Positions 1-64,000 of a DNA stretch of 64,000 bases are shown one piece after another; positions within the stretch are counted from its first letter, which is position 1; each line of letters begins with the position of its first letter. The stretch spans positions 2,127,501 through 2,191,500 of the forward strand of contig OX352322.1 in assembly GCA_947090765.1 (NCBI GenBank). Reading direction: 5' to 3'. A program made the position numbers and the translations under genes. The notes under the pieces are model-generated. The model saw nothing but the letters and a program-made list of their open reading frames with translations. It did no database searches and was not told where the DNA came from. The stretch comes from Pseudomonas sp. MM223 (lineage in GTDB: Bacteria > Pseudomonadota > Gammaproteobacteria > Pseudomonadales > Pseudomonadaceae).

Positions 1-193
1 GCTGTGTCGGGGTGGAGATACCAGCCAGTTGCGTGCGGAACAGCGACAGGCGCGAGTCCAGCAGTTGCTGGTCGAGTTCGACGAAGTGCTGCTCGCTGGC
101 CCGGCTGAACAACAGGCCGGCGCCGAGCGAGACCGCGGCGGTGCAGGCGGCAAACAACAGGGCCAGACGGCTGCCGAGGGAAACCTTGCGCAT
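1..193 (-). CDS. cinS: Copper-sensing sensor histidine kinase, N-terminal part only
   Basis: Only the first 64 codons lie in the window; the gene runs off the left edge. The start ([15 protein letters not shown]) is followed by a hydrophobic segment (about residues 8-29) and the beginning of a periplasmic sensor region, as in CinS/CopS-type kinases. Its ATG shares one base with the stop of the response-regulator gene upstream, so the two are co-transcribed and translationally coupled. By family knowledge it would sense periplasmic copper and phosphorylate the adjacent regulator. The kinase domain is not visible, so the call rests on the N-terminus and the neighbourhood. Confidence 0.72.
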   Translation of the reverse strand, partial: MRKVSLGSRLALLFAACTAAVSLGAGLLFSRASEQHFVELDQQLLDSRLSLFRTQLAGISTPTQ

Positions 194-873
194 CATTCCG
201 TGCGCTCTTCGAGCACATAGCCCATGCCGCGTACGGTGTGGATCAGCTTGTTGGGGTGCGGGTCGTCGATTTTCAGGCGCAGGCGGCGTATCGCTACCTC
301 GATCACGTTGGTGTCGCTGTCGAAATTCATGTCCCACACCTGCGAGGCAATCAGCGATTTTGGCAGCACCTCGCCCTGGCGGCGCAGCAGCAGTTCGAGC
401 AGGGCGAATTCCTTGGCGGTCAGGTCAATACGTTGGCCGGCGCGCTCGGCGCGGCGGCGGATCAGGTCCAGGCGCAGGTCGGCCAGGCTCAGGGTGGTGT
501 CCTGGCTGGGGCTGGTGCCACGGCGCAGCAGGCTACGTACCCGGGCTAACAATTCGGAAAAGGCGAACGGCTTGACCAGGTAGTCATCGGCGCCCAGTTC
601 CAGGCCATGCACGCGATCCTCGACGGCGTCGCGGGCGGTGAGGAACAGTACCGGCGTGTCCAGGCCGGCCTGGCGCACGGCCTGGAGGATCTGCCAACCG
701 TCACGGCCGGGCAGCATCACGTCGAGGATCAGCAGGTCGTGGTCGCCGGTCAGGGCCAGGAACTGGCCGGTTTCGCCATCAGCCGCCAGCTCGGTGGCGA
801 AGCCGGCCTCGCTCAAGCCCTGGCTAAGGTACTGGCCGGTGCGGGCCTGGTCTTCGACGATCAGCAGTTTCAT
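193..873 (-). CDS. cinR: OmpR-family response regulator, copper-responsive CinR type
   Basis: 226 aa. An N-terminal receiver domain (MKLLIVEDQ, phospho-acceptor Asp51 in LILDVMLPG, conserved Lys in DDYLVKPF) is followed by a winged-helix DNA-binding domain ending in [12 protein letters not shown]. This is the heavy-metal CopR/IrlR/CinR subgroup. The start at 873 is chosen because the receiver fold begins there. It lies divergently from the cupredoxin gene cinA and upstream of the cinS kinase, the arrangement of the copper-inducible cin locus of P. putida. It probably activates the divergent cinA-queF promoter. Confidence 0.85.
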
Positions 874-944
874 TCGGTGGCTTGCCTCCAGCAGGGGCCG
901 GGTGATGCTGAAATGATACGTGACTATCCTGGCCATCACTCAAG

Positions 945-971
945 CTGACAAAGTTGTAATCTCCCTGTCAG
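945..971. promoter_or_regulatory. Candidate CinR-binding inverted repeat between cinR and cinA
   Basis: The divergent intergenic region holds CTGACA (945-950) and its complement TGTCAG (966-971), 15 bp apart, with TTGTAAT in between. Sites of this kind bind CopR/CinR-type regulators. The assignment is by position and symmetry only. Confidence 0.35.
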
Positions 972-1032
972 GTAGCTGCCAGTCGCCTCTGACTAAGGTG
1001 GCTTCATCCCGTTGTGTATTACCGGAGTCATC

Positions 1033-1543
1033 ATGAAACGCCTGTTCATCGCCGCCACCCTTGCCCTGGCCAGCCTGCCGACCTTTGCCGGGGAGGCACA
1101 AACCTTCGCCTTTGGTGAGCCGGCGCCGGCGGCCAGGGCCACCCGCACGGTCAACGTGGTACTCAAGGACATCGCCTTCGAGCCCGGCAACCTGCAGGTA
1201 AAAGCCGGCGAGACGGTGCGCTTCGTACTGGTCAACGAGGGCAAGCTGCCGCATGAATTCAACCTGGGTGACAAGGCCATGCATGCCGAGCACCAGAAGG
1301 AAATGGTTGCCATGCAAGGCAAGATGTTCACCGAGGCCATGAACCATGAAGGCATGGACCACGGCCAGATGATGGATCACGGCGGCGGCCATGGCCACGG
1401 TGGCGGTAACACTGTGTTGGTCATGCCCGGCCAGCGTGCCGAGCTCGACCTGGACCTTCCGCAAGTCGGCGCCCATCGAGTTTGCCTGCAACGTGCCGGG
1501 GCACTACCAGGCCGGCATGGTCGGGGCATTGACCATCGAGTGA
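1033..1543 (+). pseudogene. cinA: CinA, methionine-rich azurin/plastocyanin-like copper protein, frameshifted as read
   Basis: The start at 1033 gives a signal peptide (MKRLFIAATLALASLPTFA), then a cupredoxin domain (VNVVLKDIAFEPGNLQVKAG, GKLPHEFNLG) and a Met/His-rich insert (about residues 80-125). Near 1445-1448 the frame is lost. Dropping one base restores ELTWTF, then FACNVPGHYQAGMVGALTIE and a stop at 1543. The restored tail carries the Cys-His-Met copper ligands. As read, the protein would run in the wrong frame to 1581 and lack those ligands. In P. putida the cin operon encodes this protein with queF. Either a real loss or a one-base sequence error. Confidence 0.8.
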
Positions 1544-1611
1544 CTGGCCCTGCAAGGCAGGGTGCAAAACCGGTAGACTAGGGGCAATTTCGAACCTCTA
1601 GGTCAGTTTCC

Positions 1612-2442
1612 ATGCATCCTGCTGCCGAACACTCGCCGCTGGGCAAGTCCAGCGAATACATCGCCACCTACTCCCCGGAACAGCTGTTCCCGATCCCGCG
1701 TACCGCCAAGTGGGCCGAACTGGGCGTTACCGCACAGACCTTGCCCTGGCAGGGTGTGGATTACTGGAACTGCTTCGAACTGAGCTGGCTGCTGCCATCG
1801 GGCAAGCCGGTGGTGGCAATCGGCGAATTTGCCATCCCGGCCGATTCGCCGAACATCATCGAGTCCAAGTCGTTCAAGCTTTACCTCAACTCGTTGAACC
1901 AGACGGTGTTCGCTTCGCTGGGCGAATTGCAGGCTTGCCTTGAGAGAGACCTGTCCGCCGCCGCCGGCAAGCCGGTGGGTGTGAAGGTGCGTACCTTGGC
2001 CGAGGTCGAGGCCCAGGGCGTGGTGGCCTTGCCGGGGCTGTGCATCGATGCGCTGGACGTTGCCATCAGCAACTACGAGCAGCCGCAGCCAGAGCTGCTG
2101 CGCTGCAACCCGGAGCACGTGGTGGAAGAAACCGTGCACAGCCATTTGCTGAAGTCCAACTGCCCGGTTACCGGCCAGCCGGACTGGGGCAGCGTGGTGG
2201 TCGAGTACAAGGGCAGGGCGCTGGACCACGCCAGCTTGCTGACCTACCTGATCAGCTTCCGCCAGCATGCCGACTTCCATGAGCAGTGCGTAGAGCGCAT
2301 TTACCTGGACTTGAAAAACCTGCTGCAGCCGGAGCACCTGACGGTGTATGCGCGGTATGTGCGACGGGGTGGGCTGGATATCAACCCGTATCGCAGCACC
2401 GGAGTGATTAGCCCGGAAAACAAGCGGCTGGTTCGCCAGTAA
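1612..2442 (+). CDS. queF: NADPH-dependent 7-cyano-7-deazaguanine (preQ0) reductase
   Basis: 276 aa, the length of the long two-domain QueF type. It reduces preQ0 to preQ1 in queuosine tRNA modification, in the cytoplasm. The QueF signature [11 protein letters not shown] lies at about residues 84-94, and the catalytic Cys184 and Asp191 sit in [11 protein letters not shown], matching Cys190/Asp197 of the E. coli enzyme. It begins 68 bp after the restored end of cinA. In P. putida this copy (also called cinQ) is co-transcribed with cinA and induced by copper. Confidence 0.95.
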
Positions 2443-2463
2443 TTTATTGGGGCCGCTTTGCGG

Positions 2464-2540
2464 CCCATTCGCAGCACAAGGCTGCTCCTACAGGGGAGTG
2501 CATATTCTCCCTGTAGGAGCAGCCTTGTGCTGCGAATGGG
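2464..2540. repeat. Inverted REP pair after queF
   Basis: Two 32-bp arms (2464-2495 and 2509-2540) are perfect reverse complements with a 13-bp spacer. The core GGAGCAGCCTTGTGCTGCG is a P. putida-type REP. The element lies between the convergent queF and DUF4404 genes and can also act as a bidirectional terminator. Confidence 0.85.
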
Positions 2541-2562
2541 GTGCGAAGCAGCCCCAGCTGTT

Positions 2563-2826
2563 TCAGATCCCCATGCTGTGCAGCGAGTTGGCAATGCTGC
2601 GCAGGGTGGCGGTGAGGTCGGGGTGGTCGGCCTCGAAGCGTTCGATTGCCAGGTTCACGCCATCCACCAGGTTGTTGTCCGGCGTGGCTTCCTCAAGCTT
2701 CAGTTGCGCTTCGATCTGGCGCGCTTCTTCGTGCAACGCGGCCAGTTCGTCTTCCGAAAGCGGTACGTTGCGGTCCAGTTGCTCGCGCAAGCTGTTCAGG
2801 CGCTCTTGCAATTCGCGGGCAGGCAT
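2563..2826 (-). CDS. Small DUF4404-family protein
   Basis: 87 aa from the ATG at 2826 (MPARELQERLNSLREQLD). It is strongly helical and charged, probably coiled-coil in the first 55 residues, with a second amphipathic stretch (VNLAIERFEADHPDLTATL). There is no signal peptide or membrane segment, so it is cytoplasmic. It resembles the DUF4404 family common in Pseudomonas, whose function is unknown. The next gene upstream (3515-2949) runs the same way and may share its transcript. Confidence 0.7.
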   Translation of the reverse strand: MPARELQERLNSLREQLDRNVPLSEDELAALHEEARQIEAQLKLEEATPDNNLVDGVNLAIERFEADHPDLTATLRSIANSLHSMGI

Positions 2827-2948
2827 TGGCATTTCTCCATCAATGGCTTGGCAAGCCATGGACCTCGGCGACGCAGCAAAGGTTCTGGCCTGTCTTCAGC
2901 GTAATCCACCTGCCGCCGCTTTGCATGATCCGCGTCAAAGGTGCTGTA

Positions 2949-3515
2949 TCAGGGTTTTTCACCTTTGCGTCGGCGCTGGGCGATGTCCTGCAAACAGGTG
3001 TCCAACGCTTCCAGGTGGTCGATTACCGAATGCACCCCCAGGCCGAACAGTTCCAGCGTCGCCTTGCCGCGGGCGACGTCCTGTTGTTGCGAGGTCATGG
3101 CCTGCCAGTGCCGCGAACTGCGGTCACAGAACGGGCTGCACGCGGCCAGGCCCACCGTCCACAAGCCTGCGTTAAGGCCGGATTGCAGCAGGCGCGGGTC
3201 GCCGCTGACCAGCACGCAGCCATCCAGGCGTTCACTGTCCAGGGTCATCAACGCCTGCCAGCAGGCGTTGGGCGCCGGCCAGCGTACACCGTTGACCGAA
3301 TGCCCCGGCAGCCAGTCGGGCAGCACGTGGGCCAGGCGCTTGCTTTGGGTGGCGCTGAGGTCATCCAGCCAGATGCACGGCACCTGCTGCTGGCGCAGGT
3401 TGGCGAGGGTAGCCAAGGCACCGGGGGCGGGCGAGGGGGCACCACCATTGGCAGCCTGCACCAGGCAACCGCGCAAGCCGAACAGCACAGCAGTGAAGGC
3501 GGGTGCAGCGTCCAT
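2949..3515 (-). CDS. HAD-superfamily-like protein lacking the catalytic aspartates
   Basis: 188 aa from the ATG at 3515, preceded by GGGGGAAG. The layout is that of a phosphonatase-like HAD phosphatase: motif I near residue 12, a cap region, and later segments (CVLVSGDPRLLQSGLNAG, TVGLA). Motif I reads AVLFGLRGCLV, where active enzymes have DxDG: both aspartates are replaced (Gly, Arg). The fold is probably kept but phosphoryl transfer by the usual Asp nucleophile is unlikely. The role is unknown. Confidence 0.6.
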   Translation of the reverse strand: MDAAPAFTAVLFGLRGCLVQAANGGAPSPAPGALATLANLRQQQVPCIWLDDLSATQSKRLAHVLPDWLPGHSVNGVRWPAPNACWQALMTLDSERLDGCVLVSGDPRLLQSGLNAGLWTVGLAACSPFCDRSSRHWQAMTSQQQDVARGKATLELFGLGVHSVIDHLEALDTCLQDIAQRRRKGEKP

Positions 3516-3717
3516 GGCAACTTCCCCCAAATAGTCCGCAGGCTATTCGGTGATTGTTACCGCCCTGTGACATTGATCCTTACGTAACAGTTGTTCACAA
3601 AATATTGAGCAAACATGTGTAAAGCTGTTTATCAGCCCGCAAGCCTCTATACTGCCGCCTTACCAAGCAGCGCGACCCGTTGCGCTTGCGGCCGAGAAAT
3701 TCGATGGAGAGACATCT

Positions 3718-4425
3718 ATGCGTAGGATCGGTGCCAGTGTGATTGAACGAGTCACCCAGGCCTGTGTCTGCGCCAGCATGCTGCTGGCGCCCGTGGCAGC
3801 CACCCAGGCAGCCACCGAGGAAGATCCCTGGGAAGCGGTCAACCGCCCGATCTTCCGCTTCAACGATACCCTCGACACTTATGCCCTCAAACCGTTGGCC
3901 AAGGGCTACCAGGCGGTCACTCCGCAGTTTCTTGAAGATGGCATCCATAACATCTTCCGCAACCTGGGTGATGTGACCAACCTGGCCAATGACCTGCTGC
4001 AGCTCAAGCCTCATGCGGCGGGCGTGGATACCGCGCGGCTGATCGTCAACACCACCTTCGGCCTGGGCGGTTTCTTTGACGTCGGCACCAAGATGGGCCT
4101 GCAGCGCAATGACGAGGACTTCGGCCAGACCCTGGGCTACTGGGGGGTGCCGAGCGGCCCGTACGTGGTCATCCCGCTGCTGGGGCCAAGCACGGTGCGT
4201 GACGGTGTGGCCAAATACCCGGACACCTACACCAAACCCTATCGCTACATCGACCATGTGCCGACGCGCAATTCGATCTTCGCCCTGGACGTGATCGACA
4301 CCCGTGCCGACCTGCTGTCTGCCGAGAAGCTGATTCAGGGTGACAAGTACATCTTCATTCGTAACGCCTACCTGCAGAACCGCGAGTTCAAGGTCAAGGA
4401 TGGCGAAGTCGAAGACGACTTCTGA
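3718..4425 (+). CDS. mlaA: MlaA/VacJ outer-membrane phospholipid transport protein
   Basis: 235 aa with an N-terminal signal sequence ending ATQA before ATEEDPWEAVNR, the conserved start of mature MlaA. Family motifs follow: NRPIFRFNDTLD, LIVNTTFGLGGFFDVG and DFGQTLGYWGVPSGPYVVIP. MlaA removes misplaced phospholipids from the outer leaflet of the outer membrane and passes them to MlaC. A clear lipobox is not obvious, since the cysteines sit early in the signal region. GGAG lies about 10 nt before the ATG. A strong hairpin follows the gene. Confidence 0.92.
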   Translation: MRRIGASVIERVTQACVCASMLLAPVAATQAATEEDPWEAVNRPIFRFNDTLDTYALKPLAKGYQAVTPQFLEDGIHNIFRNLGDVTNLANDLLQLKPHAAGVDTARLIVNTTFGLGGFFDVGTKMGLQRNDEDFGQTLGYWGVPSGPYVVIPLLGPSTVRDGVAKYPDTYTKPYRYIDHVPTRNSIFALDVIDTRADLLSAEKLIQGDKYIFIRNAYLQNREFKVKDGEVEDDF

Positions 4426-4431
4426 TAGGTA

Positions 4432-4460
4432 AACCCGGGGCCGCCGGGCGGCCCCGGGTT
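4432..4460. terminator. Bidirectional terminator-like hairpin
   Basis: A GC-rich near-perfect palindrome, arms AACCCGGGGCCG and its complement, lies between the convergent mlaA and PilZ genes. It has no long T-run. Confidence 0.55.
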
Positions 4461-4759
4461 CAGTGCATGGCCAGAATGCGCAACCCGAACTTCTGCTGCC
4501 CACCCGGCTGATCGGCAATCCATACCACTTCGGTGCTGGCGTGCAGCCCTTTCAGCGCCGGGTGGTCGGAATCGATCCGTACTTCAATCTGGTCCCCCAC
4601 CTGGAACCGCTGCGGTGCCTGCACCTGCATGCCGCCGCTGGACAGGTCCAGGCACACGGCTGCGATCACCTGGCCTTCATGCAGCAGGCTGACCTCGGTG
4701 TCGATGCGCATGCGGATGAAATCGCGTTTTTCGCTGTGGCTGGAGGGCGTGTGGGGCAT
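4460..4759 (-). CDS. PilZ-domain c-di-GMP-binding protein
   Basis: 99 aa from the ATG at 4759. It is a single PilZ domain with both c-di-GMP signatures: RxxxR in KRDFIRMRI near residue 12 and DxSxxG in LDLSSGGMQV near residue 38. It has no other domain or signal peptide, so it is a cytoplasmic one-domain c-di-GMP effector. The longer upstream ATG would add residues outside the domain. Its target is unknown; its neighbour rssB is also a signalling gene but lies on the other strand. Confidence 0.85.
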   Translation of the reverse strand: MPHTPSSHSEKRDFIRMRIDTEVSLLHEGQVIAAVCLDLSSGGMQVQAPQRFQVGDQIEVRIDSDHPALKGLHASTEVVWIADQPGGQQKFGLRILAMH

Positions 4760-5029
4760 GCTGCATCCTTCCCATCGGGTTGCGCTGGTCAACTTTCTTA
4801 TAACTCCCGGTGATTTGCCCTGTAAAGAGCGGTGAGGTCGACCCTTGCATGCTTGAAACGCTTGGCGGATGGGAGTACCGTCTGCGCCTTACAAGGTCGC
4901 TCTCACAGTTGCCGGTCAGGTGTTCTTGTCCTACAACTCAAGTAGAGTGTGACCACAGAGAATTCCCGTAGCTGGCCGTCTGCCTTGCCGACACCGCTGC
5001 ACCAACCTAAATCGGCGCCGTTCGCCCAC

Positions 5030-6211
5030 ATGCAGAAAACCAGTGCAACGCTGCTGATTATCGATGATGACGACGTGGTCCGTGCGAGCCTCGCCGCCTA
5101 TCTTGAAGACAGTGGCTTCAGCGTCCTCCAGGCCGGTAATGGCCAGCAGGGGCTTCAGGTCTTCGAAGAACACCAGCCCGACCTCGTGATCTGCGATCTG
5201 CGCATGCCGCAGATGGGCGGCCTCGAACTGATCCGTCAGGTCAGCGAGCGTGCGCCGCAGTTGCCGGTGATCGTGGTGTCCGGTGCCGGTGTCATGAGTG
5301 ATGCGGTGGAAGCCTTGCGCCTGGGCGCTGCTGACTACCTGATCAAGCCGCTGGAAGATCTGGCAGTGCTTGAGCATTCGGTGCGCCGAGCCCTCGACCG
5401 GTCGCGCCTGGTACTGGAAAACCAGCGCTACCGCGACAAGCTCGAAACGGCCAACCGCGAGCTGGAAGCCAGCCTGCACCTGCTGCAGGAGGACCAGACC
5501 GCCGGTCGCCAGGTGCAGATGAACATGCTGCCGGAAAACCCCTGGGTGGCTGGCGAGTTCGCGTTCGAGCACCAGATCATCCCGTCGTTGTACTTGTCGG
5601 GTGATTTTGTCGATTACTTCCGCGTGGACGAGCGGCGCATTGCCTTCTACCTCGCTGATGTTTCCGGGCATGGCGCGTCGTCGGCCTTTGTCACCGTGCT
5701 GTTGAAGTTCATGACCACGCGGCTGATGTTTGAGCTCAAGCGCAGCAAGATGCGCGAGTTCAAGCCGTCCGAAGTGCTCAGCCACATCAACCGTGGCCTG
5801 ATCAATAGCAAGCTGGGCAAGCACGTAACCATGGTCGGTGGGGTGATCGACGAAGAGTCTGGGCTGCTGACCTACGCCGTTGGTGGCCACTTGCCGTTGC
5901 CCGTGCTGCATACCCCCGAGCACACCCGCTACCTGGAAGGCCGTGGCCTGCCGGTGGGGCTGTTCGACGAGGCTACCTATCAGGACCTGGTGGTGGAGCT
6001 GCCACCTCGGTTCAGCCTCAGCCTGATGTCCGATGGCATTCTGGACCTTTTGCCGGGTGACACGCTCAAAGATAAAGAAGCCGCCTTGCCGGAGATCGTC
6101 AAGGCAGCAGGTGGCAGCCTGGATGGGCTGCGTCAACGATTCGGATTAGCTACGCTTGGGGATATGCCGGATGATATCGCCCTATTGGTGTTAAGCAGGA
6201 ACCTTCAATGA
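5030..6211 (+). CDS. rssB: RssB-type response regulator with PP2C-like phosphatase domain
   Basis: 393 aa from the ATG at 5030. A receiver domain (LLIIDDDD, phospho-site in DLVICDLRMP, Lys in DYLIKPL) spans about residues 1-120, a helical linker follows, and a SpoIIE/PP2C-type phosphatase domain (FYLADVSGHG, SLMSDGILDLLPGD, GDMPDDIALLVL) spans about 185-393. Pseudomonas RssB proteins combine these domains and act in the general stress sigma (RpoS) circuit with RssC. An upstream in-frame GTG at 4949 would add 27 residues outside the domain. The stop overlaps the start of rssC by 4 bp. Confidence 0.88.
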   Translation: MQKTSATLLIIDDDDVVRASLAAYLEDSGFSVLQAGNGQQGLQVFEEHQPDLVICDLRMPQMGGLELIRQVSERAPQLPVIVVSGAGVMSDAVEALRLGAADYLIKPLEDLAVLEHSVRRALDRSRLVLENQRYRDKLETANRELEASLHLLQEDQTAGRQVQMNMLPENPWVAGEFAFEHQIIPSLYLSGDFVDYFRVDERRIAFYLADVSGHGASSAFVTVLLKFMTTRLMFELKRSKMREFKPSEVLSHINRGLINSKLGKHVTMVGGVIDEESGLLTYAVGGHLPLPVLHTPEHTRYLEGRGLPVGLFDEATYQDLVVELPPRFSLSLMSDGILDLLPGDTLKDKEAALPEIVKAAGGSLDGLRQRFGLATLGDMPDDIALLVLSRNLQ

Positions 6212-6690
6212 GTACCGGTAGAATCCAGTTCGCCGAGCAGAGTGGCACCTTTGTACTGAAGTTCGTCGGTGAAGTGCGCCTGACCCTGTGTTCGGCGCTG
6301 GATGCGACGATTGAGAAGATTTTCACTGCGTTGAACTTCTCGGCGATTGTCATCGACCTGACCGAAACCGAGAGCATCGACAGCACCACCCTGGGCCTGC
6401 TGGCCAAGCTGTCGATCCTTTCGCGGCAAAAGGTGGGCCTGTTGCCGACCGTGGTTACCACCAACCCGGACATTTCCCGGTTGTTGCAGTCGATGGGCTT
6501 CGATCAGGTGTTCAACATCGTCGATCGCCCGATTCCGTGCCCGGAGTGCCTGACCGACCTGCCGTCGCAGGACCAGAACGAAGAGGTGGTGCGCTCCAAG
6601 GTGCTGGAGGCGCACAAGATCCTCATGGGCCTGAACGACTCCAACCGCGAAGCCTTCCATGACCTGGTCAATGCACTGGAGCGGACCTGA
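6208..6690 (+). CDS. rssC: RssC-type STAS-domain anti-sigma antagonist
   Basis: 160 aa. The N-terminal STAS fold carries the phosphorylatable serine region DLTETESIDSTTLGLLAK (about residues 50-67). The C-terminus contains a CPEC pair that could bind metal and a helical tail. It overlaps rssB by 4 bp, so the phosphatase of RssB probably acts on this protein, as in known RssB/RssC pairs. Cytoplasmic. Confidence 0.88.
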   Translation: MSTGRIQFAEQSGTFVLKFVGEVRLTLCSALDATIEKIFTALNFSAIVIDLTETESIDSTTLGLLAKLSILSRQKVGLLPTVVTTNPDISRLLQSMGFDQVFNIVDRPIPCPECLTDLPSQDQNEEVVRSKVLEAHKILMGLNDSNREAFHDLVNALERT

Positions 6691-6703
6691 CAGTTAGCCT
6701 GCA

Positions 6704-6739
6704 CCGGCCCTTTCGCGGGCTTGCCCGCGAAAGGGCCGG
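6704..6739. repeat. REP palindrome between rssC and the phosphatase gene
   Basis: Arms CCGGCCCTTTCGCGGGC (6704-6720) and its exact complement (6723-6739) are separated by 2 bp. This is the classic P. putida REP core and lies between convergent genes, where it can terminate transcription from both sides. Confidence 0.88.
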
Positions 6740-6766
6740 CACAAGCGGCAAAATCTCTGGAGCAGT

Positions 6767-8611
6767 CTATTTTCTGCCAACAAACTCCGTAGCCTCACCC
6801 CCACCTGCATCCAGCTGATACACCCGCATCGGCCGCCCCTGTTCATCAAAGAACACTTGCCCCAGCCCCGCACCATTCCACAAGCGCTCCCCGGCTTTGC
6901 TGTGGCTGGGCGTACGCGGTACCACCTCCATTTCCCGGCGCTTGGTAAACCAGTTGAGCGGCGAGCGCGGCGCATACAGCCAGCGGTTAAGCCGGTCGAG
7001 CACATCCAGCAGGCGCCGGGGGAACTCGTTCTTGATCCCGCTGCTGGTCACCTGCCACAAGTGCGGGCTGCGCTGGCGGTGGCGGATCAGCACTTCGTAG
7101 ACGAACGAGTAGTGCACATCCCCGGACAGCACCACGTAGTGCCCCGGCGTGCGCGAGTGGCGGAAGATGTTGAGGATGACCTGCGCTGCGCCTCGGTGTG
7201 CCATCCAGTTTTCGGCATCCACCAAAAGCGGGTAGCCGAGCCAGCTGAACACCTTCTGCACGGTCTCGATCAGCTTCACGCCAAAAATTGGCGCAGGCGA
7301 GACGATGACCGCTGACGGGTGGTCGAGCAGCGCCTGCTGCAATTCGCTCAGCGCTTCCCAGTCGAGCAGACCGGACGGCTTGGCCAGGTTGCTTTCGCTG
7401 CGCCAGCGGCGGGTGCGGGTGTCCAGCACCAGCAAGGGTGGGTGGGTTGGCAAGCTGAATTGCCAGCCCTGGAAGCGCAACAGTTCGCCGATCAGTTCAT
7501 CGCGGGCCTGGCTGCACAACGCCTGGTATTGATTGACCAGTGGCTTGCAGCTGTCCGGATCATTGCCCCAGGCCTGGCACAGCAGATAGCCGAGCAGGGC
7601 ATTGCCGATGATCCGCCGCGAGAACGGGTGGCCGTAGGCGGTTTCTTCCCACTGTGCCGAAAGGTTCCAGTCGTCGGTGATGTCGTGGTCGTCGAAGATC
7701 ATCAGGCAGGGCAGGTGAGCCATCACCCGCGCCACCTGGCCGAGGTGCCCGGCAAACGCCTGAATCAGCGGCAGTTCCTGCTGGTAGCGGCCCTGGTGCT
7801 GGGCGCTCAGCCCATTGGGCATGGCCGTGTCCACCAACTGCCAAGGCTCGGGTGACCATACCAGCAGGTACATGGCCATGACCTCGGCGAAGGTCACCAG
7901 ATGGTTATCGGCGTTGCTGGACGAGAAGATCGGCTTGCGCTTGCCGCCAAAAAAGCGCTCGCGCAGGGTGTCATTGGTTTCCTGCGCCGGCAGCAAGTCG
8001 GCGCGGTGGTAGTAGCTGGCCGGGTGCTTGTAGAGCGCCTGGCTGTCGGCGACCACGGCGCCATCCAGTTGCTCGTCGAACAGGCCCAGGCGCTCAATCA
8101 GGCTATGGATAGCGCGCAGCATCGGGCCGGCGACATCGTCGGTGTACACCTGGTCGCCGGTCATCAGCAGCACGGCCGGGCGGTCTTCAGGCTGCTTGCA
8201 GGCCTGCAGCAGGCGGTCAGCGCACAGCAGGCCATCGACAGCAGGGTGATGGGGCTTGCGGCAGGAACCGTGCAGCAAGTGGTCGAGACGGTCGCGCAGC
8301 ACCAGGCTTGGGCGCTGCGTGCCGGGGTAGAGCAGGTGCGGCGCCCAACCAGCGATGCCCTGGCCGTTGATGAGCAGGTCGTAGTCGAGGTGCTGGTTGC
8401 AAGGGAGGGGGCTGACGAAGTGGATATCCAGCAAGTGGATGAAGGCGTGCCGGCCGACCGGGACGACCTGGCAATCGACCTTGGCCTCGCGTGCCGGGAA
8501 GACGAATTTGGGTTGCAGCGGTTGGGTAGCGACCAGCCAGATGGCCAGGCGCTGGGGTTCCAGGCGGCGCAGTACCGGGCCGGCGAGTACAAGGGGCAAG
8601 GATGGGGTCAT
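6767..8611 (-). CDS. PhoD-like metallophosphatase
   Basis: 614 aa from the ATG at 8611. Metal-site motifs of the PhoD/alkaline phosphatase D superfamily are present in order: LLMTGDQVYTDD (about residues 150-161), LMIFDDHDITDDWNL (about 305-320) and VVLSGDVHYSFVYE (about 490-503). There is no obvious signal peptide, so unlike classical secreted PhoD it is probably cytoplasmic. It would hydrolyse phosphate esters or diesters with metal ions; the substrate is unknown. It stands alone, with a REP on its 3' side. Confidence 0.8.
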   Translation of the reverse strand: MTPSLPLVLAGPVLRRLEPQRLAIWLVATQPLQPKFVFPAREAKVDCQVVPVGRHAFIHLLDIHFVSPLPCNQHLDYDLLINGQGIAGWAPHLLYPGTQRPSLVLRDRLDHLLHGSCRKPHHPAVDGLLCADRLLQACKQPEDRPAVLLMTGDQVYTDDVAGPMLRAIHSLIERLGLFDEQLDGAVVADSQALYKHPASYYHRADLLPAQETNDTLRERFFGGKRKPIFSSSNADNHLVTFAEVMAMYLLVWSPEPWQLVDTAMPNGLSAQHQGRYQQELPLIQAFAGHLGQVARVMAHLPCLMIFDDHDITDDWNLSAQWEETAYGHPFSRRIIGNALLGYLLCQAWGNDPDSCKPLVNQYQALCSQARDELIGELLRFQGWQFSLPTHPPLLVLDTRTRRWRSESNLAKPSGLLDWEALSELQQALLDHPSAVIVSPAPIFGVKLIETVQKVFSWLGYPLLVDAENWMAHRGAAQVILNIFRHSRTPGHYVVLSGDVHYSFVYEVLIRHRQRSPHLWQVTSSGIKNEFPRRLLDVLDRLNRWLYAPRSPLNWFTKRREMEVVPRTPSHSKAGERLWNGAGLGQVFFDEQGRPMRVYQLDAGGGEATEFVGRK

Positions 8612-8703
8612 CAACAGCTCTGAAGTGGCGCGAAAGCGATAGCAAACAAAAACGGGCGGAAAATGCTGAACACTTCCCGCCCGTCAGGCAAACCCGATAT
8701 GTA

Positions 8704-9631
8704 TCAGGCTTTTACAGCCATCAACTTCTCCAGCTTCTCCTGGTCCCGCGCAAACTGGCGAATGCCCTCGGCCAGCTTCTCGGTGCCCATGGCATCTTCG
8801 TTCATCGCCCAGCGGAACTGGCTTTCGTTCAGCTGCTGTTTGGCCTCGCCGGCATTGCCCGGCTTGAGCACGCGCGGCAGCTTCACCCTGGTCATCGCTC
8901 AACTGCTGCAACAGCTCAGGGCTGATGGTCAGGCGGTCGCAGCCGGCCAGTTGTTCGATCTGGCCGATATTGCGGAAGCTGGCGCCCATGACCACGGTGT
9001 CGTAGCCATTGGCCTTGTAGTAGTTGTAGATGCGCGTTACCGACTGCACGCCAGGGTCCTCGGCGCCCACGTAATCTGTGCCGGTGCTCTTCTTGTACCA
9101 GTCGTAGATACGGCCCACGAACGGCGAAATCAGGAACACCCCGGCATCGGCACAGGCCTGGGCCTGGGCGAAGGAGAACAGCAGGGTGAGGTTGGTCTGA
9201 ATACCTTCCTTCTCCAGCTGCTCGGCCGCGCGGATGCCTTCCCAGGTAGAGGCGAGCTTGATCAGCACGCGGTCTTTGGAGACCCCGGCTGCGTCATACA
9301 GCCCGATCAGCTGGCGGGCTTTGTTCAGCAGCGCCGGTTCATCGAACGACAGGCGAGCATCCACCTCGGTGGAGATGCGCCCCGGGATGACCTTGAGGAT
9401 GCCCGAACCCACGGCCACCGCGAACTTGTCGCAGGCCAGGTCGACATCGCCCTTGGCATCGGCCTTTACCTGCTTGAGCAAGTCGGCGTAGCCCGGGATG
9501 GCGGCGGCCTTCAGCAGCAGCGACGGGTTGGTGGTGGCATCGACCGGCTTCAGGCGAGTGATGGCGTCCAGGTCCCCGGTGTCGGCGACCACGGTGGTGA
9601 ACTGCTTGAGTTGTTCCAGCTTGGAAGTCAT
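8704..9631 (-). pseudogene. tal: Transaldolase B, frameshifted near the C-terminus as read
   Basis: The start at 9631 gives [20 protein letters not shown] and a full class I transaldolase: [13 protein letters not shown], Schiff-base lysine in [14 protein letters not shown], and [11 protein letters not shown]. After SDDQG (near 8882-8892) one extra base breaks the frame. The other frame continues [20 protein letters not shown] and ends correctly at 8704. As read, about 60 C-terminal residues are replaced by unrelated sequence. The enzyme moves a C3 unit in the non-oxidative pentose phosphate pathway. Sequencing error is a strong alternative. Confidence 0.85.
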
Positions 9632-9700
9632 GGGCGTGCTCTGTCCTGTGCATTTACTCGACATTACCCGAGCCCCGACAGCCGCTCAAGGGCCTGTAGG

Positions 9701-9718
9701 TGCGGGCTTGCCCGCGAG
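9701..9718. repeat. Single REP core
   Basis: TGCGGGCTTGCCCGCGAG is the P. putida REP core, upstream of tal. Confidence 0.7.
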
Positions 9719-9798
9719 GGCGGTGCGAGAGGTGAAGATTCGAGTGCCAAGCCGCCATGAGGTTCCGCATACACAATTTCCGAACCCTGCACGACCCC

Positions 9799-9917
9799 TT
9801 GTAGGAGCGGCCTTGCGTCGCGATAGGGCTGCAAAGCAGCCCCAGGATTTCAGCGCAGATGCATAGGGTGCTGGGGCTGCTTTGCAGCCCTATCGCGACA
9901 CAAGGCCGCTCCTACAA
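9799..9917. repeat. Long inverted REP pair between tal and dusA
   Basis: Two 47-bp arms (9799-9845 and 9871-9917) are reverse complements with one mismatch and a 25-bp spacer. Each begins with the REP motif TTGTAGGAGCGGCCTTG. The pair ends 9 bp after the dusA stop and can form a large hairpin there. Confidence 0.9.
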
Positions 9918-9925
9918 CGACCGTG

Positions 9926-10936
9926 TCACCGCCCTTGCAACAACTCCACCGCCTGGTCAAACACCGCCAACGGCTCCGCCGCCTTGTGAATATCCGCCGA
10001 CAGCAGCTGGCGGAAGCGCCGCGCCCCCTTGAACCCTTGGGCCAGCCCCAGAATATGCCGGGTAACGTGGTGCATTGCGCCACCGCTTTCCATATGCGCC
10101 ACGATATAAGGCCGCAACTGCGCCAGCGCTTCGCTACGGCTGACCACCGGCGCATCGCTGCCGAACAGCTGCTGGTCCACCTCTGCCAGCAGGTAAGGGT
10201 TGTGATACGCCTCACGCCCCAGCATCACGCCATCGAATGTTTCGAGGTGTGCCTGGCATTCGTCCAGGGTCTTGATCCCACCGTTGAGCACAATCTCAAG
10301 GTCCGGGAAGTCCGCCTTCAGTTGCGCCGCCACGTCATAGCGCAGCGGCGGAATTTCGCGGTTTTCCTTCGGCGACAATCCTTCCAGAATCGCGATACGC
10401 GCATGCACGGTAAAACTCCGGCACCCCGCCTCGCGCACCTGCCCGACGAAGTCGCACAGTTCGGCATAGCTGTCGCGGCCATTAATGCCAATGCGGTGCT
10501 TCACCGTCACCGGGGTCGACACCGCATCACGCATGGCCTTCACGCAATCGGCCACCAGCGCCGGGTGGGCCATCAGGCAGGCGCCGATCATGTTGTTCTG
10601 CACCCGGTCGCTCGGGCAGCCGACGTTGAGGTTCACCTCGTCGTAGCCCGCTTCCTCCGCCAGGCGCGCACAGGCGGCCAGGTCCGCAGGCACGCTACCG
10701 CCCAGTTGCAGGGCCAGCGGGTGCTCGGAGGCATCGTGGCGCAGGAAACGGTGGGCATCGTTGTGCAGCAGGGCACCGGTGGTGACCATTTCGGTGTAGA
10801 GCAGGGTTTGCTTGGAGAGTAGGCGCAGGAAGAAGCGGCAGTGGCGGTCTGTCCAATCCATCATCGGTGCAACAGAAAACCTCCTAACTACCGTATCGCC
10901 TGAGGTTCCGAGGTTTTCCGCTTGTTTCTGGGGCAT
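9926..10936 (-). CDS. dusA: tRNA-dihydrouridine synthase A with a prophage-supplied start
   Basis: 336 aa from the ATG at 10936. FMN-dependent reduction of uridines in the tRNA D-loop. Family motifs: RFSVAPMMDWTDRHCRFFLR, the catalytic Cys in NVGCPSDRVQNN, and LNGGIKTLDE. Codons upstream of RFSVAPMMD come from the prophage: the present start is MPQKQAENLG, whereas the displaced host start at the other end of the prophage reads MPQESAVNQR. The integrating phage thus rebuilds a complete reading frame with its own start and presumably its own promoter. An in-frame extension to 11032 is less likely. Confidence 0.92.
   Translation of the reverse strand: MPQKQAENLGTSGDTVVRRFSVAPMMDWTDRHCRFFLRLLSKQTLLYTEMVTTGALLHNDAHRFLRHDASEHPLALQLGGSVPADLAACARLAEEAGYDEVNLNVGCPSDRVQNNMIGACLMAHPALVADCVKAMRDAVSTPVTVKHRIGINGRDSYAELCDFVGQVREAGCRSFTVHARIAILEGLSPKENREIPPLRYDVAAQLKADFPDLEIVLNGGIKTLDECQAHLETFDGVMLGREAYHNPYLLAEVDQQLFGSDAPVVSRSEALAQLRPYIVAHMESGGAMHHVTRHILGLAQGFKGARRFRQLLSADIHKAAEPLAVFDQAVELLQGR
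10856..10881. other. attL, prophage left attachment site
   Basis: ATCCATCATCGGTGCAACAG and the following AAAACC match attR at 24 of 26 positions, differing at 10865 and 10871. The site encodes the conserved SVAPMMD segment of dusA, a known target of dusA-specific integrases. Confidence 0.88.
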
Positions 10937-10982
10937 TTCTCTATCTCTGTTTGTTGCCACTTTATGCCGGTTCTTTCTGGTT

Positions 10983-11033
10983 TTGCTACGTCGGTTGCTA
11001 CAATGTAGCAACTCAAACCAGCCGTGTAGCAAA
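10983..11033. promoter_or_regulatory. Palindromic arm-type or operator sites between dusA and int
   Basis: A perfect 19-bp palindrome, GTTGCTACAATGTAGCAAC (10994-11012), is flanked by half-sites TTGCTACG (10983-10990) and TGTAGCAAA (11025-11033). A TTGCTAC element recurs at the other phage end (52514-52531). They sit directly upstream of int and of the new dusA start. They could be integrase arm sites, excisionase sites or an autoregulatory operator. Confidence 0.55.
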
Positions 11034-11035
11034 TC

Positions 11036-12178
11036 ATGGGAACCATCACGCAGCGCAAGCGCAAGGACGGGTCATCTGGCTTCACCGCCCAGATCCGCAT
11101 CATGAAGGAAGGGAAGGCAGTTTATCAGGAAAGCCAGACCTTCGACCGGAAGGCGACGGCGCAGGCCTGGATCAGGAAGCGCGAGGCTGAACTGTACGAG
11201 CCCGGTGCCATCGAGAAGGCCAACCGCAAGGGCGTGACGATCAAACAGATGATCGACAAGTACCTAGTGGAGTACGAGAAGCTTCGGCCGCTGGGAAAGA
11301 CCAAGCGCGCAACCCTCAAGGCTATTGGTGAAAGCTGGCTTGGTGAGCTGGAAGACCAGCAGCTGACCAGCCAGAAGCTGGTTGACTACGCCATGGACCG
11401 GATCGAAAAGGACGGCATCCAGCCGCAGACGGTCGGCAACGACCTGGCCCACCTCGGCGCTGTGTTGTCCGTGGCCCGGCCGGCTTGGGGCTATGAGGTT
11501 GACCCGCAGGCCATGCCTGATGCCCGGCGCGTATTAAAGAAGATGGGGGCTGTCACCAAGAGCGTGGAGCGCAACCGCCGGCCGACTCGTGACGAGCTGG
11601 AACGCATCATCAAGTACTTCCAGGAGATGCGTGACCGCCGCAAGCAGGAGATCGACATGGTGCGGGTGGTGGTCTTCGCGCTGTTCTCGACCCGGCGTCA
11701 GGAAGAAGTCACGCGGATTCGCTGGGATGCGCTCAACGACCAGGAGCAGTCGGCGCTGATCACCGACATGAAGAACCCGGGGCAAAAGTACGGCAACGAC
11801 GTCTGGTGCCATATGCCCGACGAGGCTTGGCGCATCCTGCAGTCGATGCCACGGGTGGCCGACGAGGTGTTCCCGTACAACTCCAGGTCGATATCGGCGT
11901 CGTTCACCAGGGCGTGCCACTTCTTGCAGATCGATGACCTGCACTTCCACGACCTACGCCACGATGGCGTAAGCCGCTTGTTCGAAAAAGGGTGGGATAT
12001 TCCGCGCGTGGCCAGCGTGTCGGGCCACCGGGATTGGAACTCGATGCGGCGCTATACGCACCTGCGAGGGAAGGGGGACCCTTATGAAGGGTGGGAGATG
12101 CTGGAGGAGGTGGTAACGGGCCCCGTTATCGAGGCCCAGAGGCGGATCAAGAGGCGCGGCGAGAACCCTGGCCCATGA
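11036..12178 (+). CDS. int: Tyrosine recombinase (prophage integrase)
   Basis: 380 aa. An N-terminal arm-binding region and a SAM-like core-binding domain (about residues 65-170) precede the catalytic domain with Arg221 (STRRQEE), His305/Arg308 (FHDLRHDG), His331 (VSGHRDW) and the nucleophile Tyr340 (MRRYTHL). It catalyses attP x attB recombination in dusA. It is divergent from dusA, with palindromic sites between, and its 3' end overlaps the opposing prtN-like gene by 32 bp. Confidence 0.95.
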   Translation: MGTITQRKRKDGSSGFTAQIRIMKEGKAVYQESQTFDRKATAQAWIRKREAELYEPGAIEKANRKGVTIKQMIDKYLVEYEKLRPLGKTKRATLKAIGESWLGELEDQQLTSQKLVDYAMDRIEKDGIQPQTVGNDLAHLGAVLSVARPAWGYEVDPQAMPDARRVLKKMGAVTKSVERNRRPTRDELERIIKYFQEMRDRRKQEIDMVRVVVFALFSTRRQEEVTRIRWDALNDQEQSALITDMKNPGQKYGNDVWCHMPDEAWRILQSMPRVADEVFPYNSRSISASFTRACHFLQIDDLHFHDLRHDGVSRLFEKGWDIPRVASVSGHRDWNSMRRYTHLRGKGDPYEGWEMLEEVVTGPVIEAQRRIKRRGENPGP

Positions 12179-12425
12179 GCTTGTCCTGCTCGGCCTTGGC
12201 TTTCGCGTGCTGGCTGTCGATGTAGGCGGCCAGGTCGTTCAGGTGCACACCGCGTGCACCTTTCTGGCTCGACTCCATCCAGACCAGCGGCAGGTTGATT
12301 TCGCCCTTGGCCACCTTGGCCTTGAGTTTGGTGGGCGTGATATCGAAGAAGTCCTTGCAGACCAGGTCGATGGGGATGATGGCCCGGCCGTTGTACTGGG
12401 CCATCAGCAGGAAGGCGGTATTCAT
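12147..12425 (-). CDS. Pyocin activator PrtN-family protein
   Basis: 92 aa. MNTAFLLMAQYNGRAIIPID, then LPLVWMESSQKGARGVHLND, closely follow the PrtN family. PrtN activates pyocin genes in P. aeruginosa, but the family is also frequent in prophages near the integrase. This copy is the last gene of the leftward early block and overlaps the 3' end of int tail to tail. It may act as a late activator or as an excision-related DNA-binding protein; the sequence does not decide. Confidence 0.82.
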   Translation of the reverse strand: MNTAFLLMAQYNGRAIIPIDLVCKDFFDITPTKLKAKVAKGEINLPLVWMESSQKGARGVHLNDLAAYIDSQHAKAKAEQDKLMGQGSRRAS

Positions 12426-12434
12426 GTTGACCTC

Positions 12435-12647
12435 TCAGAAAATGTAACGGACAGGGGCAAGATGCTCGGCCGGCAGCCGGGCCAGCACCGGCCCTTCGTC
12501 GAACTGGTCGCCGGCCGGGGGTGGTGGGTGCTGTTCATCGGCCTGGGCAACGCGGTAGCTGGTGGCGTAGATGGTGAGCACCACGCCGATCAGGAAGGCG
12601 AAGGCTGCTGCGGTGAGGCAGAGCCAGAAGACGGCTACGGGTCTCAT
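12435..12647 (-). CDS. Small single-span membrane protein
   Basis: 70 aa from the ATG at 12647 (MRPVAVFWLCLTAAAFAFLI). One membrane helix at about residues 4-26, then a Pro-rich soluble tail (EQHPPPPAGDQ). The start overlaps the stop of the upstream gene by 4 bp, so it is translationally coupled. I do not recognise a family. It may be an inner-membrane early phage protein. Confidence 0.55.
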   Translation of the reverse strand: MRPVAVFWLCLTAAAFAFLIGVVLTIYATSYRVAQADEQHPPPPAGDQFDEGPVLARLPAEHLAPVRYIF

Positions 12648-13813
12648 GAGCGACCCCGTGATTCCATGAAGGCCAGGACCTGGGCTCCAGCACCAATACA
12701 AGGGCTGCTACGCAGAGCCTGCTCAAGCTGATCGATGCGCTCATCCCGCGCCGTCAGGTCGGCCTGCAGCTGTGCGACCAGCACGGATGGCTTGCGCTCC
12801 AGGGCGGCGCGGGCTTCCCAAGCCCTATACATGGACAAGGTACGCCAATCTACATACATCCCGATTTGATCCTGAGGATGATGGTCGCCCTCTACGATTC
12901 TTGTGAGGTCGAGATAGGGAAAGACTTTTTCAAAATCCGCCCGCTCATCGCGCTCAACCGGCGCGCTCGGCTCTGCGATGGCGGATAGGGCGGCGCGAGC
13001 TGCGCGCAAGTGTTCCGTCAAGTTGTTGATGCAGACCTGGTAATCTGCTTCGTCGCCTTCCATTGCCAGTTTGTAGCCGTGCATAACGCCATTACGGTAT
13101 GCGGCGTCAGCGACAATGTCCGACCGCGCATCGCGATCAAATGGCACGCTCGGCTCTGTATTGGTGTTAAGCATGGCTGCGGTTCTGGTAACGATTCGAT
13201 ATGCCTTGTCCGATACATTCACCTCGCCAGTGCAATTGGCCGTGTGCCAGCCCTCCAGCAGCGCATCCCGCTCGGCCATTTGTTGATTTAGGTCGGCCGT
13301 GCGCTTCATCCAGTATTTGAGTGAATCTTTCCATTGGGTAAGAGTGGCGCGCAGCTGCTCAACCTCGCCAGGATCAGCAGCCATAGGCTTGCCGCCAAGC
13401 CCTTCGATCGGGCCTATGCACTTCCACCCAACCAGGCGAATCGCCTCAAGTTTCGATACACCGTCTGGCCCGATGCTGAATCGAAAGGGCGGCGTCCCGT
13501 CAGCGTTTAGCCCATCGAATTCGCTGTTCTCAAGGTGTATTTCAGGGAATCCTTCTGGCCAGTCTTCGCTTACGTTCGGCATTTTCGTTTGCTTTACCCT
13601 GGCAACCCTCGGGGAATCCCAAGGCCCCAGCAGAATCATGTTTTCTTCTGCCTCAAAGCCGTCGCCTGGTTCAACAGGCAGAGGCAAGAACCCATTTGCC
13701 GCGCCGCAATCGCATGTCCCGATCTTGTGGCTGCTGCAATCCTCTTTGTGCTTCCGGACTTTTCGCGCCTGAATATCGGCACGCAGCACGCTGACCATTT
13801 CGTTATTGCTCAT
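12644..13813 (-). CDS. Hypothetical early phage protein
   Basis: 389 aa from the ATG at 13813, preceded by AGGAG at good spacing. The N-terminus has a Cys/His cluster (DCSSHKIGTCDCG, about residues 25-37) that may bind zinc. The middle has a DUF551-like feel (FSIGPDGVSKLEAIRLVGWK), and the C-terminal third is helical with a coiled-coil (LVAQLQADLTARDERIDQLE). No catalytic motif is evident. It is one of a run of overlapping early leftward genes. Function not recognised. Confidence 0.6.
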   Translation of the reverse strand: MSNNEMVSVLRADIQARKVRKHKEDCSSHKIGTCDCGAANGFLPLPVEPGDGFEAEENMILLGPWDSPRVARVKQTKMPNVSEDWPEGFPEIHLENSEFDGLNADGTPPFRFSIGPDGVSKLEAIRLVGWKCIGPIEGLGGKPMAADPGEVEQLRATLTQWKDSLKYWMKRTADLNQQMAERDALLEGWHTANCTGEVNVSDKAYRIVTRTAAMLNTNTEPSVPFDRDARSDIVADAAYRNGVMHGYKLAMEGDEADYQVCINNLTEHLRAARAALSAIAEPSAPVERDERADFEKVFPYLDLTRIVEGDHHPQDQIGMYVDWRTLSMYRAWEARAALERKPSVLVAQLQADLTARDERIDQLEQALRSSPCIGAGAQVLAFMESRGRS

Positions 13814-13967
13814 TGCCATTCTCCTGCGCCCGCGCTTGGCGTTCGGCGCTGCATTTGGTGTGGTTGCCCTTGTTGCGGGGTTTGTTGCAGATGTCGCAGC
13901 GGATCGGGCAGTCGAGCGGCTTCATCGGGCATCCGCGTATCACGGTCTTGCGGCGCAGGGCGGTCAT
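13803..13967 (-). CDS. Small zinc-ribbon-like protein
   Basis: 54 aa from the ATG at 13967, which overlaps the upstream stop by 4 bp. An alternative ATG at 13925 would give 40 aa. It contains CPIRCDICNKPRNKGNHTKC, a likely four-Cys metal site, and a basic N-terminus, suggesting nucleic-acid binding. Confidence 0.55.
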   Translation of the reverse strand: MTALRRKTVIRGCPMKPLDCPIRCDICNKPRNKGNHTKCSAERQARAQENGNEQ

Positions 13968-14281
13968 TGCCCGTGCGCCTGGAGCAGCTGGATCACATCG
14001 AGATACCCCTGGACCACGCTGCCGGGCCTGTCGATGCATGCACGCTTGAGCACTTCGATGACCTGGGCCACGCCGTTGGTGTCGTTCAACTTGGCCTTGA
14101 GCGATGCCACCATGTCGCGGGCATCCTCCCGGGCCTGTAGCCGCATGAACTGGTTGATGACGCCAGTGGGCACCGGCATCGGCAGGGGTTTGTCGGGCTT
14201 CGGCGCCGTCATGGTGGAAAACACAGGCGCAGGGGTAGGGTGGCGGGCTCGGTCAAGAGCCGCCTGGGCGGTTGGGTTCAT
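13964..14281 (-). CDS. Hypothetical early phage protein downstream of the reverse transcriptase
   Basis: 105 aa. The N-terminal half is Pro-rich (KPDKPLPMPVPTG) and the C-terminal half helical (VIEVLKRACIDRPGSVVQGY). It starts 10 bp after the reverse transcriptase stop, so it is on the same transcript. No family recognised. Its position next to the DGR does not by itself make it part of it. Confidence 0.5.
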   Translation of the reverse strand: MNPTAQAALDRARHPTPAPVFSTMTAPKPDKPLPMPVPTGVINQFMRLQAREDARDMVASLKAKLNDTNGVAQVIEVLKRACIDRPGSVVQGYLDVIQLLQAHGQ

Positions 14282-14291
14282 GGTGTGTCCC

Positions 14292-15446
14292 TTATCGCTT
14301 CGGGTAGGTCTTGGTCAGTTCACCGTTGACCACATGGCCACGGCGCAGCACCAAGTTGGCCAGGGCGGCCCGGTCTTTCTGGCTGTGGCTGGCCTGCCGG
14401 AGCAGGCCGAAGTAGCTGTTGGCTGTCTCGCGCAGGTCCTCTGCTGGCGCAGCAGCGGTTCGTTTCATCGCCTGGGCAACCGACTTCTTCCTGGTGGTGC
14501 GTCGCCATGGCTTGATCACGTGCCCGACGAAGTCGATGCCGCGGTCAATCGGTTGGAGGATGGTCTTCGAAGGGTTCAGCCTGACGCCCAGGCTGGGCAG
14601 GAAGTCTTCGATCTGCCGCAGCCACTTGTTCAACTGCTGCGGAGATTCGTGCAACAGCACGAAGTCATCGACGTAGCGGATGTAGTGCTTGGCCTTGAGC
14701 GTGTGCTTGCAGAACTGGTCCAGTGCGTCGAGGTAGACGTTGGCGAAGAACTGCGACGACAGGTTGCCGATGGGCAGGCCGAGATATGCAGGCTGCGCCG
14801 TGAGTCGCTTGTGCTGCGGAACCCGGTTGAACAGGTGCGCCGGGCTGCGCTCGCTGTAGTTTTCCCGTGGGTCGTGCATCAGCACCTGCAACGCCAATTG
14901 CCGGAACCAGAGATCATCGATCCGCTCAGTCAATTGCCGGCCAAGCACGCGCTTGTCGATCGACACAAAGAAGTTTGCCAGGTCGCACTTTAGGTAGAAG
15001 CCGGGGCGTGACCAGTTCTGCGTCTGGCTGCGGATCTTCGCCTCCATGCGCTTACCGGCGTACAGCGTGCCGCGCCCGGGGATACAAGCGCAGCTGTCCG
15101 CAATGAAGCTGCTTTCGATCTGTGGACCGATGCGGTTGTAAAGCAGGTGGTGCACGATGCGATCGCGGAAGTCGGCGGCCCATACCTCGCGGGCCTTTGG
15201 CCGAGTAACCACAAAGCAAATTGAGCGACCTGGACGGTATCGGCCGGTGACCAGGTCGTGATGCAGCGCCGTCAGGTTCTGCTCCAGGCTCATTTCGAAT
15301 GCCAGCGCGCTGTTGCTGTTGCGCTTGGAGCGCCGGCAATCGTAGTAGGCCTGGACCAGTTCGCTGAACGGGTAGGGGGTTGAATCTGCGGACGGGCCGG
15401 ACGCGAAACTCGTTGTTCTTGTCGTTGTTGTTCTGATTGCCATCAT
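14292..15446 (-). CDS. DGR reverse transcriptase
   Basis: 384 aa if read from the ATG at 15446. RT motifs: RPKAREVWAADFRDRIVHHL (motif 1-2 region), LKCDLANFF (about residues 152-160), IGNLSSQFFANVYLD (226-240, the DGR-type [IVL]GxxxSQ signature) and the catalytic YVDD (258-261). It has no maturase or endonuclease domain, unlike group II intron RTs, and no retron msr/msd is seen. The N-terminal 21 codons overlap TR in another frame; no better start was found before FSELVQAYYD. It makes adenine-mutagenised cDNA from TR RNA together with Avd. Confidence 0.95.
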   Translation of the reverse strand: MMAIRTTTTRTTSFASGPSADSTPYPFSELVQAYYDCRRSKRNSNSALAFEMSLEQNLTALHHDLVTGRYRPGRSICFVVTRPKAREVWAADFRDRIVHHLLYNRIGPQIESSFIADSCACIPGRGTLYAGKRMEAKIRSQTQNWSRPGFYLKCDLANFFVSIDKRVLGRQLTERIDDLWFRQLALQVLMHDPRENYSERSPAHLFNRVPQHKRLTAQPAYLGLPIGNLSSQFFANVYLDALDQFCKHTLKAKHYIRYVDDFVLLHESPQQLNKWLRQIEDFLPSLGVRLNPSKTILQPIDRGIDFVGHVIKPWRRTTRKKSVAQAMKRTAAAPAEDLRETANSYFGLLRQASHSQKDRAALANLVLRRGHVVNGELTKTYPKR

Positions 15447-15486
15447 CGAAGTTCATGTTGAATGCGTTGTTGGCTGAGCGCTGCGA
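15384..15486 (-). repeat. DGR template repeat (TR)
   Basis: 103 bp. In the frame used by the VRs it encodes SQRSANNAFNMNFDDGNQ followed by NNNDKNNEFRVRPVRR. It contains nine AAC and one AAT codons, the adenine-rich codons typical of DGR templates because they can mutate to many residues but not to stop. The GC-rich 3' end (sense CGCGTCCGGCCCGTCCGC) is unchanged in both VRs and is the likely initiation-of-homing region. No stop codon interrupts it in the VR frame. Confidence 0.95.
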
Positions 15487-15649
15487 CCGGTCGTGCTATC
15501 TACGTCGCCCCGGCGATTGCTCATCGGGGTAACTGCGCTGGACCTACACGGACGTTTTAGACCGGCGGTATCCACGGGTGCGCATGGCGGTGCTCACAGA
15601 GCAGCGGCACGACCAGATTCAATTCGCACAGGACTGAAAGCCTTGACCT
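15487..15649 (-). ncRNA. Non-coding leader of the TR RNA
   Basis: 163 bp between avd and TR without a convincing gene. A CCCCG/CGGGG hairpin lies at 15508-15529. In other DGRs the RNA spanning TR and its flanks primes and templates cDNA synthesis, so this stretch probably belongs to that RNA. Confidence 0.45.
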
Positions 15650-16006
15650 TCAGGCAGCGGGCGCGGATGGGGTTGAGCGTTTCCAGGCATTGGCCTGCTT
15701 CCCGATGGAGGTGGTGACCTCCATGGTTGCGGCATGCTGGGAAACGCTGATGAAGCGGCTGTCTTTGAACAGTCGCATCAGCAGTTCGATCACCTGGACC
15801 TTTTCAACCAGGCTGGTCAGGTGAGGGCGTTTGTCCTGAGTTGAGTTCGCCCGGGCAATGAGCATCAGCACGTCGATGCATTCATCAATCACCCGGCGCC
15901 CCAGTGACTGCTTCAACTCTCGGGGAATATTGCGGGTGAGGTTTGTGGCCATCTGGAGCAATCCCAGTGAGGCCTTGTAGATCGAAAGCTCGGTGTGCAT
16001 TGCCAT
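15650..16006 (-). CDS. avd: Avd, accessory variability determinant of the DGR
   Basis: 118 aa from the ATG at 16006, preceded by GGAGGGG. It is an all-helical basic protein of the four-helix-bundle family (ELSIYKASLGLLQMATNLTR, RRVIDECIDVLMLIARAN). Its size and its place between the VR gene and TR match Avd of Bordetella phage DGRs, which forms a pentameric barrel and binds the RT and the template RNA. Without it mutagenic retrohoming does not occur in characterised systems. Confidence 0.85.
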   Translation of the reverse strand: MAMHTELSIYKASLGLLQMATNLTRNIPRELKQSLGRRVIDECIDVLMLIARANSTQDKRPHLTSLVEKVQVIELLMRLFKDSRFISVSQHAATMEVTTSIGKQANAWKRSTPSAPAA

Positions 16007-16027
16007 TGCGTGCCCCTCCATGAGCGA

Positions 16028-16045
16028 CCGCCCGTTGCCGGGCGG
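16028..16045 (-). other. GC-rich hairpin downstream of VR1
   Basis: Stem CCGCCCG (16028-16034) with CGGGCGG (16039-16045) and a 4-nt loop; the sense loop is GCAA. It begins 27 nt after the end of VR1 and has no T-run. DGR targets need such hairpins or cruciforms for efficient homing. Confidence 0.75.
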
Positions 16046-16061
16046 TTAAATGAGCGAATGA

Positions 16062-16652
16062 TCAAATGAAATATCTGCGGACGGGCCGGACGCGAAACTC
16101 GTCGTACTTGACGTAGCTGTACTGATAGCCATCATCGAAGTTCATGGTGAATGCGTAGTAGGCTGAGCGCTGCGAGCTGCTCCAGTAAGCGCCTTCGGTG
16201 ATCAGGCCGTGAACCCAGGCCTGATAGAGCTGGGAAGCTGCTGGCAGATCGAAGTCGGAATGGCCGTCAGCTTGGTACGCCCGGGCCGCTTCGGCAGCAG
16301 GGTGGCCGCCTTCTGCGATCAAGGCGTCAGTGTTGGCCTTGCCGTCGTGACGACTGGTTGCCTTCGAATCCTTGTTGCGGCCGCCCCATTCATGCTCTCC
16401 AACATCCTGGTGAGCGAAGATCAGGTAGTGGGCTGGAACATCACCGATGGCGGGAACAAAGCCGCCGTTAATGCCGCCCTGACCTGGCCATGGCTGGCCG
16501 ATCTCTGGAACGCCAGCAGGCGCCGTAGGGACAGGCAGTTGAGGCGGGGCAATTTGACTGATAACCGATGCCAGAGCCAACTGGGCTACCGTTGCAGCCG
16601 GGATCTTGATGGTTGCCTCACCGATGGTGAGCGTGACCTTTTCTTGTTTCAT
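16062..16652 (-). CDS. DGR target protein 1, DUF1566-like with VR1 at its C-terminus
   Basis: 196 aa from the ATG at 16652 (AAAGGA upstream). Residues 1-50 are a separate N-terminal segment (MKQEKVTLTIGEATIKIPAA). A DUF1566/Lcl-like domain follows (WPGQGGINGGFVPAIGD, HSDFDLPAASQLYQAW, AYWSSSQRSA). VR1 covers residues 160-194, where template Asn codons have become mainly Tyr, Ser, Asp, Thr and Val. There is no signal peptide or membrane span. It probably has the C-type-lectin-like fold of DGR targets, with variable residues forming a binding surface; the ligand is unknown. It sits in the early operon. Confidence 0.9.
   Translation of the reverse strand: MKQEKVTLTIGEATIKIPAATVAQLALASVISQIAPPQLPVPTAPAGVPEIGQPWPGQGGINGGFVPAIGDVPAHYLIFAHQDVGEHEWGGRNKDSKATSRHDGKANTDALIAEGGHPAAEAARAYQADGHSDFDLPAASQLYQAWVHGLITEGAYWSSSQRSAYYAFTMNFDDGYQYSYVKYDEFRVRPVRRYFI
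16073..16175 (-). repeat. DGR variable repeat 1 (VR1)
   Basis: 103 bp, same length as TR. It has 10 substitutions against TR on the coding strand, every one at a TR adenine (A to T seven times, A to G twice, A to C once). All non-adenine positions are identical. Confidence 0.95.
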
Positions 16653-16678
16653 GGCGGATTCCTTTGATTTCGACTGAA

Positions 16679-17290
16679 TCAAGCAACTGATTGGAAAGCC
16701 TGGAGGGCGAAGTACACGCGGGCACAGGCCTCAGCGTCCGGTCGGGCGCGGTGGGCGCCCACCAGTTCCTCACCGGTGAAGAACTTCAAGGCTTCGGCCA
16801 CGCTGGGCTGCTTGAACTGGCGGCCACGGCCGGCAGCGATCATCTTGGGCGTTGGCGGGCACTTCACGATGTTGGTGGTGGACTGGCAGGTGCAGAACTT
16901 CGGCGATTCGCGGAAGGTTTCTGCCACCCACGGGTCTTGGAAGCGCTTGAGGGCAATGCGCATGATGCGGTCGTCGAACGACACGTTATGGGCCACGCGC
17001 AGGCCTGCGCGGTTGGCGATGGCGAGGAAGCCTTCGACGGCCACCGCTTCGGGGATACCGTGCTCAAGTGCGATTTCGTTGGTGATGCCGTGGATGGCGG
17101 CCACCTCTTCGGGGATGCCCCAGCCGTCAGGGCGGACCATAGCTTCGAAGCTGTCGACCAGCTCGCCCTCGGGGGTGAAGAGCAGGGCGCAGATGTCTAC
17201 CAGGTGAGGCTGGTCCGGGTGGTCGCTTGGGTCGCGGAAGTTGGGAAGGCCAGTGGTTTCGGTGTCATACACGCAGATCAGGTCGGACAT
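16679..17290 (-). CDS. DnaQ-like 3'-5' exonuclease (DEDDh)
   Basis: 203 aa. Exo I motif YDTETTG (Asp9, Glu11), Exo II RVAHNVSFDD, and Exo III GAHRARPDAEA with the catalytic His and Asp. It is a stand-alone DEDDh exonuclease like those of other phages and the epsilon subunit, acting on DNA or RNA ends. It is the first gene after the leftward terminator at 17311-17331 and precedes variable protein 1 by 26 bp, so it may be co-transcribed with the DGR. Confidence 0.88.
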   Translation of the reverse strand: MSDLICVYDTETTGLPNFRDPSDHPDQPHLVDICALLFTPEGELVDSFEAMVRPDGWGIPEEVAAIHGITNEIALEHGIPEAVAVEGFLAIANRAGLRVAHNVSFDDRIMRIALKRFQDPWVAETFRESPKFCTCQSTTNIVKCPPTPKMIAAGRGRQFKQPSVAEALKFFTGEELVGAHRARPDAEACARVYFALQAFQSVA

Positions 17291-17310
17291 TTGAGATTCC
17301 TCGGGGCATT

Positions 17311-17331
17311 AAAAAGGCGCCTTGCGGCGCC
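17311..17331 (-). terminator. Intrinsic terminator inside the leftward early operon
   Basis: On the minus strand GGCGCC-GCAA-GGCGCC is followed by TTTTT. It separates the recombination genes from the exonuclease/DGR genes, so antitermination or a local promoter is needed for DGR expression from PL. Confidence 0.75.
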
Positions 17332-17364
17332 GGTTGTGCATATTTCGCTGTGGATAAGTCGGGG

Positions 17365-18196
17365 TCAGGCCACAACGTCTTCCAGGGTGGCGATGACCTT
17401 GTAGCTGTGCTCCAGGGCGGATTCGCCTTCCTTCTCCACGGCGATGACCTGGTCATCCAGCAGGCGAAGCAGCAGGGTGATGGCCTGGTCGCTGCTGATC
17501 GACAGTCGGGCCTGGGCCCAGTGGGCCTTGAACGGCTTGCCGTTGGCCTTGAGCACGATCAGCTGCTTGGCGTCGTCGTAGTCGAAGTCGCCGAACTCTT
17601 TGTTGACCGGGACGCTGCCTTCAATAAATTCAGCATCGACAACGTCGCTATCGTCCTTCGGGTTCTGCTGGGCCTGCTGTTCAGCCAGATCCAGCTGCTG
17701 CTCTTGGCGTCGGTCCAGGCCGGCGCCTGCGATGATCTCGGAAGCGCTCAACGGCAACTCGCCCTGGTCACGCTCGGCACGGATGCCATCCAGGCCTTCT
17801 GCATAGTCATTCGGCGCCAGCACCAGAAGCGCCAACTTGCCCGAAAGATCGATCAGCCCGTGCCGGTTGGGGTCCTGGGCATCTACCACGCCGGTCACGG
17901 TGATGTTCTTCTCTTTGAACTTGGAGTCGGCAATCTTGATCGGGATGGTGTCGACGCTGCGTGAGCTCGATGATGCCGACCGCCGTCCACACCACCTCTT
18001 CGGCCTGCTTGGTGATGCGGTCGATGACTTCCTGCTGGTCGTCTTCGCCCAGGCGCGGGAACGGCACCTTGATGTTGCGCAGCTCAAACAGAGCGGCTTC
18101 GACCAGATCGTGCGCCATCAGCTGATGGGCAAAGGTCATCGAGTCGATTCCGTGGAGCTTGGCGCGCTCGATGGCTTCGCGGTGTTCTACTTTCAT
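17365..18196 (-). pseudogene. Early phage protein of unknown function, frameshifted as read
   Basis: The first frame runs MKVEHREAIERAKLHGIDSM to VVWTAVGIIEL. The second continues SVDTIPIKIADSKFKEKNIT to the stop at 17365. The switch lies at about 17957-17966 and reads as one extra base near GAGCTCACGCAG. Joined, the protein has about 276 residues, with a helical N-terminus and a Gln-rich middle. No family recognised. It lies between recombination genes and the exonuclease; it could be a recombination accessory protein. The break may be a sequence error. Confidence 0.65.
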
Positions 18197-18205
18197 GGGG
18201 TTTCC

Positions 18206-18406
18206 TCAAGACTTGGCGATCTGTTCCAGCTTTTTCTGCTGGTGAACGCTCAGAAGGGTGCGCGGGCCATAGCGCTTGAAGCTGGCCCGCATGTTTTCGA
18301 CGAACTCTTCTTCCCAGCTGCCGTTGGCGTGCAGCTCGGCAGCAGCCAGCAGGGAAGTGAACTCTTCGACCTGGTCGTACAGTTCTTCCACGCTCTGGCT
18401 GGCCAT
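18206..18406 (-). CDS. Small hypothetical phage protein
   Basis: 66 aa (MASQSVEELYDQVEEFTSLL), helical and acidic in the first half and basic in the second. Its start shares one base with the stop of the exonuclease gene upstream, so it belongs to the recombination operon. No family recognised. Confidence 0.6.
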   Translation of the reverse strand: MASQSVEELYDQVEEFTSLLAAAELHANGSWEEEFVENMRASFKRYGPRTLLSVHQQKKLEQIAKS

Positions 18407-20091
18407 TACGCTGCTGCCTGACTGTGCCGAACCGACTGGATGTGATGGATCAGCGCGGTGCAGATGGCTTCGAAGTCGATGGCGCGGTACAGCTTGGCCG
18501 AGCGCTCTTGCGCGACCGCCTCAAAGCCCAGTGAGGCCAGGAAGTCGGCGGTGAGGTTGAAGCCGAGGGTGGTGCTGATGTCGCCAAGCTTGATTCGCCG
18601 GCCATCGTCACCGGCCTGCTGTGCTGCTGGCGCTGCGCTGGTGATCGGCGTCGCTGCTGCCTTTTCCTGGCGAAGCGAATCGCCGTCGGCGTAGCCGCCT
18701 GCCGGGCCAGTGACGGCCTGCTGCAACGGTTTTTGGTCATCCCGGGGCAGAGTCTGTTGGGCGGCTTTCTGTTCAGCCTGCTGGCGCGCCAGCTCGGCAT
18801 CGTCGCGCTTCTTCTGCTCAGCCTGCTCATGCTCGCTGATGCGGACCTTGACCAGCGCCACCAGTGCATCGTTTTCCTTGAGCACCAGATCCTGCGCATC
18901 GCTGAACAGGAACTTGTGGTTGACCGCCAGCTCGTTGAGGCTGACCAGGTTGGTGCGGATCAGGTCACCGATGCGGCTGGCTTCGATCTTCGCCCGGGCC
19001 AGCTCGCTGTCGGCCGCTTCGTTCAGGCTGTCGATGGTGCGCTTGCCCTTGATGGCTTCGGCAAAGTTGGCGTGCACCTTCGGCATGCGGATGTGGCCGC
19101 CCAGGGTGGCGTCGATCTGGTCGATGTGGTCCTGCAAGGCCTTGGCCGAGTCCATGACAATCTCGGTTCGGATGTTGTCCTTACGGGCCTTGACCAGCTT
19201 TTCCAGGTCCAGGCGCTTGCGGCGCGTCTCGGCGACGATGTCATCAATCGCCTTGAACAACTGGTCAATGCTTTCGGTCTGGCTCAGCGCGTGCTCTTTC
19301 GCAGCCTTGAGCTTGTCTTCGACCTCGTTGCACCATTTCACGGTGGCATCGGCGTCCGCGAAGTCTTTGTCGGTCGCCAGGTTGGTGTTGATGTTGCCGA
19401 TCACAGCCAGCGCATGGGACTTGAAAGCATCCAAGTTGCTCGCGGTTACCATGCCAGTCACATCGATGCGCAGGGCCGGCAGCTGATCAGGTGCAGCACC
19501 GATGACCTCGACCTTGACTTCCTTAACCTCGAAGCTGCCCAGGTCTTCTTCGAACTGGGCCCAGCCGGCCACCAACTGCTCCCGGCGCCCCTCAACAGGC
19601 CGGTACTCCAGGTGCTCGAAGTTGGTCTTCGTGCCATCCGAGCACACGAAGATCACGCGCTCGGCGCCGCTGACCAGCAATTGCTGCTCCAACTGCCAGT
19701 AATAGTGCGGCTCCAGCTCACCCGCCTGGATCTGCGCCACCACCTTCTGGTTCCACAGCTTGTGCTCAAAGAGCGTTTCGCCATCCATCGTGGCCCCGTC
19801 CATCGAGGCCAGCAGGTTGCCGGCTGTGCCGACGATTGGATACAGCTCTTCGCCCAGCATTTCCTCAACTAGTGGGCGGGCCAGCTCTTCGGTAGCGTGG
19901 CCACGGTCGAAGATGGCCTGCTGCTGGGGCGTGACCTCTTCCACGATGCCAGTCTTCTTCATCGCCAGCAGGTCGTTGCGGGTCTGGTACTTCGAAGCGC
20001 CCATCATCGCGGGCGCCTCCGAAGCGGTGAAATAGCTGGAGCGAAGGGCATGCCACTCGGGCGTGCCTTGCTGGACGTTATGCACTCGCAT
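18406..20091 (-). CDS. YqaJ/lambda-exonuclease-like viral recombinase
   Basis: 561 aa from the ATG at 20091, which has AAGGAG about 9 nt upstream. The N-terminal YqaJ nuclease domain (about residues 1-200) starts VQQGTPEWHALRSSYFTAS and carries catalytic residues in ATMDGETLFEHKLWN. The central part is a long coiled-coil (DUF1351-like, about 210-430) and the C-terminus has a Gln/Ala-rich linker plus a small domain. It digests duplex DNA 5'-3' to give single strands for the adjacent RecT annealase. Its start overlaps recT by 14 bp. Confidence 0.85.
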   Translation of the reverse strand: MRVHNVQQGTPEWHALRSSYFTASEAPAMMGASKYQTRNDLLAMKKTGIVEEVTPQQQAIFDRGHATEELARPLVEEMLGEELYPIVGTAGNLLASMDGATMDGETLFEHKLWNQKVVAQIQAGELEPHYYWQLEQQLLVSGAERVIFVCSDGTKTNFEHLEYRPVEGRREQLVAGWAQFEEDLGSFEVKEVKVEVIGAAPDQLPALRIDVTGMVTASNLDAFKSHALAVIGNINTNLATDKDFADADATVKWCNEVEDKLKAAKEHALSQTESIDQLFKAIDDIVAETRRKRLDLEKLVKARKDNIRTEIVMDSAKALQDHIDQIDATLGGHIRMPKVHANFAEAIKGKRTIDSLNEAADSELARAKIEASRIGDLIRTNLVSLNELAVNHKFLFSDAQDLVLKENDALVALVKVRISEHEQAEQKKRDDAELARQQAEQKAAQQTLPRDDQKPLQQAVTGPAGGYADGDSLRQEKAAATPITSAAPAAQQAGDDGRRIKLGDISTTLGFNLTADFLASLGFEAVAQERSAKLYRAIDFEAICTALIHHIQSVRHSQAAA

Positions 20092-20839
20092 CGGTGTGAT
20101 CTCCTTCAATTGGCGCCAGAGCGTGGATGCGCTCGATTTGCTCGGGGGTGACGGTGTACTTGCTGGTCAGGTTGGCCAGCACGTGTTCAGGGCTGGTGCG
20201 GTTGTTGGCGATCATCGATCGCCACTTGTCCGCGTTCTCTTCCAGCTTGCTGTCGGGGTAGGGCGGTAGCTGCTTGGGCTCGTCGGCCTTGCGGACGTGG
20301 GCCTGGTTCAGTTCACGCTCGGTGGGAATGTCCTGGACTTCTTCGGCCACCGGCATGCCGCGCAGCACATCGGGGAAGACGTCGCGCAGTGCAAATGCCC
20401 GGGCACGCATCTGGCGCATACGCTTCGGATACTGGGTCCAGGGGCCAGACTTGCCGGCCAGGCCGGCCAACTTGGCGTCGTTCATGCTGAACGTGCGCAC
20501 CTGCTCTTCCTCGCCGCGGCGTTTTACGCGGCAGGTGGCTGTTTCGCCGTCGTCCGTCTCGGTGATGTACTCACACATCGGAGAGCTGCGGGCCAGGGCG
20601 ATAACCGCGTCACCCCAAAGAGATGGGCGACCGTTGATGACTGCGATGCTTTGCATGGCCTGCATCGGTTGCAGGCCAAGTTCCATGCCCCACTGCACAG
20701 CAACCAGGATGTTGGCCGGTTTGCGCTGGAAGTCCTTGGGGACAATGTCGGAATTGGCCAGATAGTCGGCGAACTTCAAAGCTTCGTCGAGGTTCTGCGG
20801 GGCCAGGCTGAATGTTTGTTTGATCGCAAGATCGGTCAT
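20078..20839 (-). CDS. recT: RecT-family single-strand annealing protein
   Basis: 253 aa. RecT motifs VAVQWGMELGLQPMQAMQ, IAVINGRPSLWGDAVIALAR and SGPWTQYPKRMRQMRARAFA. It anneals homologous single strands in Red/RecET-like recombination with the downstream YqaJ exonuclease. It is preceded by two very small genes in the same leftward operon. Confidence 0.93.
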   Translation of the reverse strand: MTDLAIKQTFSLAPQNLDEALKFADYLANSDIVPKDFQRKPANILVAVQWGMELGLQPMQAMQSIAVINGRPSLWGDAVIALARSSPMCEYITETDDGETATCRVKRRGEEEQVRTFSMNDAKLAGLAGKSGPWTQYPKRMRQMRARAFALRDVFPDVLRGMPVAEEVQDIPTERELNQAHVRKADEPKQLPPYPDSKLEENADKWRSMIANNRTSPEHVLANLTSKYTVTPEQIERIHALAPIEGDHTDASA

Positions 20840-20988
20840 GGGAACCTCACAACAAGCATGTTTTTGCGGACCTCAATGCGGTGCAGCAGGCCCGGTTCGG
20901 AAGTCGGATACAAAAGGCCCTGCGATTGCAGGGCCTTGAGCAGGTCTTTCAGGTTTGCGGCGATAACCGCCCGGCATTTATTGGACAT
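20836..20988 (-). CDS. Small hypothetical phage protein upstream of recT
   Basis: 50 aa from the ATG at 20988, preceded by AGGAG. Basic and amphipathic (NLKDLLKALQSQGLLYPTSE). Its stop overlaps the recT start by 4 bp. Function unknown. Confidence 0.6.
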   Translation of the reverse strand: MSNKCRAVIAANLKDLLKALQSQGLLYPTSEPGLLHRIEVRKNMLVVRFP

Positions 20989-21235
20989 GGCGCAACTCCT
21001 GGCCCACCGGCTGGCGGCGGCAAAGAAGGGCAACACGACGGGCACGGGCCGAATGGATGCGCATGTGCATCAGCTTGGCCTGTTCATGGGAGATATCGCC
21101 GCTGAACAGGGCATAGCTGATCAGCCCAGCGGCGTAGCTCATTTCGGTTTCGGAAGCCACCAGCTCAGCCGGTGGTACTGCAAGCGCTCTGTCGATGCTC
21201 TCGTCGAACACCTTCTGCGCGGTTTGGTTGAACAT
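20978..21235 (-). CDS. Small hypothetical phage protein
   Basis: 85 aa from the ATG at 21235 (MFNQTAQKVFDESIDRALAV), mainly helical with a basic C-terminus (RIHSARARRVALLCRR). It overlaps the next gene by 11 bp. It is the first gene after a large inverted repeat in the leader. Function unknown. Confidence 0.55.
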   Translation of the reverse strand: MFNQTAQKVFDESIDRALAVPPAELVASETEMSYAAGLISYALFSGDISHEQAKLMHMRIHSARARRVALLCRRQPVGQELRHVQ

Positions 21236-21258
21236 GGTGGTTTCCTCGGTGGGACGTG

Positions 21259-21325
21259 TATTGGTCGTGACGCTCAAAAGCCGTAAACCTCCCGGACCAG
21301 GGGAGGCCGAGCGTCACGACCAATA
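21259..21325. repeat. Large inverted repeat in the leftward leader (possible structured RNA)
   Basis: Perfect 17-bp arms: TATTGGTCGTGACGCTC (21259-21275) and its complement (21309-21325). An inner CCTCCC/GGGAGG stem lies within the 33-nt loop. It sits between variable protein 2 and the next gene of the operon. It could be a processing site, attenuator, protein-binding site or small RNA. Confidence 0.6.
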
Positions 21326-21337
21326 AAGGCTCAGAAG

Positions 21338-21359
21338 AAGCCCCGCATGCGCGGGGCTT
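21338..21359 (-). other. GC-rich hairpin downstream of VR2
   Basis: A 9-bp stem with AAGCCCCGC (21338-21346) and its complement (21351-21359) has a 4-nt loop. The 7-bp GC core ends 28 nt from VR2, matching the spacing at VR1. The minus strand continues TTCTTCT, so it may also end transcripts. Confidence 0.7.
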
Positions 21360-21371
21360 TGAAGGAATGAA

Positions 21372-21851
21372 TTACTGAATGGGCAATCTGCGGACGGGCC
21401 GGACGCGAAACTCGTTGTCCTTGCCGTCGTAGTACTGAATGCCATCAACGAAGTACATGGTGAATGCGAAGTAGGCTGAGCGCTGCGAAGATGACCAGAG
21501 ATAGCCCCAGTCTTTGTAGCCCAGGTTCAACCATGCTTCGTAAAGCTCGGCAGCGGCCGGCAGGTAAAAGTCGCTGTGTCCGTCGGCCTGGTGGGCTGCA
21601 ACTGCCTTGGCGGCCGGATACTCATCACTGGCTTCCAGAAGCGCCAGGGTATTGGCCAGGCCATCGATCAGGCTGGTGGCCGGTGCTTCCACTTCATACG
21701 GGCCCCATTCAAAGCGGCCTAACTCTTCTCCGATGACCAGGTGGTAGGCCTCGGCGCCGCTGCGTGCCGGAACGATACCGGCGTAGATGCCGCCTTGGCC
21801 GGTCCAGACTTCGCCGATGGCAGGCGGGGTGAGCGTCAGTGCTGTGTTCAT
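21372..21851 (-). CDS. DGR target protein 2, DUF1566-like with VR2 at its C-terminus
   Basis: 159 aa. It is nearly all DUF1566/Lcl-like domain (VWTGQGGIYAGIVPARSGAE, HSDFYLPAAAELYEAW, GYLWSSSQRSA) and lacks the N-terminal segment of target 1. VR2 covers residues 122-156 and differs from TR at 12 adenines, giving Tyr, Phe, Val, Ile, Asp and Gly. No export signal is seen. It is the first gene after the operator-bearing leftward promoter at about 22170-22210, so it should be made early on induction. AGGAAA precedes the ATG. Confidence 0.9.
   Translation of the reverse strand: MNTALTLTPPAIGEVWTGQGGIYAGIVPARSGAEAYHLVIGEELGRFEWGPYEVEAPATSLIDGLANTLALLEASDEYPAAKAVAAHQADGHSDFYLPAAAELYEAWLNLGYKDWGYLWSSSQRSAYFAFTMYFVDGIQYYDGKDNEFRVRPVRRLPIQ
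21386..21488 (-). repeat. DGR variable repeat 2 (VR2)
   Basis: 103 bp, 12 substitutions against TR, all at TR adenines, none elsewhere. It differs from VR1 at many of those positions, so the two were mutagenised independently. It is about 5.9 kb from TR, so homing works at a distance. Confidence 0.95.
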
Positions 21852-22168
21852 TGCGCGGTTTCCTGTGTTGGTTTGACTTCCCGCCTGGCCCTCAGGATCG
21901 AAGGACAGGCAGTGAAATCCGTGCTACTGGCCGGTGTTACGCGCCACATCCGGCTGGGCGATGACTTGGTTCGGGGGCCCTGAGAGCCCAACAGCCGACC
22001 ACGCTGTGCATGCTGTCGGCTCTCGTTTATGCGGTGCTCGATGCTGCGCACCCGGGGTGAGGCTTCCCCTGTATCCCATTCCACCCGTCAAACCACTGGG
22101 TGGGGCCTTGGCTCGCTGCGGCCCATCCGATTCCTTCCGATTGCGTTCGGTTAGGTCCGGATGGGGCA
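21852..22168. other. Leader of the leftward early transcript, no gene supported
   Basis: 317 bp between PL and variable protein 2. Open frames exist on both strands but lack starts with ribosome sites and recognisable content. As in lambda, the leader may hold antitermination signals; I cannot identify any. Confidence 0.5.
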
Positions 22169-22210
22169 AATATCTCTCATGGAGATAATTCAGTCAACTC
22201 CAATGGAGAT
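22169..22210 (-). promoter_or_regulatory. Early left promoter PL with two repressor operators
   Basis: Minus-strand -35 TTGACT (22192-22197), 17-bp spacer, -10 GATATT (22169-22174). Operator 1, CTCTCATGGAG (22174-22184), lies between the boxes; operator 2, CTCCAATGGAG (22198-22208), lies just upstream of the -35. Both fit ATATCTCCAATGGAGATAT, shared with sites beside cro. Confidence 0.75.
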
Positions 22211-22226
22211 ATTATTTTGCGTGGGC

Positions 22227-22253
22227 GATAAAAAGCCCGCGCTTGGCGGGCTT
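22227..22253 (-). terminator. Terminator at the end of the repressor operon
   Basis: On the minus strand AAGCCCGC, a short loop and GCGGGCTT are followed by TTTAT. It follows the last rex-position gene and lies just upstream of PL, insulating the DGR-bearing operon from lysogenic transcription. Confidence 0.75.
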
Positions 22254-22269
22254 GATCAACTCGATTGAT

Positions 22270-22587
22270 TTACTGGCCCGATGCCTTGGTCAGCATCGTG
22301 ACGACCTCATCGAATCGATTGTTGATGATCCAAGCAATGATTGCAGCGACCACGAACCCTGCGCCTCCCAGGTAGGCCATGCGTCGCTTGATGGAGGTCA
22401 AATCGTTGTGAACCTCTTTCAAATCCGCAGATACGACATCTAGGTCGCGGCGAATGTATTCGACGTGGGTTTCAAGTCGCGCAACACGAGCTTCCAAATC
22501 AGATCCTCCTCCACCGGCTCCGCCATGACCATCGTCTTCACCAGAGTGCCGGCGCGGAAACGGGCTGACGTTTGACTTACTGGTCAT
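22270..22587 (-). CDS. XhlA-like single-span membrane protein in rex position
   Basis: 105 aa. A Gly/His-rich N-terminus, a coiled-coil at about residues 30-69 (LEARVARLETHVEYIRRDLD), and one membrane helix at about 71-88 (YLGGAGFVVAAIIAWII). The layout is that of hemolysin XhlA-like phage proteins. It is the last gene of the leftward repressor transcript and is expected to be expressed in the lysogen. It could act in superinfection exclusion or membrane-triggered defence, but that is inferred from position. Confidence 0.6.
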   Translation of the reverse strand: MTSKSNVSPFPRRHSGEDDGHGGAGGGGSDLEARVARLETHVEYIRRDLDVVSADLKEVHNDLTSIKRRMAYLGGAGFVVAAIIAWIINNRFDEVVTMLTKASGQ

Positions 22588-22870
22588 CTTGATCCTTGTC
22601 CTTCATCCATGTCCATACGCGAGCCGCAGAAATCATCTTGGTTTGGCCGCAGCAAATGCATGTCAGCCAGAAAAACCAGTTTGCCGCCTCGTCGTCTCTG
22701 GGATCAGGGATGGACAGGAGCGCAGGCTTGAGGTCAGGGTTCAGTGCCACCTGAAAGCTACCATCTGCACAATCGCATTGAAGCGGTATGCGAAATGCCT
22801 GAACGAACTGATTGATATCCTCTTCAGTGAGAGCGAGCGTTTCATCAGCCAGGTTTCTAGTGTCGTGCAT
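22577..22870 (-). CDS. Hypothetical protein in the repressor operon
   Basis: 97 aa from the ATG at 22870 (MHDTRNLADETLALTEEDIN). It contains CDCAD and WLTCICCGQ cysteine pairs that could form a metal site. It overlaps the following XhlA-like gene by 11 bp. No membrane span. Function unknown; probably expressed in the lysogen. Confidence 0.55.
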   Translation of the reverse strand: MHDTRNLADETLALTEEDINQFVQAFRIPLQCDCADGSFQVALNPDLKPALLSIPDPRDDEAANWFFWLTCICCGQTKMISAARVWTWMKDKDQDDQ

Positions 22871-22914
22871 CAGCGGCTCCGTGCCGGACAGAAATTTTAA
22901 AAGGATGCGAAAAT

Positions 22915-23184
22915 TCAGTGCTTGTACAGGCGATACAGGAACCAATCCTTTATCTCTCTAAGCGCAAAGATCGCGAAGAAAGACACTATGTACAGGACGA
23001 AATAGGCAAACTCAGCCCAACTGCCATGCTGGCGGCTAAGCCATCCATCCAGCCACCAGACCACCACTCCGAAAGCGCCGAAGACGAGAAATGCCAGCGT
23101 CCATGCATGCTTTTCATGGGCGTCGTAAACCTTTCTTTCAGCTTGGTTCACCGTTTTCGCTCCTAGATTTATGTGCAACTCCAT
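22915..23184 (-). CDS. Two-span membrane protein downstream of the repressor
   Basis: 89 aa from the ATG at 23184. Membrane helices at about residues 28-45 (WTLAFLVFGAFGVVVWWL) and 58-75 (YFVLYIVSFFAIFAL). It overlaps the 3' end of the repressor gene by 47 bp in another frame. Its place between repressor and PL matches lambda rex genes. No family recognised. Confidence 0.55.
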   Translation of the reverse strand: MELHINLGAKTVNQAERKVYDAHEKHAWTLAFLVFGAFGVVVWWLDGWLSRQHGSWAEFAYFVLYIVSFFAIFALREIKDWFLYRLYKH

Positions 23185-23860
23185 GAATCTTCTCGTTCCT
23201 ACGCTTTCGCACCAGCGTGGTGATGGCCTCGATCTCGTCAATATCAATAGCGTTGCATGCGGCAGCTTCCAATATCGAGTCAAGTAGCTCAAGAACTTGC
23301 CGGGGATTAAAAGATACGCCAACAACAGATCTAAATAAGTCCTCCACCTGTTCGCCCTTCAGAGGCGAAAGAACCTCTTTAATTTGGCGCACCCGATAAG
23401 TAAGTGGAATATCGTTTTCTAGACCTTCAAGGCCCTTTCCCGAACTAAGACCTGCCTCTCGAAACACCCTGGTAGATGCCCCCAGCACCGCACCAACCAT
23501 ACCGCCAGATTTTGCCCCTAGCGGCCCTGAAATTTTTGCCAGGTGATGTGCTGCCGCAGCTTGGCCTGCTTCGTAGCCTCGACTTATTTCTTCGATATAA
23601 CCTGCAAGCCTTGGGCTGAATGCGGAAACGTCTATGCCAAGCATGTTGGCCAGCCGAGATGCCATAGCAACGTTGATTGCTCGCTTTCCGTTCAGATGGC
23701 TACTCAAGGTCCCTTGGCTCATTCCCAAGCGATCAGCAATCTCTTCCTGAGTAAGCCGTTTTTCTCTCGGTACTCGCTTGTTGTAGTCGTTCAGCTCAGC
23801 CTTCAAGGCCAAGCATTCTTCGACTTCCCAGTCTTCCAGCGCGCGTCGTTCAGTCTTCAT
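23138..23860 (-). CDS. HTH (XRE) phage repressor without a LexA-type peptidase domain
   Basis: 240 aa from the ATG at 23860. The N-terminal helix-turn-helix is RLTQEEIADRLGMSQGTLSS (about residues 37-56) and is followed by LNGKRAINVAMASRLANMLG. The C-terminal half (about 90-240) is helical and lacks the S24 Ser/Lys peptidase motifs, so classical RecA-stimulated self-cleavage is not expected. It is divergent from cro and flanked on both sides by identical-type operators, so it is the lysogeny repressor by position. An in-frame GTG at 23866 adds two residues. Confidence 0.8.
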   Translation of the reverse strand: MKTERRALEDWEVEECLALKAELNDYNKRVPREKRLTQEEIADRLGMSQGTLSSHLNGKRAINVAMASRLANMLGIDVSAFSPRLAGYIEEISRGYEAGQAAAAHHLAKISGPLGAKSGGMVGAVLGASTRVFREAGLSSGKGLEGLENDIPLTYRVRQIKEVLSPLKGEQVEDLFRSVVGVSFNPRQVLELLDSILEAAACNAIDIDEIEAITTLVRKRRNEKIHGVAHKSRSENGEPS

Positions 23861-23873
23861 TGACACAGATTAT

Positions 23874-23936
23874 TCCCGGTGGAGATGCGTTCCAATCTCC
23901 ATTGGAGTTGATGAATATCGCCAATGGAGATATTCT
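23874..23936 (+). promoter_or_regulatory. Early right promoter PR with repressor operators
   Basis: -35 TTGATG (23908-23913), 17-bp spacer, -10 TATTCT (23931-23936). Operators CTCCATTGGAG (23897-23907) and CGCCAATGGAG (23919-23929) sit at the same places as at PL. A weaker site, TCCCGGTGGAG, lies near 23874-23884, on the repressor side. Confidence 0.75.
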
Positions 23937-23966
23937 TGGTCGATCAATGCCCAGGAGGATCCCACC

Positions 23967-24164
23967 GTGCGACGTATTTCCCTTGCTGACTTTGCAGCTG
24001 AGAAGGGGCAGACCAAGGCCGCAGAGCTGCTCGGCCTCTACCAAAGCGCCTTGTCTAAAGCGATCAAATCAGGTCGCGAGATTCAGGTGATCGAGAACGA
24101 GGACGGCAGCTACACCGCCGAGGAAACCAGAAGGTTTCCATCCCACGCGAAGTCGGTTGCCTGA
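23967..24164 (+). CDS. cro: Cro-like repressor
   Basis: 65 aa from a GTG at 23967 with AGGAGG ten bases upstream. The small helix-turn-helix ISLADFAAEKGQTKAAELLG then LYQSALSKAIKSGREI is typical of lambda Cro-family proteins. It is the first gene from PR and would switch off repressor synthesis in lytic growth by binding the shared operators. Confidence 0.85.
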   Translation: MRRISLADFAAEKGQTKAAELLGLYQSALSKAIKSGREIQVIENEDGSYTAEETRRFPSHAKSVA

Positions 24165-24166
24165 TC

Positions 24167-24475
24167 ATGACGACCACCCAATTAAGCCCCGAGCAGGCCA
24201 CAAGAGCCCGCAAGAACTTGCATTTCATCTTGCAGCGCGTGACCTCGGTCGGTAACGCGCCGATTGCGCTTGCAGTCGGTTGCGATGAGGCAACCATCAG
24301 CCGCATGCGCCCGGAGAAGTTCGAGCAGTTCGCGCAGATCCTTGCAGTCCTCGACTTGAAGGTCGTGCCCAGCGAGATGCGCTGCTTCAACGAGCGCGAC
24401 ATCGAGATGTTCATTCACGGTTCCAAGCGGTGGATGGAGCACGTCCAAGGCCTGGACCAGCTTGAGGAGGGCTGA
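24167..24475 (+). CDS. CII-like transcriptional activator
   Basis: 102 aa. A central helix-turn-helix (APIALAVGCDEATISRMRPE) followed by KFEQFAQILAVLDLKVVPSE resembles lambda CII (KFSMLLAVLEWGVVDDDM). It starts 2 bp after cro, the CII position in lambdoid phages. It would activate repressor and integrase promoters in the lysogeny decision. Confidence 0.78.
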   Translation: MTTTQLSPEQATRARKNLHFILQRVTSVGNAPIALAVGCDEATISRMRPEKFEQFAQILAVLDLKVVPSEMRCFNERDIEMFIHGSKRWMEHVQGLDQLEEG

Positions 24476-24478
24476 GCC

Positions 24479-25381
24479 ATGGCCGCTCTGCCATACATGC
24501 AGCTCTACGTCGCTGACTACCTCGCCGACACCATGCACCTCTCAACCGAGGAGCATGGCGCTTATCTGCTGCTGATCTTCAACTACTGGCAAACCGGGAA
24601 GCCGATCCCGAAAGTCAGGCTCGCGCGCATCGCACGTCTGACCAACGACCGTTGGCTTTCCGTTGAAGATTCGTTGAAGGAGTTTTTCAACGACAACGGC
24701 ACCGAGTGGGAGCACAGCCGCATTGACCGCGACCTGGCAGCCGTTCATGCCGCCCAAGAGCAGAAGGCAGCAGCCGGAAAAGCCTCAGCACAGGCAAGAA
24801 AGAAGAAAAAACAAACGGAACCGCAACGGGAAAGCAACGACCGTTCAAATTCCGTTGAAGGTTCGTTTGAACAGAATTCAACGATAATAGATACAGATAC
24901 AGATACAGATACAGAAGAAACACCACCACCAGCGCGCGAGGACGATTTCGATTCTCGCGTCCGCTTCGCCATGACTGCCGATTGGCAGCCCAGCCAGAAG
25001 ACCTTCCAAGCCGTGTTGCTCCAGATGGGCATCACGCAGCAGGCGGTCGACCAGGACCAGTTCCTGGAATTTCGTTCGTTCTGGTGTGCATCACCCGATG
25101 ACCACCGCACCCAGGCCAAGTGGGAACACGCACTGGCCAGCCACCTGAAACGCAATCTTCGCCAGGCGCAAGCCGGGGGGAACACCCATGGATCAGCAAA
25201 CACCGGCGCAGGTAATCGACCTGGTCGCCAAGCTCCAATGTCAGCCGTCGATCGCGTCAAGGCTGCCATTGCAGACCGAGAAGCCCGAGAAGCTGCCGCA
25301 GAAGGGGCTGGACAAACTCTGGGTGAAGATGACGGAACTATACGGCCACCGTTGGACGTCGAGTTTCGGCGTATCAGCTGA
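24479..25381 (+). CDS. DUF1376 (YdaU-like) replication initiator, O-like
   Basis: 300 aa. The N-terminal DUF1376 domain (YMQLYVADYLADTMHLSTEE, about residues 6-95) is a winged-helix replication domain. A Lys/Gln-rich linker and a DTDTDTD stretch encoded by a hexanucleotide repeat follow. The C-terminal part (FRSFWCASPDDHRTQAKWEH, about 200-225) resembles DnaT-like regions. It would bind the phage origin, possibly in this gene. It overlaps the P-like gene by 194 bp. Confidence 0.78.
   Translation: MAALPYMQLYVADYLADTMHLSTEEHGAYLLLIFNYWQTGKPIPKVRLARIARLTNDRWLSVEDSLKEFFNDNGTEWEHSRIDRDLAAVHAAQEQKAAAGKASAQARKKKKQTEPQRESNDRSNSVEGSFEQNSTIIDTDTDTDTEETPPPAREDDFDSRVRFAMTADWQPSQKTFQAVLLQMGITQQAVDQDQFLEFRSFWCASPDDHRTQAKWEHALASHLKRNLRQAQAGGNTHGSANTGAGNRPGRQAPMSAVDRVKAAIADREAREAAAEGAGQTLGEDDGTIRPPLDVEFRRIS
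24891..24914 (+). repeat. Hexanucleotide repeat in the O-like gene
   Basis: Four perfect copies of ATACAG encode the acidic TDTDTDT linker. The unit keeps the frame whatever the copy number, so length may vary between relatives. Direct repeats inside O genes often mark phage origins, but these are short. Confidence 0.7.
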
Positions 25382-25889
25382 CCCTGATCATTCCTGGGCA
25401 ACGGTGCTTGGCGGACTGAACAAGGACCAGCTGGCTCACGGGCTCAATGCCCTGGTCGCGCGCGGTGATGAGTTCGATTGGCCGCCGCCTGCCCATGTCT
25501 TCCGCGCCATGTGCCTGCACGTTCCTGGCTTGCCGCCAATCGACCAGGCCTGGACCGAAGCCCTGATGGGCAAGTACAGCCACGAAGCCGTTGAGGTCGC
25601 GGCCAAGGCCACCGGCACTTTCGACCTGCGTAGCGCTAAGCACAGCGACAAGTCCCTGTACCAACGCTTCGAGCGCAATTACGCCATCGTCCAGCGCCGC
25701 GCCCAGAACGCACAGCCTCTGGATGGACGCATTTCCCAGGGCATCGAGCACGACAGCGGCATGAAGGCCCAGCTGGCTAAGTCCCACCAGGAAGCCCGCG
25801 ACCTGATCGCGGCACAGAACATCCCCACTGACGGTCAGGCGGCTCGCAAGCTGCTGCTGGCCAAGCTCGGCATTCGGAGGCCGGCATGA
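25188..25889 (+). CDS. Replication protein P-like
   Basis: 233 aa. LDKLWVKMTELYGHRWTSSF and WPPPAHVFRAMCLHVPG resemble lambda P-type helicase-loader proteins. The start at 25188 lies 194 bp inside the O-like gene in another frame. Within that overlap the frame stays open with sensible content (PAQVIDLVAKLQ), so a real long overlap is likely. It would load the host DnaB helicase at the phage origin. Confidence 0.72.
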   Translation: MDQQTPAQVIDLVAKLQCQPSIASRLPLQTEKPEKLPQKGLDKLWVKMTELYGHRWTSSFGVSADPDHSWATVLGGLNKDQLAHGLNALVARGDEFDWPPPAHVFRAMCLHVPGLPPIDQAWTEALMGKYSHEAVEVAAKATGTFDLRSAKHSDKSLYQRFERNYAIVQRRAQNAQPLDGRISQGIEHDSGMKAQLAKSHQEARDLIAAQNIPTDGQAARKLLLAKLGIRRPA

Positions 25890-26170
25890 ACGACAACCCC
25901 AACTTCCGCGCAATCCAGAGCATGCGTGCCGAAGTCGAACAGCCCAGGGCTGAAAACGCTGAACTTCAAGCCAAATGCGTAGCCTTGGGCCGCTACGTCT
26001 CCATAGGTCGCCGCCAGAAGTCTCAGTACTTCCGGGCGGTGAAGTGGTTCTTGGCCAACACCAACATCGACCCGAAGGAAGTGCCCGGGCCGGTGTACCA
26101 CACGCTGGTGCACGTAGTTATGACCCTGGCCGAGAAGGCCAAGCGTGCAGCGGAGGTGGCCAATGGCTGA
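25886..26170 (+). CDS. Hypothetical phage protein with N-terminal coiled-coil
   Basis: 94 aa (MNDNPNFRAIQSMRAEVEQP). It has a short coiled-coil, then a globular part (KSQYFRAVKWFLANTNIDPK). Starts inside the P-like stop (4 bp overlap) and overlaps the next gene by 8 bp. Function unknown. Confidence 0.6.
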   Translation: MNDNPNFRAIQSMRAEVEQPRAENAELQAKCVALGRYVSIGRRQKSQYFRAVKWFLANTNIDPKEVPGPVYHTLVHVVMTLAEKAKRAAEVANG

Positions 26171-26634
26171 CCTAAAGCCCGTTCAGTTCCTGGTGCCAGG
26201 CGAACCCGTGGGGAAGGGCAGGCCGCGTGCGGTTGGTCGCAAGCGCCGGGACAAGGCCACGGGCCAGCTTCGTCTCGTACACCGCGCATATCACGCCAGA
26301 GCGCACCGAGAACTACGAAAACCGCATCAGCATGGCCGGTACCCGCGCTATGGCAGGCCGCACGCTGCTGGAAGGCGCCGTGATGGTCGAGATGCGCATC
26401 GTCCTGGCCATCCCTCAATCCATGTCGAAAAAGCGGAAGGCCCAGGCCATTGCCGGCGAGCTGTTCCCGACCAAGAAGCCCGACATGGACAACGTCATCA
26501 AGGCGATCTACGACGGCCTCAACGGCGTGGTCTGGAAGGACGACGTGCAGGTGGTCGACGCGTTCGTGCGCAAGCGTTACGGCGAAGTGCCGGGCGTGCA
26601 CGTGCGCATTGTGCCGCTGGAGGCCGCAGCTTGA
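26163..26634 (+). pseudogene. rusA: RusA-type Holliday junction resolvase, frameshifted as read
   Basis: The first frame begins MADLKPVQFLVPGEPVGKGR, the RusA N-terminus. The second frame carries AHITPERTENYENRI, then KKPDMDNVIKAIYDGLNGVV and WKDDVQVVDAFVRKRYGE, with the catalytic aspartates. The switch is at about 26255-26270 (GGGCCAGCTTCG) and reads as one extra base. Joined, the protein has about 156 residues. It would resolve branched DNA before packaging. The break may be a sequence error. Confidence 0.82.
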
Positions 26635-26677
26635 CCCGTAACACAACGATCTACGCGGAACTACGCAAGGGGGCAGT

Positions 26678-27307
26678 ATGAGGCTCGGAAGCGCCAGAAT
26701 CGCTTGGCACGATTGTTACTACACGCCCTGGGACAGCGTCATGCACCACGGGCTGGAGGGGGCAAAGCTTGCCAAGCGCGGGTATGTGGCAAACGAAACC
26801 CGGCCCGAGCGTTGGGAGAACACGGGCAAGTGCGCCCACATGGCGATGGCCGGGAAGGTGCAGCACGCCATCGCCAGCCTGCCAGAGGACTACCAGCAGT
26901 TCGGCCACCACCTGTACGCCCCCGTCATCACGACCGAGGTGTCGAACAACTGGGAGGAAGTGGCGCTGGCTAAGCTCGCTGGCCACGTGCACCTGGCGCT
27001 GGAGCGGCGAGGGGAGAAGCGCACCTGTCGGCCGTACAGCCGCGAATGGTGGGTTGCCCGGGGCGTCCTGGTCCGGTACCGGCACATGGTGCAGGGCGGC
27101 ATGGGCGCCAATCCCGACCCGATGGCCGCCCAGTGGGTGTTCAGGGAATGGCTGGCCGATAACCACGGCGTTGAGCTGGACAGCCGCAACTGGGCCCGCC
27201 AGTGGGGTTGGCTGGTACAGCTGATGTTCGATCAGGCTGGTATCATCGACGGCATGTGCTTGCGCCCAGTCGGGCGTGTGCTGAGTCAAGAGCGGGAGGC
27301 GGCGTGA
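26678..27307 (+). CDS. Hypothetical protein in the antiterminator Q position
   Basis: 209 aa (MRLGSARIAWHDCYYTPWDS). It is rich in Trp, His and Arg (PYSREWWVARGVLVRYRHMV) and has no membrane span. It lies between rusA and a terminator pair before the lysis genes, where lambdoid phages encode the late antiterminator Q. I do not see a clear Q signature, so this is a positional suggestion only. Confidence 0.5.
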   Translation: MRLGSARIAWHDCYYTPWDSVMHHGLEGAKLAKRGYVANETRPERWENTGKCAHMAMAGKVQHAIASLPEDYQQFGHHLYAPVITTEVSNNWEEVALAKLAGHVHLALERRGEKRTCRPYSREWWVARGVLVRYRHMVQGGMGANPDPMAAQWVFREWLADNHGVELDSRNWARQWGWLVQLMFDQAGIIDGMCLRPVGRVLSQEREAA

Positions 27308-27666
27308 GCGACAAGGAATTGCTGGAGCAGGCGGCCAAGGCTGCCGGATTTACGATTGTTGGCTGGGTCCAAGAATACGACGTGCTGCGCGGTGATCCGC
27401 TTTCAGACGTTGGAGGACCCGTGATTGGTGATCCTGCGTTTGGCAAGATTGCTGTTTCTTCGGGTAAGCCGTGGAATCCATTGCTGGATGATGGCGACGC
27501 CCTGCGCCTTGCAGTGAAGTTATGCATGAACATCGAAATTACCGAGAGCGATGTCTATGCCTGCTGCCAGGGTAACTTCAGCGAGCCAGCCAAACCGGAC
27601 CGCGAGGCAGCTACCCGCAGGGCGGTGGTCCGCGCCGCAGCCGAGATAGGAAAATCCAAGCCTTGA
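27304..27666 (+). CDS. DUF2591-like phage protein
   Basis: 120 aa from a GTG overlapping the previous stop by 4 bp. PWNPLLDDGDALRLAVKLCM is the recognisable core of DUF2591-like phage proteins, and the C-terminus ends ATRRAVVRAAAEIG. Function unknown. It is the last gene before the late-region terminators. Confidence 0.65.
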   Translation: MSDKELLEQAAKAAGFTIVGWVQEYDVLRGDPLSDVGGPVIGDPAFGKIAVSSGKPWNPLLDDGDALRLAVKLCMNIEITESDVYACCQGNFSEPAKPDREAATRRAVVRAAAEIGKSKP

Positions 27667-27725
27667 CAGAATTGTGCGGGTTTCTGCATGATTTCCCCAC
27701 TGTGACAAGCAGCACCCGAAACACT

Positions 27726-27751
27726 AAAACCCGCCATTGAGCGGGTTTTTT
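27726..27751 (+). terminator. Terminator before the lysis genes
   Basis: AACCCGC, loop CATTGA, GCGGGTT, then a T-run. It would stop early transcripts unless antiterminated. Confidence 0.8.
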
Positions 27752-27898
27752 GCTTTATGGGGATGAATGCGCAGGCTGATGCGCTGAAACGAGATGCGGC
27801 TGAGAGAGTGCGCACAAACCCTAAGTACGCCGTGAAGCCGGCGAACCGCACGACATGATGCCGGAGATCAGCACCGGCCATCCCCACCACCTTCCCAG
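27752..27898 (+). other. Stretch between two terminators, possible late leader
   Basis: 147 bp. A 33-codon frame (27757-27858, starting MGMNAQADALKRD) is present but lacks a ribosome site. The stretch more likely holds the late promoter or leader. Confidence 0.3.
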
Positions 27899-27922
27899 AC
27901 CCCGCCATCGAGCGGGGTTTTT
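27899..27922 (+). terminator. Second terminator before the lysis genes
   Basis: ACCCCGC, loop CATCGA, GCGGGGT, then TTTT. It repeats the design of the terminator 170 bp upstream. Confidence 0.75.
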
Positions 27923-27952
27923 CATTTCTGCCCCTGAGAGGGGATATCGAGT

Positions 27953-28288
27953 ATGTCCAACATGCCAGATAAACCAGACACCTGGGCGGTGCTGCTTGCT
28001 TGGCTGAGCCAGCATGCGCCCCTGCTGTACGCCGGCGCCCTCTCGTTCGTCATGGCCGCGCTCAGGATCATCTACGGTGGCGGCACGCGGCGCCAGGCAG
28101 TGCTTGAGGCTTCGCTGTGCACGCTGCTGACCGCCGGGGCCTTCCCGCTGCTGGAGTACTTCGGCCTGCCGCAGAACCTGGCTGCCGGCCTTGGCGGTGG
28201 CATTGGCTTCATCGGCGTGAAGAAGATCGCCGACCTGGCTGACCGCTTTGCTGACTTCAAGTTGCCAAGCAAGGGGACTGGCCAATGA
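27953..28288 (+). CDS. Holin (lambda-type family)
   Basis: 111 aa. A short charged N-terminus is followed by two to three hydrophobic segments (LLYAGALSFVMAALRIIYGG, LCTLLTAGAFPLLEYFG, AAGLGGGIGFIGV) and a charged tail. It opens the lysis cassette, overlapping the muralytic gene by 4 bp. It would form the inner-membrane holes that start lysis. Confidence 0.85.
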   Translation: MSNMPDKPDTWAVLLAWLSQHAPLLYAGALSFVMAALRIIYGGGTRRQAVLEASLCTLLTAGAFPLLEYFGLPQNLAAGLGGGIGFIGVKKIADLADRFADFKLPSKGTGQ

Positions 28289-28707
28289 GCACTCCACGCG
28301 GTGTCCGGAACAACAACCCTGGCAACATCGACTACAGCCCGGCCAACAAGTGGAATGGTCAGCTCGGCCTGGAAGAAGGTGTGGCCAAGCCGCGCTTTGC
28401 CCGCTTCGACACGCCCGAGAACGGCATCCGTGCCCTGGGCAAGCTGCTCCAGACCTACCAGCGTGTCTACGGCCTGAACACCGTGGCCAAGATCATCAAC
28501 CGCTGGGCCCCGTCGAACGAGAACGACACCGCCGCCTACGTGCGCTCGGTCGAGCAGCGCATCGGCTCCGCGCCGGGCGCCAAGATCCAGCTCACCGACC
28601 AGGCCACGCTCAAGGGCTTCGTCGTGGCGATCATCATTCATGAGAACGCCGGCAACCCCTACAGCGACGCCGTGATCAGCGAAGGCGTGCGGCGGGCTTT
28701 GGCGTGA
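28285..28707 (+). CDS. Muralytic protein (P5-like lytic transglycosylase family)
   Basis: 140 aa. It begins RGVRNNNPGNIDYSPANKWN, a motif found in phage structural or lytic proteins with lysozyme-like activity, and continues with FARFDTPENGIRALGKLL. No signal peptide, so it would depend on the holin. Its position between holin and Rz genes argues that it is the endolysin, although homologues are often labelled structural proteins. Confidence 0.7.
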   Translation: MSTPRGVRNNNPGNIDYSPANKWNGQLGLEEGVAKPRFARFDTPENGIRALGKLLQTYQRVYGLNTVAKIINRWAPSNENDTAAYVRSVEQRIGSAPGAKIQLTDQATLKGFVVAIIIHENAGNPYSDAVISEGVRRALA

Positions 28708-28931
28708 GCCGCAAACAGCCCTACACGCCATGCAAGCTGTACGTCGACGGCGCCGATGGTATTGCGGTCGGCGACTTCATCACCACCGCTGCCGGTTCTG
28801 CCTACCTGGTTCAGACGCTACGGCTGAGCCGCACGCGACCAGAGCGCAAGCACATGGACTGCCTGCGCTGGCCCATGGCCGAGATCCCAAGCGACGCACG
28901 CTGCTACCAGATGACCTGGTACGCGCGATGA
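28704..28931 (+). CDS. Small hypothetical protein in the lysis cassette
   Basis: 75 aa from a GTG overlapping the previous stop by 4 bp (MSRKQPYTPCKLYVDGADGI). Mostly beta-type composition, Arg-rich near the end. Function unknown. Confidence 0.6.
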   Translation: MSRKQPYTPCKLYVDGADGIAVGDFITTAAGSAYLVQTLRLSRTRPERKHMDCLRWPMAEIPSDARCYQMTWYAR

Positions 28932-29392
28932 ATTCCAACACCAGCCCCGAGGCACCGGAAATGACCAAGCACTTTATCGGCACCAAGATCGTCATTGCTT
29001 TGGCGATGACCCGTCTGGCGTACAACGATTACCGCGGCTGGGATCTGCCAGCGGACGAGAACGGCGCCGACGAAGGCTATTTGGTCGAATACACCGATGG
29101 TGGTGCACCCAACCACCCGGATCATGCCGGGTACATCAGTTGGTCGCCAAAAGCCCAGTTCGACGCCGGCTACGTTTCCGTTGGGGATGTTGGGCATCTG
29201 CCGCCCCACCAGCAGCGCGTTGTCGCTGAGCTGGAGCAGCTGTCCGACCGCGTCACCAAGCTGGAGGCGTTTCTGGCCACGCCTTTGTACGCCAGCCTTC
29301 CCGATGACGAGCAACAGCTGCTCAAGATGCAGGCCGATGCGATGGTGCTCTACATGGGCATCCTCAACACCCGCGTTGCTAAGTTCGCCTGA
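28928..29392 (+). CDS. Gp49/66-like protein with C-terminal Acb2/Tad1-type hairpin
   Basis: 154 aa. The N-terminal part (IALAMTRLAYNDYRGWDLPA, GYISWSPKAQFDAGY) resembles the phage gp49/66 family. The C-terminal 65 residues form a predicted helical hairpin (HQQRVVAELEQLSDRVTKLE, LKMQADAMVLYMGIL) like the domain of Acb2/Tad1 anti-CBASS proteins, which sequester cyclic-nucleotide signals. The function is inferred from this likeness only. It overlaps the previous gene by 4 bp. Confidence 0.6.
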   Translation: MNSNTSPEAPEMTKHFIGTKIVIALAMTRLAYNDYRGWDLPADENGADEGYLVEYTDGGAPNHPDHAGYISWSPKAQFDAGYVSVGDVGHLPPHQQRVVAELEQLSDRVTKLEAFLATPLYASLPDDEQQLLKMQADAMVLYMGILNTRVAKFA

Positions 29393-29403
29393 CGGGTTCG
29401 GCC

Positions 29404-29859
29404 ATGACCAACTACCTGGTGGCCGGCCTGATCGCCTGCGGCTTGGTCATCTACGCCGGCTGGCAGAAGATCGAGGCTCAATCCGTGGCGCTGGACCAGG
29501 CCACCCAGCAAGTGGCAACGCTGCAAGCCGCGACCGAGTCCCGCCGCAACACCATCCGCCTGCTGGCCGACCTCGACACCCAACACACCCAGGAGCGCGA
29601 ACGTGCGAACCAGACCAATGCCAGCCTTCGTGCTGATGTCGCTGCTGGCAACAAGCGGCTGTCAGTCCTCGCCACCAGCTGCGGCGCCACAGGATCTGCC
29701 ACCACCGCCGGCCTGGGTCATGCAGAAGCGCGAGCCGAACTTGACCCAGCGGCTGCTGAACGAATTGTCGCCATCACCAACGACGGCGACGACGCCATCC
29801 GCCAACTGAGCGCCTTGCAGGACTACGTCCGCACGGCATGCCAAGGAGCTGCGCAATGA
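29404..29859 (+). CDS. Rz-like i-spanin
   Basis: 151 aa. An N-terminal inner-membrane anchor (LVAGLIACGLVIYAGW) is followed by a long periplasmic coiled-coil (VALDQATQQVATLQAATESR). This is the DUF2514/Rz type. It pairs with the embedded Rz1 lipoprotein to fuse inner and outer membranes in the last step of lysis. Confidence 0.85.
   Translation: MTNYLVAGLIACGLVIYAGWQKIEAQSVALDQATQQVATLQAATESRRNTIRLLADLDTQHTQERERANQTNASLRADVAAGNKRLSVLATSCGATGSATTAGLGHAEARAELDPAAAERIVAITNDGDDAIRQLSALQDYVRTACQGAAQ
29603..29809 (+). CDS. Rz1-like o-spanin lipoprotein, nested in Rz
   Basis: 68 aa in the +1 frame fully inside the Rz gene, starting at a GTG with AGGAG upstream. Lipobox LATSGC, then a Pro-rich segment (AAPQDLPPPPAWVM), both typical of Rz1. 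It would be lipidated and anchored in the outer membrane. A downstream ATG at 29618 is an alternative start. Confidence 0.82.
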   Translation: MRTRPMPAFVLMSLLATSGCQSSPPAAAPQDLPPPPAWVMQKREPNLTQRLLNELSPSPTTATTPSAN

Positions 29860-30116
29860 GCCAGTACGAAGTAAAAGACCCTGATGGGCAGATCCACCGC
29901 ATTGAGGCCGTAAACCATGTGCTCGATTCGAATGGCCTGACCCTGTACGCCTCCGGAAGCGCGGTGGTGGCGATCTTCCCCGGGTTCGCCTGGATGCGTC
30001 AGGTGCAGGCCGTTGTCGCTGATCCAGTGACCAGCACCGATAACACCGGCGCCTCCAGCGGCGGAGATACCACTACCAGCGGCGAGGTTGTAGCCCCGGC
30101 CGCCACCGGCGAGTAA
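29856..30116 (+). CDS. Small hypothetical protein before terminase
   Basis: 86 aa (MSQYEVKDPDGQIHRIEAVN), overlapping the Rz stop by 4 bp. A short beta-rich domain is followed by a Thr/Ser/Gly-rich disordered tail. Function unknown. Confidence 0.6.
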   Translation: MSQYEVKDPDGQIHRIEAVNHVLDSNGLTLYASGSAVVAIFPGFAWMRQVQAVVADPVTSTDNTGASSGGDTTTSGEVVAPAATGE

Positions 30117-30123
30117 TCAACAT

Positions 30124-30666
30124 ATGGCCATGACCGTGAAGCGCCATCGGTTCGTGGCCGAGTACCTGGTGGACCTGAATGCCACCCAGGCAGCGATCAG
30201 GGCTGGTTACGCCAAGAAGGGTGCCAAGGACCAGGCTTACGCCCTGATGCAGATTCCAGAGGTTGCCCAGGCCATCGAGAAGGCCATGGGCGACCGAAGC
30301 AAGCGCCTGAAGGTCGATTCCGACTACGTGCTGCAACGGCTCGTTGAGATCGACCAGCTCGACCTGCTGGACATCCTGGAGGACGACCTTTCCCTCAAAC
30401 CGCTCAAGCAGTGGCCCAAGGCATGGCGCCAGTACCTGGTGGGACTCGACTTGGCCGAGATGTTCGAAGGGCAGGGCAAGGACCGCGACATGGTCGGCAT
30501 CCTCAAGAAGATCAAGTGGCCCGACAAGGTCCGCAACCTGGAGCTGCTGGGCAAGCACGTGAACGTGAACGCCTTCAAGGAGCAGGTCGAGGTGAACGTT
30601 ACCGGCCTGGCCGACCGGATGGCCAAGGCAAAGGCGCGTGTCCGTGAACGCAACGGCCGAGGCTGA
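30124..30666 (+). CDS. Terminase small subunit
   Basis: 180 aa. The N-terminal helix-turn-helix RFVAEYLVDLNATQAAIRAG is the Terminase_2 signature, then KKGAKDQAYALMQIPEVAQA. It binds the packaging site and recruits the large subunit, whose gene overlaps its 3' end by 29 bp. An ATG two codons later is an alternative start. Confidence 0.92.
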   Translation: MAMTVKRHRFVAEYLVDLNATQAAIRAGYAKKGAKDQAYALMQIPEVAQAIEKAMGDRSKRLKVDSDYVLQRLVEIDQLDLLDILEDDLSLKPLKQWPKAWRQYLVGLDLAEMFEGQGKDRDMVGILKKIKWPDKVRNLELLGKHVNVNAFKEQVEVNVTGLADRMAKAKARVRERNGRG

Positions 30667-32140
30667 CTACGAGCAGGAGCTGGCAGATGACATCGCCAGC
30701 TTCTCGGATGATCCGCTGGGGTATGTCCTGTACGCGTTCCCGTGGGGCGAAGAGGGCAGCGAGCTCGCCAACAAGACCGGCCCGCGCAAGTGGCAGCGTG
30801 AAGTGCTGGATTCGATTGGCGAGCAACTGCGTGCCGGTGCCAAGGACCGGGGCGAGGTAATCCGCGAGGCTGTGGCCAGCGGCCACGGTATCGGCAAGTC
30901 AGCGCTGGTGTCCTGGGTCATCAAGTGGGCGCTCGACACCGAGGTCGACACCCGCGGCGTGGTCACTGCCAACACCGAGAGCCAGCTTCGGACCAAGACC
31001 TGGCCTGAGGTGGCCAAGTGGAACCGGCTTTCGATCACCGCCCACTGGTTCAAGTTGACCGGTACCGCGCTGATCAGCACCGACCCGGACCACGAAAAGA
31101 ACTGGCGCATCGATGCGGTGCCCTGGTCCGACACCAACACCGAGGCGTTTGCGGGCCTGCACAACGAAGGCAAGCGCATCCTGTTGATCTTCGACGAGGC
31201 CTCGGCCATCGCCGACCTGGTGTGGGAAGTGGCCGAGGGCGCGCTGACCGACGCCGACACAGAGATCATCTGGGCTGCCTTCGGCAACCCAACCCGTAAC
31301 AGTGGCCGCTTCCGCGAGTGCTTCACCAAGTTCAAGCACCGCTGGCGGCACCGGCAGGTCGACAGCCGAACCGTCGACGGCACCAACAAGACCCAAATCG
31401 CCAAGTGGATCGCCGACTACGGCGAGGACAGCGACTTCGTCCGTATCCGTGTGCGCGGCATGTTCCCGAGGGCTTCCGACTTGCAGCTGATCCCAACCGA
31501 CTGGGTGGCCGAGGCCATGCGGCGCGAAGGCGTGTACGGCCTGGACGACGCCCTGGTGTGCGGCATCGACATTGCCCGCGGCGGCATGGACAACAACGTC
31601 ATCCGCTTCCGGCGCGGCATGGATGCCAAGAGCATCCAGCCGATCAAGATCCCGGGCAGCGAGACGCGTAACACCACGCCGTTCATTGCCAAGGTCTGCA
31701 CCCTGGTGGTGGAGCACCGACCGGACGCAGTCTTCGTCGACTCCACCGGCGTTGGCGGTCCAGTTGCCGACCAGCTCCGGCGCCTGCTGCCCGGCGTCAT
31801 GATCATCGACGTCAACTTCGCCAGCCAGGCACCCGACCGACACTACGCCAACATGCGGACCTACATCTGGTGGCGCATGCGCGAGGCCATCAAGTTGGGC
31901 CTGGCCATCGAGAGCGACACCGAACTGGAAACGGAACTCACCAGCCCAGAGTACGACCACAACGCGTCGGACCAGATCGCGCTGGAGAAGAAGAAGGACA
32001 TCAAGAAGCGCCTGGGCATTAGCCCAGACGACGGTGACGCGCTGGCCTTGACCTTCACCATGCCGGTGATGAAGGCCCAGTACCAAGGCAATGGCGGCGT
32101 CAACGGCAGCCATCAATCCGATTACGATCCATTCAACTGA
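30638..32140 (+). CDS. Terminase large subunit
   Basis: 500 aa from a GTG. The ATPase domain has Walker A SGHGIGKS (residues 81-88) and Walker B ILLIFDE (181-187). The nuclease domain begins CGIDIARGGMDN (about 305-316) and continues with VFVDSTGVGG. It pumps and cuts DNA at the portal. Co-transcribed with the small subunit. Confidence 0.95.
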   Translation: MSVNATAEADYEQELADDIASFSDDPLGYVLYAFPWGEEGSELANKTGPRKWQREVLDSIGEQLRAGAKDRGEVIREAVASGHGIGKSALVSWVIKWALDTEVDTRGVVTANTESQLRTKTWPEVAKWNRLSITAHWFKLTGTALISTDPDHEKNWRIDAVPWSDTNTEAFAGLHNEGKRILLIFDEASAIADLVWEVAEGALTDADTEIIWAAFGNPTRNSGRFRECFTKFKHRWRHRQVDSRTVDGTNKTQIAKWIADYGEDSDFVRIRVRGMFPRASDLQLIPTDWVAEAMRREGVYGLDDALVCGIDIARGGMDNNVIRFRRGMDAKSIQPIKIPGSETRNTTPFIAKVCTLVVEHRPDAVFVDSTGVGGPVADQLRRLLPGVMIIDVNFASQAPDRHYANMRTYIWWRMREAIKLGLAIESDTELETELTSPEYDHNASDQIALEKKKDIKKRLGISPDDGDALALTFTMPVMKAQYQGNGGVNGSHQSDYDPFN

Positions 32141-32150
32141 GGACACCCCC

Positions 32151-32414
32151 ATGGGCGGAGCAGTCAAGAAGGCGGCGAACGTCGCGACCCTGGGCTTGAG
32201 CGATGCGGTGCTCGGCGATTCCTTCGACACCCCGAAGACCAACACCACGACCGCCGAGGACGTTGACACCAACGACGTGTCCACGGGTGATGCCCAGGGT
32301 TATGCCGACGACAAGCGCCGTCGTGCCAAAGCTGCGGGGCTGTCGTCCACGATCCTGGGCGGGGCCAGCGCGGCCGCAGCACCGACCGCCACCAAGACTT
32401 TGCTGGGGCAATAA
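32151..32414 (+). CDS. Small phage protein upstream of the portal
   Basis: 87 aa (MGGAVKKAANVATLGLSDAV). Ala/Gly/Thr-rich and low complexity, ending in GGASAAAAPTATK. Short proteins like this often precede the portal gene of podoviruses and may be minor virion parts. No specific function. Confidence 0.6.
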   Translation: MGGAVKKAANVATLGLSDAVLGDSFDTPKTNTTTAEDVDTNDVSTGDAQGYADDKRRRAKAAGLSSTILGGASAAAAPTATKTLLGQ

Positions 32415-32416
32415 CC

Positions 32417-34111
32417 ATGGCCACCGACAGCCCACGCAAGCTGGCCGAGAAGCGGCTGTCAGCGCTGAAGACCGAGCGAGCCTCCTGGGACACCAACGCC
32501 AAGGAGATCTCCGACTTCATCCTGCCCATGCGCTCCCGGGTGATGTGCGACGACACCAACCGTGGCGACCGCCGCAACAATAAGATCATCAACAACCGTG
32601 CCACTATGGCCAGCCGCACCACGGCGTCGGGGATGATGAGCGGAATCACTTCGCCGGCACGCCCATGGTTCAACCTGGCCCCGGTGGCCAGGGCCATCAT
32701 GGAGTTCGGCCCGGTCAAGTCGTGGTTCTACGAGTGCACGCAGCGCATGCGGGACGTCTTCCTGCGCTCAAACCTGTATCAGGTGCTGCCGACTTGCTAC
32801 CAGGAGATGGCCACCTTCGGCACCGGATGCATCTGGGTGGACGAGCATCCAGACACAGTGATCCGCTGCGAGGCCTTCACCTGGGGCGAGTACTACATCT
32901 CCAACGGTGCAGACGGCCGGGCCGCAGGCATCTACCGCGAATTCAAATGGACGGTGAACCAGTTGGTGCAGGAGTTCGGCGTTGAAGCGCTGAGTCCGTC
33001 GTCCAAGGCCCTGTACGAGAACAACAACGGTGACCAGTTCATCAGCTGCGCACAGCGCGTTGAGCTGAACATGAACGCCAACCCAGACCGCGCTGGCAGC
33101 CGCAATCTGCCGTTCTCGGCGCTGACCTGGGAGGCTGGTGCGCCAGGCGACATGGTGCTGGAGGATCGCGGCTATCACGAGTTCCCGGCAATGGCTGTGC
33201 GCTGGGAATCGATGCCCGGCGATGCATATGGCACAGGTCCCGGCCGCATCTGCCTTGGCGATGTGAAGGCCTTGCAGCTGTATGAGCGTCAGGCAGCCCG
33301 CATGACCGAAACCGGCGCCAACCCGCCGCTGCAAGCACCGGCAGAACTGCGTGGCCAGCCCAGCAGCACCATCCCAGGTGGCGTGACCTACGTCCCGATG
33401 GTGGGCGGCCAGAACCAGATGGCGCCGATCTACCAGCCCAATGCGGCCTGGCTATCGCCCATCCAGGCGAAGATCCAGGAGCACGAAGCCCGGATCAACG
33501 AGGCGTTCTTCGTTGACCTGTTCCTGATGGTCAGCCAGCTCGACACCGTGCGCACAGCCACCGAGATCGCGGCCCGCAAGGAAGAGAAGATGCTGATGCT
33601 CGGCCCTGTGCTGGAGAGGATCAACGACGAGCTGCTTGACCCGTTGATCGACCGCACCTTCAACATCATGCTGCGCCAGTCGATCCCGATCTGGGCCGGC
33701 ATCATCGATGGTGACCCGTTGCTGCCGCCACCACCCGAAGAACTGATCGAGGCCAACAGCGAGATCCAGGCCGAGTACGTGTCGATCCTGGCTCAGGCGC
33801 AGAAATCCCAGAACGTGCTGGGCTTGGAGCGCTTCGCGACCCTGGCCGGCAACCTGTCAGGCGCCTTCCCTGAGGTACTGGACAAGGTCAACTCCGACCA
33901 GCTCATCGAGGAATACGCAGATGCCATCGGCGTCGTGCCCACTGTGGTTCGTGGTGCCGACGAGGTCGCGGCCATCCGCGAGCAGCGCGCCCAGCAGCAA
34001 CAAGCTGCGCAAGCCCAGCAGGCCATGGGTGCCGCCATTCAAGGGGCCAAGCTCCTGTCCGAAACCGAAGTCACCCCGGACAACGTCCTGGGCCAGATGC
34101 TGGGGGCCTAA
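32417..34111 (+). CDS. Portal (head-tail connecting) protein
   Basis: 564 aa of the podovirus head-to-tail connecting family. Recognisable blocks: RTTASGMMSGITSPARPWFN (about residues 67-86), TFGTGCIWVDE, and EARINEAFFVDLFLMVS (about 357-373). The C-terminus is Gln-rich. It forms the dodecameric DNA entry ring. The stop is directly followed by the start of the Bbp19-like gene. Confidence 0.92.
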   Translation: MATDSPRKLAEKRLSALKTERASWDTNAKEISDFILPMRSRVMCDDTNRGDRRNNKIINNRATMASRTTASGMMSGITSPARPWFNLAPVARAIMEFGPVKSWFYECTQRMRDVFLRSNLYQVLPTCYQEMATFGTGCIWVDEHPDTVIRCEAFTWGEYYISNGADGRAAGIYREFKWTVNQLVQEFGVEALSPSSKALYENNNGDQFISCAQRVELNMNANPDRAGSRNLPFSALTWEAGAPGDMVLEDRGYHEFPAMAVRWESMPGDAYGTGPGRICLGDVKALQLYERQAARMTETGANPPLQAPAELRGQPSSTIPGGVTYVPMVGGQNQMAPIYQPNAAWLSPIQAKIQEHEARINEAFFVDLFLMVSQLDTVRTATEIAARKEEKMLMLGPVLERINDELLDPLIDRTFNIMLRQSIPIWAGIIDGDPLLPPPPEELIEANSEIQAEYVSILAQAQKSQNVLGLERFATLAGNLSGAFPEVLDKVNSDQLIEEYADAIGVVPTVVRGADEVAAIREQRAQQQQAAQAQQAMGAAIQGAKLLSETEVTPDNVLGQMLGA

Positions 34112-34417
34112 ATGCTCGAAGACGCCGAGATCCTGCAGAAGCGGGAGGACGAGCAGCGGCTGAAGGATTTTCAGGACGAACAGGACTTCAAGTGGCTGAT
34201 GGCCGATTCCCGTGGTCGTCGGTTGATCTGGCGCCAGCTTGAGGCCGCTCGCCTGTTTCACCAGATCTACGACCCGCACCCACAGAACCTGGCCTTCAAC
34301 GAAGGCAAGCGTCAGCACGGTCTGTGGCTGCTGGATCGCATCAACACCCTGTGCCCGCACCTGTACCAGGTGATGGTCGCGGAGAACATCACCAAACCCG
34401 ACGAGGCAAACGCATGA
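34112..34417 (+). CDS. Bbp19-family protein
   Basis: 101 aa. DFKWLMADSRGRRLIWRQLE and NLAFNEGKRQHGLWLLDRI match the family named after Bordetella phage BPP-1 Bbp19. Role not established; its place between portal and scaffold suggests head assembly. BPP-1 is itself the classic DGR phage, and head genes here follow its order. Confidence 0.8.
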   Translation: MLEDAEILQKREDEQRLKDFQDEQDFKWLMADSRGRRLIWRQLEAARLFHQIYDPHPQNLAFNEGKRQHGLWLLDRINTLCPHLYQVMVAENITKPDEANA

Positions 34418-35121
34418 ACCTCTTCATCCACGGCCGTCTCGGCCATTTCCTCATGAACGAAGCCGGCGCCGATGGCAGTCAGGGTGGTGGTGCTACTGCT
34501 GCCCAGGCCACTGGCGAGCCGCAGAGCAACATCCTCGGTGGCGACCAGGGCGCCCAAGGCCAGCAGCAACAGCAGGCCGGCGATACCAGCCAGCAAAGCC
34601 AGGAAGGCCAGCAGCAGACCCAGAAGCAGGAAGGCGAGGGCGAGCAGGCGCAGAAGCCTGTAGTGCCTGAGGCCTATGCCTTCAAGGACCTGCCAGAAGG
34701 CTATGCGATGTCCGACCAGCAGTTGGCCGAGGTGAGCCCGCTGTTCAAGGAGCTGGGCCTGACCCAGGAGCAGGCAGACAAGCTGGTTGCCTTCGACGCC
34801 AAGCGCACCCTGGCTGCCGAGCAAGCCGGCCTGGAACAGCGTCAAGGCCTGGTTACCGGCTGGGAGAAGTCCCTGCGTGAGGATGCAGCCTTTGGCGGCG
34901 CCAACTTCGACGCCAACGTCGGCGTTGCCCAGAAAGCCCTGGCCCAGTTCGGCACCCCCGAGCTGAGCACCATGCTCAAGGAGTCCGGCCTGGGCTCCCA
35001 TCCCGAAGTTGTTCGGCTCTTCCACCGGATCGGCCAGCAGTTGGCCGAGGGCCAGCTGCATAGCGGTTCCGGCAACCAATCCCGCAAAACCGACGCCGAA
35101 GTCTTCTACGGCAAATCCTAA
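34414..35121 (+). CDS. Putative scaffolding protein
   Basis: 235 aa. The first half is a long Gln/Gly-rich disordered stretch, the second half is helical (QQLAEVSPLFKELGLTQEQA). Such acidic, helical proteins between portal and capsid act as internal scaffolds. Overlaps the Bbp19-like stop by 4 bp and ends 10 bp before the capsid gene. Confidence 0.75.
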   Translation: MNLFIHGRLGHFLMNEAGADGSQGGGATAAQATGEPQSNILGGDQGAQGQQQQQAGDTSQQSQEGQQQTQKQEGEGEQAQKPVVPEAYAFKDLPEGYAMSDQQLAEVSPLFKELGLTQEQADKLVAFDAKRTLAAEQAGLEQRQGLVTGWEKSLREDAAFGGANFDANVGVAQKALAQFGTPELSTMLKESGLGSHPEVVRLFHRIGQQLAEGQLHSGSGNQSRKTDAEVFYGKS

Positions 35122-35131
35122 GGAGTGAACC

Positions 35132-36130
35132 ATGGCCGTTATCGCCCAAAACTCCCTGACGCTGACCGATTGGGCCAAGCGGCAGGACCCCGACATGAAG
35201 CAGGCTCGCATTGTCGAGATGCTTGCCCAGACCAACGAGATCATTCCTGACATGCTTTGGCAGGAAGGCAACCTCGCAACTGGCCACCGAACCACTATTC
35301 GCACTGGTCTGCCGACCGGCACCTATCGTGCGCTCAACGCCGGTATTCTGCGCACCAAGTCCACCACCGTTCAGGTGGACGAGACCTGCGCGATGCTGGA
35401 AAACCTCGGCATCGTCGACGAGGCCCTGGCCAATCTGAACGGCAACACCTCGGCATTCCGCCTGTCCGAGAACGCTGCGTACATTGAAGGCATGAACCAG
35501 GACATGGCCACCGGCCTGTTCTACAACAACAGCGCGTTGGAACCAGCCAAGTTCCTTGGTATGGCGCCGCGCTACAGCGACAGCACCGCCAAGAACGGGC
35601 AGAACATCATCAAGATGGGTGGTTCTGGCTCGGACAACGCTTCCATCTGGCTGATCGTCTGGGGCGACCAGACCGTGCACGGCATCTACCCGAAGGGTTC
35701 CAAGGCTGGCCTGGACCACAACGACATGGGCATCGAGCTGGTAGACGATGGCTCAGGCACCAACCGTGTGTTCCGCGCATACCGCGACCACTACAAGTGG
35801 GACTGCGGTCTGGCGCTGCGCGACTGGCGCTATGCGGTTCGCATTTGCAACATCGACATCAGCGATCTGCTGGCCGACACCAACGGCACCAGCGTCAAGA
35901 TCATCGAGGCGATGATTCGTGCAGTGCACCGCATCCCGAACCTGCGCATGGGCCGCCCGGCCTTTTACATGAACCGCACCATCCGCGAGTGCCTGGACAT
36001 CCAGGCGATGAACAAGGCCAACGTCCAGCTCAAGATCCAGGAGTACGACGGCGAGTTCATCACCAGCCTGCGCGGCGTGCCGTTCCGTACCGTGGACGCA
36101 CTGCTCAACTCCGAGTCGCCGGTCGTCTGA
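35132..36130 (+). CDS. Major capsid protein
   Basis: 332 aa, preceded by AAGGAG. Starts MAVIAQNSLTLTDWAKRQDP and contains ATGHRTTIRTGLPTGTYRAL and FYMNRTIRECLDIQAMNKAN. This is the capsid type of BPP-1-like podoviruses (HK97 fold by family). No decoration domain. Its position after the scaffold and before the cement protein supports the call. Confidence 0.92.
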   Translation: MAVIAQNSLTLTDWAKRQDPDMKQARIVEMLAQTNEIIPDMLWQEGNLATGHRTTIRTGLPTGTYRALNAGILRTKSTTVQVDETCAMLENLGIVDEALANLNGNTSAFRLSENAAYIEGMNQDMATGLFYNNSALEPAKFLGMAPRYSDSTAKNGQNIIKMGGSGSDNASIWLIVWGDQTVHGIYPKGSKAGLDHNDMGIELVDDGSGTNRVFRAYRDHYKWDCGLALRDWRYAVRICNIDISDLLADTNGTSVKIIEAMIRAVHRIPNLRMGRPAFYMNRTIRECLDIQAMNKANVQLKIQEYDGEFITSLRGVPFRTVDALLNSESPVV

Positions 36131-36169
36131 CCGGCGCTTCACCCACCAAATCATCTCCGGAGAATCCTC

Positions 36170-36616
36170 ATGATCACCGACAAGCTGAACTTGTTCAGCG
36201 GTTTGACTGGTCAGGCAGTCACCGCGACGGCGGCATCGACCGACGTTATCGACCTGGGCCCACTGACTCACGGCAACACCCGACGCGATATCGGCGCAGG
36301 CGAGCCGCTATTCCTGGTAGTCGCAGTGCTGGCTGCCGCGACTGCGGCCGGCGCTGCAACCGTGAACTTCCAGTTGCAGACGAGTGATGACAACGCCACT
36401 TGGGTCACTCTGTTCGACTCTGGCGCCACCGCCCTGGCCGACATGGCTGCCGGCAAGCGTCCTGTTGCCGTGTCCGTCCCGCGCGGCGTTCGCCGCTATC
36501 TCCGCGTCAACTACACCGTTGGCACCGGCCCACTTACTGCTGGCACTTTCTGGGCCGGCCTGGTGAAGGATGTGCAGGACACTGCTACCTACGCCAGCGG
36601 CTTCGTGATTGCGTAA
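36170..36616 (+). CDS. Bbp16-family capsid cement protein
   Basis: 148 aa, beta-rich (MITDKLNLFSGLTGQAVTAT, VNFQLQTSDDNATWVTLFDS). In BPP-1 the homologous protein sits on the capsid surface and stabilises it. Directly downstream of the capsid gene. Confidence 0.82.
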   Translation: MITDKLNLFSGLTGQAVTATAASTDVIDLGPLTHGNTRRDIGAGEPLFLVVAVLAAATAAGAATVNFQLQTSDDNATWVTLFDSGATALADMAAGKRPVAVSVPRGVRRYLRVNYTVGTGPLTAGTFWAGLVKDVQDTATYASGFVIA

Positions 36617-36625
36617 GGAGCAGCC

Positions 36626-37108
36626 ATGAAAGTTATCGCACTTGAACGCGGCTACTACGGCGGGAAGATCCAGGACCCGCCAGAGGCTGGCGGCGAACCC
36701 TTCGAGATCCAGAAGGAAAGCCACTTGGGCAAATGGATGCAGCCGCAGGGCTGGACGCCATCCGCTGCAACCAAGCCTGTGGCTACCACTTCCGCCGGAA
36801 CCAGCACCAACACCGGCAGCCAGGGTGGCGGGGCGGATGGCGGGGTTCCTCAGCCAGCATTCACCGTCAAGCACAACGGTGGCGGCCGCTACATCGTCAT
36901 CAACGCAGCAGGCGATAAGGTCGGTGACTTTGTCGGCGCTAACAAGGAAGAAGCCCAGGCAGAGGCTGATCGCCTGATCGCTGGTGGCGAGCCGTACGTC
37001 AAGCCTGACGACACCACCAGCACCAACACCGGCAGCCAGGGTGGCGGGGCGGATGGCGGGGGTAGCGGCGGCAACCCCGACGATGACGACGACGGCCCGG
37101 ACGCCTAA
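36626..37108 (+). CDS. Small protein with duplicated Gly-rich linkers
   Basis: 160 aa. Short N-terminal region (MKVIALERGYYGGKIQDPPE), linker, a compact domain (FTVKHNGGGRYIVINAAGDK, about residues 76-125), a second linker and an acidic tail (DDDDDG). The two linkers are encoded by a perfect 45-bp direct repeat. Probably a virion-associated protein; function unknown. Confidence 0.6.
   Translation: MKVIALERGYYGGKIQDPPEAGGEPFEIQKESHLGKWMQPQGWTPSAATKPVATTSAGTSTNTGSQGGGADGGVPQPAFTVKHNGGGRYIVINAAGDKVGDFVGANKEEAQAEADRLIAGGEPYVKPDDTTSTNTGSQGGGADGGGSGGNPDDDDDGPDA
36801..37061 (+). repeat. Pair of 45-bp direct repeats within a virion gene
   Basis: 36801-36845 and 37017-37061 are identical and encode STNTGSQGGGADGG. 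Recombination between them would delete exactly 72 codons in frame. Confidence 0.9.
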
Positions 37109-37127
37109 GTCAGCACCAGCACCCACC

Positions 37128-37150
37128 AAGGGCCCTTCGGGGCCCTTTTT
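37128..37150 (+). terminator. Terminator after the head genes
   Basis: AAGGGCC, loop, GGCCCTTT followed by T's, 20 bp after the stop of the preceding gene. Confidence 0.8.
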
Positions 37151-37167
37151 CATGGAGCCAGCTTCCA

Positions 37168-37803
37168 ATGTCCTCAGTGATCGACATCTGCAACATGGCG
37201 CTCTTCCGCATCGGTAATGGCATGCGCATCGATGACCTGGAAGAGAACAGCCAGCCTGCCCGCATCTGCAAGCAGTTCTACGAGAGCAGCCGCGACTTTG
37301 TGCTGCGCGCCGACTGCGACTGGGGATTCGCCACGGCCTTCGCCCAGTTGGCTGAGGTCGCCGATAACCCGAACCCCGAATACCCCTTTGCATACGCCGT
37401 GCCGAACGACTGCATGCGGGTTCGCCGCATCGTCAACCCGGTCTTTCCGCAGGGCGTATGGCCGGCTGGCATGCACTGTCAGATGCCGGAACTACCTCGC
37501 ATCCAGTTCCGGATCATCAACGGGAGCAGCCAGCGCCTGATCAGCACCAACGTTAGCCCGGCCACCCTTGAGTACACGCTGAAGGTCGAGTCGCCGGAGA
37601 TGTTCGACCCGGTCTTTGTATCGGCCTTGGCCTGGTACCTGGCCAGCCAGGTCGCTGGCCCATTGGCAAAAGATGCTGGAATTGCTTCGGCCTGTGCTGG
37701 CGAATACCGGGCAGAAGTCCTGGTAGCCGCGGCTGCCGCCCTTAACGAAAGCGTTACGCAGTACCAGCACGAATCCATCTTTATCACGGGGCGCGGGGCA
37801 TGA
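37168..37803 (+). CDS. Tail tubular protein A-like (T7 gp11-like)
   Basis: 211 aa. MSSVIDICNMALFRIGNGMR and CDWGFATAFAQLAEVADNPN are typical of T7 gp11-type head-tail adaptor proteins. It forms the upper ring of the short tail tube. Overlaps the next gene by 4 bp. Confidence 0.85.
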   Translation: MSSVIDICNMALFRIGNGMRIDDLEENSQPARICKQFYESSRDFVLRADCDWGFATAFAQLAEVADNPNPEYPFAYAVPNDCMRVRRIVNPVFPQGVWPAGMHCQMPELPRIQFRIINGSSQRLISTNVSPATLEYTLKVESPEMFDPVFVSALAWYLASQVAGPLAKDAGIASACAGEYRAEVLVAAAAALNESVTQYQHESIFITGRGA

Positions 37804-40124
37804 GCGAAGTCATTCAGCCGTCCTTCAGCGCTGGCGAGGTTGCGCCGGCCACCTATGCCCGGGTTGACCTGGCCCGTTACTACACCGCGCTCAAGACCTG
37901 CCGCAACTTCGTGGTGCTGCCTGAGGGTGGTGCCCAGAACCGTTCTGGCACGCGCTTCATCACCGAGGTGAAGAACAGCAATGCCCGTACCCGGCTGATC
38001 CCGTTTCAGTTCTCGACCGAACAGACGTACATCCTGGAGTTCGGCAACCTGTACATCCGCTTCATCAGCATGGGCGGCCAGGTGGTAAGCGGTGCCGTGC
38101 CGTACGAGATTGTCTCGCCGTACACCACCGCCCAGCTGCCGGATCTCAAGTTCACCCAGTCAGCGGATGTGATGACCATCGTGCATCCAGACCACCCGCC
38201 GCGTGAGCTGTCGCGCCTGGCGCCGACCAACTGGACGTTGACGGCGATCACCTTTGAGCCTGGCATTGCAGCTCCCACTGGACTTACTGCAACGGCGCGC
38301 ACTGGTGGATCTGGCGACACCACCGAGTACCAGTACAAGGTCACGGCCGTCAGCAGCATATCGGAAGGCTCTGTCGAGTCCTGGGCCAGCAACACGGCCA
38401 CGGTGAACAGCTTCGACGACAAGCCCGGGGCAACCCTGGCATGGACCGCCGTGACCGGCGCCGACCACTACAACGTATACAAGAACAAGTCGTCTGGCGT
38501 GTTTGGCTTCATCGGGCAGTCGGCCGGTTTGACCTTCAACGACATCAACATCACCCCAGAAACCGACAACACCGTGCCGATTGGTTACAACCCGTTCGCT
38601 GACGGGAACAACCCTTCGGTCGTGGGCTACTACCAGCAGCGCATGGCCTTCGCGGCCAGCCGGGCCAATCCCCAGACCGTGTGGATGTCGCGCACAGGGG
38701 ACTTCCACAACTTCGGCTACTCCGACCCGAACAAGGATGACGATGGCATCGAGTTCGTCATTGCCAGCCGGCAGGTCAACCAGATCCGTCACCTGGTGTC
38801 GCTGCGTGAGCTGCTGGCCATGACCTCGGGAGCCGAGATCGCCATTACCGGGTCCAGCGACTCGGGCATCACGCCGGCCAACGTGTCGGCGGTGGAGCAG
38901 AGCTACTTCGGCTCCAGCGACGTTATCCCGGCTATCTACGCCAACACGGCGCTCTACATCCAGGCACGGGGCGGCAAGTTGTCGACCCTGGCATACAACT
39001 ACGTTTCTGACGGGTTCCAGCCGCAGGATGTGAGCGTGCTGTCGTCGCACCTGCTGCGCGGCTTCACCATTGATGACCAGGCCTTTGCCTTGGCGCCCAA
39101 TGGCGTGCTGTGGATGGCCCGCAACGACGGCATGCTGCTGGGCTTCACATTCCTGCCGGATCAGCAGGTGTACGGCTGGAGCTGGCACGACACAGACGGT
39201 GCGGTCGAGGCCGTGGCCAGTGTGCCGGAGGATGACGAAGACGCCCTGTACATGATCGTGCGGCGCACCATCAATGGCGTTACCAAGCGCTATATCGAGC
39301 GCATGGCCACCCGGCAGCTGACCAAATACGGTACCGGCGACTTCTGGTTTGACCGGGCATTCTTCGTGGATTGTGGGCTGACCTACGACGGGCGCCGCTC
39401 CGGCACCGCTGTTCTCACCGGTGGTACCGACTGGCAATTCCCCAACCTGCTGACCCTGACCGTAGGCACTGCCACATTTAACGCCGGCATGGTCGATCGC
39501 AGCGTGATCATGTACGGCGGCGGGACTGAAACAAGTATTGGCGAGATCCTTACCGTACGGATCACGGCCTACATCTCGCCGACCGTGGTCACGGTTGAGC
39601 CTCAGACCGTTGTGCCGCAGTCGCTGCGTGGCACCTCGGCCACCCGCTGGGGTGTTGCTGCAACTACCGTCAGCGGCCTCGGGCACCTGGAGGGAAAGAC
39701 CGTCAGCATGCTGGGCGACGGCAATGTCATTCCCCAGCAGGTGGTTACTGGCGGGGCTGTGCCCCTGGACAGCCCAACGCTGGTGGTGCACATCGGACTG
39801 CCGATCACTGGCGACTTCGAAACGTTGGACGTCACCCTGCAGAACAACCAGTCGTTCCTGGGCAACAAGAAGCGCATCAACCAAGTTGTGGTGCTGTGCC
39901 AGGAAAGCCGCGGCATCTTCGCTGGGCCGGACGCCGACCACCTGGACGAGTTCAAGCAGCGCGCCGGTGAGAACTATGGCGAGCCGATCGAACTGCTGAC
40001 TGGCCGGGCCGAAATGGACATCCAGTGCCAGTGGGATTCAAACGGACGCCTGTTCATTCGCCAGTCCGACCCGCTCCCGCTCACCATTCTGGGGGTCATG
40101 CCCAATGTCCAAGCCGGTGGCTGA
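37800..40124 (+). CDS. Tail tubular protein B-like nozzle (T7 gp12-like)
   Basis: 774 aa. Begins VIQPSFSAGEVAPATYARVD and KTCRNFVVLPEGGAQNRSGT, the conserved N-terminus of podovirus nozzle proteins. A fibronectin-like beta segment (VTAVSSISEGSVESWASNTA) lies at about residues 179-200, and a beta-propeller-like core follows. It forms the distal tail nozzle to which the tailspike attaches. Confidence 0.88.
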   Translation: MSEVIQPSFSAGEVAPATYARVDLARYYTALKTCRNFVVLPEGGAQNRSGTRFITEVKNSNARTRLIPFQFSTEQTYILEFGNLYIRFISMGGQVVSGAVPYEIVSPYTTAQLPDLKFTQSADVMTIVHPDHPPRELSRLAPTNWTLTAITFEPGIAAPTGLTATARTGGSGDTTEYQYKVTAVSSISEGSVESWASNTATVNSFDDKPGATLAWTAVTGADHYNVYKNKSSGVFGFIGQSAGLTFNDINITPETDNTVPIGYNPFADGNNPSVVGYYQQRMAFAASRANPQTVWMSRTGDFHNFGYSDPNKDDDGIEFVIASRQVNQIRHLVSLRELLAMTSGAEIAITGSSDSGITPANVSAVEQSYFGSSDVIPAIYANTALYIQARGGKLSTLAYNYVSDGFQPQDVSVLSSHLLRGFTIDDQAFALAPNGVLWMARNDGMLLGFTFLPDQQVYGWSWHDTDGAVEAVASVPEDDEDALYMIVRRTINGVTKRYIERMATRQLTKYGTGDFWFDRAFFVDCGLTYDGRRSGTAVLTGGTDWQFPNLLTLTVGTATFNAGMVDRSVIMYGGGTETSIGEILTVRITAYISPTVVTVEPQTVVPQSLRGTSATRWGVAATTVSGLGHLEGKTVSMLGDGNVIPQQVVTGGAVPLDSPTLVVHIGLPITGDFETLDVTLQNNQSFLGNKKRINQVVVLCQESRGIFAGPDADHLDEFKQRAGENYGEPIELLTGRAEMDIQCQWDSNGRLFIRQSDPLPLTILGVMPNVQAGG

Positions 40125-40569
40125 AATGCTGCCGGTTGATGACCGGCTGATCGTTATGACGGTGGCGAATGCGCGCATGCAGGACCAGTTGGAGTTCGAA
40201 TGCCTGCGCGGCCTGACTGTTGAGCAGGAGCTGCGCGACTCGGTAGCCAGGAGCGTTAACCCGCGTGCCTACGTCGTGAACGGCCGCGTGGTGGCCATGT
40301 TCGGCGACATCAAGCACGACGACCGTATCGGCGTCCCGTGGCTCATTAGCACCACCGAAATCGCCAAGCACCGCCGCGCCTTCCTGGTCGAGTGCGACCG
40401 TGAGGTCGCCGCCATGCGTCAGCGCCACCAGGTGCTGATCAATTACACCGATGCCCGCTACGTCAAAGCCTTGCGCTGGCTGCGCTGGCTCGGTTTCCAG
40501 ATGCATGACGCCGTGCCCTATGGGGTCAACGGTGAGTTGTTCCATCCAATGACTTTGAGGGGGTTGTAA
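40105..40569 (+). CDS. T7 gp13-like internal protein (GNAT-like fold)
   Basis: 154 aa. FGDIKHDDRIGVPWLISTTE and INYTDARYVKALRWLRWLGF match the gp13/DUF2833 family, an acetyltransferase-like fold used for virion assembly. Overlaps the nozzle gene by 20 bp and shares one base with the next gene. Confidence 0.82.
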   Translation: MSKPVAEMLPVDDRLIVMTVANARMQDQLEFECLRGLTVEQELRDSVARSVNPRAYVVNGRVVAMFGDIKHDDRIGVPWLISTTEIAKHRRAFLVECDREVAAMRQRHQVLINYTDARYVKALRWLRWLGFQMHDAVPYGVNGELFHPMTLRGL

Positions 40570-41030
40570 TGGGCGCAGCAGCAGGTGCTGGCGCAGCAGC
40601 GGGCGGTGGTCTGCTTGGCGCGTACTCTCAGATTCAGCAGGGCAAAGACGCGGTCAAGGCCGCTAAACGCCAGCAGCGCTACCTGAACGATCAGGCGCGC
40701 GACACCATCAACCAGGGTGACTTCGCCGCCGATATGGCGAACGAGCAGGGCCGGCAGACGGCTGCCAGCCAACGCACCGGCTTTGCGGCCAATGGCGTGG
40801 TGGCTGGCGAGGGCTCGGCTGGGCGCATCGAGCAAGGCACCATCGACCTTGCCCGACAAGACGCCGATCAGTTGCGCCGCAATGCCTTCAACCAGGCAAT
40901 GGGCTTGGTCGATCAGGGTAACGAGGGCATCAAGCAGGCCAAGGCCGAATTCCGTACGCGCCGACTCAATGCCTTCAGCTCGCTGCTTACGGGCGGCGGT
41001 CAGGCCTACAGCATGTACAGTGGAGGTTGA
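40569..41030 (+). CDS. Internal virion protein, T7 gp14-like
   Basis: 153 aa. Ala/Gly-rich hydrophobic N-terminus (GAAAGAGAAAGGGLLGAYSQ), then helical and Gln-rich (AVKAAKRQQRYLNDQARDTI). In T7 this protein is ejected into the outer membrane to form the first part of the DNA channel. Confidence 0.82.
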   Translation: MGAAAGAGAAAGGGLLGAYSQIQQGKDAVKAAKRQQRYLNDQARDTINQGDFAADMANEQGRQTAASQRTGFAANGVVAGEGSAGRIEQGTIDLARQDADQLRRNAFNQAMGLVDQGNEGIKQAKAEFRTRRLNAFSSLLTGGGQAYSMYSGG

Positions 41031-41032
41031 AC

Positions 41033-43141
41033 ATGGCCGCACGTATTCCACAGTACCAGCGCCGCGTGGCGCCAGAAGTAGTCTCCGCCCCGCGTGTGGC
41101 CCAAGAGTCAGTCGATGCTTCAGGCCTGGCGCGTGGCCTATCCAGCTTGGCTGGCGATCTTAACCAGGTGCACCAGCGCGAGGTGCAGGAAGCCAACCAG
41201 ACCGCCTTGCTCAACGCTGACAACCAGATGGGTGCTTGGCAGAACAATGCCTTGTTCAACCCGGAGAACGGCGCCTTTACCAGAAAAGGTTCAGCGGCAC
41301 TGAACATCAGCCAGACCGTTCTGGGCGACTTCGACAAGCAGCAGCAGGCCATTTACGACAACCTGGCCAACGAGCAGCAGCGCCAGATGTTCCGCCAGTC
41401 GTCCCTACAGCGCCGGTCGAGCCTTGAGGCGAAGCTTGGCAGCTACGAGTTCGGCGAGCAGCAACAGTACAAGGATGACGTCGACAAGTCGTCGATTCAG
41501 TTGGCCATGGATAGCGCGGCCTTGAACTACAACGACCCAGAGGCCGTGGCCCAGAACCGGGCAAAGATGGATGCAGTCCTGCAACTGCGCGGCGCTCGCA
41601 ATGGCTGGTCGCCAGAGGAAATGCAGGCCCAGCGCCAGCGGATGAACAGCAGCCTGTCCCAGGCGGTCATTCAACGCACACTGGTTGACTCCCCGCAGAA
41701 GGCCCGCGGACTGTACGAGCAGTTCAAGGATGGCATGACTGCCGAAGACCAGATCCGCGCCACCAACGGGATCGACCAAGGCTTCCGTCGCCTTGAGGCC
41801 GAAGCCCGACAGCGTCAGGTCGAGGCCCGGCAGTTGCAGGCCATTGCCCGGGTTGAGCTGCAATCCCGTGTGCAGGATGCCAGCTCGGCATATTTGCAGG
41901 GATTCGACTTCGACAACCCGCCATCCCGTGCAGATTTCAACGCAGCCTATGGGGACAAGGGCGCTCAGGCTTACGAGTCGTTTGCCAAGGTGCAGGCTGT
42001 AGCACCGGCAATACGCGAGTTCGCCACGGCGACGCCGCAGGAGCGCCAGAAGATCCTGTCGGACTTCCAGCCTGCCCAGGGCGGCAGCGCCGGCGCCGGA
42101 TTCGCGCAAGATGACCAGCTGTATCGACGCTTGGCCACTGTCGCGACCGGACTGATGAAACAGCAGCAGGATGACCCGGCCGCATATGTTGCGCGGTACA
42201 GCCCGACCGTTCGTGAGTCTTATGCTGCAGCTCAGGCAGCTGGCACCCCGGAGGCATACAAGGCCTATGCCGATGCGACCATCGCCGAACAACGGCGCTT
42301 GGGCGTTCAGTCGCCGAAGCTACTGTCAGATTCCGCAGCCGACCAGATCGCTGCCGGCTTCAACAGCCAGGTGGCTGGCGGAGAGAATGCCGCCACGTTG
42401 ATCGAGCAGCAGCAGGAGCAGTGGGGCAGCAACTTCCCGCTCATTGCCCAGCAGTTGGGCAAGAAGCTCCCGCCAGAGGCGCAGGTGATCGCTACCGGTC
42501 TGCCGAAGGATGTGGCTGAACGCATGGCCTCGGTGGCCAACGTCACCGAAGCGGACCTGAAAAAGGGCCTGGACAAAGGCATTGCAACGAATGTCGCAAC
42601 CGCGGTGCAGAGCGCCATGAATCCATTTGCTCAATCCCTCCAGGGCCAGGCCGGCGGCATCAACACCTTCAACACCATGTACGAGGCCGCCAACAAGGCT
42701 GCCCTGTCGTATGTGCGCCAAGGTATGACGCCAGAGAAGGCGGCAGAGCGCGTGGTGAACGGCATGGTGAACGACAAGTATGACTTCTTCGACACTTACC
42801 GCGTACCCAAGACTTTGGACACCGCGGCCGTGAAGCGCGGCGCCGACCAGGCGCTGGAGAGCATTGCCGCTGATGACCTGATGCCGCTTCCTGGTCTTCG
42901 CGGGGTAACTGACAGCGCGAACATCGAGCAACTGCGCCAGGCAGTGGTAGATGGCGGCCAGTGGGTGCCAAACAACGACGAGAGCGGATTGAGCCTGACC
43001 CTCAACGGCTACCGTCTGCTGGGCAAGGACGGTAAGCCAATCACCCGCACCTGGGATGAATTGACGGCTGACGGCCTGAAACGCCAGGAAAGTGATGCTT
43101 CGCGGATCGGTCGAGTACGCGGCCTGGGGATCAACAATTGA
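41033..43141 (+). CDS. Internal virion (ejection) protein, T7 gp15-like position
   Basis: 702 aa from the ATG at 41033 with GGAGG upstream. Helical and Gln/Ala-rich throughout (VAQESVDASGLARGLSSLAG near the start). No enzymatic motif seen. Order after the gp14-like gene suggests the periplasmic ejection tube. Confidence 0.78.
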   Translation: MAARIPQYQRRVAPEVVSAPRVAQESVDASGLARGLSSLAGDLNQVHQREVQEANQTALLNADNQMGAWQNNALFNPENGAFTRKGSAALNISQTVLGDFDKQQQAIYDNLANEQQRQMFRQSSLQRRSSLEAKLGSYEFGEQQQYKDDVDKSSIQLAMDSAALNYNDPEAVAQNRAKMDAVLQLRGARNGWSPEEMQAQRQRMNSSLSQAVIQRTLVDSPQKARGLYEQFKDGMTAEDQIRATNGIDQGFRRLEAEARQRQVEARQLQAIARVELQSRVQDASSAYLQGFDFDNPPSRADFNAAYGDKGAQAYESFAKVQAVAPAIREFATATPQERQKILSDFQPAQGGSAGAGFAQDDQLYRRLATVATGLMKQQQDDPAAYVARYSPTVRESYAAAQAAGTPEAYKAYADATIAEQRRLGVQSPKLLSDSAADQIAAGFNSQVAGGENAATLIEQQQEQWGSNFPLIAQQLGKKLPPEAQVIATGLPKDVAERMASVANVTEADLKKGLDKGIATNVATAVQSAMNPFAQSLQGQAGGINTFNTMYEAANKAALSYVRQGMTPEKAAERVVNGMVNDKYDFFDTYRVPKTLDTAAVKRGADQALESIAADDLMPLPGLRGVTDSANIEQLRQAVVDGGQWVPNNDESGLSLTLNGYRLLGKDGKPITRTWDELTADGLKRQESDASRIGRVRGLGINN

Positions 43142-44898
43142 CTATCTATGCAGGCGATGCCCCGGCGCTTGACCGCCGCACATTGCTGGACGTCCCAGCC
43201 GATAGCGGCGATGTCTTCGGCGCTGCATTCGACGAGGCCTTCTCCACCAACCCCAGCACATCGGCATTCCGCCTGGAAGAGCTGAACCAGCAGGAGCTGG
43301 GGCGGGCAGTGGTTGCCGGCCCAGAATCGTACTTGGCGCCGAACGCTGGTCGCCTTGAGCCTGAAACCCCGCTGATTGGCGCCGAGCAGGCGCGTGATCA
43401 AGTTGCAGGGGCTGGCCTCGATATCAAGATACCTGAACAGGGTATTCGCCAAGGCGCTCTGGACATCCTGATGCAGCGCCACCAGGAGCAGCTGGCGCGG
43501 CAGCAGATCATGGCCCGCGCCAATGGCGGTTCTCTTCCCACCAAAATCGCCGGCAGCCTAGCGGCTTCACTGCTTGACCCGCTCAACATCGCATCAGCGT
43601 TTGTGCCGGTGGTGGGTGAAGCGCGCTACGCCCGGCTGCTGGCTGGCGCTACTTCGCCGCTTGGGCGCGCAGGCGTGCGCGGTGGTGTCGGTGCGCTGGA
43701 GGGCTCGGTTGGTGCCGCGATCCTTGAACCGCTGCCGCTACTGGCGGCTCAGCAGGACCAGACGGAATACGGTCTTTCGGATTCTCTGGCTAACATCGCA
43801 TTGGGTGGTGTGCTCGGCGGCGGACTGCACTCAGTTGGCGGCGCTGTCAGTGATGCGCTGCGCCGTCGACTGGCCACAGAGGCGGCACCGGTTGAAACAT
43901 CGCTGAACGCTGGCGCTACTGCACGCCCCGCAGATGCCGGCCGCAGCATTGATCTGGGCCGGATGTTCGACGAAGACCCTGACCTTGCTCTGCGTGCTGG
44001 GCTTTCCCGGCAATTGGAGGCTGACCAAGCGTCCCTGTATCGCTCGGCAGAGCAGCAGGCCCTGGGCGAGATCCGTCCATCGCTGACCGGCGAGCGCATT
44101 GGTAACGTGGCCGACCTCAAGGCCGAGCGCGTTGGCCTGGTGGCGCAGGACATGGCACTGGACGCTACCTACCGTGACCGTGCCAAGGCCTTCCAGGGCC
44201 AGCGCTTGAGCCGCAAGCAGGCAGAGCGCGCCGCGAGGGAAGCTATCGCCACCGAGCGGGAGCAGATCCGGGCCCGCACCAGCGAGATCGACACCATGCT
44301 GGAGCGCAACCGGGCCGGCGAGCTTGATCGCCGTGACCTTGGTCTGATTGAGCGCGGACAGGTGCCGGAGCGCTTGCAGCAACAGATTCAGGCCCGGGCC
44401 CGGCAGATCATGCAGGGCTACCAGCAGCGCCCGCTGGGTGCGGCCATCCGCACCGCCCGGGAAACCGCCGAGGGCGCCGACTGGACTATTCGCGATAATG
44501 CCCTACGCACCGCCGTGGCCCAGGCCATGAGCGGCCGCGACATCGATGTGGCCAAGCTGTTCGAACTGGACGAGCCGGCTAAGGCCGCCAGCGCGCTGGA
44601 GTACCTAAAGCGTCCGCAGACCCGGCGCGTCGACCCAGAGGGGCAAGCAGAAAGCGCCAGGGTTGATGGGCAGGTTCAGTCGCGCACAGGCGACGATCTG
44701 GAAGATGCTCGTGCGGCCTTGGCTGAGGATGAAGCGCTGGCCCGCGAAATGCTCGATCAGTTGCCAGAAGAGCAGCGCGCCCAGGTCGAGGCCTTGGGCC
44801 GCGATGAAATGGCCGCAGCCGATGCCGAGGCCGCGAAGGCCCAACAATACGCCAAGGCCTACCGTGCCGCGGCCATCTGCGAACTGGGGAGAGGTTGA
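43138..44898 (+). CDS. Internal virion protein, large ejection cassette member
   Basis: 586 aa from a TTG overlapping the previous stop by 4 bp. The middle has a hydrophobic segment (AGVRGGVGALEGSVGAAILE, about residues 178-197) and a Gly-rich stretch (LGGVLGGGLHSVGGAV). The C-terminal half is strongly helical. With the next gene it may be a split form of the large T7 gp16 ejection protein. Confidence 0.72.
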   Translation: MTIYAGDAPALDRRTLLDVPADSGDVFGAAFDEAFSTNPSTSAFRLEELNQQELGRAVVAGPESYLAPNAGRLEPETPLIGAEQARDQVAGAGLDIKIPEQGIRQGALDILMQRHQEQLARQQIMARANGGSLPTKIAGSLAASLLDPLNIASAFVPVVGEARYARLLAGATSPLGRAGVRGGVGALEGSVGAAILEPLPLLAAQQDQTEYGLSDSLANIALGGVLGGGLHSVGGAVSDALRRRLATEAAPVETSLNAGATARPADAGRSIDLGRMFDEDPDLALRAGLSRQLEADQASLYRSAEQQALGEIRPSLTGERIGNVADLKAERVGLVAQDMALDATYRDRAKAFQGQRLSRKQAERAAREAIATEREQIRARTSEIDTMLERNRAGELDRRDLGLIERGQVPERLQQQIQARARQIMQGYQQRPLGAAIRTARETAEGADWTIRDNALRTAVAQAMSGRDIDVAKLFELDEPAKAASALEYLKRPQTRRVDPEGQAESARVDGQVQSRTGDDLEDARAALAEDEALAREMLDQLPEEQRAQVEALGRDEMAAADAEAAKAQQYAKAYRAAAICELGRG

Positions 44899-47465
44899 TG
44901 GCACTTCCATCGGGTATCAGTCCATGCGCCGACGCAGTGCGAGCCGCTGCCGGCGACATGGAATCGAACGAGATTCAGGAAATCTTCCAGCTGCTGCGCG
45001 GACGTACCCAGGAGATCCTGGCCCGCGAAGGTGCGCTGGGCAGCGAGCAAGCCGCACTGCGAGCCGCTGATGAACTGGCCAAGCAGGCCGAGCACGCCGC
45101 CATCATCGAAAGGCGCAACGCTCTGATCAACGTGCGGGCCCGTGCACGGCTGGTGGCGTTCGTCCGTGACCAGTTCGCCGACCGTCCCGACCTGGGCATC
45201 GAGTCGTTCCTGGTCGGTACCAACCTGGCGCGCCAGGGTTCCCGGCTGTCGGTCGCTGCCGAGCAGAAGGCCTTGGGCGATGCCTACATCGGCGGCATGC
45301 TGGCCGATCTTGACCGAGCCGACCTGACCGCCGTGCTTGCCCGTGGCGACTCCGACCAAGACATAGCCGACGCTCTATGGCGTATCGGCAAGGACCAGGA
45401 CACCAAAGGCTTGAATCCACAGGTCGTGGAAATCGCCAAGATCATCCAGAAATATCAGGAAGGCGCGCGCATCGATGCCAACCGAGCAGGGGCCAGCATC
45501 GGCAAGCTACCCGGCTACATCGCTCGCCAGAGCCACGACAGCGAGAAGATGGGCGCCGCCGGCTTCGAGCGTTGGGCAGAAGAGATCCTGCCACGTCTGG
45601 ACACCGCAACGTTCCGCGAGGGCGGTGATCCCATGGTCTTCCTCAAGGGTGTCTACGACGGCCTGGTATCCGGCGACCACTTGAAATCACCAACCGGCCA
45701 GCAGTCTAACGGCTTCCGTGGCCCGGCCAACCTGGCCAAGAAGCTGAGCCAGGAACGCGTGCTGCACTTCAAGGATGGCGTGGCCTGGCATGAGTACAAC
45801 CAGCTGTTCGGTACCGGTAACCTGCGCGAGGCAGTGCTGCGCGGTCTTGATCTGTCCGGGCAGAACACCGCCCTGATGCGACGCCTGGGCACCAACCCAG
45901 AGGCCAACCTGAACATGGCCATGGACGTCATCAAGGAGGATGTGCGAGCCGGTGGCGACCCGGCCGCCCTGGCCAACTTCAACACCGCCCGCCGTGGCGT
46001 GATCGATAACCGCTTCAAGGAGGTCAGCGGTCAGACCCGCATTCCTGGCAATGCCACTCAGGCGCGCGTGGCAGCCAACGTCCGGGCTTGGCAGTCGCTG
46101 TCCAAGCTCGGCGGCGCGCTTCTTTCCAGCTTCACCGACTTGCCGGTAGCGGCCAGCGAGATGCGGTACCAGGGCCAGAGCTTCTTGGGCAGCCTGGCAG
46201 AAATGGGCGCGGGCTTGATGAAGGGCAGGGGTAGCGCCGAGCAGCGCCAGATCCTGTCGGCCTATGGCGTGTATGCCGATTCTATGCGCGGGGAGATCAT
46301 GCGCCGTTTCTCTGCCGATGACTCGGTCGGGGGAAAGATGTCCCGTGGCATGAGCCAGTTCTTCCGGCTCAACGGTTTGTCCTGGTGGACCGACGCCAAC
46401 AAGGCGAGCGCGGGCCTGATGATGGCGCACAACCTGGCGCAGAACAAAGGCAAGGCTTGGGGTTCGCTGAATGGCGACTTCAAGCGAGCCTTGGGCCTAT
46501 ACGACCTCGACTCCGGAAAATGGGATCTGCTGCGAGAGATGGACATGCGCATGGCTGATGGCCGCGATTACATGACCCCTGATGGCATAGCCGGCATCAG
46601 TGATGAGCGCATTGGCCAGTACCTGGCGGAGCGCAACCGCCCAGTGTCAGCTGGAGCAATCCGCGAAACCCGCCAAGACCTGGAGCGCAACCTGCGTGCC
46701 TACGTCAACGACCGCGTTACCTATGCCGTGCTGGAACCCGATGCGCGCACCCGCTCGATCATGAACCAAGGCACCCAGCCCGGAACCGTCCCAGGCGACC
46801 TGCTGCGCTTCGTTACTCAGTTCAAAAGTTTCCCTGCCGCCTATATGCAGAAGACTCTGGGCCGCGAACTGTACGGCAGAGGCTACACGCCGACTGGCTT
46901 GGGCAACGGCTTCCGTGGTGGTCGCGACTTGGTGCAGGCTCTTCGCAACGGCAACGGTGAGCGCTTGGCCTTGGCGCAGTTGATCTTGTGGACCACGGCC
47001 TTCGGCTACCTGTCCATGGCTTCCAAGGATGTGACCAAGGGGCGCGAGCCGCGGCCAGCAGATGACCCCAAGACCTGGCTGGCCGCCATGGTGCAGGGCG
47101 GTGGCCTGGGCATCTTCGGCGACTACCTGTTCGGCGAAGCCAACCGGTTCGGCAACAGCGCCTTGGAATCCGCTGCCGGTCCAACAATCGGCACCGCTGC
47201 CGACGTGATCAACCTTTGGGCCAGGGCGAAGGAAGGCGATGACACTGCCTCATCGGCCCTCCGCCTTGCCCAGAACAACACCCCATTCATGAACCTGTTC
47301 TACACCCGGATCGCACTTGACCACCTGTTCCTTTATTCGGTCCAGGAGGCGATGAATCCGGGATCTCTGCGCAGGACCGAAGAGCGCATCAGGCAGCAGA
47401 ACGGTCAAGAGTTTCTGGTGAGGCCTTCGCAAAGCTACTCCGACCCGCTCGGTATCGCCCGGTAA
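44898..47465 (+). CDS. Large internal virion (ejection) protein
   Basis: 855 aa from the ATG at 44898, which shares one base with the previous stop and has GAGAGG upstream. Predominantly helical. Recognisable stretches include PGYIARQSHDSEKMGAAGFE and PGDLLRFVTQFKSFPAAYMQ, the latter typical of podovirus gp16-like proteins. It would be ejected to form part of the trans-envelope channel. Confidence 0.78.
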   Translation: MALPSGISPCADAVRAAAGDMESNEIQEIFQLLRGRTQEILAREGALGSEQAALRAADELAKQAEHAAIIERRNALINVRARARLVAFVRDQFADRPDLGIESFLVGTNLARQGSRLSVAAEQKALGDAYIGGMLADLDRADLTAVLARGDSDQDIADALWRIGKDQDTKGLNPQVVEIAKIIQKYQEGARIDANRAGASIGKLPGYIARQSHDSEKMGAAGFERWAEEILPRLDTATFREGGDPMVFLKGVYDGLVSGDHLKSPTGQQSNGFRGPANLAKKLSQERVLHFKDGVAWHEYNQLFGTGNLREAVLRGLDLSGQNTALMRRLGTNPEANLNMAMDVIKEDVRAGGDPAALANFNTARRGVIDNRFKEVSGQTRIPGNATQARVAANVRAWQSLSKLGGALLSSFTDLPVAASEMRYQGQSFLGSLAEMGAGLMKGRGSAEQRQILSAYGVYADSMRGEIMRRFSADDSVGGKMSRGMSQFFRLNGLSWWTDANKASAGLMMAHNLAQNKGKAWGSLNGDFKRALGLYDLDSGKWDLLREMDMRMADGRDYMTPDGIAGISDERIGQYLAERNRPVSAGAIRETRQDLERNLRAYVNDRVTYAVLEPDARTRSIMNQGTQPGTVPGDLLRFVTQFKSFPAAYMQKTLGRELYGRGYTPTGLGNGFRGGRDLVQALRNGNGERLALAQLILWTTAFGYLSMASKDVTKGREPRPADDPKTWLAAMVQGGGLGIFGDYLFGEANRFGNSALESAAGPTIGTAADVINLWARAKEGDDTASSALRLAQNNTPFMNLFYTRIALDHLFLYSVQEAMNPGSLRRTEERIRQQNGQEFLVRPSQSYSDPLGIAR

Positions 47466-47471
47466 TGGGGG

Positions 47472-47882
47472 TCATGTTTCGTTCGGCATCCGCACGTATT
47501 CATGGCACGCCGAGCTTGTCCAGTAGCCAAGCGTGTTCCTTCTCATGGTCACTTTCTGGATCACGCCTTGAGGATCAGTGAGCAGGTCGAGCTGGCATTC
47601 GGTTTTTATGTCACCACCACTGATTTGCTGTGTGTATGCCTGGTTGCCGCTGATAGTTGTGGTTGACGAGCCTGGCATATACACGCTCTTCGAACTGGAC
47701 CAGTAGTAGATGGTGTTGCCATCAGCCAGCTTGTAGCTGTTGTTTGGAGCGCCATTCGCTATCACGAACTGGTCCAGCGGCAGACCTTCGTATCTGACCA
47801 GTTCATCGAAAGTTGCCTGATCGCTCACGCAGCCGCTGGCCATAGCCAGTGCTGAGGCGATGATGATTGCCTTCATATGCAT
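47472..47882 (-). CDS. Lipoprotein on the opposite strand (moron-like)
   Basis: 136 aa from the ATG at 47882 (AAGGGG upstream). Lipobox ALAMASGC places the lipidated Cys at about residue 18. The mature part (NNSYKLADGNTIYYWSSSKS, CQLDLLTDPQGVIQKVTMRR) resembles small SmpA/BamE-like lipoproteins. It is the only minus-strand gene in the late region, so it probably has its own promoter and is made in the lysogen, perhaps changing the cell surface. Confidence 0.72.
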   Translation of the reverse strand: MHMKAIIIASALAMASGCVSDQATFDELVRYEGLPLDQFVIANGAPNNSYKLADGNTIYYWSSSKSVYMPGSSTTTISGNQAYTQQISGGDIKTECQLDLLTDPQGVIQKVTMRRNTLGYWTSSACHEYVRMPNET

Positions 47883-47961
47883 TGTTTTCCCCTTGGCGGC
47901 GTGAGTCATCGGATCGAAGGCTAGACCCAAGCCACCAGCTAGTGCAATCAAAACGACATGC

Positions 47962-47983
47962 CCGCCTTGAGCGGGCTTTTTCA
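47962..47983 (+). terminator. Terminator after the ejection operon
   Basis: CCCGC, loop CTTGA, GCGGG, then CTTTTT. It lies upstream of the tail-associated genes. Confidence 0.7.
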
Positions 47984-48018
47984 TGCCCGGCATTCGGGCA
48001 CTGCAAAGGAGCGTTGGA

Positions 48019-48315
48019 ATGATTCCAGACGTCAAACCACCGGTAGGATCTTGGCAGAACCTCTACACCCTGAGCGGCATTGCCGTTGGTACCAGGTTAC
48101 TGATCCAGAACAAGAGCGCCGGCGGCGTGCTGGTGTGGGAGGGCGCCACTCCACCGCCGGAGATCGGCGGGGATGATCGGCACGGCTACTCGATCATGGG
48201 CAATGGCGAGCCGGTGAAGACCGGTGCGAGCCCGGCCGGCGTTTGGGTGATGTGCTGGTCTGGCGGCGACTTCTCCGGCCTGGGGCGCCTGTGCGTGCAG
48301 GAGTACGTCCCATGA
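48019..48315 (+). CDS. Small tail-associated protein
   Basis: 98 aa, with AAAGGAG before the ATG (MIPDVKPPVGSWQNLYTLSG). Beta-rich and compact (GTRLLIQNKSAGGVLVWEGA). Overlaps the next gene by 4 bp. Function unknown. Confidence 0.6.
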   Translation: MIPDVKPPVGSWQNLYTLSGIAVGTRLLIQNKSAGGVLVWEGATPPPEIGGDDRHGYSIMGNGEPVKTGASPAGVWVMCWSGGDFSGLGRLCVQEYVP

Positions 48316-48698
48316 TCTCGCCGGCCAACACTCCAGACCTCACGCAGGCCGAGGTGCAGCAGCTTATTAATGATGCGATGGCCGCTGGCTCGCCGATGAC
48401 CACGATCAACCAGGCCGTAGTCGAGGGCCAGACCGTCACCATCCCGAACACCAACAACGACATCACGCTGAACCTGGAGACCGGTGGCGCATCGCTGAAC
48501 GCCGTAACCATCAACCTGCCGGGCAACAGCGATGGCCGTGTCGGCCAGCGGGTGTTCGTCAACGCCGACGGCCAGATCGCACTGGCCCATTTCCAGTCCG
48601 CAATTGCCGTCAACGGCGCCGACTACATGTTCAACCCTGGCGACAACTGCGTGTTCTACCGGAACAAGCCCGCCATTCTTTCGAGGATTACCGCATGA
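48312..48698 (+). CDS. Small tail-associated protein
   Basis: 128 aa. MISPANTPDLTQAEVQQLIN, then a beta-rich C-terminal part (VGQRVFVNADGQIALAHFQS) that looks like a short fibre or knob domain. Overlaps both neighbours by 4 bp. Function unknown. Confidence 0.6.
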   Translation: MISPANTPDLTQAEVQQLINDAMAAGSPMTTINQAVVEGQTVTIPNTNNDITLNLETGGASLNAVTINLPGNSDGRVGQRVFVNADGQIALAHFQSAIAVNGADYMFNPGDNCVFYRNKPAILSRITA

Positions 48699-49813
48699 AG
48701 CGTTTCTTCCTGGCGCTGGCGCTCCTGCCAGCCCTGGCCCTTGGGGCGGCCAACGACATCGTTACCAACCAGCGCAATGGCACGGATACCAGCAGTATCC
48801 CGCGCACGGTGGCCAAGCCGCCTGGGACGCAGGACGGCATTATGGGCTTCAATGGCGCGACCGTGCTTCCGGTGCACTGGACCATCGGCCAGGGGCTGAG
48901 CATCAGCAGCGGCGCGTTGGTGTCTCTACCCCAGGCATGGGCGGATATCACCGGTAAACCGACCTTTGCCACGGTTGCCACCACCGGAGCTTATGCAGAT
49001 CTGACCGGAAAGCCTGCGCTTTTTAGCGGAAACTATGCGGATCTGGCTGGCATTCCTGCGACTTTCCCGCCATCAGCTCATATACAGGCCTGGTCGACCA
49101 TCACGGCAACGCCCACCACGCTGGGCGGCTACGGGATCACGGACGGGGTTACCCAGTCGGCGTTGACCACCATGCTTGGCAGCTACGCCACCACGGCCGC
49201 GGTTACGGCCGGCCTGGCTACCAAGTTCAATACCCCGGCCGGAACTACGACCCAATACGTGCGTGGCGACGGCAGCCTCGCAACCTTCCCGGCAATCCCG
49301 GGCGGTACCGTGACCAGCATCACCGCCGGCACCGGCCTGTCGGGCGGCACCATCACCACCAGCGGCACGATCAGCATGCCGAACACCGGCACGGCGGGCA
49401 GTTATGCCAACGTCACCACGGACGCCCAGGGCAGGGTGACCGCCGGCACCAACCGCAGCCAGTCGGCCGCCACCCGAGCGCTGAACACGGCCTTCCAGAT
49501 CAGCACCACTCGCGACGCCTGGGTCAGCTACAGCGTGCAGATCACCGTCACCGCCTCGATCTCCGGCGGGCAGAACGGTGACGTGATCCTTGAAATCGCC
49601 AGCGACAGCGGGTTCACCGCCAACGTGCAGACCCTGGCTATCAGCGGCCTTGGCCAGACCTACACGCTTGCCATTGCGCTCCAGGGCGTGCAGCCGCAAA
49701 CCGGCGTAATCACCGGCTATGTTCCGGCCGGGTACTACACCAGGCTGCGAACAGTGAACAACACCGGTACACCGGTGTTCAGCTACCGCGCCGGCCAAGA
49801 AGTACTGCAGTGA
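48695..49813 (+). CDS. Tail-fibre-like protein with a signal peptide
   Basis: 372 aa. It begins with a good Sec signal (MKRFFLALALLPALALGAA), unusual for a virion protein. The middle has repeated short fibre motifs (DITGKPTFATVAT, DLTGKPALFSGN, YADLAGIPATF) and QYVRGDGSLATFPAI, typical of phage tail fibres. The C-terminal domain is beta-rich. Either the signal is not used or the protein is exported by the lysogen or infected cell. Confidence 0.72.
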   Translation: MKRFFLALALLPALALGAANDIVTNQRNGTDTSSIPRTVAKPPGTQDGIMGFNGATVLPVHWTIGQGLSISSGALVSLPQAWADITGKPTFATVATTGAYADLTGKPALFSGNYADLAGIPATFPPSAHIQAWSTITATPTTLGGYGITDGVTQSALTTMLGSYATTAAVTAGLATKFNTPAGTTTQYVRGDGSLATFPAIPGGTVTSITAGTGLSGGTITTSGTISMPNTGTAGSYANVTTDAQGRVTAGTNRSQSAATRALNTAFQISTTRDAWVSYSVQITVTASISGGQNGDVILEIASDSGFTANVQTLAISGLGQTYTLAIALQGVQPQTGVITGYVPAGYYTRLRTVNNTGTPVFSYRAGQEVLQ

Positions 49814-49820
49814 AAAAGCA

Positions 49821-49857
49821 AAAGCCCCTGGCGCTCGCAACGCCAAGGGCTTTTTTG
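49821..49857 (+). terminator. Terminator after the fibre gene
   Basis: AGCCCCTGGCG with CGCCAAGGGCT around a 7-nt loop, followed by a T-run. Confidence 0.85.
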
Positions 49858-49930
49858 TTCAGCCCCATGCACTGCACATGAGGAAGACCCGATGAAGTTT
49901 ACCTAACCACGCCGAAATCCCCCACAGAGA

Positions 49931-49953
49931 ACCCCGCCAAGTGCGGGGTTTTC
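49931..49953 (+). terminator. Second terminator before the tailspike
   Basis: ACCCCGC, loop CAAGT, GCGGGGT, then TTTC. Together with the previous one it isolates the tailspike gene. Confidence 0.65.
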
Positions 49954-49973
49954 GCATTCTGGAGCATTGAAAA

Positions 49974-52327
49974 TTGACCGTCTCGACCACTGATAGCGTT
50001 ATTGAATACGTATCCGGCGGCCCGGCGTTCCCGATCCCGTACCGGTTCCTGCAGAACTCCGATATTGAGGCTGTGCTGGTAAAGCAAGATGGCACGTCCG
50101 AGACTCTGGCGCTCGGCACGCAGTACACGCTGACCGGGGCGGGGACTCAAAGCGGAGGAACCCTGACCTCAGCATACGCAGCTGGCTTTCTTGCCACAGT
50201 AGGCGCAAGCCTGACCATATCTCGCGTGATGGCAGCCACCCAGCCAACCGACTTGCGCAACCAGGGGCGGTTCCTGGCGGAAACCCATGAGACGGTGCTT
50301 GATCGGCTGACGATGCTGATCCAGCAGGGCTTTTCAATACTGGGCCGGGCCCTGCTGCGACCGATAGGCAAGAACTACTACGACGCACATGGCCGGCAGA
50401 TCAAGAAACTGGCCGACCCAACCGACACCCAAGATGCTGCAACCATGGGTTGGACAGACCAGTTCGTCGCAAATCTGATCGCGAAAGTAACAGGTCCGAT
50501 CAATAACGCAGAAAACGTGTTCTATCGGTACCCGAACGGATCTACTCATGTTGTCCAGGATCTTGCGGAAACTGATGGTGTGTCTGGTATCGGCGCGCCA
50601 TTCGGCACCGTGGCAGATTACATCTCACGTCGCCGACCAGTTAGCACTTTTGGGGTGATTGGAGATGGTGTCGCAGATGACTCCGATGCCATTGAGGATG
50701 CGCTTCTATCGGGAGTTCCGTTTAAATCAGGGCCAGGAATCATAAGAATCACTCGTAGGATTTCTGGGCTAGTCCCGGGGCAATTGAATTGGGTTAGCGA
50801 TGGAACCATCATCCTCAACGGCTCTACGTCAGAAACACCAGCGTGCATCGATCTAGAGGTTCTTCCAGGCTTTAATCATCGTATTGAAGGCGTCCTTCAG
50901 ATCGATGGAAATCTTCTGTCTTCCGTCGGAATCCGTATATGGAACAAGTCCGCGATTGGATTTCCCCTTGGATACGCGACCCTCTACGCCGCCGATGTAC
51001 AGGTTAAGAATATCCGTCGAGGCTTTGTGACTTCGGCTAACGGCGACGGGATCATCGTTCGTGGCGGCTTCACAAGCGTGATCCTCGATCGCCCAGTCGT
51101 GAGTAACGTTCGGCTGGCGGCTGGCGCTGGCATCCTTGGCAGTGTGGGGGCCTGCGGCATCACTGTATTCGGTATCAATACCGGCTTCCCGATCGTAACC
51201 ATCCTCAACGACCCGCAGATCGATACGATCTTGAGCGAGGATCCTGCCTATAACGCCGATCAGGACGGATGCAGAATCTTCGGGCCATGGGATACAGCTG
51301 GCGCGAAGACTAACTCTGTATTCATTATCAATGGCGGTAGTTTCCGTGATTGCTGGGGCAGAAGCGTCAAGTCGCAGGCTGAGACTTGCGTGATCAAAGG
51401 TACCAACTTCTCGTCGTTCTCTGGACCAACCTCTGGTCGCAACAGCGAGATCGACTGCCAGGTCGGCGGCGGCATGATCAGCGACATCACCGTTTACCTG
51501 TCAGGCGCCAACACAACCCCGAACGAGATCGTTTCGTTCCAGCCTAGCCCGACCTTCGAATCGTTCGCAGGCAAGCTCAACGGATGCCAGGTGACTACCA
51601 CCCATCCACTGACTGCCGTCGTGTCGACGTTCCCGCGGGCCAAGACCCAGCACAAGATCACCGTTCGCGATGTCGATGTTATCGGTCCGCTTGTGCGCCT
51701 GGTTGAGTTCCGCGTGTGGATGGACAAAACCACGCTTCTTCTGGACGGTTGCACCGTCAACAACCTGACCGGCCAGCTGGTGCGCGTTACCGCCAGTGGC
51801 GCAGGCGGGGCACCGTTCGTTGGCAAGGTCACGATCAAGAACGCAACCAACATCGGACCTGCTGCCCCCCTGGTGACCGACAAGGTTGCCGGCCTGGCTG
51901 CCAACTCCATCGTCAGCACTCAGGATGTCGACGGCTTCACCCTGCCAGCACAGCAAGCCGAATCCGCTGCGAATCTGGGCGGTGCGACCCGCGTCAATTC
52001 CCTTACCGGCATTGACTCCTCCAGCGGCTCACTTGAGCCAATGTCCAAGAATATCGCTGCTGGCGCCACGGTCACATTCCCGATCAGGGGCTTCAACAAC
52101 TCGGCCGCGCCGTGGTCAGCATCGGCGCAGGCAACTTGGCCCACGGCTTGGTCGCAATTTCCTCAGCTGGGGTTGTGAATCTTACGGCGGGCGCTACCGA
52201 TATCGTCACCGGAACTACCACTGAGCCTGTGACGGGCAACTACCGGCTTTGGATTTCTGGAGGACTTCTGCAGGTTAAGAACAATACAGCGACCGCTAGA
52301 CAGTGCACGCTGTTCTACATGGGCTGA
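49974..52327 (+). pseudogene. Tailspike with pectate-lyase-like beta-helix, frameshifted near its end as read
   Basis: Starts at a TTG (GGAG upstream). The N-terminal particle-binding domain is T7 gp17-like (TTDSVIEYVSGGPAFPIPYR, about residues 1-150). The beta-helix begins FGVIGDGVADDSDAIEDALL (about 223-242), as in depolymerase tailspikes. Near 52104-52112 one extra base breaks the frame; as read it ends at 52178. In the next frame 70 residues continue (VSIGAGNLAHGLVAISSAGV) to 52327. It would bind and possibly cleave surface polysaccharide. Confidence 0.82.
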
Positions 52328-52469
52328 AGATCGTTGGTGCTTGGCGCCATGGCAAAGTTCTATAGCTTGATGGACAGAGGAGCATCATGGGACAGAGGAT
52401 GTCCCTGTACTGTTGGATCCCGATAGAAACCCCGGCAATGCCATACCGGAGTGCTACCTTTTTCCTGCC

Positions 52470-52496
52470 CAAAAAATAGCCACTTATGTGGCTATC
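52470..52496 (-). terminator. Leftward terminator inside attR side
   Basis: On the minus strand ATAGCCAC, loop ATAA, GTGGCTAT, then TTTTT. It stops transcripts from the displaced host dusA promoter before they enter the tail genes. Confidence 0.7.
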
Positions 52497-52513
52497 CCGC
52501 TCCCCTTGCTTAA

Positions 52514-52531
52514 TTTTTGCTACAGCAAAAA
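52514..52531. promoter_or_regulatory. Palindrome with TTGCTAC site near attR
   Basis: TTTTTGCTACAGCAAAAA is a perfect palindrome and contains the TTGCTAC half-site seen beside int. It is a candidate arm-type binding site. Confidence 0.45.
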
Positions 52532-52573
52532 CATGGCATGCCTATAAGACCCGGAAATACTGGGTCTTCAAGA

Positions 52574-52657
52574 TTAATCGACACGATCCATCATGGGTGC
52601 GACAGAAAACCGGCGGGCCGGTTCCGCACGTTGATTTACAGCGGATTCTTGGGGCAT
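52574..52657 (-). pseudogene. dusA: Displaced 5' end of host dusA
   Basis: Encodes MPQESAVNQRAEPARRFSVA then PMMDRVD and a stop. This is the original dusA N-terminus, cut off after the conserved PMMD by prophage integration. The host promoter presumably remains upstream. Excision would rejoin it to the body at 10.8 kb. Confidence 0.88.
52586..52611. other. attR, prophage right attachment site
   Basis: ATCCATCATGGGTGCGACAG followed by AAAACC matches attL at 24 of 26 positions. The mismatches limit the crossover to one of the identical blocks (9, 5 or 10 bp). Confidence 0.88.
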
Positions 52658-52792
52658 GTGGGGCACGTATCTGATACCCGGCTCGGTCTTCCGGCGCCGG
52701 GTGGATTTGGGGAATTGGCATAGTCTACCAACTTGGCCCGCTATGCGTCTGGGCCAGTGATGGTTGGCTTCTCCCGCTACCAATGGCCCCGC

Positions 52793-53662
52793 CTACTTCA
52801 GCGGCACATAAATATCCGTTTCCCATTGCTCCAGCGGCGTTTCCGGGTACACGCTCAGGTATTGGAAGAACAACGGATGGTCGCGCAGCTCTTCATTGCT
52901 CGACGGCAGCCAGTCCCGGTATAGCGGATAAATGGTTTCGCCAATATAGTCAGGCGAGCCACTGTGCCGAATCACGGCACAACGCCCCGCCGGTATAACC
53001 CGTTCATGCACGCCGAATTCATTGGGCTGCACCGCCTCGTCCATTTCGCCACAAACGGCGAAGCGAAAGGCGTCGGGCGGGGTGGTGTCGGGGTTGTCGT
53101 AGGGGATGCCGAACGTGCGGCTGCTGGCGACCGGCGACTGGCCGCTGTTTATGCGCCATTGGCGAAAACGCGCGACGCTTTCACCGACCAGGCTGGGCGG
53201 CCCTCGGTGTTCGAGCGCGGCTACGCGGGTTTCGGCGAAATCCACGATACGGATTTGCATGGTGATACTCCTGGAAAGGTGTGGAACAACGAATACCGCA
53301 CTCCAGGCCTGCCAGTTCGGCGCCTTGGCAAACACGCTCGGCGCCATGCCGAAGGCACGCTTGAACGCCCTGGAAAAGGCTTCGGGGCTTTCGAAACCGG
53401 CCCCGTATGCGGCTTCCAGTACGGGCGTTGCGGGGGAGGCGACCAATTGGTGCGCCGCGCGTCGAAGCCTCATCAGTTGCACATACCGTGAAACCGGAAC
53501 GCCCATGTATGCCGTGAACTGCCGATGGAAGTGAAATGCCGAGAAGTTGGCGATGCGGCTCAAGGCATTCACCGACAGGTCACCTTCGAGGTGGCTGTCG
53601 ATGTAGGCAAGCACGGCTTCGAACCGTTTTGCATAGGTAGGGCTGGGCTGTGAGTCAGTCAA
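52793..53662 (-). CDS. AraC-family regulator with GyrI-like effector domain
   Basis: 289 aa. Two helix-turn-helix motifs in the N-terminal AraC domain (LSVNALSRIANFSAFHFHRQ, AAYGAGFESPEAFSRAFKRA, about residues 28-105). The C-terminal GyrI-like domain (about 133-289) starts MQIRIVDFAETRVAALEHRG and would bind a small hydrophobic ligand. Host gene next to the prophage; targets unknown. Confidence 0.88.
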   Translation of the reverse strand: MTDSQPSPTYAKRFEAVLAYIDSHLEGDLSVNALSRIANFSAFHFHRQFTAYMGVPVSRYVQLMRLRRAAHQLVASPATPVLEAAYGAGFESPEAFSRAFKRAFGMAPSVFAKAPNWQAWSAVFVVPHLSRSITMQIRIVDFAETRVAALEHRGPPSLVGESVARFRQWRINSGQSPVASSRTFGIPYDNPDTTPPDAFRFAVCGEMDEAVQPNEFGVHERVIPAGRCAVIRHSGSPDYIGETIYPLYRDWLPSSNEELRDHPLFFQYLSVYPETPLEQWETDIYVPLK

Positions 53663-53756
53663 CGAACGGAACCTCCGGAAGGTGCGGTGAGCGCTAGCAT
53701 CCGTTGTTCAGGCATCGTGGTGCCTAGCCGTGATTGCTCTGTTGCGGTTTGGAATC

Positions 53757-54152
53757 TTAACGTTCAGCGTGGCTGCAGTGTGCGTACCACGGGGCAGCAG
53801 AATCGAGATGAACATGCTTCTGCTTCTTGGGCAGGAACGGTGTATCAAGCGTGCCCAACGCTATCGAAACCCAGTCGGCAAACTCACCTTGGGCGCGTGA
53901 CCAGAACAAGGTCGAGCCGCACTCAACGCAGAACTCCCGCACCACCGTCTGCGAAGACGCATAGGCCTTGATACTGGTGGCGCCGCGAAGAATGCGCAGC
54001 ATGCTGCGCGGAACGCTGCCGTAAGACGCAAATGCTGCTCCGTGCCCTTTGCGGCACTGGTTGCAATGGCAGTGGCTCACAGCCTTTGGCGGGGTAAGCA
54101 GCAGGTAACTGACCGCTGCGCACAAGCAGCTTCCTTGGTATGCCTCTTTCAC
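53757..54152 (-). CDS. GFA-family (CENP-V/GFA) zinc protein
   Basis: 131 aa from a GTG at 54152 with GGAAG upstream. Zinc-binding cysteines in GSCLCAAVSY, CHCNQCRKGHG and FCVECGSTLFW fit the glutathione-dependent formaldehyde-activating-like fold. Many members do not act on formaldehyde, so the substrate is open. Confidence 0.85.
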   Translation of the reverse strand: MKEAYQGSCLCAAVSYLLLTPPKAVSHCHCNQCRKGHGAAFASYGSVPRSMLRILRGATSIKAYASSQTVVREFCVECGSTLFWSRAQGEFADWVSIALGTLDTPFLPKKQKHVHLDSAAPWYAHCSHAER

Positions 54153-54360
54153 TGGCGCTTCCGTGCAGGTGGAAAACGCCAGCGTAACCGCCCGGGCCTG
54201 ATCAGTCGACCGTCGCACGCCTGCTTCGGCGTCAGCACAATATCGATTACGGGCATGCAAAATTATTTTTGTGCCGGTGCATCCAGAACGGCTCTCGATG
54301 GGTAGTTCTTATCAGGCAGTCGGTGATTGCCTGACCCATGACCCCCACGGAGTTCGCCCC

Positions 54361-54888
54361 ATGATCATCAAGCCCGCTTTCTCCCTGCTTGCCGCCTGCC
54401 TCGTACTCGCGTCTGCACCCGCCCATGCCCAGTCGGGCGTCCCGGACGCAGTCAAGGTACCCGACGGCCACGCCATCATGTTGGAAACCGTCGGTGTCGG
54501 TGAGATCACCTACGAATGCCGCGACAAGGCCAGTGCGCCAGGCCAGACGGAGTGGTTCTTCGTCGGCCCCAAGGCGTTGCTCAATGATCGCAGCGGCAAA
54601 CCTGTAGGTGACTATTTTGGCCCTCCGGCCACCTGGCAGGCCAAGGACGGTTCGAAAGTGACCGGCACCCAGCTTGCCGTCGCCCCGGCGGCCAAAGGCG
54701 ATATTCCGTATCAGCTGGTCAAAGCCAACCCCGCCGAGGGCAAGGGCGCGATGCAAGGGGTCAGCTACATCCAGCGCCTGGCGACGCGCGGTGGCGTAGC
54801 GCCTTCGGTGGACTGCACGGCGCAGAGCAAAGGCGCGCAGCAAGTAGTCAAGTACCAGGCGGACTACGTGTTCTGGTCAGCCAAGTGA
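54361..54888 (+). CDS. Exported DUF3455 protein
   Basis: 175 aa. Signal peptide MIIKPAFSLLAACLVLASAP with cleavage after AHA. The mature part (GVGEITYECRDKASAPGQTE, PYQLVKANPAEGKGAMQGVS) is the DUF3455 family. Periplasmic, function unknown. It lies upstream of an ECF sigma/anti-sigma pair. Confidence 0.78.
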   Translation: MIIKPAFSLLAACLVLASAPAHAQSGVPDAVKVPDGHAIMLETVGVGEITYECRDKASAPGQTEWFFVGPKALLNDRSGKPVGDYFGPPATWQAKDGSKVTGTQLAVAPAAKGDIPYQLVKANPAEGKGAMQGVSYIQRLATRGGVAPSVDCTAQSKGAQQVVKYQADYVFWSAK

Positions 54889-54997
54889 CGAGGGCTTGAG
54901 CGGCACGCCAGCGATTGATCATCTACGCTGCTGGACGTGCCCTAGGCCGGTAAGGCTGGGCACCGTCCAGGTTTCATGATGAAGGAACGACCCCATA

Positions 54998-55546
54998 TTG
55001 AATTCGCCCGTTGTTTTATTTGATTTCGAGGGCTGTCTTGCCGCTTGTGCCCAAGGAGACCGCCGCGCCTTGCAGGCGCTCTACGAGCATGAGGGGGCAC
55101 GTTTGCTGGGCGTCGCACGGCGCATCGCGCGCGACCAGGCGAGCGCGGAGGACATCGTTCACGATGCCTTTGTACGTATCTGGACACGTGCTGCCAGCTA
55201 TGACCCATCGCGCGGTTCAGCCCGGGGCTGGGTCTACAGCATTACCCGTCACCTGGCGCTGAACTTCGTGCGTGACGGCCGCTGGGAAACCGACCTGGAC
55301 GAGACAGGCATGATCGCGGCTGTAACCCTGGCCCCGGAGCTGGACGACCTGCAACTGTGGTCAGGCTCGGCGAAAATCTATCGCTGCCTTGAGCAACTGC
55401 AACCCGCTCCCCAGCGTTGCATCCTGCATGCGTATGTGGACGGTTGCAGCAATGCCGAAATCGCAACCCTGCTGGGGGCGCCGTTGGGCACCGTGAAGGC
55501 ATGGATCAAGCGAAGCCTGAAGGCCCTGCGGGAGTGCATGACATGA
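54998..55546 (+). CDS. ECF-type RNA polymerase sigma factor
   Basis: 182 aa from a TTG with GAAGGA upstream. Sigma region 2 (IARDQASAEDIVHDAFVRIW, about residues 43-62) and region 4 (GCSNAEIATLLGAPLGTVKA, about 149-168) are clear. Its stop overlaps the anti-sigma start by 4 bp, so it is controlled by that partner. Related to SigK-type ECF factors. Confidence 0.9.
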   Translation: MNSPVVLFDFEGCLAACAQGDRRALQALYEHEGARLLGVARRIARDQASAEDIVHDAFVRIWTRAASYDPSRGSARGWVYSITRHLALNFVRDGRWETDLDETGMIAAVTLAPELDDLQLWSGSAKIYRCLEQLQPAPQRCILHAYVDGCSNAEIATLLGAPLGTVKAWIKRSLKALRECMT

Positions 55547-56250
55547 AGCGTACCCCAGGTGATGACAGCGCCGAGGACTTGGACGACCTGGCAGCCGAGT
55601 ACGTGCTGGGTACCTTGAGTGGCGAGCAGCGTGCTGCCCTGCAGGACCGGTTGAAAACGGAGCCGGCCGTACGCGCCGCAGTGGATGCCTGGGAGGCGCG
55701 CCTGCTCGAACTGACCACGCAGGCTGAACCCGTCACGCCAAGCCGCCGCTTGTGGGGCCGGATCGAGCGCAGCCTTGAAGAGGCTCACCCGTCCGGGCAT
55801 CCACGCGCTGGCTGGTGGCAGCGGCTTGGACTCTGGCAGGGCTTGAGCGCTGCGGGGTTGGCCGCGAGCTTGCTTCTGGCCTTGGCGCTGTTGACCAAGG
55901 CACCGCCTGTAACCACCTACATGGTGGTGCTGGTAGCGCCGTCAGGCCAGGCCCCGGGGTGGGTAGTGCAGGCCAACGATGCGAGCATGATCGAACTGAT
56001 CCCGCTTGGCGTGGACGATGTGCCCGAAGGCATGACCTTGCAGTTCTGGACCAAGGGGGAGCAGTGGCGCGCACCTGTTTCGCTGGGGTTGGTCAAGCCG
56101 GGCGAACAGTACCGCGTGCCGCTGAGGCGCTTGCCTGCGCTTGAGCCTAATCAGCTGTTCGAGCTGACCCTTGAGAAAGCGGGCGGCTCCCCGACCGGTG
56201 CGCCAACGGGCCCGGTGAAGTTCATTGGCCGCGCGGTGAAAGTCATATGA
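55543..56250 (+). CDS. RskA-like membrane anti-sigma factor
   Basis: 235 aa. A cytoplasmic N-terminal sigma-binding part (DDLAAEYVLGTLSGEQRAAL, about residues 13-32), one membrane helix (GLSAAGLAASLLLALALL, about 100-117), and a periplasmic RskA domain (IELIPLGVDDVPEGMTLQFW). It holds the upstream ECF sigma inactive until a periplasmic signal arrives. Confidence 0.88.
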   Translation: MKRTPGDDSAEDLDDLAAEYVLGTLSGEQRAALQDRLKTEPAVRAAVDAWEARLLELTTQAEPVTPSRRLWGRIERSLEEAHPSGHPRAGWWQRLGLWQGLSAAGLAASLLLALALLTKAPPVTTYMVVLVAPSGQAPGWVVQANDASMIELIPLGVDDVPEGMTLQFWTKGEQWRAPVSLGLVKPGEQYRVPLRRLPALEPNQLFELTLEKAGGSPTGAPTGPVKFIGRAVKVI

Positions 56251-56344
56251 GCCCCCGTGGCTGCTTTCGTGCACAAGCGGCTTGACCCTGAAGTGGCTAC
56301 AACCCTCACGCTGGTAGCCAGTTTCTCTCTACCAGGTATTCATC

Positions 56345-56800
56345 ATGGACAACCGTATTCCTCCGCCGCTGGTCGCTACCCTGTTCGGCCTGTTGGCGTG
56401 GTTCGCAGCTCGACACTTGCCGGGAACACTGGAGCTGACTATCGAATGGCGCATTGGCCTGGCGCTGGTGGTATTGCTGGCAGGCGTAGCGGTTTGCCTT
56501 GCCGGCGTGCTTTCCTTCCGTCACGCACGTACCACGGTCAACCCGCTGAAGCCTGAAACGGCTTCGGCCTTGGTCAGCTCGGGCGTTTACAGGTACACAC
56601 GCAACCCCATGTACTTAGGCTTCGCCACAGTGCTGATAGCCTGGTCGATCTTTCTCGCCTGGCCGCCAGCGCTGCTGGGCGTGCTGGGCTTCGTGATCTA
56701 CATGAACCGCTTCCAGATCGGGCCGGAGGAGCGGGCCCTTGCCAGCCTTTTCGGGCGTGAGTTTACGCAGTACTGCAACCAGGTCAGGCGTTGGCTCTAG
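56345..56800 (+). CDS. Isoprenylcysteine carboxyl methyltransferase-family membrane protein
   Basis: 151 aa with four hydrophobic segments (VATLFGLLAWFAARHLPG, GLALVVLLAGVAVCLAGVL, and two near the C-terminus). VSSGVYRYTRNPMYLGFATV is the SAM-binding signature of the PEMT/ICMT family. It would methylate a small molecule or lipid at the membrane; substrate unknown. Confidence 0.82.
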   Translation: MDNRIPPPLVATLFGLLAWFAARHLPGTLELTIEWRIGLALVVLLAGVAVCLAGVLSFRHARTTVNPLKPETASALVSSGVYRYTRNPMYLGFATVLIAWSIFLAWPPALLGVLGFVIYMNRFQIGPEERALASLFGREFTQYCNQVRRWL

Positions 56801-57159
56801 GCAACGACACGCCTGCCATATGCCGAACTTTGCCGCTCGGCACTGGCAGCTATGGGTAGTTAGTTGCCGATCGAGAGTGACTGCTTACGAGCTCACCTTA
56901 TTCAGCATTCATGATCCACTGAACGAGCCGCGCCCGTCCCGAGTCTGGCAGCGAGATCGGCACAGCATGATTTCGAGCGGAGTAACTAGTCTAGGGAATG
57001 TGGCTGAATCGTACAGGCGCTGTCCAAGGTCTACGACCAGTTGAGCCGGCAGACGCTCTGGCGGTTGGCAGCAGTTCTCAGTAAAAAGCTCAGATTGAGG
57101 CTGCGCAGGGCCGCGCATTGAGCGAGGATATTGCCCACTAAAGCAATCCGGGGCGGGCA
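56801..57159 (+). pseudogene. Possible remnant of a lost gene
   Basis: 359 bp without an intact gene. Pieces in different frames read like one protein: GVTSLGNVAESY, then QALSKVYDQLSRQTL (about 57014-57058), then EAAQGRALSEDIAH with a stop near 57139. This suggests a frameshifted C-terminal remnant. I cannot name the family. Confidence 0.25.
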
Positions 57160-58239
57160 ATGAGTGATATTAGGGAAGAGGGACAGAAGCCCAGTCTGAA
57201 GGACCTGATTCTTGAGCAAAAACCAAGGGATGAAATCGAGCTGGAAGGTCACCAGTTCGAGGTCATGCCGGTTACGGTGGGGCTGATGAAGAAGCTCTCT
57301 GCTCCTGATGTACAGGATGTTTTGGATAGAGATGTTGGTCTTCAGGCACTTCAAGAAACGATTAAATGCGGTGGGGAAAGGACCTCTGACGTTCTACTCG
57401 ACGCGCTGAGTGAAGCTTCGAAGCAGCAGCTTGCTAGGAGCGCTCTTTCCTCTAATGGATTTGTGGGGGGAGGCGGCGATTCTCTTGCTGAACTTGGGGC
57501 TGCGCTAAAAAATCGCAAAAACCTGTTTTCCATACCTGAGAGCTTGAACATAGGCAAGACGATGGCCGCCCACTTAGAGGAAATGCAGCGTGCGAGCCGC
57601 TCTATCACTAACTTCACAAAGCAAATCCGACCAGAAAGTACTGTCGAGGGCATTAAGTCTCTGGAACGCCCCAGCATTCTGGGTTCATTGGACTTTAGCC
57701 ACTCGCCTCAAGCCAGATCCGCAGACGCGGCAGAGGCCACACAAGAGCTGATGAAGGACATGTTGACAGCGCAGGGCTCGATGTTGAAACACATGGGCGA
57801 GTTGGCTGATTCGCTCATTCAAGTGGCAATTCCTCAGTGGCTCGATCAGATCAAATCGGCGGAGCAGGAGGCGAAAAAGTCAGCAGATCGAGCGAACAAA
57901 AGTCTGCTGTGGGCTGTGCTTGCTGTGATCGTGTCTGTCGCCTGTACCGTAGGCACAGCCATTTTTGACTCGGTCCAGTCCGCTGGTGACGAGATTCAGT
58001 TCAACCACCGGGCGAATGCTATTGAGTCGTTGATGTTGCAACAAATTGGGCAGAATTCGAAGCTGCTTGAGGTGATGCAGCAAGAGCGCGACGAGCAGTT
58101 TGATCAGCTACGCGCGATTCGAGATCAGTTAACGAAGTCGGCGGAGATACAGGAAAGCATTAGCGCGAGCTTGAGCAAAGCGCCGACTACGTCAGTCACG
58201 GCGAAAGAGACTGAGCAGGTTCCGCAAAAGAAAGATTAA
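57160..58239 (+). CDS. Membrane protein of unknown function
   Basis: 359 aa (MSDIREEGQKPSLKDLILEQ). A soluble N-terminal part, a helical coiled-coil region (about residues 190-248), one membrane helix (about 248-269, LLWAVLAVIVSVACTVGTAI) and a second helical tail. Base composition is visibly more AT-rich than its neighbours, suggesting transfer. It stands alone with its own terminator. Role unknown; a defence function is possible but unsupported. Confidence 0.6.
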   Translation: MSDIREEGQKPSLKDLILEQKPRDEIELEGHQFEVMPVTVGLMKKLSAPDVQDVLDRDVGLQALQETIKCGGERTSDVLLDALSEASKQQLARSALSSNGFVGGGGDSLAELGAALKNRKNLFSIPESLNIGKTMAAHLEEMQRASRSITNFTKQIRPESTVEGIKSLERPSILGSLDFSHSPQARSADAAEATQELMKDMLTAQGSMLKHMGELADSLIQVAIPQWLDQIKSAEQEAKKSADRANKSLLWAVLAVIVSVACTVGTAIFDSVQSAGDEIQFNHRANAIESLMLQQIGQNSKLLEVMQQERDEQFDQLRAIRDQLTKSAEIQESISASLSKAPTTSVTAKETEQVPQKKD

Positions 58240-58580
58240 CGACCCTTTCCCGCTTTCGGAGCGATATTTTCAGTAAGTGAAGACATATGCCGAAGACAAC
58301 CCTCTTTTAACTCGGCCACTGCGCCGAGTTTTAGAGATAGCCCCTGACAAAAAAAATTCGTTTGCGAGCGTCCGCTATGAGTCGATGGCCGCCAGTCTCA
58401 GGCAGCGACCTTCGACCCATAGCAGCCCTTCATAGTCGGCTGTTGTTGCCCAGTAAGGGCGTCTGCAACGTCACGGTGAGTAAGGTCTCGTTACGGCCTA
58501 ACTGGGGCATTTTCGAACCTGCTACGGAATGCATAACCAACAGCGTGGTCTGTAGAACCACTCTGCAAAGGACATGCGCC
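58240..58580. other. Intergenic stretch with a terminator, no gene
   Basis: 341 bp. The terminator at 58309-58332 is listed. The rest (about 58360-58560) contains GCGTCCGCTATGAGTCGATG, resembling a widespread intergenic degenerate repeat; nothing else is seen. Confidence 0.4.
58309..58332 (+). terminator. Terminator after the unknown membrane protein gene
   Basis: AACTCGGC, loop CACTGC, GCCGAGTT then TT. Seventy bases after the stop. Confidence 0.7.
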
Positions 58581-59174
58581 ATGTCGATACGCACCGCACG
58601 CTGCTTGCTGGTCTTGCCATTGTTCGCGGGTTGCCAATACCTCCCTCATACCGATTACTTCGTCGCGCCAGAAAACGAGCCCAACCCCGCCTGGGTACGC
58701 ATCGTCAACTTCACTCAGCATGCCGATATCTACCAGTATGAAAACGGTGTGCGCTCGGGCGGCGTGATCCGCACCGGGCCGCTCCCGTTCATCCATACGC
58801 AGGATCAAAACATGCCCAAGGCAGGGCAGGACTTGACGTTCGACTACTTCGAAACACGCGTCAGGCCCGGTATCGAAACGCAGGTGGGGATGTTCTGGGA
58901 GGGGCCGCGTACCCAGTCGTGCATGGTCACAACCAGGTTCACGCCCCAGGCAGGGCACTACTATCAGTTCAGGATGACATCAGGTTCGGGCGGTACCTGC
59001 ACCCTGTACCCGTCGCTGATCGAGCGCGAAAAAGACGGCGCCGGGTGGCGCCTTGTCCCCAACCAGGAAGTGACGTACCCGCACGGCGGACCTACCGCCA
59101 AAACCACTTACAGTAACAGCCAGTTCAAGGACCCCGATTACCAGCCTCCGGCGGGTCTGTATCCGGGCATGTAG
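58581..59174 (+). CDS. Lipoprotein of unknown function
   Basis: 197 aa from the ATG at 58581. The signal MSIRTARCLLVLPLFAGC has a good lipobox (LFAGC, Cys18). The mature part (YFVAPENEPNPAWVRIVNFT, HYYQFRMTSGSGGTCTLYPS) is beta-rich. Probably outer-membrane anchored. Followed 13 bp later by a small gene that may share its transcript. Confidence 0.72.
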   Translation: MSIRTARCLLVLPLFAGCQYLPHTDYFVAPENEPNPAWVRIVNFTQHADIYQYENGVRSGGVIRTGPLPFIHTQDQNMPKAGQDLTFDYFETRVRPGIETQVGMFWEGPRTQSCMVTTRFTPQAGHYYQFRMTSGSGGTCTLYPSLIEREKDGAGWRLVPNQEVTYPHGGPTAKTTYSNSQFKDPDYQPPAGLYPGM

Positions 59175-59187
59175 GGGAGTTGAATGC

Positions 59188-59472
59188 ATGAAGGAAACGC
59201 CCGTGCACTTGTTCGCCAAGGTGCGGCAGCCTTGTGAGTACCGTCCCAACGTAACGGCTATCGTGCTGTTCGGTCTTGAGGTCGAGGGAGAAGACGAAGC
59301 GCCGGTCTATCTGGAGATTCGGTATATCGATTACCGCCGTCAGCAGATTGAAGGCGACCACCTGATGTTGTCATTGGAGGAGGCCCTTGAGTCCGCGTGT
59401 GTCGATTACGGTATTTTACGGACGGATTGGCGTGCGATGAACCAAGCGGAGATCGATCGGATTGACGGGTAG
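59188..59472 (+). CDS. Small hypothetical protein
   Basis: 94 aa (MKETPVHLFAKVRQPCEYRP), acidic and without signal or membrane segment. LEIRYIDYRRQQIEGDHLML is a distinctive stretch, but no family is recognised. It is likely co-transcribed with the lipoprotein gene before it. Confidence 0.55.
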   Translation: MKETPVHLFAKVRQPCEYRPNVTAIVLFGLEVEGEDEAPVYLEIRYIDYRRQQIEGDHLMLSLEEALESACVDYGILRTDWRAMNQAEIDRIDG

Positions 59473-59540
59473 CGGATGACGCTTGTGTGTCTTGTGTGAG
59501 GGCAGTGCATGGCCCAAAACGGAGCCTGCACGCCTTGCGA

Positions 59541-59581
59541 GAAAGGTTCATCGTGCCTGCATGCACGATGAACCTTTTTTG
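59541..59581. terminator. Strong bidirectional terminator
   Basis: Perfect 15-bp stem AAAGGTTCATCGTGC (59542-59556) with its complement (59563-59577), then a T-run. It lies between the convergent small gene and the permease. Confidence 0.9.
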
Positions 59582-59595
59582 GCTTCCAGCCCCGG

Positions 59596-61116
59596 TCAGT
59601 GCTGCGCGCTATCCACCGCAATGCTTTCGCCGGACACTTCCAGGTACCCGGCGCTGCGGTTGGCAATGGCGTAATGAATCAACCCGCCCAAACCCGCCCC
59701 GAAGAACCAGGAGAACTGCGACAGCGTTTCGAACGCCGGCACCAGCGCCAGCACGATGGCGATCAGCGCAGCCGGGATGAACGCCGCGACGGCGCGCAGG
59801 TTGACCCCACCGCTGTAGTGGTAGGCGGCCTCCGGGCTTTCGCTGTACAGCTGTGGCAGGTTCACTCGGCTGCGGCGTACCAGGTAGTAGTCGGTGACGA
59901 TGATGCCGTACAGCGGGCCGAGCAGGGCGCCCAGGCCGCCGAGGAAATACACGATCACCGACGGGCTGTTGTACAGGTGCCAAGGCAGGATCACCACGGC
60001 GATAGCGGCGCTGAGCAGGCCTGCGCGGCGGAAGTTCAGCAGGTTCGGCGCCAAGTTGGCGAGTACGTAGGCCGGGGCGACGAAGTTGGCCATGATGTTC
60101 ACCGCCACGGTGACGATCAGGAAGGCCAGGCAGGCTAGCACCAGGCCGGCGGTGTTGGGGATGGCGGCGACGATTTCGGTCGGGCCCTGCACCAGCTTGC
60201 CGTCGATGCTGAACTGCGCGCCGGCGAGCACCACGGCGATCAGCGCGAAGCCGAGCATGTTCACCGGCAGGCCCCAGAAGTTGCCCACGCTGATGGTGCG
60301 CCGGTCCGGGCAGTTACGGGTAAAGTCGCAGAAGTTGAGAATCATGGTGCCGTACAGCGAGACCCACAACGCGGCGGCGCCCAGCACCTTCAGCCACATT
60401 GTGGCGCCGGTTGGCGCGCTACCGCTTGACCAGGAAATCGACAGGCCGCTGCGCCAGTACATCCAGCCCGCCAGGCAGGCGAAAGCGACGAGGATGATCG
60501 GCCCGGTGATGGACTCGAAGCGGCGCACCATCTCCATGCCGTAGGCGAAAATCGCCACCTGCACGCACCAGATACCGAGGAAGGTGACCCAGCCCAGAGT
60601 CGACAGGCCGAGGATCGAGTTCTGGTCGTAGGCCTTGAGGTCCGGCGCGATGGCGGTCAGCAGCACGCGCAGCACGACCGAGGCGAGGTAGGTCTGGATG
60701 CCGAACCAGGCAATGGCGATCACTGCGCGGATCAGTGCCGGGATCTGCGCCCCATGGATGCCGAAGCTGATGCGGCACATGACAGGGTAGGGCAGGCCGG
60801 TCTTCTGGCCCATGTAGCCGGACAGGTTCATCAGGCCGTAGATCACCAGTGCGCCGAGTGCGAAGGCGGCAAGGATCTGCGCGCCGCTCATGCCCAGGGC
60901 AAAGAGGCCGATGGCGAAGGAATAGTTGGCGATGTTATGCACATCGTTGGTCCACAGTGCAAACAGGCTGTAGCGCCCCCAGGTGCGATTTGCCGCGCGG
61001 GTGGGTGCCAAGTCGGCACTGTACAGGCGCGGGCTCAACGCCAGCGGGCTGGGCCCAGCCGTATCGGCGGGGAGCGCATCGAGCTGGTCAACATCGGAAC
61101 TTGAAATCGACGCCAT
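59596..61116 (-). CDS. NCS1-family nucleobase/allantoin-type permease
   Basis: 506 aa from the ATG at 61116. About twelve membrane segments. Conserved NCS1 blocks: RTWGRYSLFALWTNDVHNIA (about residues 43-62), NLSGYMGQKTGLPYPVMCRI and MILNFCDFTRNCPDRRTISV. It would import a purine, pyrimidine, allantoin or hydantoin with Na+ or H+; the substrate cannot be told from sequence. It is divergent from the L,D-transpeptidase gene. Confidence 0.9.
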   Translation of the reverse strand: MASISSSDVDQLDALPADTAGPSPLALSPRLYSADLAPTRAANRTWGRYSLFALWTNDVHNIANYSFAIGLFALGMSGAQILAAFALGALVIYGLMNLSGYMGQKTGLPYPVMCRISFGIHGAQIPALIRAVIAIAWFGIQTYLASVVLRVLLTAIAPDLKAYDQNSILGLSTLGWVTFLGIWCVQVAIFAYGMEMVRRFESITGPIILVAFACLAGWMYWRSGLSISWSSGSAPTGATMWLKVLGAAALWVSLYGTMILNFCDFTRNCPDRRTISVGNFWGLPVNMLGFALIAVVLAGAQFSIDGKLVQGPTEIVAAIPNTAGLVLACLAFLIVTVAVNIMANFVAPAYVLANLAPNLLNFRRAGLLSAAIAVVILPWHLYNSPSVIVYFLGGLGALLGPLYGIIVTDYYLVRRSRVNLPQLYSESPEAAYHYSGGVNLRAVAAFIPAALIAIVLALVPAFETLSQFSWFFGAGLGGLIHYAIANRSAGYLEVSGESIAVDSAQH

Positions 61117-61413
61117 CGGGACTCCATGATGGTTGTGTACTTTTATTGTTGGATTTGTATACACACAAGAATCGTACCAACCCATGCGTTTGGCTAGGTC
61201 TACCGATTAATAGCCTTCATTCGGCATTTTTAATGGCGTGCGGCGTGCTTTGAAGTGGGAATTTTGTGCACAGTTGCCGTGCGCGGTTGTTACCACCTGC
61301 ACCAGGTGTGGTCGCGTGCTGACAGGGCGGCGTGGGCCGGCGCGTTGAACGGGTGGCTTTGAGGGTAATGTTCCGACTAAGCTGGCAGCAGGGTGCCATG
61401 GGGGGCAAACTGG

Positions 61414-62448
61414 ATGTTGCATGTAACGCTCGGGCTGGGTCTGTTACTCGCCGCTGCCTTGGTCGAAGCGGCGCCTCTGCAGGTGCCCACGCCGGCCGCA
61501 CTCAGGAGCCAGCTTGAAAGCCTCAAGCCTGGCCAGTTTCTCTGGTACCCGCAGGTTTCGCCGGTGGGGCCGGTGACCGTAGTGGTCAGCCTTACCGAAC
61601 AACGGGCCTACGTTTATCGCAACGGCATAGCCATTGGTGTCAGCACCGTGAGCAGCGGCAAGGCGGGGCGGGAAACACCCACCGGGGTATTCAGCATTCT
61701 GCAGAAAAAGGTCGAGCATAAATCCAGCCTCTACAACAGCGCACCGATGCCCTACATGGAGCGCCTGACGTGGGACGGCATTGCCCTGCACGCAGGCCAT
61801 CTACCGGGGTACCCCGCCTCGCATGGTTGCGTGCGCCTGCCGATGGACTTTGCCAAGAAGCTTTACGAAGTCACCGGTTTCAGTTCGACCACGGTCATCG
61901 TTTCCGATACCAGCAGTGCCCCGGTGGAGGTTTACCACCCCGGCGTGCTGGCGCCTACGGTCAGCGATGGCAAGGCCCAAGGCCCGCTGGTGCTGAGCAA
62001 CCAGCAGTTCTGGAACGACCCGGACCCGACGGCAGGGCCCCTGTCGATCCTGATCAGCCGCGCCGACTTGCGTGCCTACGTGTATCGCGGTGGGCAGCTG
62101 GTTGGCTCGGCGCCAGCACTTTCGCCTGAAGGCAGCCAGCATCGCAGTGGCATGGCCGTGTATTCCCTGTTGCAAAAACCATCCGCCCTGGCGCTCGATG
62201 GCGCGCTACCCTTACGGTGGTCGGTGGTGGGCCTGAGCAACCCGGAGTACGGAAGTACGCCCTATGAACAACTGGGCCAGCTGAACATCAACCCGGAATT
62301 CCGCCGTCATTTACGCACGGCGATGGACGTCGGCACGATGCTGGTGATCACCGACTGGGCGTCGACCCGGGAAACCCGCACCGAAGGGAAATTCACGGTG
62401 ATCAGTACCGAAGGCAGTGAAGAATCTAAACCGCTGGTCAAGAAATGA
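61414..62448 (+). CDS. L,D-transpeptidase (YkuD domain)
   Basis: 344 aa with a signal peptide (MLHVTLGLGLLLAAALVEAA). The YkuD catalytic signature HAGHLPGYPASHGCVRLP has His126 and nucleophile Cys139. A second YkuD-like half (about residues 190-320) lacks the Cys motif, as in some double-domain family members. It cross-links peptidoglycan stems or attaches proteins in the periplasm. Confidence 0.88.
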   Translation: MLHVTLGLGLLLAAALVEAAPLQVPTPAALRSQLESLKPGQFLWYPQVSPVGPVTVVVSLTEQRAYVYRNGIAIGVSTVSSGKAGRETPTGVFSILQKKVEHKSSLYNSAPMPYMERLTWDGIALHAGHLPGYPASHGCVRLPMDFAKKLYEVTGFSSTTVIVSDTSSAPVEVYHPGVLAPTVSDGKAQGPLVLSNQQFWNDPDPTAGPLSILISRADLRAYVYRGGQLVGSAPALSPEGSQHRSGMAVYSLLQKPSALALDGALPLRWSVVGLSNPEYGSTPYEQLGQLNINPEFRRHLRTAMDVGTMLVITDWASTRETRTEGKFTVISTEGSEESKPLVKK

Positions 62449-62557
62449 TCGGCAATGTTGCAGGAATCAAGCAAAGTACTGGCCTTTGGCTTCAACCAAG
62501 CTGATGTCTCGCTTGCAGGGCCTGCCAATCGCAGACAGGTTTTTAACCAGGTATTCC

Positions 62558-63274
62558 ATGTCGATGTTTGAACCCTTGCGGGGAGCTTTCCGGCTCTCAG
62601 TGGCCAGTATTGGCCTGTTTTTCGTCAGCGCCTGGCATACCGCCTACGCGCAGGCTCTGCCGAGCGCCGCCGAGCTGCAGCAGTTGGCGCCTAGCGCCAG
62701 CCTTTCGACCCTGGCCCTGGCACTTACCGCCTACGCGTGCGCCAGTCACAGCGACGCGAACAAGTTGCTGACGGTGATCGATTACTCCAAGGCCTCGCGT
62801 GACAAACGCCTGTGGGTGTTCGACCTGCGCGCCAGAAAGCTGTTGTTCGAGGAGTGGGTCGCCCACGGCAAGAACAGCGGCGCGGATGTGCCGACCACGT
62901 TCTCCAACGCGCCGAACAGTTACCAATCTTCAATCGGCCTGTATGAGACCGGTCAGACCTACAGCGGCAAGCACGGCCGCTCGCTGCGCCTGCAAGGGCT
63001 GGAGCCGGGGTTCAACGACAACAGCATGTCGCGGGCGATCGTGATGCATGCCGCTGCGTATGCCGACCCCAAGGTCGTGCCCGGCCTCGGGCGCCTGGGG
63101 CGTAGCCAGGGCTGCCCTGCGGTTCGGCCGGCGATTGCCGGCAAGCTGATTGAAACGCTGCAACGCGGCAGCTACGTGTTTGCCTATTACCCGCAGCAGA
63201 ACTGGCTGAAAACATCGCGTTTCCTCAACGCCCAGAGCCGCCCGCTGGCCAACCAGTCGATCGCCAGTAAGTAA
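62558..63274 (+). CDS. Murein L,D-transpeptidase catalytic domain protein (YkuD_2)
   Basis: 238 aa from the ATG at 62558. A hydrophobic N-terminal signal (LSVASIGLFFVSAWHTAYAQ). Family core: LLTVIDYSKASRDKRLWVFD, IVMHAAAYADPKVVPG and GRSQGCPAVRP with the catalytic Cys. It is 109 bp downstream of the YkuD gene in the same direction; both act on peptidoglycan. Confidence 0.85.
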   Translation: MSMFEPLRGAFRLSVASIGLFFVSAWHTAYAQALPSAAELQQLAPSASLSTLALALTAYACASHSDANKLLTVIDYSKASRDKRLWVFDLRARKLLFEEWVAHGKNSGADVPTTFSNAPNSYQSSIGLYETGQTYSGKHGRSLRLQGLEPGFNDNSMSRAIVMHAAAYADPKVVPGLGRLGRSQGCPAVRPAIAGKLIETLQRGSYVFAYYPQQNWLKTSRFLNAQSRPLANQSIASK

Positions 63275-63301
63275 CAGCATCAATCGTCAGACAAGCACGG
63301 C

Positions 63302-63356
63302 CCTTGTGGGAGCGGCCTTGCGTCGCGTTTAAACAAGACAGTTGCTCCTACAAGGC
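63302..63356. repeat. REP-like sequence
   Basis: TGTGGGAGCGGCCTTGCGTC, then a partial inverted copy ending GCTCCTACAAGG. It lies between convergent genes. Confidence 0.65.
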
Positions 63357-63381
63357 GGCGCTGCGGCACCTGCACGTTTGG

Positions 63382-63672
63382 TCAGCCCAGATCACCCTCG
63401 ATAATCAGCACCTCCCGGCGATAGGCGCGCAGTGCCATCGCCTTCGCTTCTGCATAAGCCGGGTCGTTGTAGCAGGCCTTGGCTTGGGCGTAGCTGTCGA
63501 ACTCGACAGCCAGTGCGCGTGTACTGGTATGCGATTCCACGAGGGCAGCCGGGTCGAGGGCTTTGAGTTTTGCGCCGTACTTCTCGGCGATAGGCCCCCA
63601 CAACCGCCCATATTCCTGCTGAGCCTCTGTATCGGTAACAGCGCTTCCCAGAATGATCCAGTAACCCTTCAT
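63382..63672 (-). CDS. DUF1330-family protein
   Basis: 96 aa from the ATG at 63672 (MKGYWIILGSAVTDTEAQQE). ALAVEFDSYAQAKACYNDPA is the DUF1330 core, a small ferredoxin-like (dimeric alpha-beta barrel) fold. Cytoplasmic. No defined reaction. Confidence 0.85.
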   Translation of the reverse strand: MKGYWIILGSAVTDTEAQQEYGRLWGPIAEKYGAKLKALDPAALVESHTSTRALAVEFDSYAQAKACYNDPAYAEAKAMALRAYRREVLIIEGDLG

Positions 63673-63727
63673 CAACGACTCCTGTTTTTGTTTGCCTGAA
63701 TGAGTGTTTCTGCAACTGAAGGCTACC

Positions 63728-64000
63728 TCAGGGCGCTAGCCAGGAGGAATGCCACAGCCCCTCGTGGCGCCGGAAGCGCGCCCGACGCTGAACAGGCTGG
63801 GTAAGGTCCAACCACTCCAGCGCCTGTGGCTTGATGCAGATGATCGCGAAATGTTCGAAACCGTCCTGGCTGCGTGCATAGGCGCTTTCAGGGTTTGCAA
63901 TGGTTTGCCCCGGCACAGCGCCATGTCGAAACAGCGCCTGGGTCTTGTCGCGCGCCGCCGACCAGCAACGTTGACGCTGCCCGATATCCTCGACCAGGCT
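63728..64000 (-). CDS. Pyridoxamine-5'-phosphate-oxidase-related flavoprotein, C-terminal part
   Basis: The last 90 codons; the gene runs off the right edge. FRHGAVPGQTIANPESAYAR, FAIICIKPQALEWLDLTQPV and the final RRARFRR...WHSSWLAP match the C-terminal half of the FMN-binding split-barrel oxidase family. The start and FMN site lie outside the window. Confidence 0.65.
   Translation of the reverse strand, partial: SLVEDIGQRQRCWSAARDKTQALFRHGAVPGQTIANPESAYARSQDGFEHFAIICIKPQALEWLDLTQPVQRRARFRRHEGLWHSSWLAP

Follow-up and report, generated by a model that had tools for sequence, protein, structure and literature searches.

A covarying RNA fold lies 5' of the template repeat in a probable two-target diversity-generating retroelement of a Pseudomonas temperate phage

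Introduction

Detailed knowledge of the mechanism of diversity-generating retroelements (DGRs) comes from one phage, and in BPP-1 a structured spacer 3' of the template repeat (TR) recruits the reverse transcriptase (RT) and primes cDNA synthesis (PMC12875486, in excerpt). A locus in Pseudomonas sp. MM223 raises the question of whether it is a complete DGR, on which side of the TR its RT would be recruited, and what kind of protein it diversifies. The locus was analysed within a stretch of 64,000 nucleotides (contig OX352322.1, positions 2,127,501 to 2,191,500), referred to here as the window.

Template and variable repeats

The locus contains three repeats of equal length:

15384..15486, minus strand: template repeat (TR), 103 bp, 33 coding-strand adenines
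16073..16175, minus strand: VR1, 103 bp, 10 substitutions relative to TR, all at TR adenines
21386..21488, minus strand: VR2, 103 bp, 12 substitutions relative to TR, all at TR adenines

A previous reading of the sequence alone (the sequence-only reading) had reported these lengths and substitutions, and sequence comparison confirmed them: 22 of 22 substitutions in VR1 and VR2 fall on coding-strand adenines of the TR. With 33 adenines in 103 positions, the probability that randomly placed changes would all do so is 3.9e-6 for VR1 and 2.3e-7 for VR2. The substitutions alter 10 amino acids in VR1 and 11 in VR2, while the last 30 bp of the repeat (coding strand) are identical between TR and each VR. 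A search of the whole genome (6.73 Mb, 2 contigs) returned TR, VR1 and VR2 as the only full copies, the other 25 listed matches being short and weak (E at least 0.09). Further VRs elsewhere in the genome were rejected, as neither a fourth full DNA copy nor a fourth protein match was found.

Reverse transcriptase and Avd

Two protein-coding genes flank the TR:

14292..15446, minus strand: DGR reverse transcriptase ORF, 384 aa (phrog_1423, 1.7e-116; PDB 8ub7, 3.7e-38; RT tree)
15650..16021, minus strand: Avd accessory protein (PF22296 bAvd, 47 bits, cut-off 40; phrog_3206, 6.7e-32)

The motifs IGNLSSQ and YVDD, previously noted for the RT beside the TR, are both present in the ORF translation. 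The search against DGR profiles that the sequence-only reading had proposed assigned the RT to phrog_1423 and the neighbouring Avd-like protein to PF22296, above its cut-off, and to phrog_3206. Against NCBIfam NF033474 the Avd scored 50.8 bits, under the cut-off of 80, and a sequence search of solved structures gave no match to E 0.1. The best PDB match of the RT, 8ub7, is titled merely 'Reverse transcriptase'; we take it to be the BPP-1 DGR RT.

In the RT tree, the window RT lies among DGR RTs (97/96 support) and separate from group II (98/95) and retron-like (100/99) RTs, the retron reference sequences being ones that matched their own model below its cut-off. Its scores against the curated models were likewise below threshold (group II, 97.6 bits against 300; retron St85, 45.6 against 235). 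Grouping with retrons or group II introns had been named beforehand as an outcome that would speak against a DGR; the RT falls in the DGR clade, and a retron or group II origin was rejected on profile scores, PDB match and tree. The only ATG, GTG or TTG codons in the RT frame before the conserved core are two ATGs, both inside the TR, which overlaps the RT ORF; the beginning of that gene is apparently encoded within the TR.

Target genes and their genomic setting

The two VRs lie in small genes separated by recombination genes:

16062..16682, minus strand: target gene 1, likely start ATG at 16652 (phrog_4245, 7.6e-30; Lcl_C below cut-off; model and fold matches)
18406..20109, minus strand: RecE/YqaJ-like exonuclease, between the two targets (phrog_7655, 1.1e-208)
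20078..20839, minus strand: RecT-like annealing protein, between the two targets (phrog_561, 3e-64)
21372..21851, minus strand: target gene 2, 159 aa (phrog_4245, 2.8e-27; Lcl_C below cut-off)

The targets are paralogues (52% in the target alignment, A1). In each, as is typical of DGRs, the VR occupies the C-terminus, for which an Lcl_C or C-type-lectin fold is predicted. The RT clade, the Avd, the repeats and the lectin-fold targets together support the earlier proposal that one template and two target genes make up a complete DGR.

The targets share the minus strand with the RT, RecT and exonuclease, whereas the plus strand, from 30.6 kb onward, holds the terminase, tail and tail-fibre matches. 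They sit with repressor, recombination and integrase genes, away from tail genes. Each of the six annotated relatives that were inspected has its DGR on the integrase strand, 2-12 kb from the integrase; in the window, DGR and integrase occupy opposite strands. Homologues of the targets that have no RT or Avd nearby adjoin repressor or recombination genes in PMG1, Medea1, PAN70 and U9. No DGR was found in PMG1, PA5oct, Medea1, PAN70 or U9 within the stretches of 8-19 kb opened, and none of the five is among the nine records with an RT 60-80% identical to that of the window in the matches listed (40 of 129). Gene position, together with the homologues in phages in which no DGR was found, suggests that the targets are non-virion binding proteins. 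A direct-repeat search of 10600-60000 gave no pair readable as prophage attachment repeats.

Related loci

A set of 161 loci was assembled from the window and 160 relatives, namely the best 80 of 173 confirmed loci in one survey and the best 80 of at least 595 in another, and therefore leans to close relatives. Two VRs were found in 109 loci, three in 39, one in 7 and none in 6, several of those with one or none being contigs that end within the locus. The sequence-only reading had regarded a DGR with two targets, one about 5.9 kb away, as uncommon. This argument fails: two or three targets are the norm of the clade (148/161 loci, window included), 34 of the 120 dereplicated loci with at least 9 kb of upstream sequence (the window among these) have a target located more than 1.6 kb upstream, and DGRs with several VRs are common in published surveys. 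They make up 28.6% of 948 DGRs in one (PMC6642488, in excerpt) and about a seventh in another, which includes the two-VR DGR of Pseudomonas fluorescens WH6 (PMC3521204, in excerpt).

Substitutions in the related loci numbered 4365 at adenines and 74 elsewhere (4439 in total) under scoring lenient to A, and 493 and 28 (521 in total) under symmetric scoring of 17 loci. Non-adenine changes in relatives, which had been put forward as evidence that would count against a DGR, thus occur at a low level only. Between sister loci with 300/300 identical flanks, VR differences fell on adenines in 19/19 and 13/13 cases (L151/L135), 10/10 and 14/14 (L083/L004) and 12/12 (L095/L086), and such A-biased change occurs at both usual target positions. 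One further pair with identical flanks (L124/L123) showed 2 non-A and no A differences, and a pair with 94.3% flank identity (L111/L021) showed 18 of each.

A structured RNA 5' of the template repeat

An RNA family match and a potential long-range helix were located around the TR:

15484..15666, minus strand: RT-15 structured RNA (RF03018), 157.4 bits, E 1.6e-38
15614..15622, minus strand: RT-15 linker, 5'-UUGAAUCUG-3', complementary to the 3' border of TR over 9 bp
15380..15388, minus strand: 3' border of TR, 5'-CAGAUUCAA-3', partner of the RT-15 linker

The RT-15 match is full length, overlaps the end of avd by 17 nt and the start of the TR by 3 nt, exceeds the RF03018 gathering threshold and has a covarying fold. 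In 30 loci, 96.4% of cells were paired and 24 of 48 pairs had changed on both sides, a level reached by none of 500 shuffles; the RNA alignments (A2 and A3) comprise 30 of 70 dereplicated loci, and the structure tested was derived from A2 itself. RT-15 was also found beside the TR in 8/8 further clade loci tested with Rfam. Outside the window, 199 genomes of the genus contain 17 places over the cut-off, three weak matches below it being left out, and all 17 are at avd-TR-RT; these loci, which partly overlap those of the RT survey, have two VRs in 15 cases and three in 2.

The linker is predicted to pair with the 3' border of the TR, and covariation supports this helix. Position 7 was paired in 68 of 73 unique combinations, compared with 45.5% after shuffling (0/5000), and all four Watson-Crick pair types occur there. 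Clear covariation is confined to this position: positions 6 and 8 did not beat the shuffle (no more than 67% paired at position 6), and the motifs used to locate both strands partly determine positions 1-4. Twelve of the 161 loci were left out of the test (7 without a TR, 5 without the linker motif).

On the 3' side of the TR, no conserved fold of note was found in 30 loci (9 weak pairs, 1 changed on both sides, -2.07 kcal/mol), and no Rfam DGR RNA matched at E up to 10. The distance from the TR end to the codon of RT residue 30 has a median of 25 nt (154 loci), which leaves no spacer of the BPP-1 type between TR and RT. A template RNA with a covarying fold (Rfam RT-15) 5' of the TR and none detected 3', the reverse of BPP-1, is new here, as are the complementarity of the linker to the TR border, the run of the TR into the RT gene and the setting of the targets apart from tail genes. 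No paper in the literature searched, as far as its accessible text goes, ties RT-15 to DGRs or describes the clamp formed by linker and TR border; the Rfam source paper and a paper on DGR RNA were outside that scope, and earlier publication there is possible.

Hairpins 3' of the VRs

Beyond each VR, and not beyond the TR, lies a GC-rich hairpin of the kind expected in a DGR:

16027..16046, minus strand: hairpin 26 nt 3' of VR1, 8-bp stem, loop GCAA
21338..21359, minus strand: hairpin 26 nt 3' of VR2, 9-bp stem, loop GCAT

In relatives, strong hairpins follow 87/125 proximal, 17/110 second and 12/39 remote VRs and 171/1711 other ORF ends, so that enrichment is strong only at proximal VRs. A role of the window hairpins as intrinsic terminators was rejected: the terminator scan, which gave 9 sites against 10.4 in shuffled sequence, did not list them. 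The RNA module, the VR hairpins and the non-tail location of the targets are additions to the sequence-only reading.

Proposed mechanism and alternative readings

We consider it likely that the locus is a complete DGR, situated in the minus-strand recombination and lysogeny part of a temperate phage and working through a 5' module. RT and Avd would bind a template RNA made up of the folded RT-15 module and the TR. The single-stranded RT-15 linker would pair with the 3' border of the TR, as its covariation suggests, looping the TR out, and this clamp may bring the RT-15 module to the site at which cDNA would have to start. The RT would then copy the TR toward the RT-15 fold, misincorporating opposite adenines, and the mutated cDNA would replace VR1 or VR2. 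Each VR carries the shared GC-rich 3' end and the hairpin 26 nt beyond it, which by analogy with BPP-1 may mark it as recipient. The outcome would be two small paralogous C-type-lectin-fold proteins diversified from one template.

That the VRs are ordinary ends of paralogous genes which diverged under selection, with no retroelement mechanism, would agree with the targets being paralogues. It is very unlikely, to the point of being negligible, because of the adenine bias, which is complete in the window and strong under both scorings of the related loci, and an RT and an Avd are adjacent. There is a small chance that the differences are old and the machinery no longer runs in this strain, for which the evidence is one genome's sequence. 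Such a fossil is hard to reconcile with open ORFs, a full-length RT-15 and the lack of non-A drift in either VR, and in relatives whose flanks are identical, change confined to adenines is seen at both usual target positions. Initiation might also proceed as in BPP-1, from a recruiting or priming element 3' of the TR hidden in the first RT codons, with RT-15 serving RNA stability, an RT stop or expression. BPP-1 itself has its structured RNA on that side, and the 30-50 RT codons that follow the TR show a mild reduction in synonymous change (p about 0.02); for the first 15 codons the reduction has p 0.19, and similar dips occur elsewhere in the RT gene. We regard this reading as unlikely, given the lack of a conserved fold of note or Rfam DGR match 3' of the TR, the absence of a spacer and a covarying clamp that joins the 5' module to the 3' border of the TR.

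The targets could also be receptor-binding proteins of the virion or associated with the tail, like the targets of most phage DGRs, and simply be encoded apart from the tail genes. Most viral DGR targets in clades 1, 4 and 6 carry tail-protein annotations (PMC8144416, in excerpt), and among 15 viral fold matches (E up to 0.001) there are one named tail fiber and one S74-peptidase protein. We find this only somewhat unlikely; the strand and neighbourhood of the targets, the position of the DGR near the integrase in the six relatives and the setting of the homologues without nearby RT or Avd argue against it. Tentatively, and at rather less than even chances, we propose that the clade represents a second DGR template design. 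Its RT-recruiting RNA would lie 5' of the TR, clamped to the 3' border by the linker helix, with initiation independent of a BPP-1-type 3' spacer, and it would diversify intracellular early-phage lectin-fold proteins (for defence, counter-defence or superinfection control) and not virion adhesins. How general the BPP-1 mechanism is can be tested directly in this large clade of proteobacterial phages, where the 3' spacer is absent and a covarying module 5' of the TR is apparently clamped to the TR border. The RT-15 family would gain a likely job, and the hypermutation of phage proteins that are apparently not part of the virion would have a bearing on intracellular conflict between phage and host.

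Comparison with known systems

The closest systems are the DGRs of Pseudomonas and Burkholderiales temperate phages such as Cruim01, Haboob, phPA-G and Magia (about 160 loci), whose RTs are 62-96% identical to that of the window. They share avd, RT-15 beside the TR and usually two or three small targets; the window differs in having no VR at the usual second position and a remote VR instead. At the sequence level its adjacent target is closer to the second target of relatives (80-87% to L001 and L081) than to the proximal type (34-38%); in the classification of targets, the 95 of 336 target ORFs that the motif rule did not resolve were dropped.

BPP-1, the RT of which is 32% identical, has in common with the window an Avd-like protein, a C-terminal VR, a hairpin downstream of the VR and the order target-avd-TR-RT. 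Change from TR to VR takes place at adenines in BPP-1 as well. BPP-1 has one annotated target, a tail protein, whereas the window has two, away from tail genes; its structured RNA lies 3' of the TR (Phage_DGR, L194 2319-2451), and that of the window lies 5', with no spacer. The window differs further in the overlap of TR and RT ORF and in the end of the repeat. In BPP-1 the sequences of IMH and IMH* differ within the repeat, while the last 30 bp here show no difference of this type at either VR. PMC12875486 (in excerpt) calls IMH and IMH* nearly identical. The hairpin loops GCAA and GCAT fall outside the GRNA consensus of PMC3240598 (in excerpt).

Rfam RF03018, matched here over its full length, has a one-line description that does not mention DGRs, and is named, within the literature searched, in one paper, on lignin metabolism. 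In the present data it is tied to avd, TR and a DGR RT in the window, in the 8 clade loci and in the 17 places found through RT-15 alone, these last two sets having some loci in common. The tentaclin DGRs of gut phages likewise combine one TR with two lectin-fold targets, but these two differ in topology and are considered there in terms of receptor binding (PMC10743442, in excerpt), whereas the targets in the window are paralogues located away from the tail genes.

Repeats and targets

Direct reading of the sequence confirmed the repeats described by the sequence-only reading. The template repeat (TR) and the variable repeats of targets 1 and 2 (VR1 and VR2) lie where it placed them, each is 103 bp long, and VR1 and VR2 differ from TR by 10 and 12 substitutions, respectively, with 22/22 at coding-strand adenines. 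Adenines occupy 33 of the 103 TR positions, giving hypergeometric probabilities of 3.9e-6 (VR1) and 2.3e-7 (VR2) for an all-adenine pattern; 18 of the 33 stay adenine in VR1 and VR2 alike. The substitutions alter 10 residues in VR1 and 11 in VR2. TR, VR1 and VR2 are the only full copies of the repeat in the whole genome (6.73 Mb, two contigs), where a search with the target 2 protein matched targets 1 and 2, the TR frame and nothing else. The diversity-generating retroelement (DGR) lies on the minus strand, in the following surroundings:

9926-11032, ORF directly adjoining the integrase
11036-12178, plus strand (opposite to the DGR), tyrosine integrase
14292-15446, minus strand, reverse transcriptase (RT)
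15384-15486, minus strand, TR
16062-16682, minus strand, target 1 (VR1 at 16073-16175)
16679-17290, DnaQ-like exonuclease gene, by position the site of the second DGR target in relatives
17331-17316, terminator-like site just upstream of the exonuclease gene
between targets 1 and 2, RecT-like and RecE-like genes
21372-21851, minus strand, target 2 (VR2 at 21386-21488)
23138-23866, HTH repressor-like gene, further up from the DGR
30.6-52.2 kb, plus strand, terminase, head-tail adaptor, tail and tail-fibre matches
36800-36845 and 37016-37061, 46-bp direct repeat in two identical copies, their starts 216 bp apart, in the late-gene region

The ORF at 9926-11032 is, by appearance, presumably a tRNA-dihydrouridine synthase, and with the integrase it is a plausible candidate for the prophage integration site. 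A second RT lies elsewhere in the chromosome (C1:5910542-5911318); its group II intron maturase match scores 290 bits, just below the cut-off of 300.

The sequence-only reading had called a two-target DGR uncommon; among related loci, two or three VRs are the norm. VRs were counted, with split matches merged, in the best 80 of 173 genome loci, the best 80 of 595 viral loci and the window. The 161 loci comprised 109 with two VRs, 39 with three, 7 with one and 6 with none, and the 145 left after dereplication at 97% RT identity comprised 97, 35, 7 and 6, respectively. Of the dereplicated loci in this sample, 120 extend at least 9 kb upstream; two or three VRs are present in 116 of them, and 34 carry a VR more than 1.6 kb upstream. 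Multiple VRs are given for 28.6% of 948 DGRs in the survey PMC6642488, and for roughly a seventh in PMC3521204. In the best-80 samples, VRs usually lie some 640-710 bp and 1030-1410 bp upstream of TR. The window has no VR at the second place and carries a remote one instead; the sequence of its adjacent target puts that target with the relatives' second type.

Organization of the template RNA

The structured RNA RT-15 (Rfam RF03018) matched at 15484-15666 with 157.4 bits, ending on the first three bases of TR. It was also found in further loci of the clade, the DGRs of Pseudomonas/Burkholderiales temperate phages (6/6 in one set, 2/2 in another). A search of 199 genus genomes (that of the window included) with RT-15 only gave 16 genomes over the cut-off and 18 places; all 17 places outside the window lie directly between the accessory gene avd and TR-RT, 15 with two VRs and 2 with three. 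In 30 of 70 dereplicated loci, the fold of the 5' region has 48 pairs and an energy of -54.96 kcal/mol. Both sides change in 24 of these pairs, and 96.4% of cells are paired, a level reached by 0/500 shuffles, with slid controls at 30-40%. For the stretch from the final 20 nt of TR to 170 nt past its end, the same 30 loci gave a fold of -2.07 kcal/mol with 9 pairs, one of them with two-sided changes. We conclude that the template RNA is organized around a 5' module, and RT-15 may have a role in recruitment.

A conserved linker, 5'-UUGAAUCUG-3' (15622-15614), unpaired within RT-15, is complementary to the TR 3' border, 5'-CAGAUUCAA-3' (15388-15380), over nine pairs in the window. This long-range clamp was analysed for covariation in 149 loci (73 unique combinations) from the best-80 samples and the window. 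Positions 1-3 do not vary, being partly fixed by the search motifs, although their bases are also invariant in the sequence alignments; pairing at positions 4-5 reaches 90-96%. Position 7 lies two bases beyond the repeat and is paired in 68/73 combinations versus 45.5% when shuffled (0/5000), as C:G (40), A:U (15), G:C (9) or U:A (4). Parsimony on an RT tree requires 11 pair-type changes there; it puts four on branches with two-sided change, three of which lead to a standard pair, and nine changes affect one side. Pairing at positions 6 and 8 is not above shuffle in the 149 loci, so position 7 and the conserved core carry most of the evidence. The clamp may act in initiation.

In the 154 loci of the best-80 samples and the window, the TR end lies a median of 25 nt upstream of the codon for RT residue 30. 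An RT-frame ATG lies inside TR, with no ATG, GTG or TTG upstream of TR or within 60 nt after it, in 61 of these; 44 others also have a candidate after TR and 49 have one upstream. As the window's only start candidates are two ATGs inside TR, its RT seems to start within TR; no ribosome-binding site was seen before either ATG.

Signs of activity in relatives

The comparison covered pairs of loci with TR differences at 1 of 90 positions at most. Several with 300/300 identical flanking bases differ in their VRs at TR adenines only: L151/L135 (19/19 proximal, 13/13 second), L083/L004 (10/10 and 14/14) and L095/L086 (12/12). Because L151 and L025 are identical in the proximal VR and differ in the second (13/13 at adenines), the targets are able to change independently. 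Most other identical-flank pairs have identical VRs and may represent one phage recorded twice. Two pairs run counter to the pattern: L124/L123, with two VR differences, both at non-adenines, and L111/L021 (flank identity 94.3%), with 18 at adenines and 18 elsewhere. Substitutions across the best-80 samples numbered 4365 at A and 74 at non-A under scoring lenient to A; symmetric scoring of the 17 genus loci gave 493 and 28. Judging by anatomy and relatives, we conclude that the window element is probably a DGR of a working type.

Location and target homologues

In all six annotated relatives examined (Cruim01, Haboob, Magia, phPA-G, LPPA56 and QDWS), the DGR is on the integrase/recombinase strand, 2-12 kb away; a repressor is annotated on its other side in the first four. 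Target 1 homologues occur in 25 phage records. The stretches examined around target homologues in PMG1, PA5oct, Medea1, PAN70 and U9 contained neither avd nor RT-15; any RT-like sequence there was no more than a short piece. A repressor lies less than 7 kb from the homologue in PMG1, PAN70 and U9, recombination genes are near that of Medea1, and that of PA5oct is inside the terminal-repeat region. Target homologues are present in jumbo Pseudomonas phages (PA5oct and others of 285-288 kb). In Medea1 (8001-9890), a 23-residue RT-like stretch comes after two DUF1566 target-like genes, and the phage looks as if it lost the DGR and retained its targets. Gene position, together with the homologues in phages that showed no DGR in the stretches examined, suggests a non-virion role for the targets.

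Comparison with known DGRs

Hairpins lie 26 nt beyond the repeat at VR1 (8 bp, loop GCAA) and VR2 (9 bp, loop GCAT); neither is among the sites listed by the terminator scan. Stems scoring at least 12 follow 87/125 proximal, 17/110 second and 12/39 remote VRs in the best-80 samples, versus 2/132 TRs and 171/1711 other ORF ends. The hairpin mark is therefore clear at proximal, moderate at remote and weak at second VRs. Neither RT-15 nor Phage_DGR RNA matched in four other reference DGR phages. In the Bordetella phage BPP-1, the Phage_DGR RNA match lies 3' of TR, whereas RT-15 lies 5' of TR here. The VR hairpin resembles the one required in BPP-1 as described in PMC3240598, although the commonest loop here is CTTG, compared to GRNA there. 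One class of DGRs in the survey PMC3521204 has a TR that overlaps the RT ORF.
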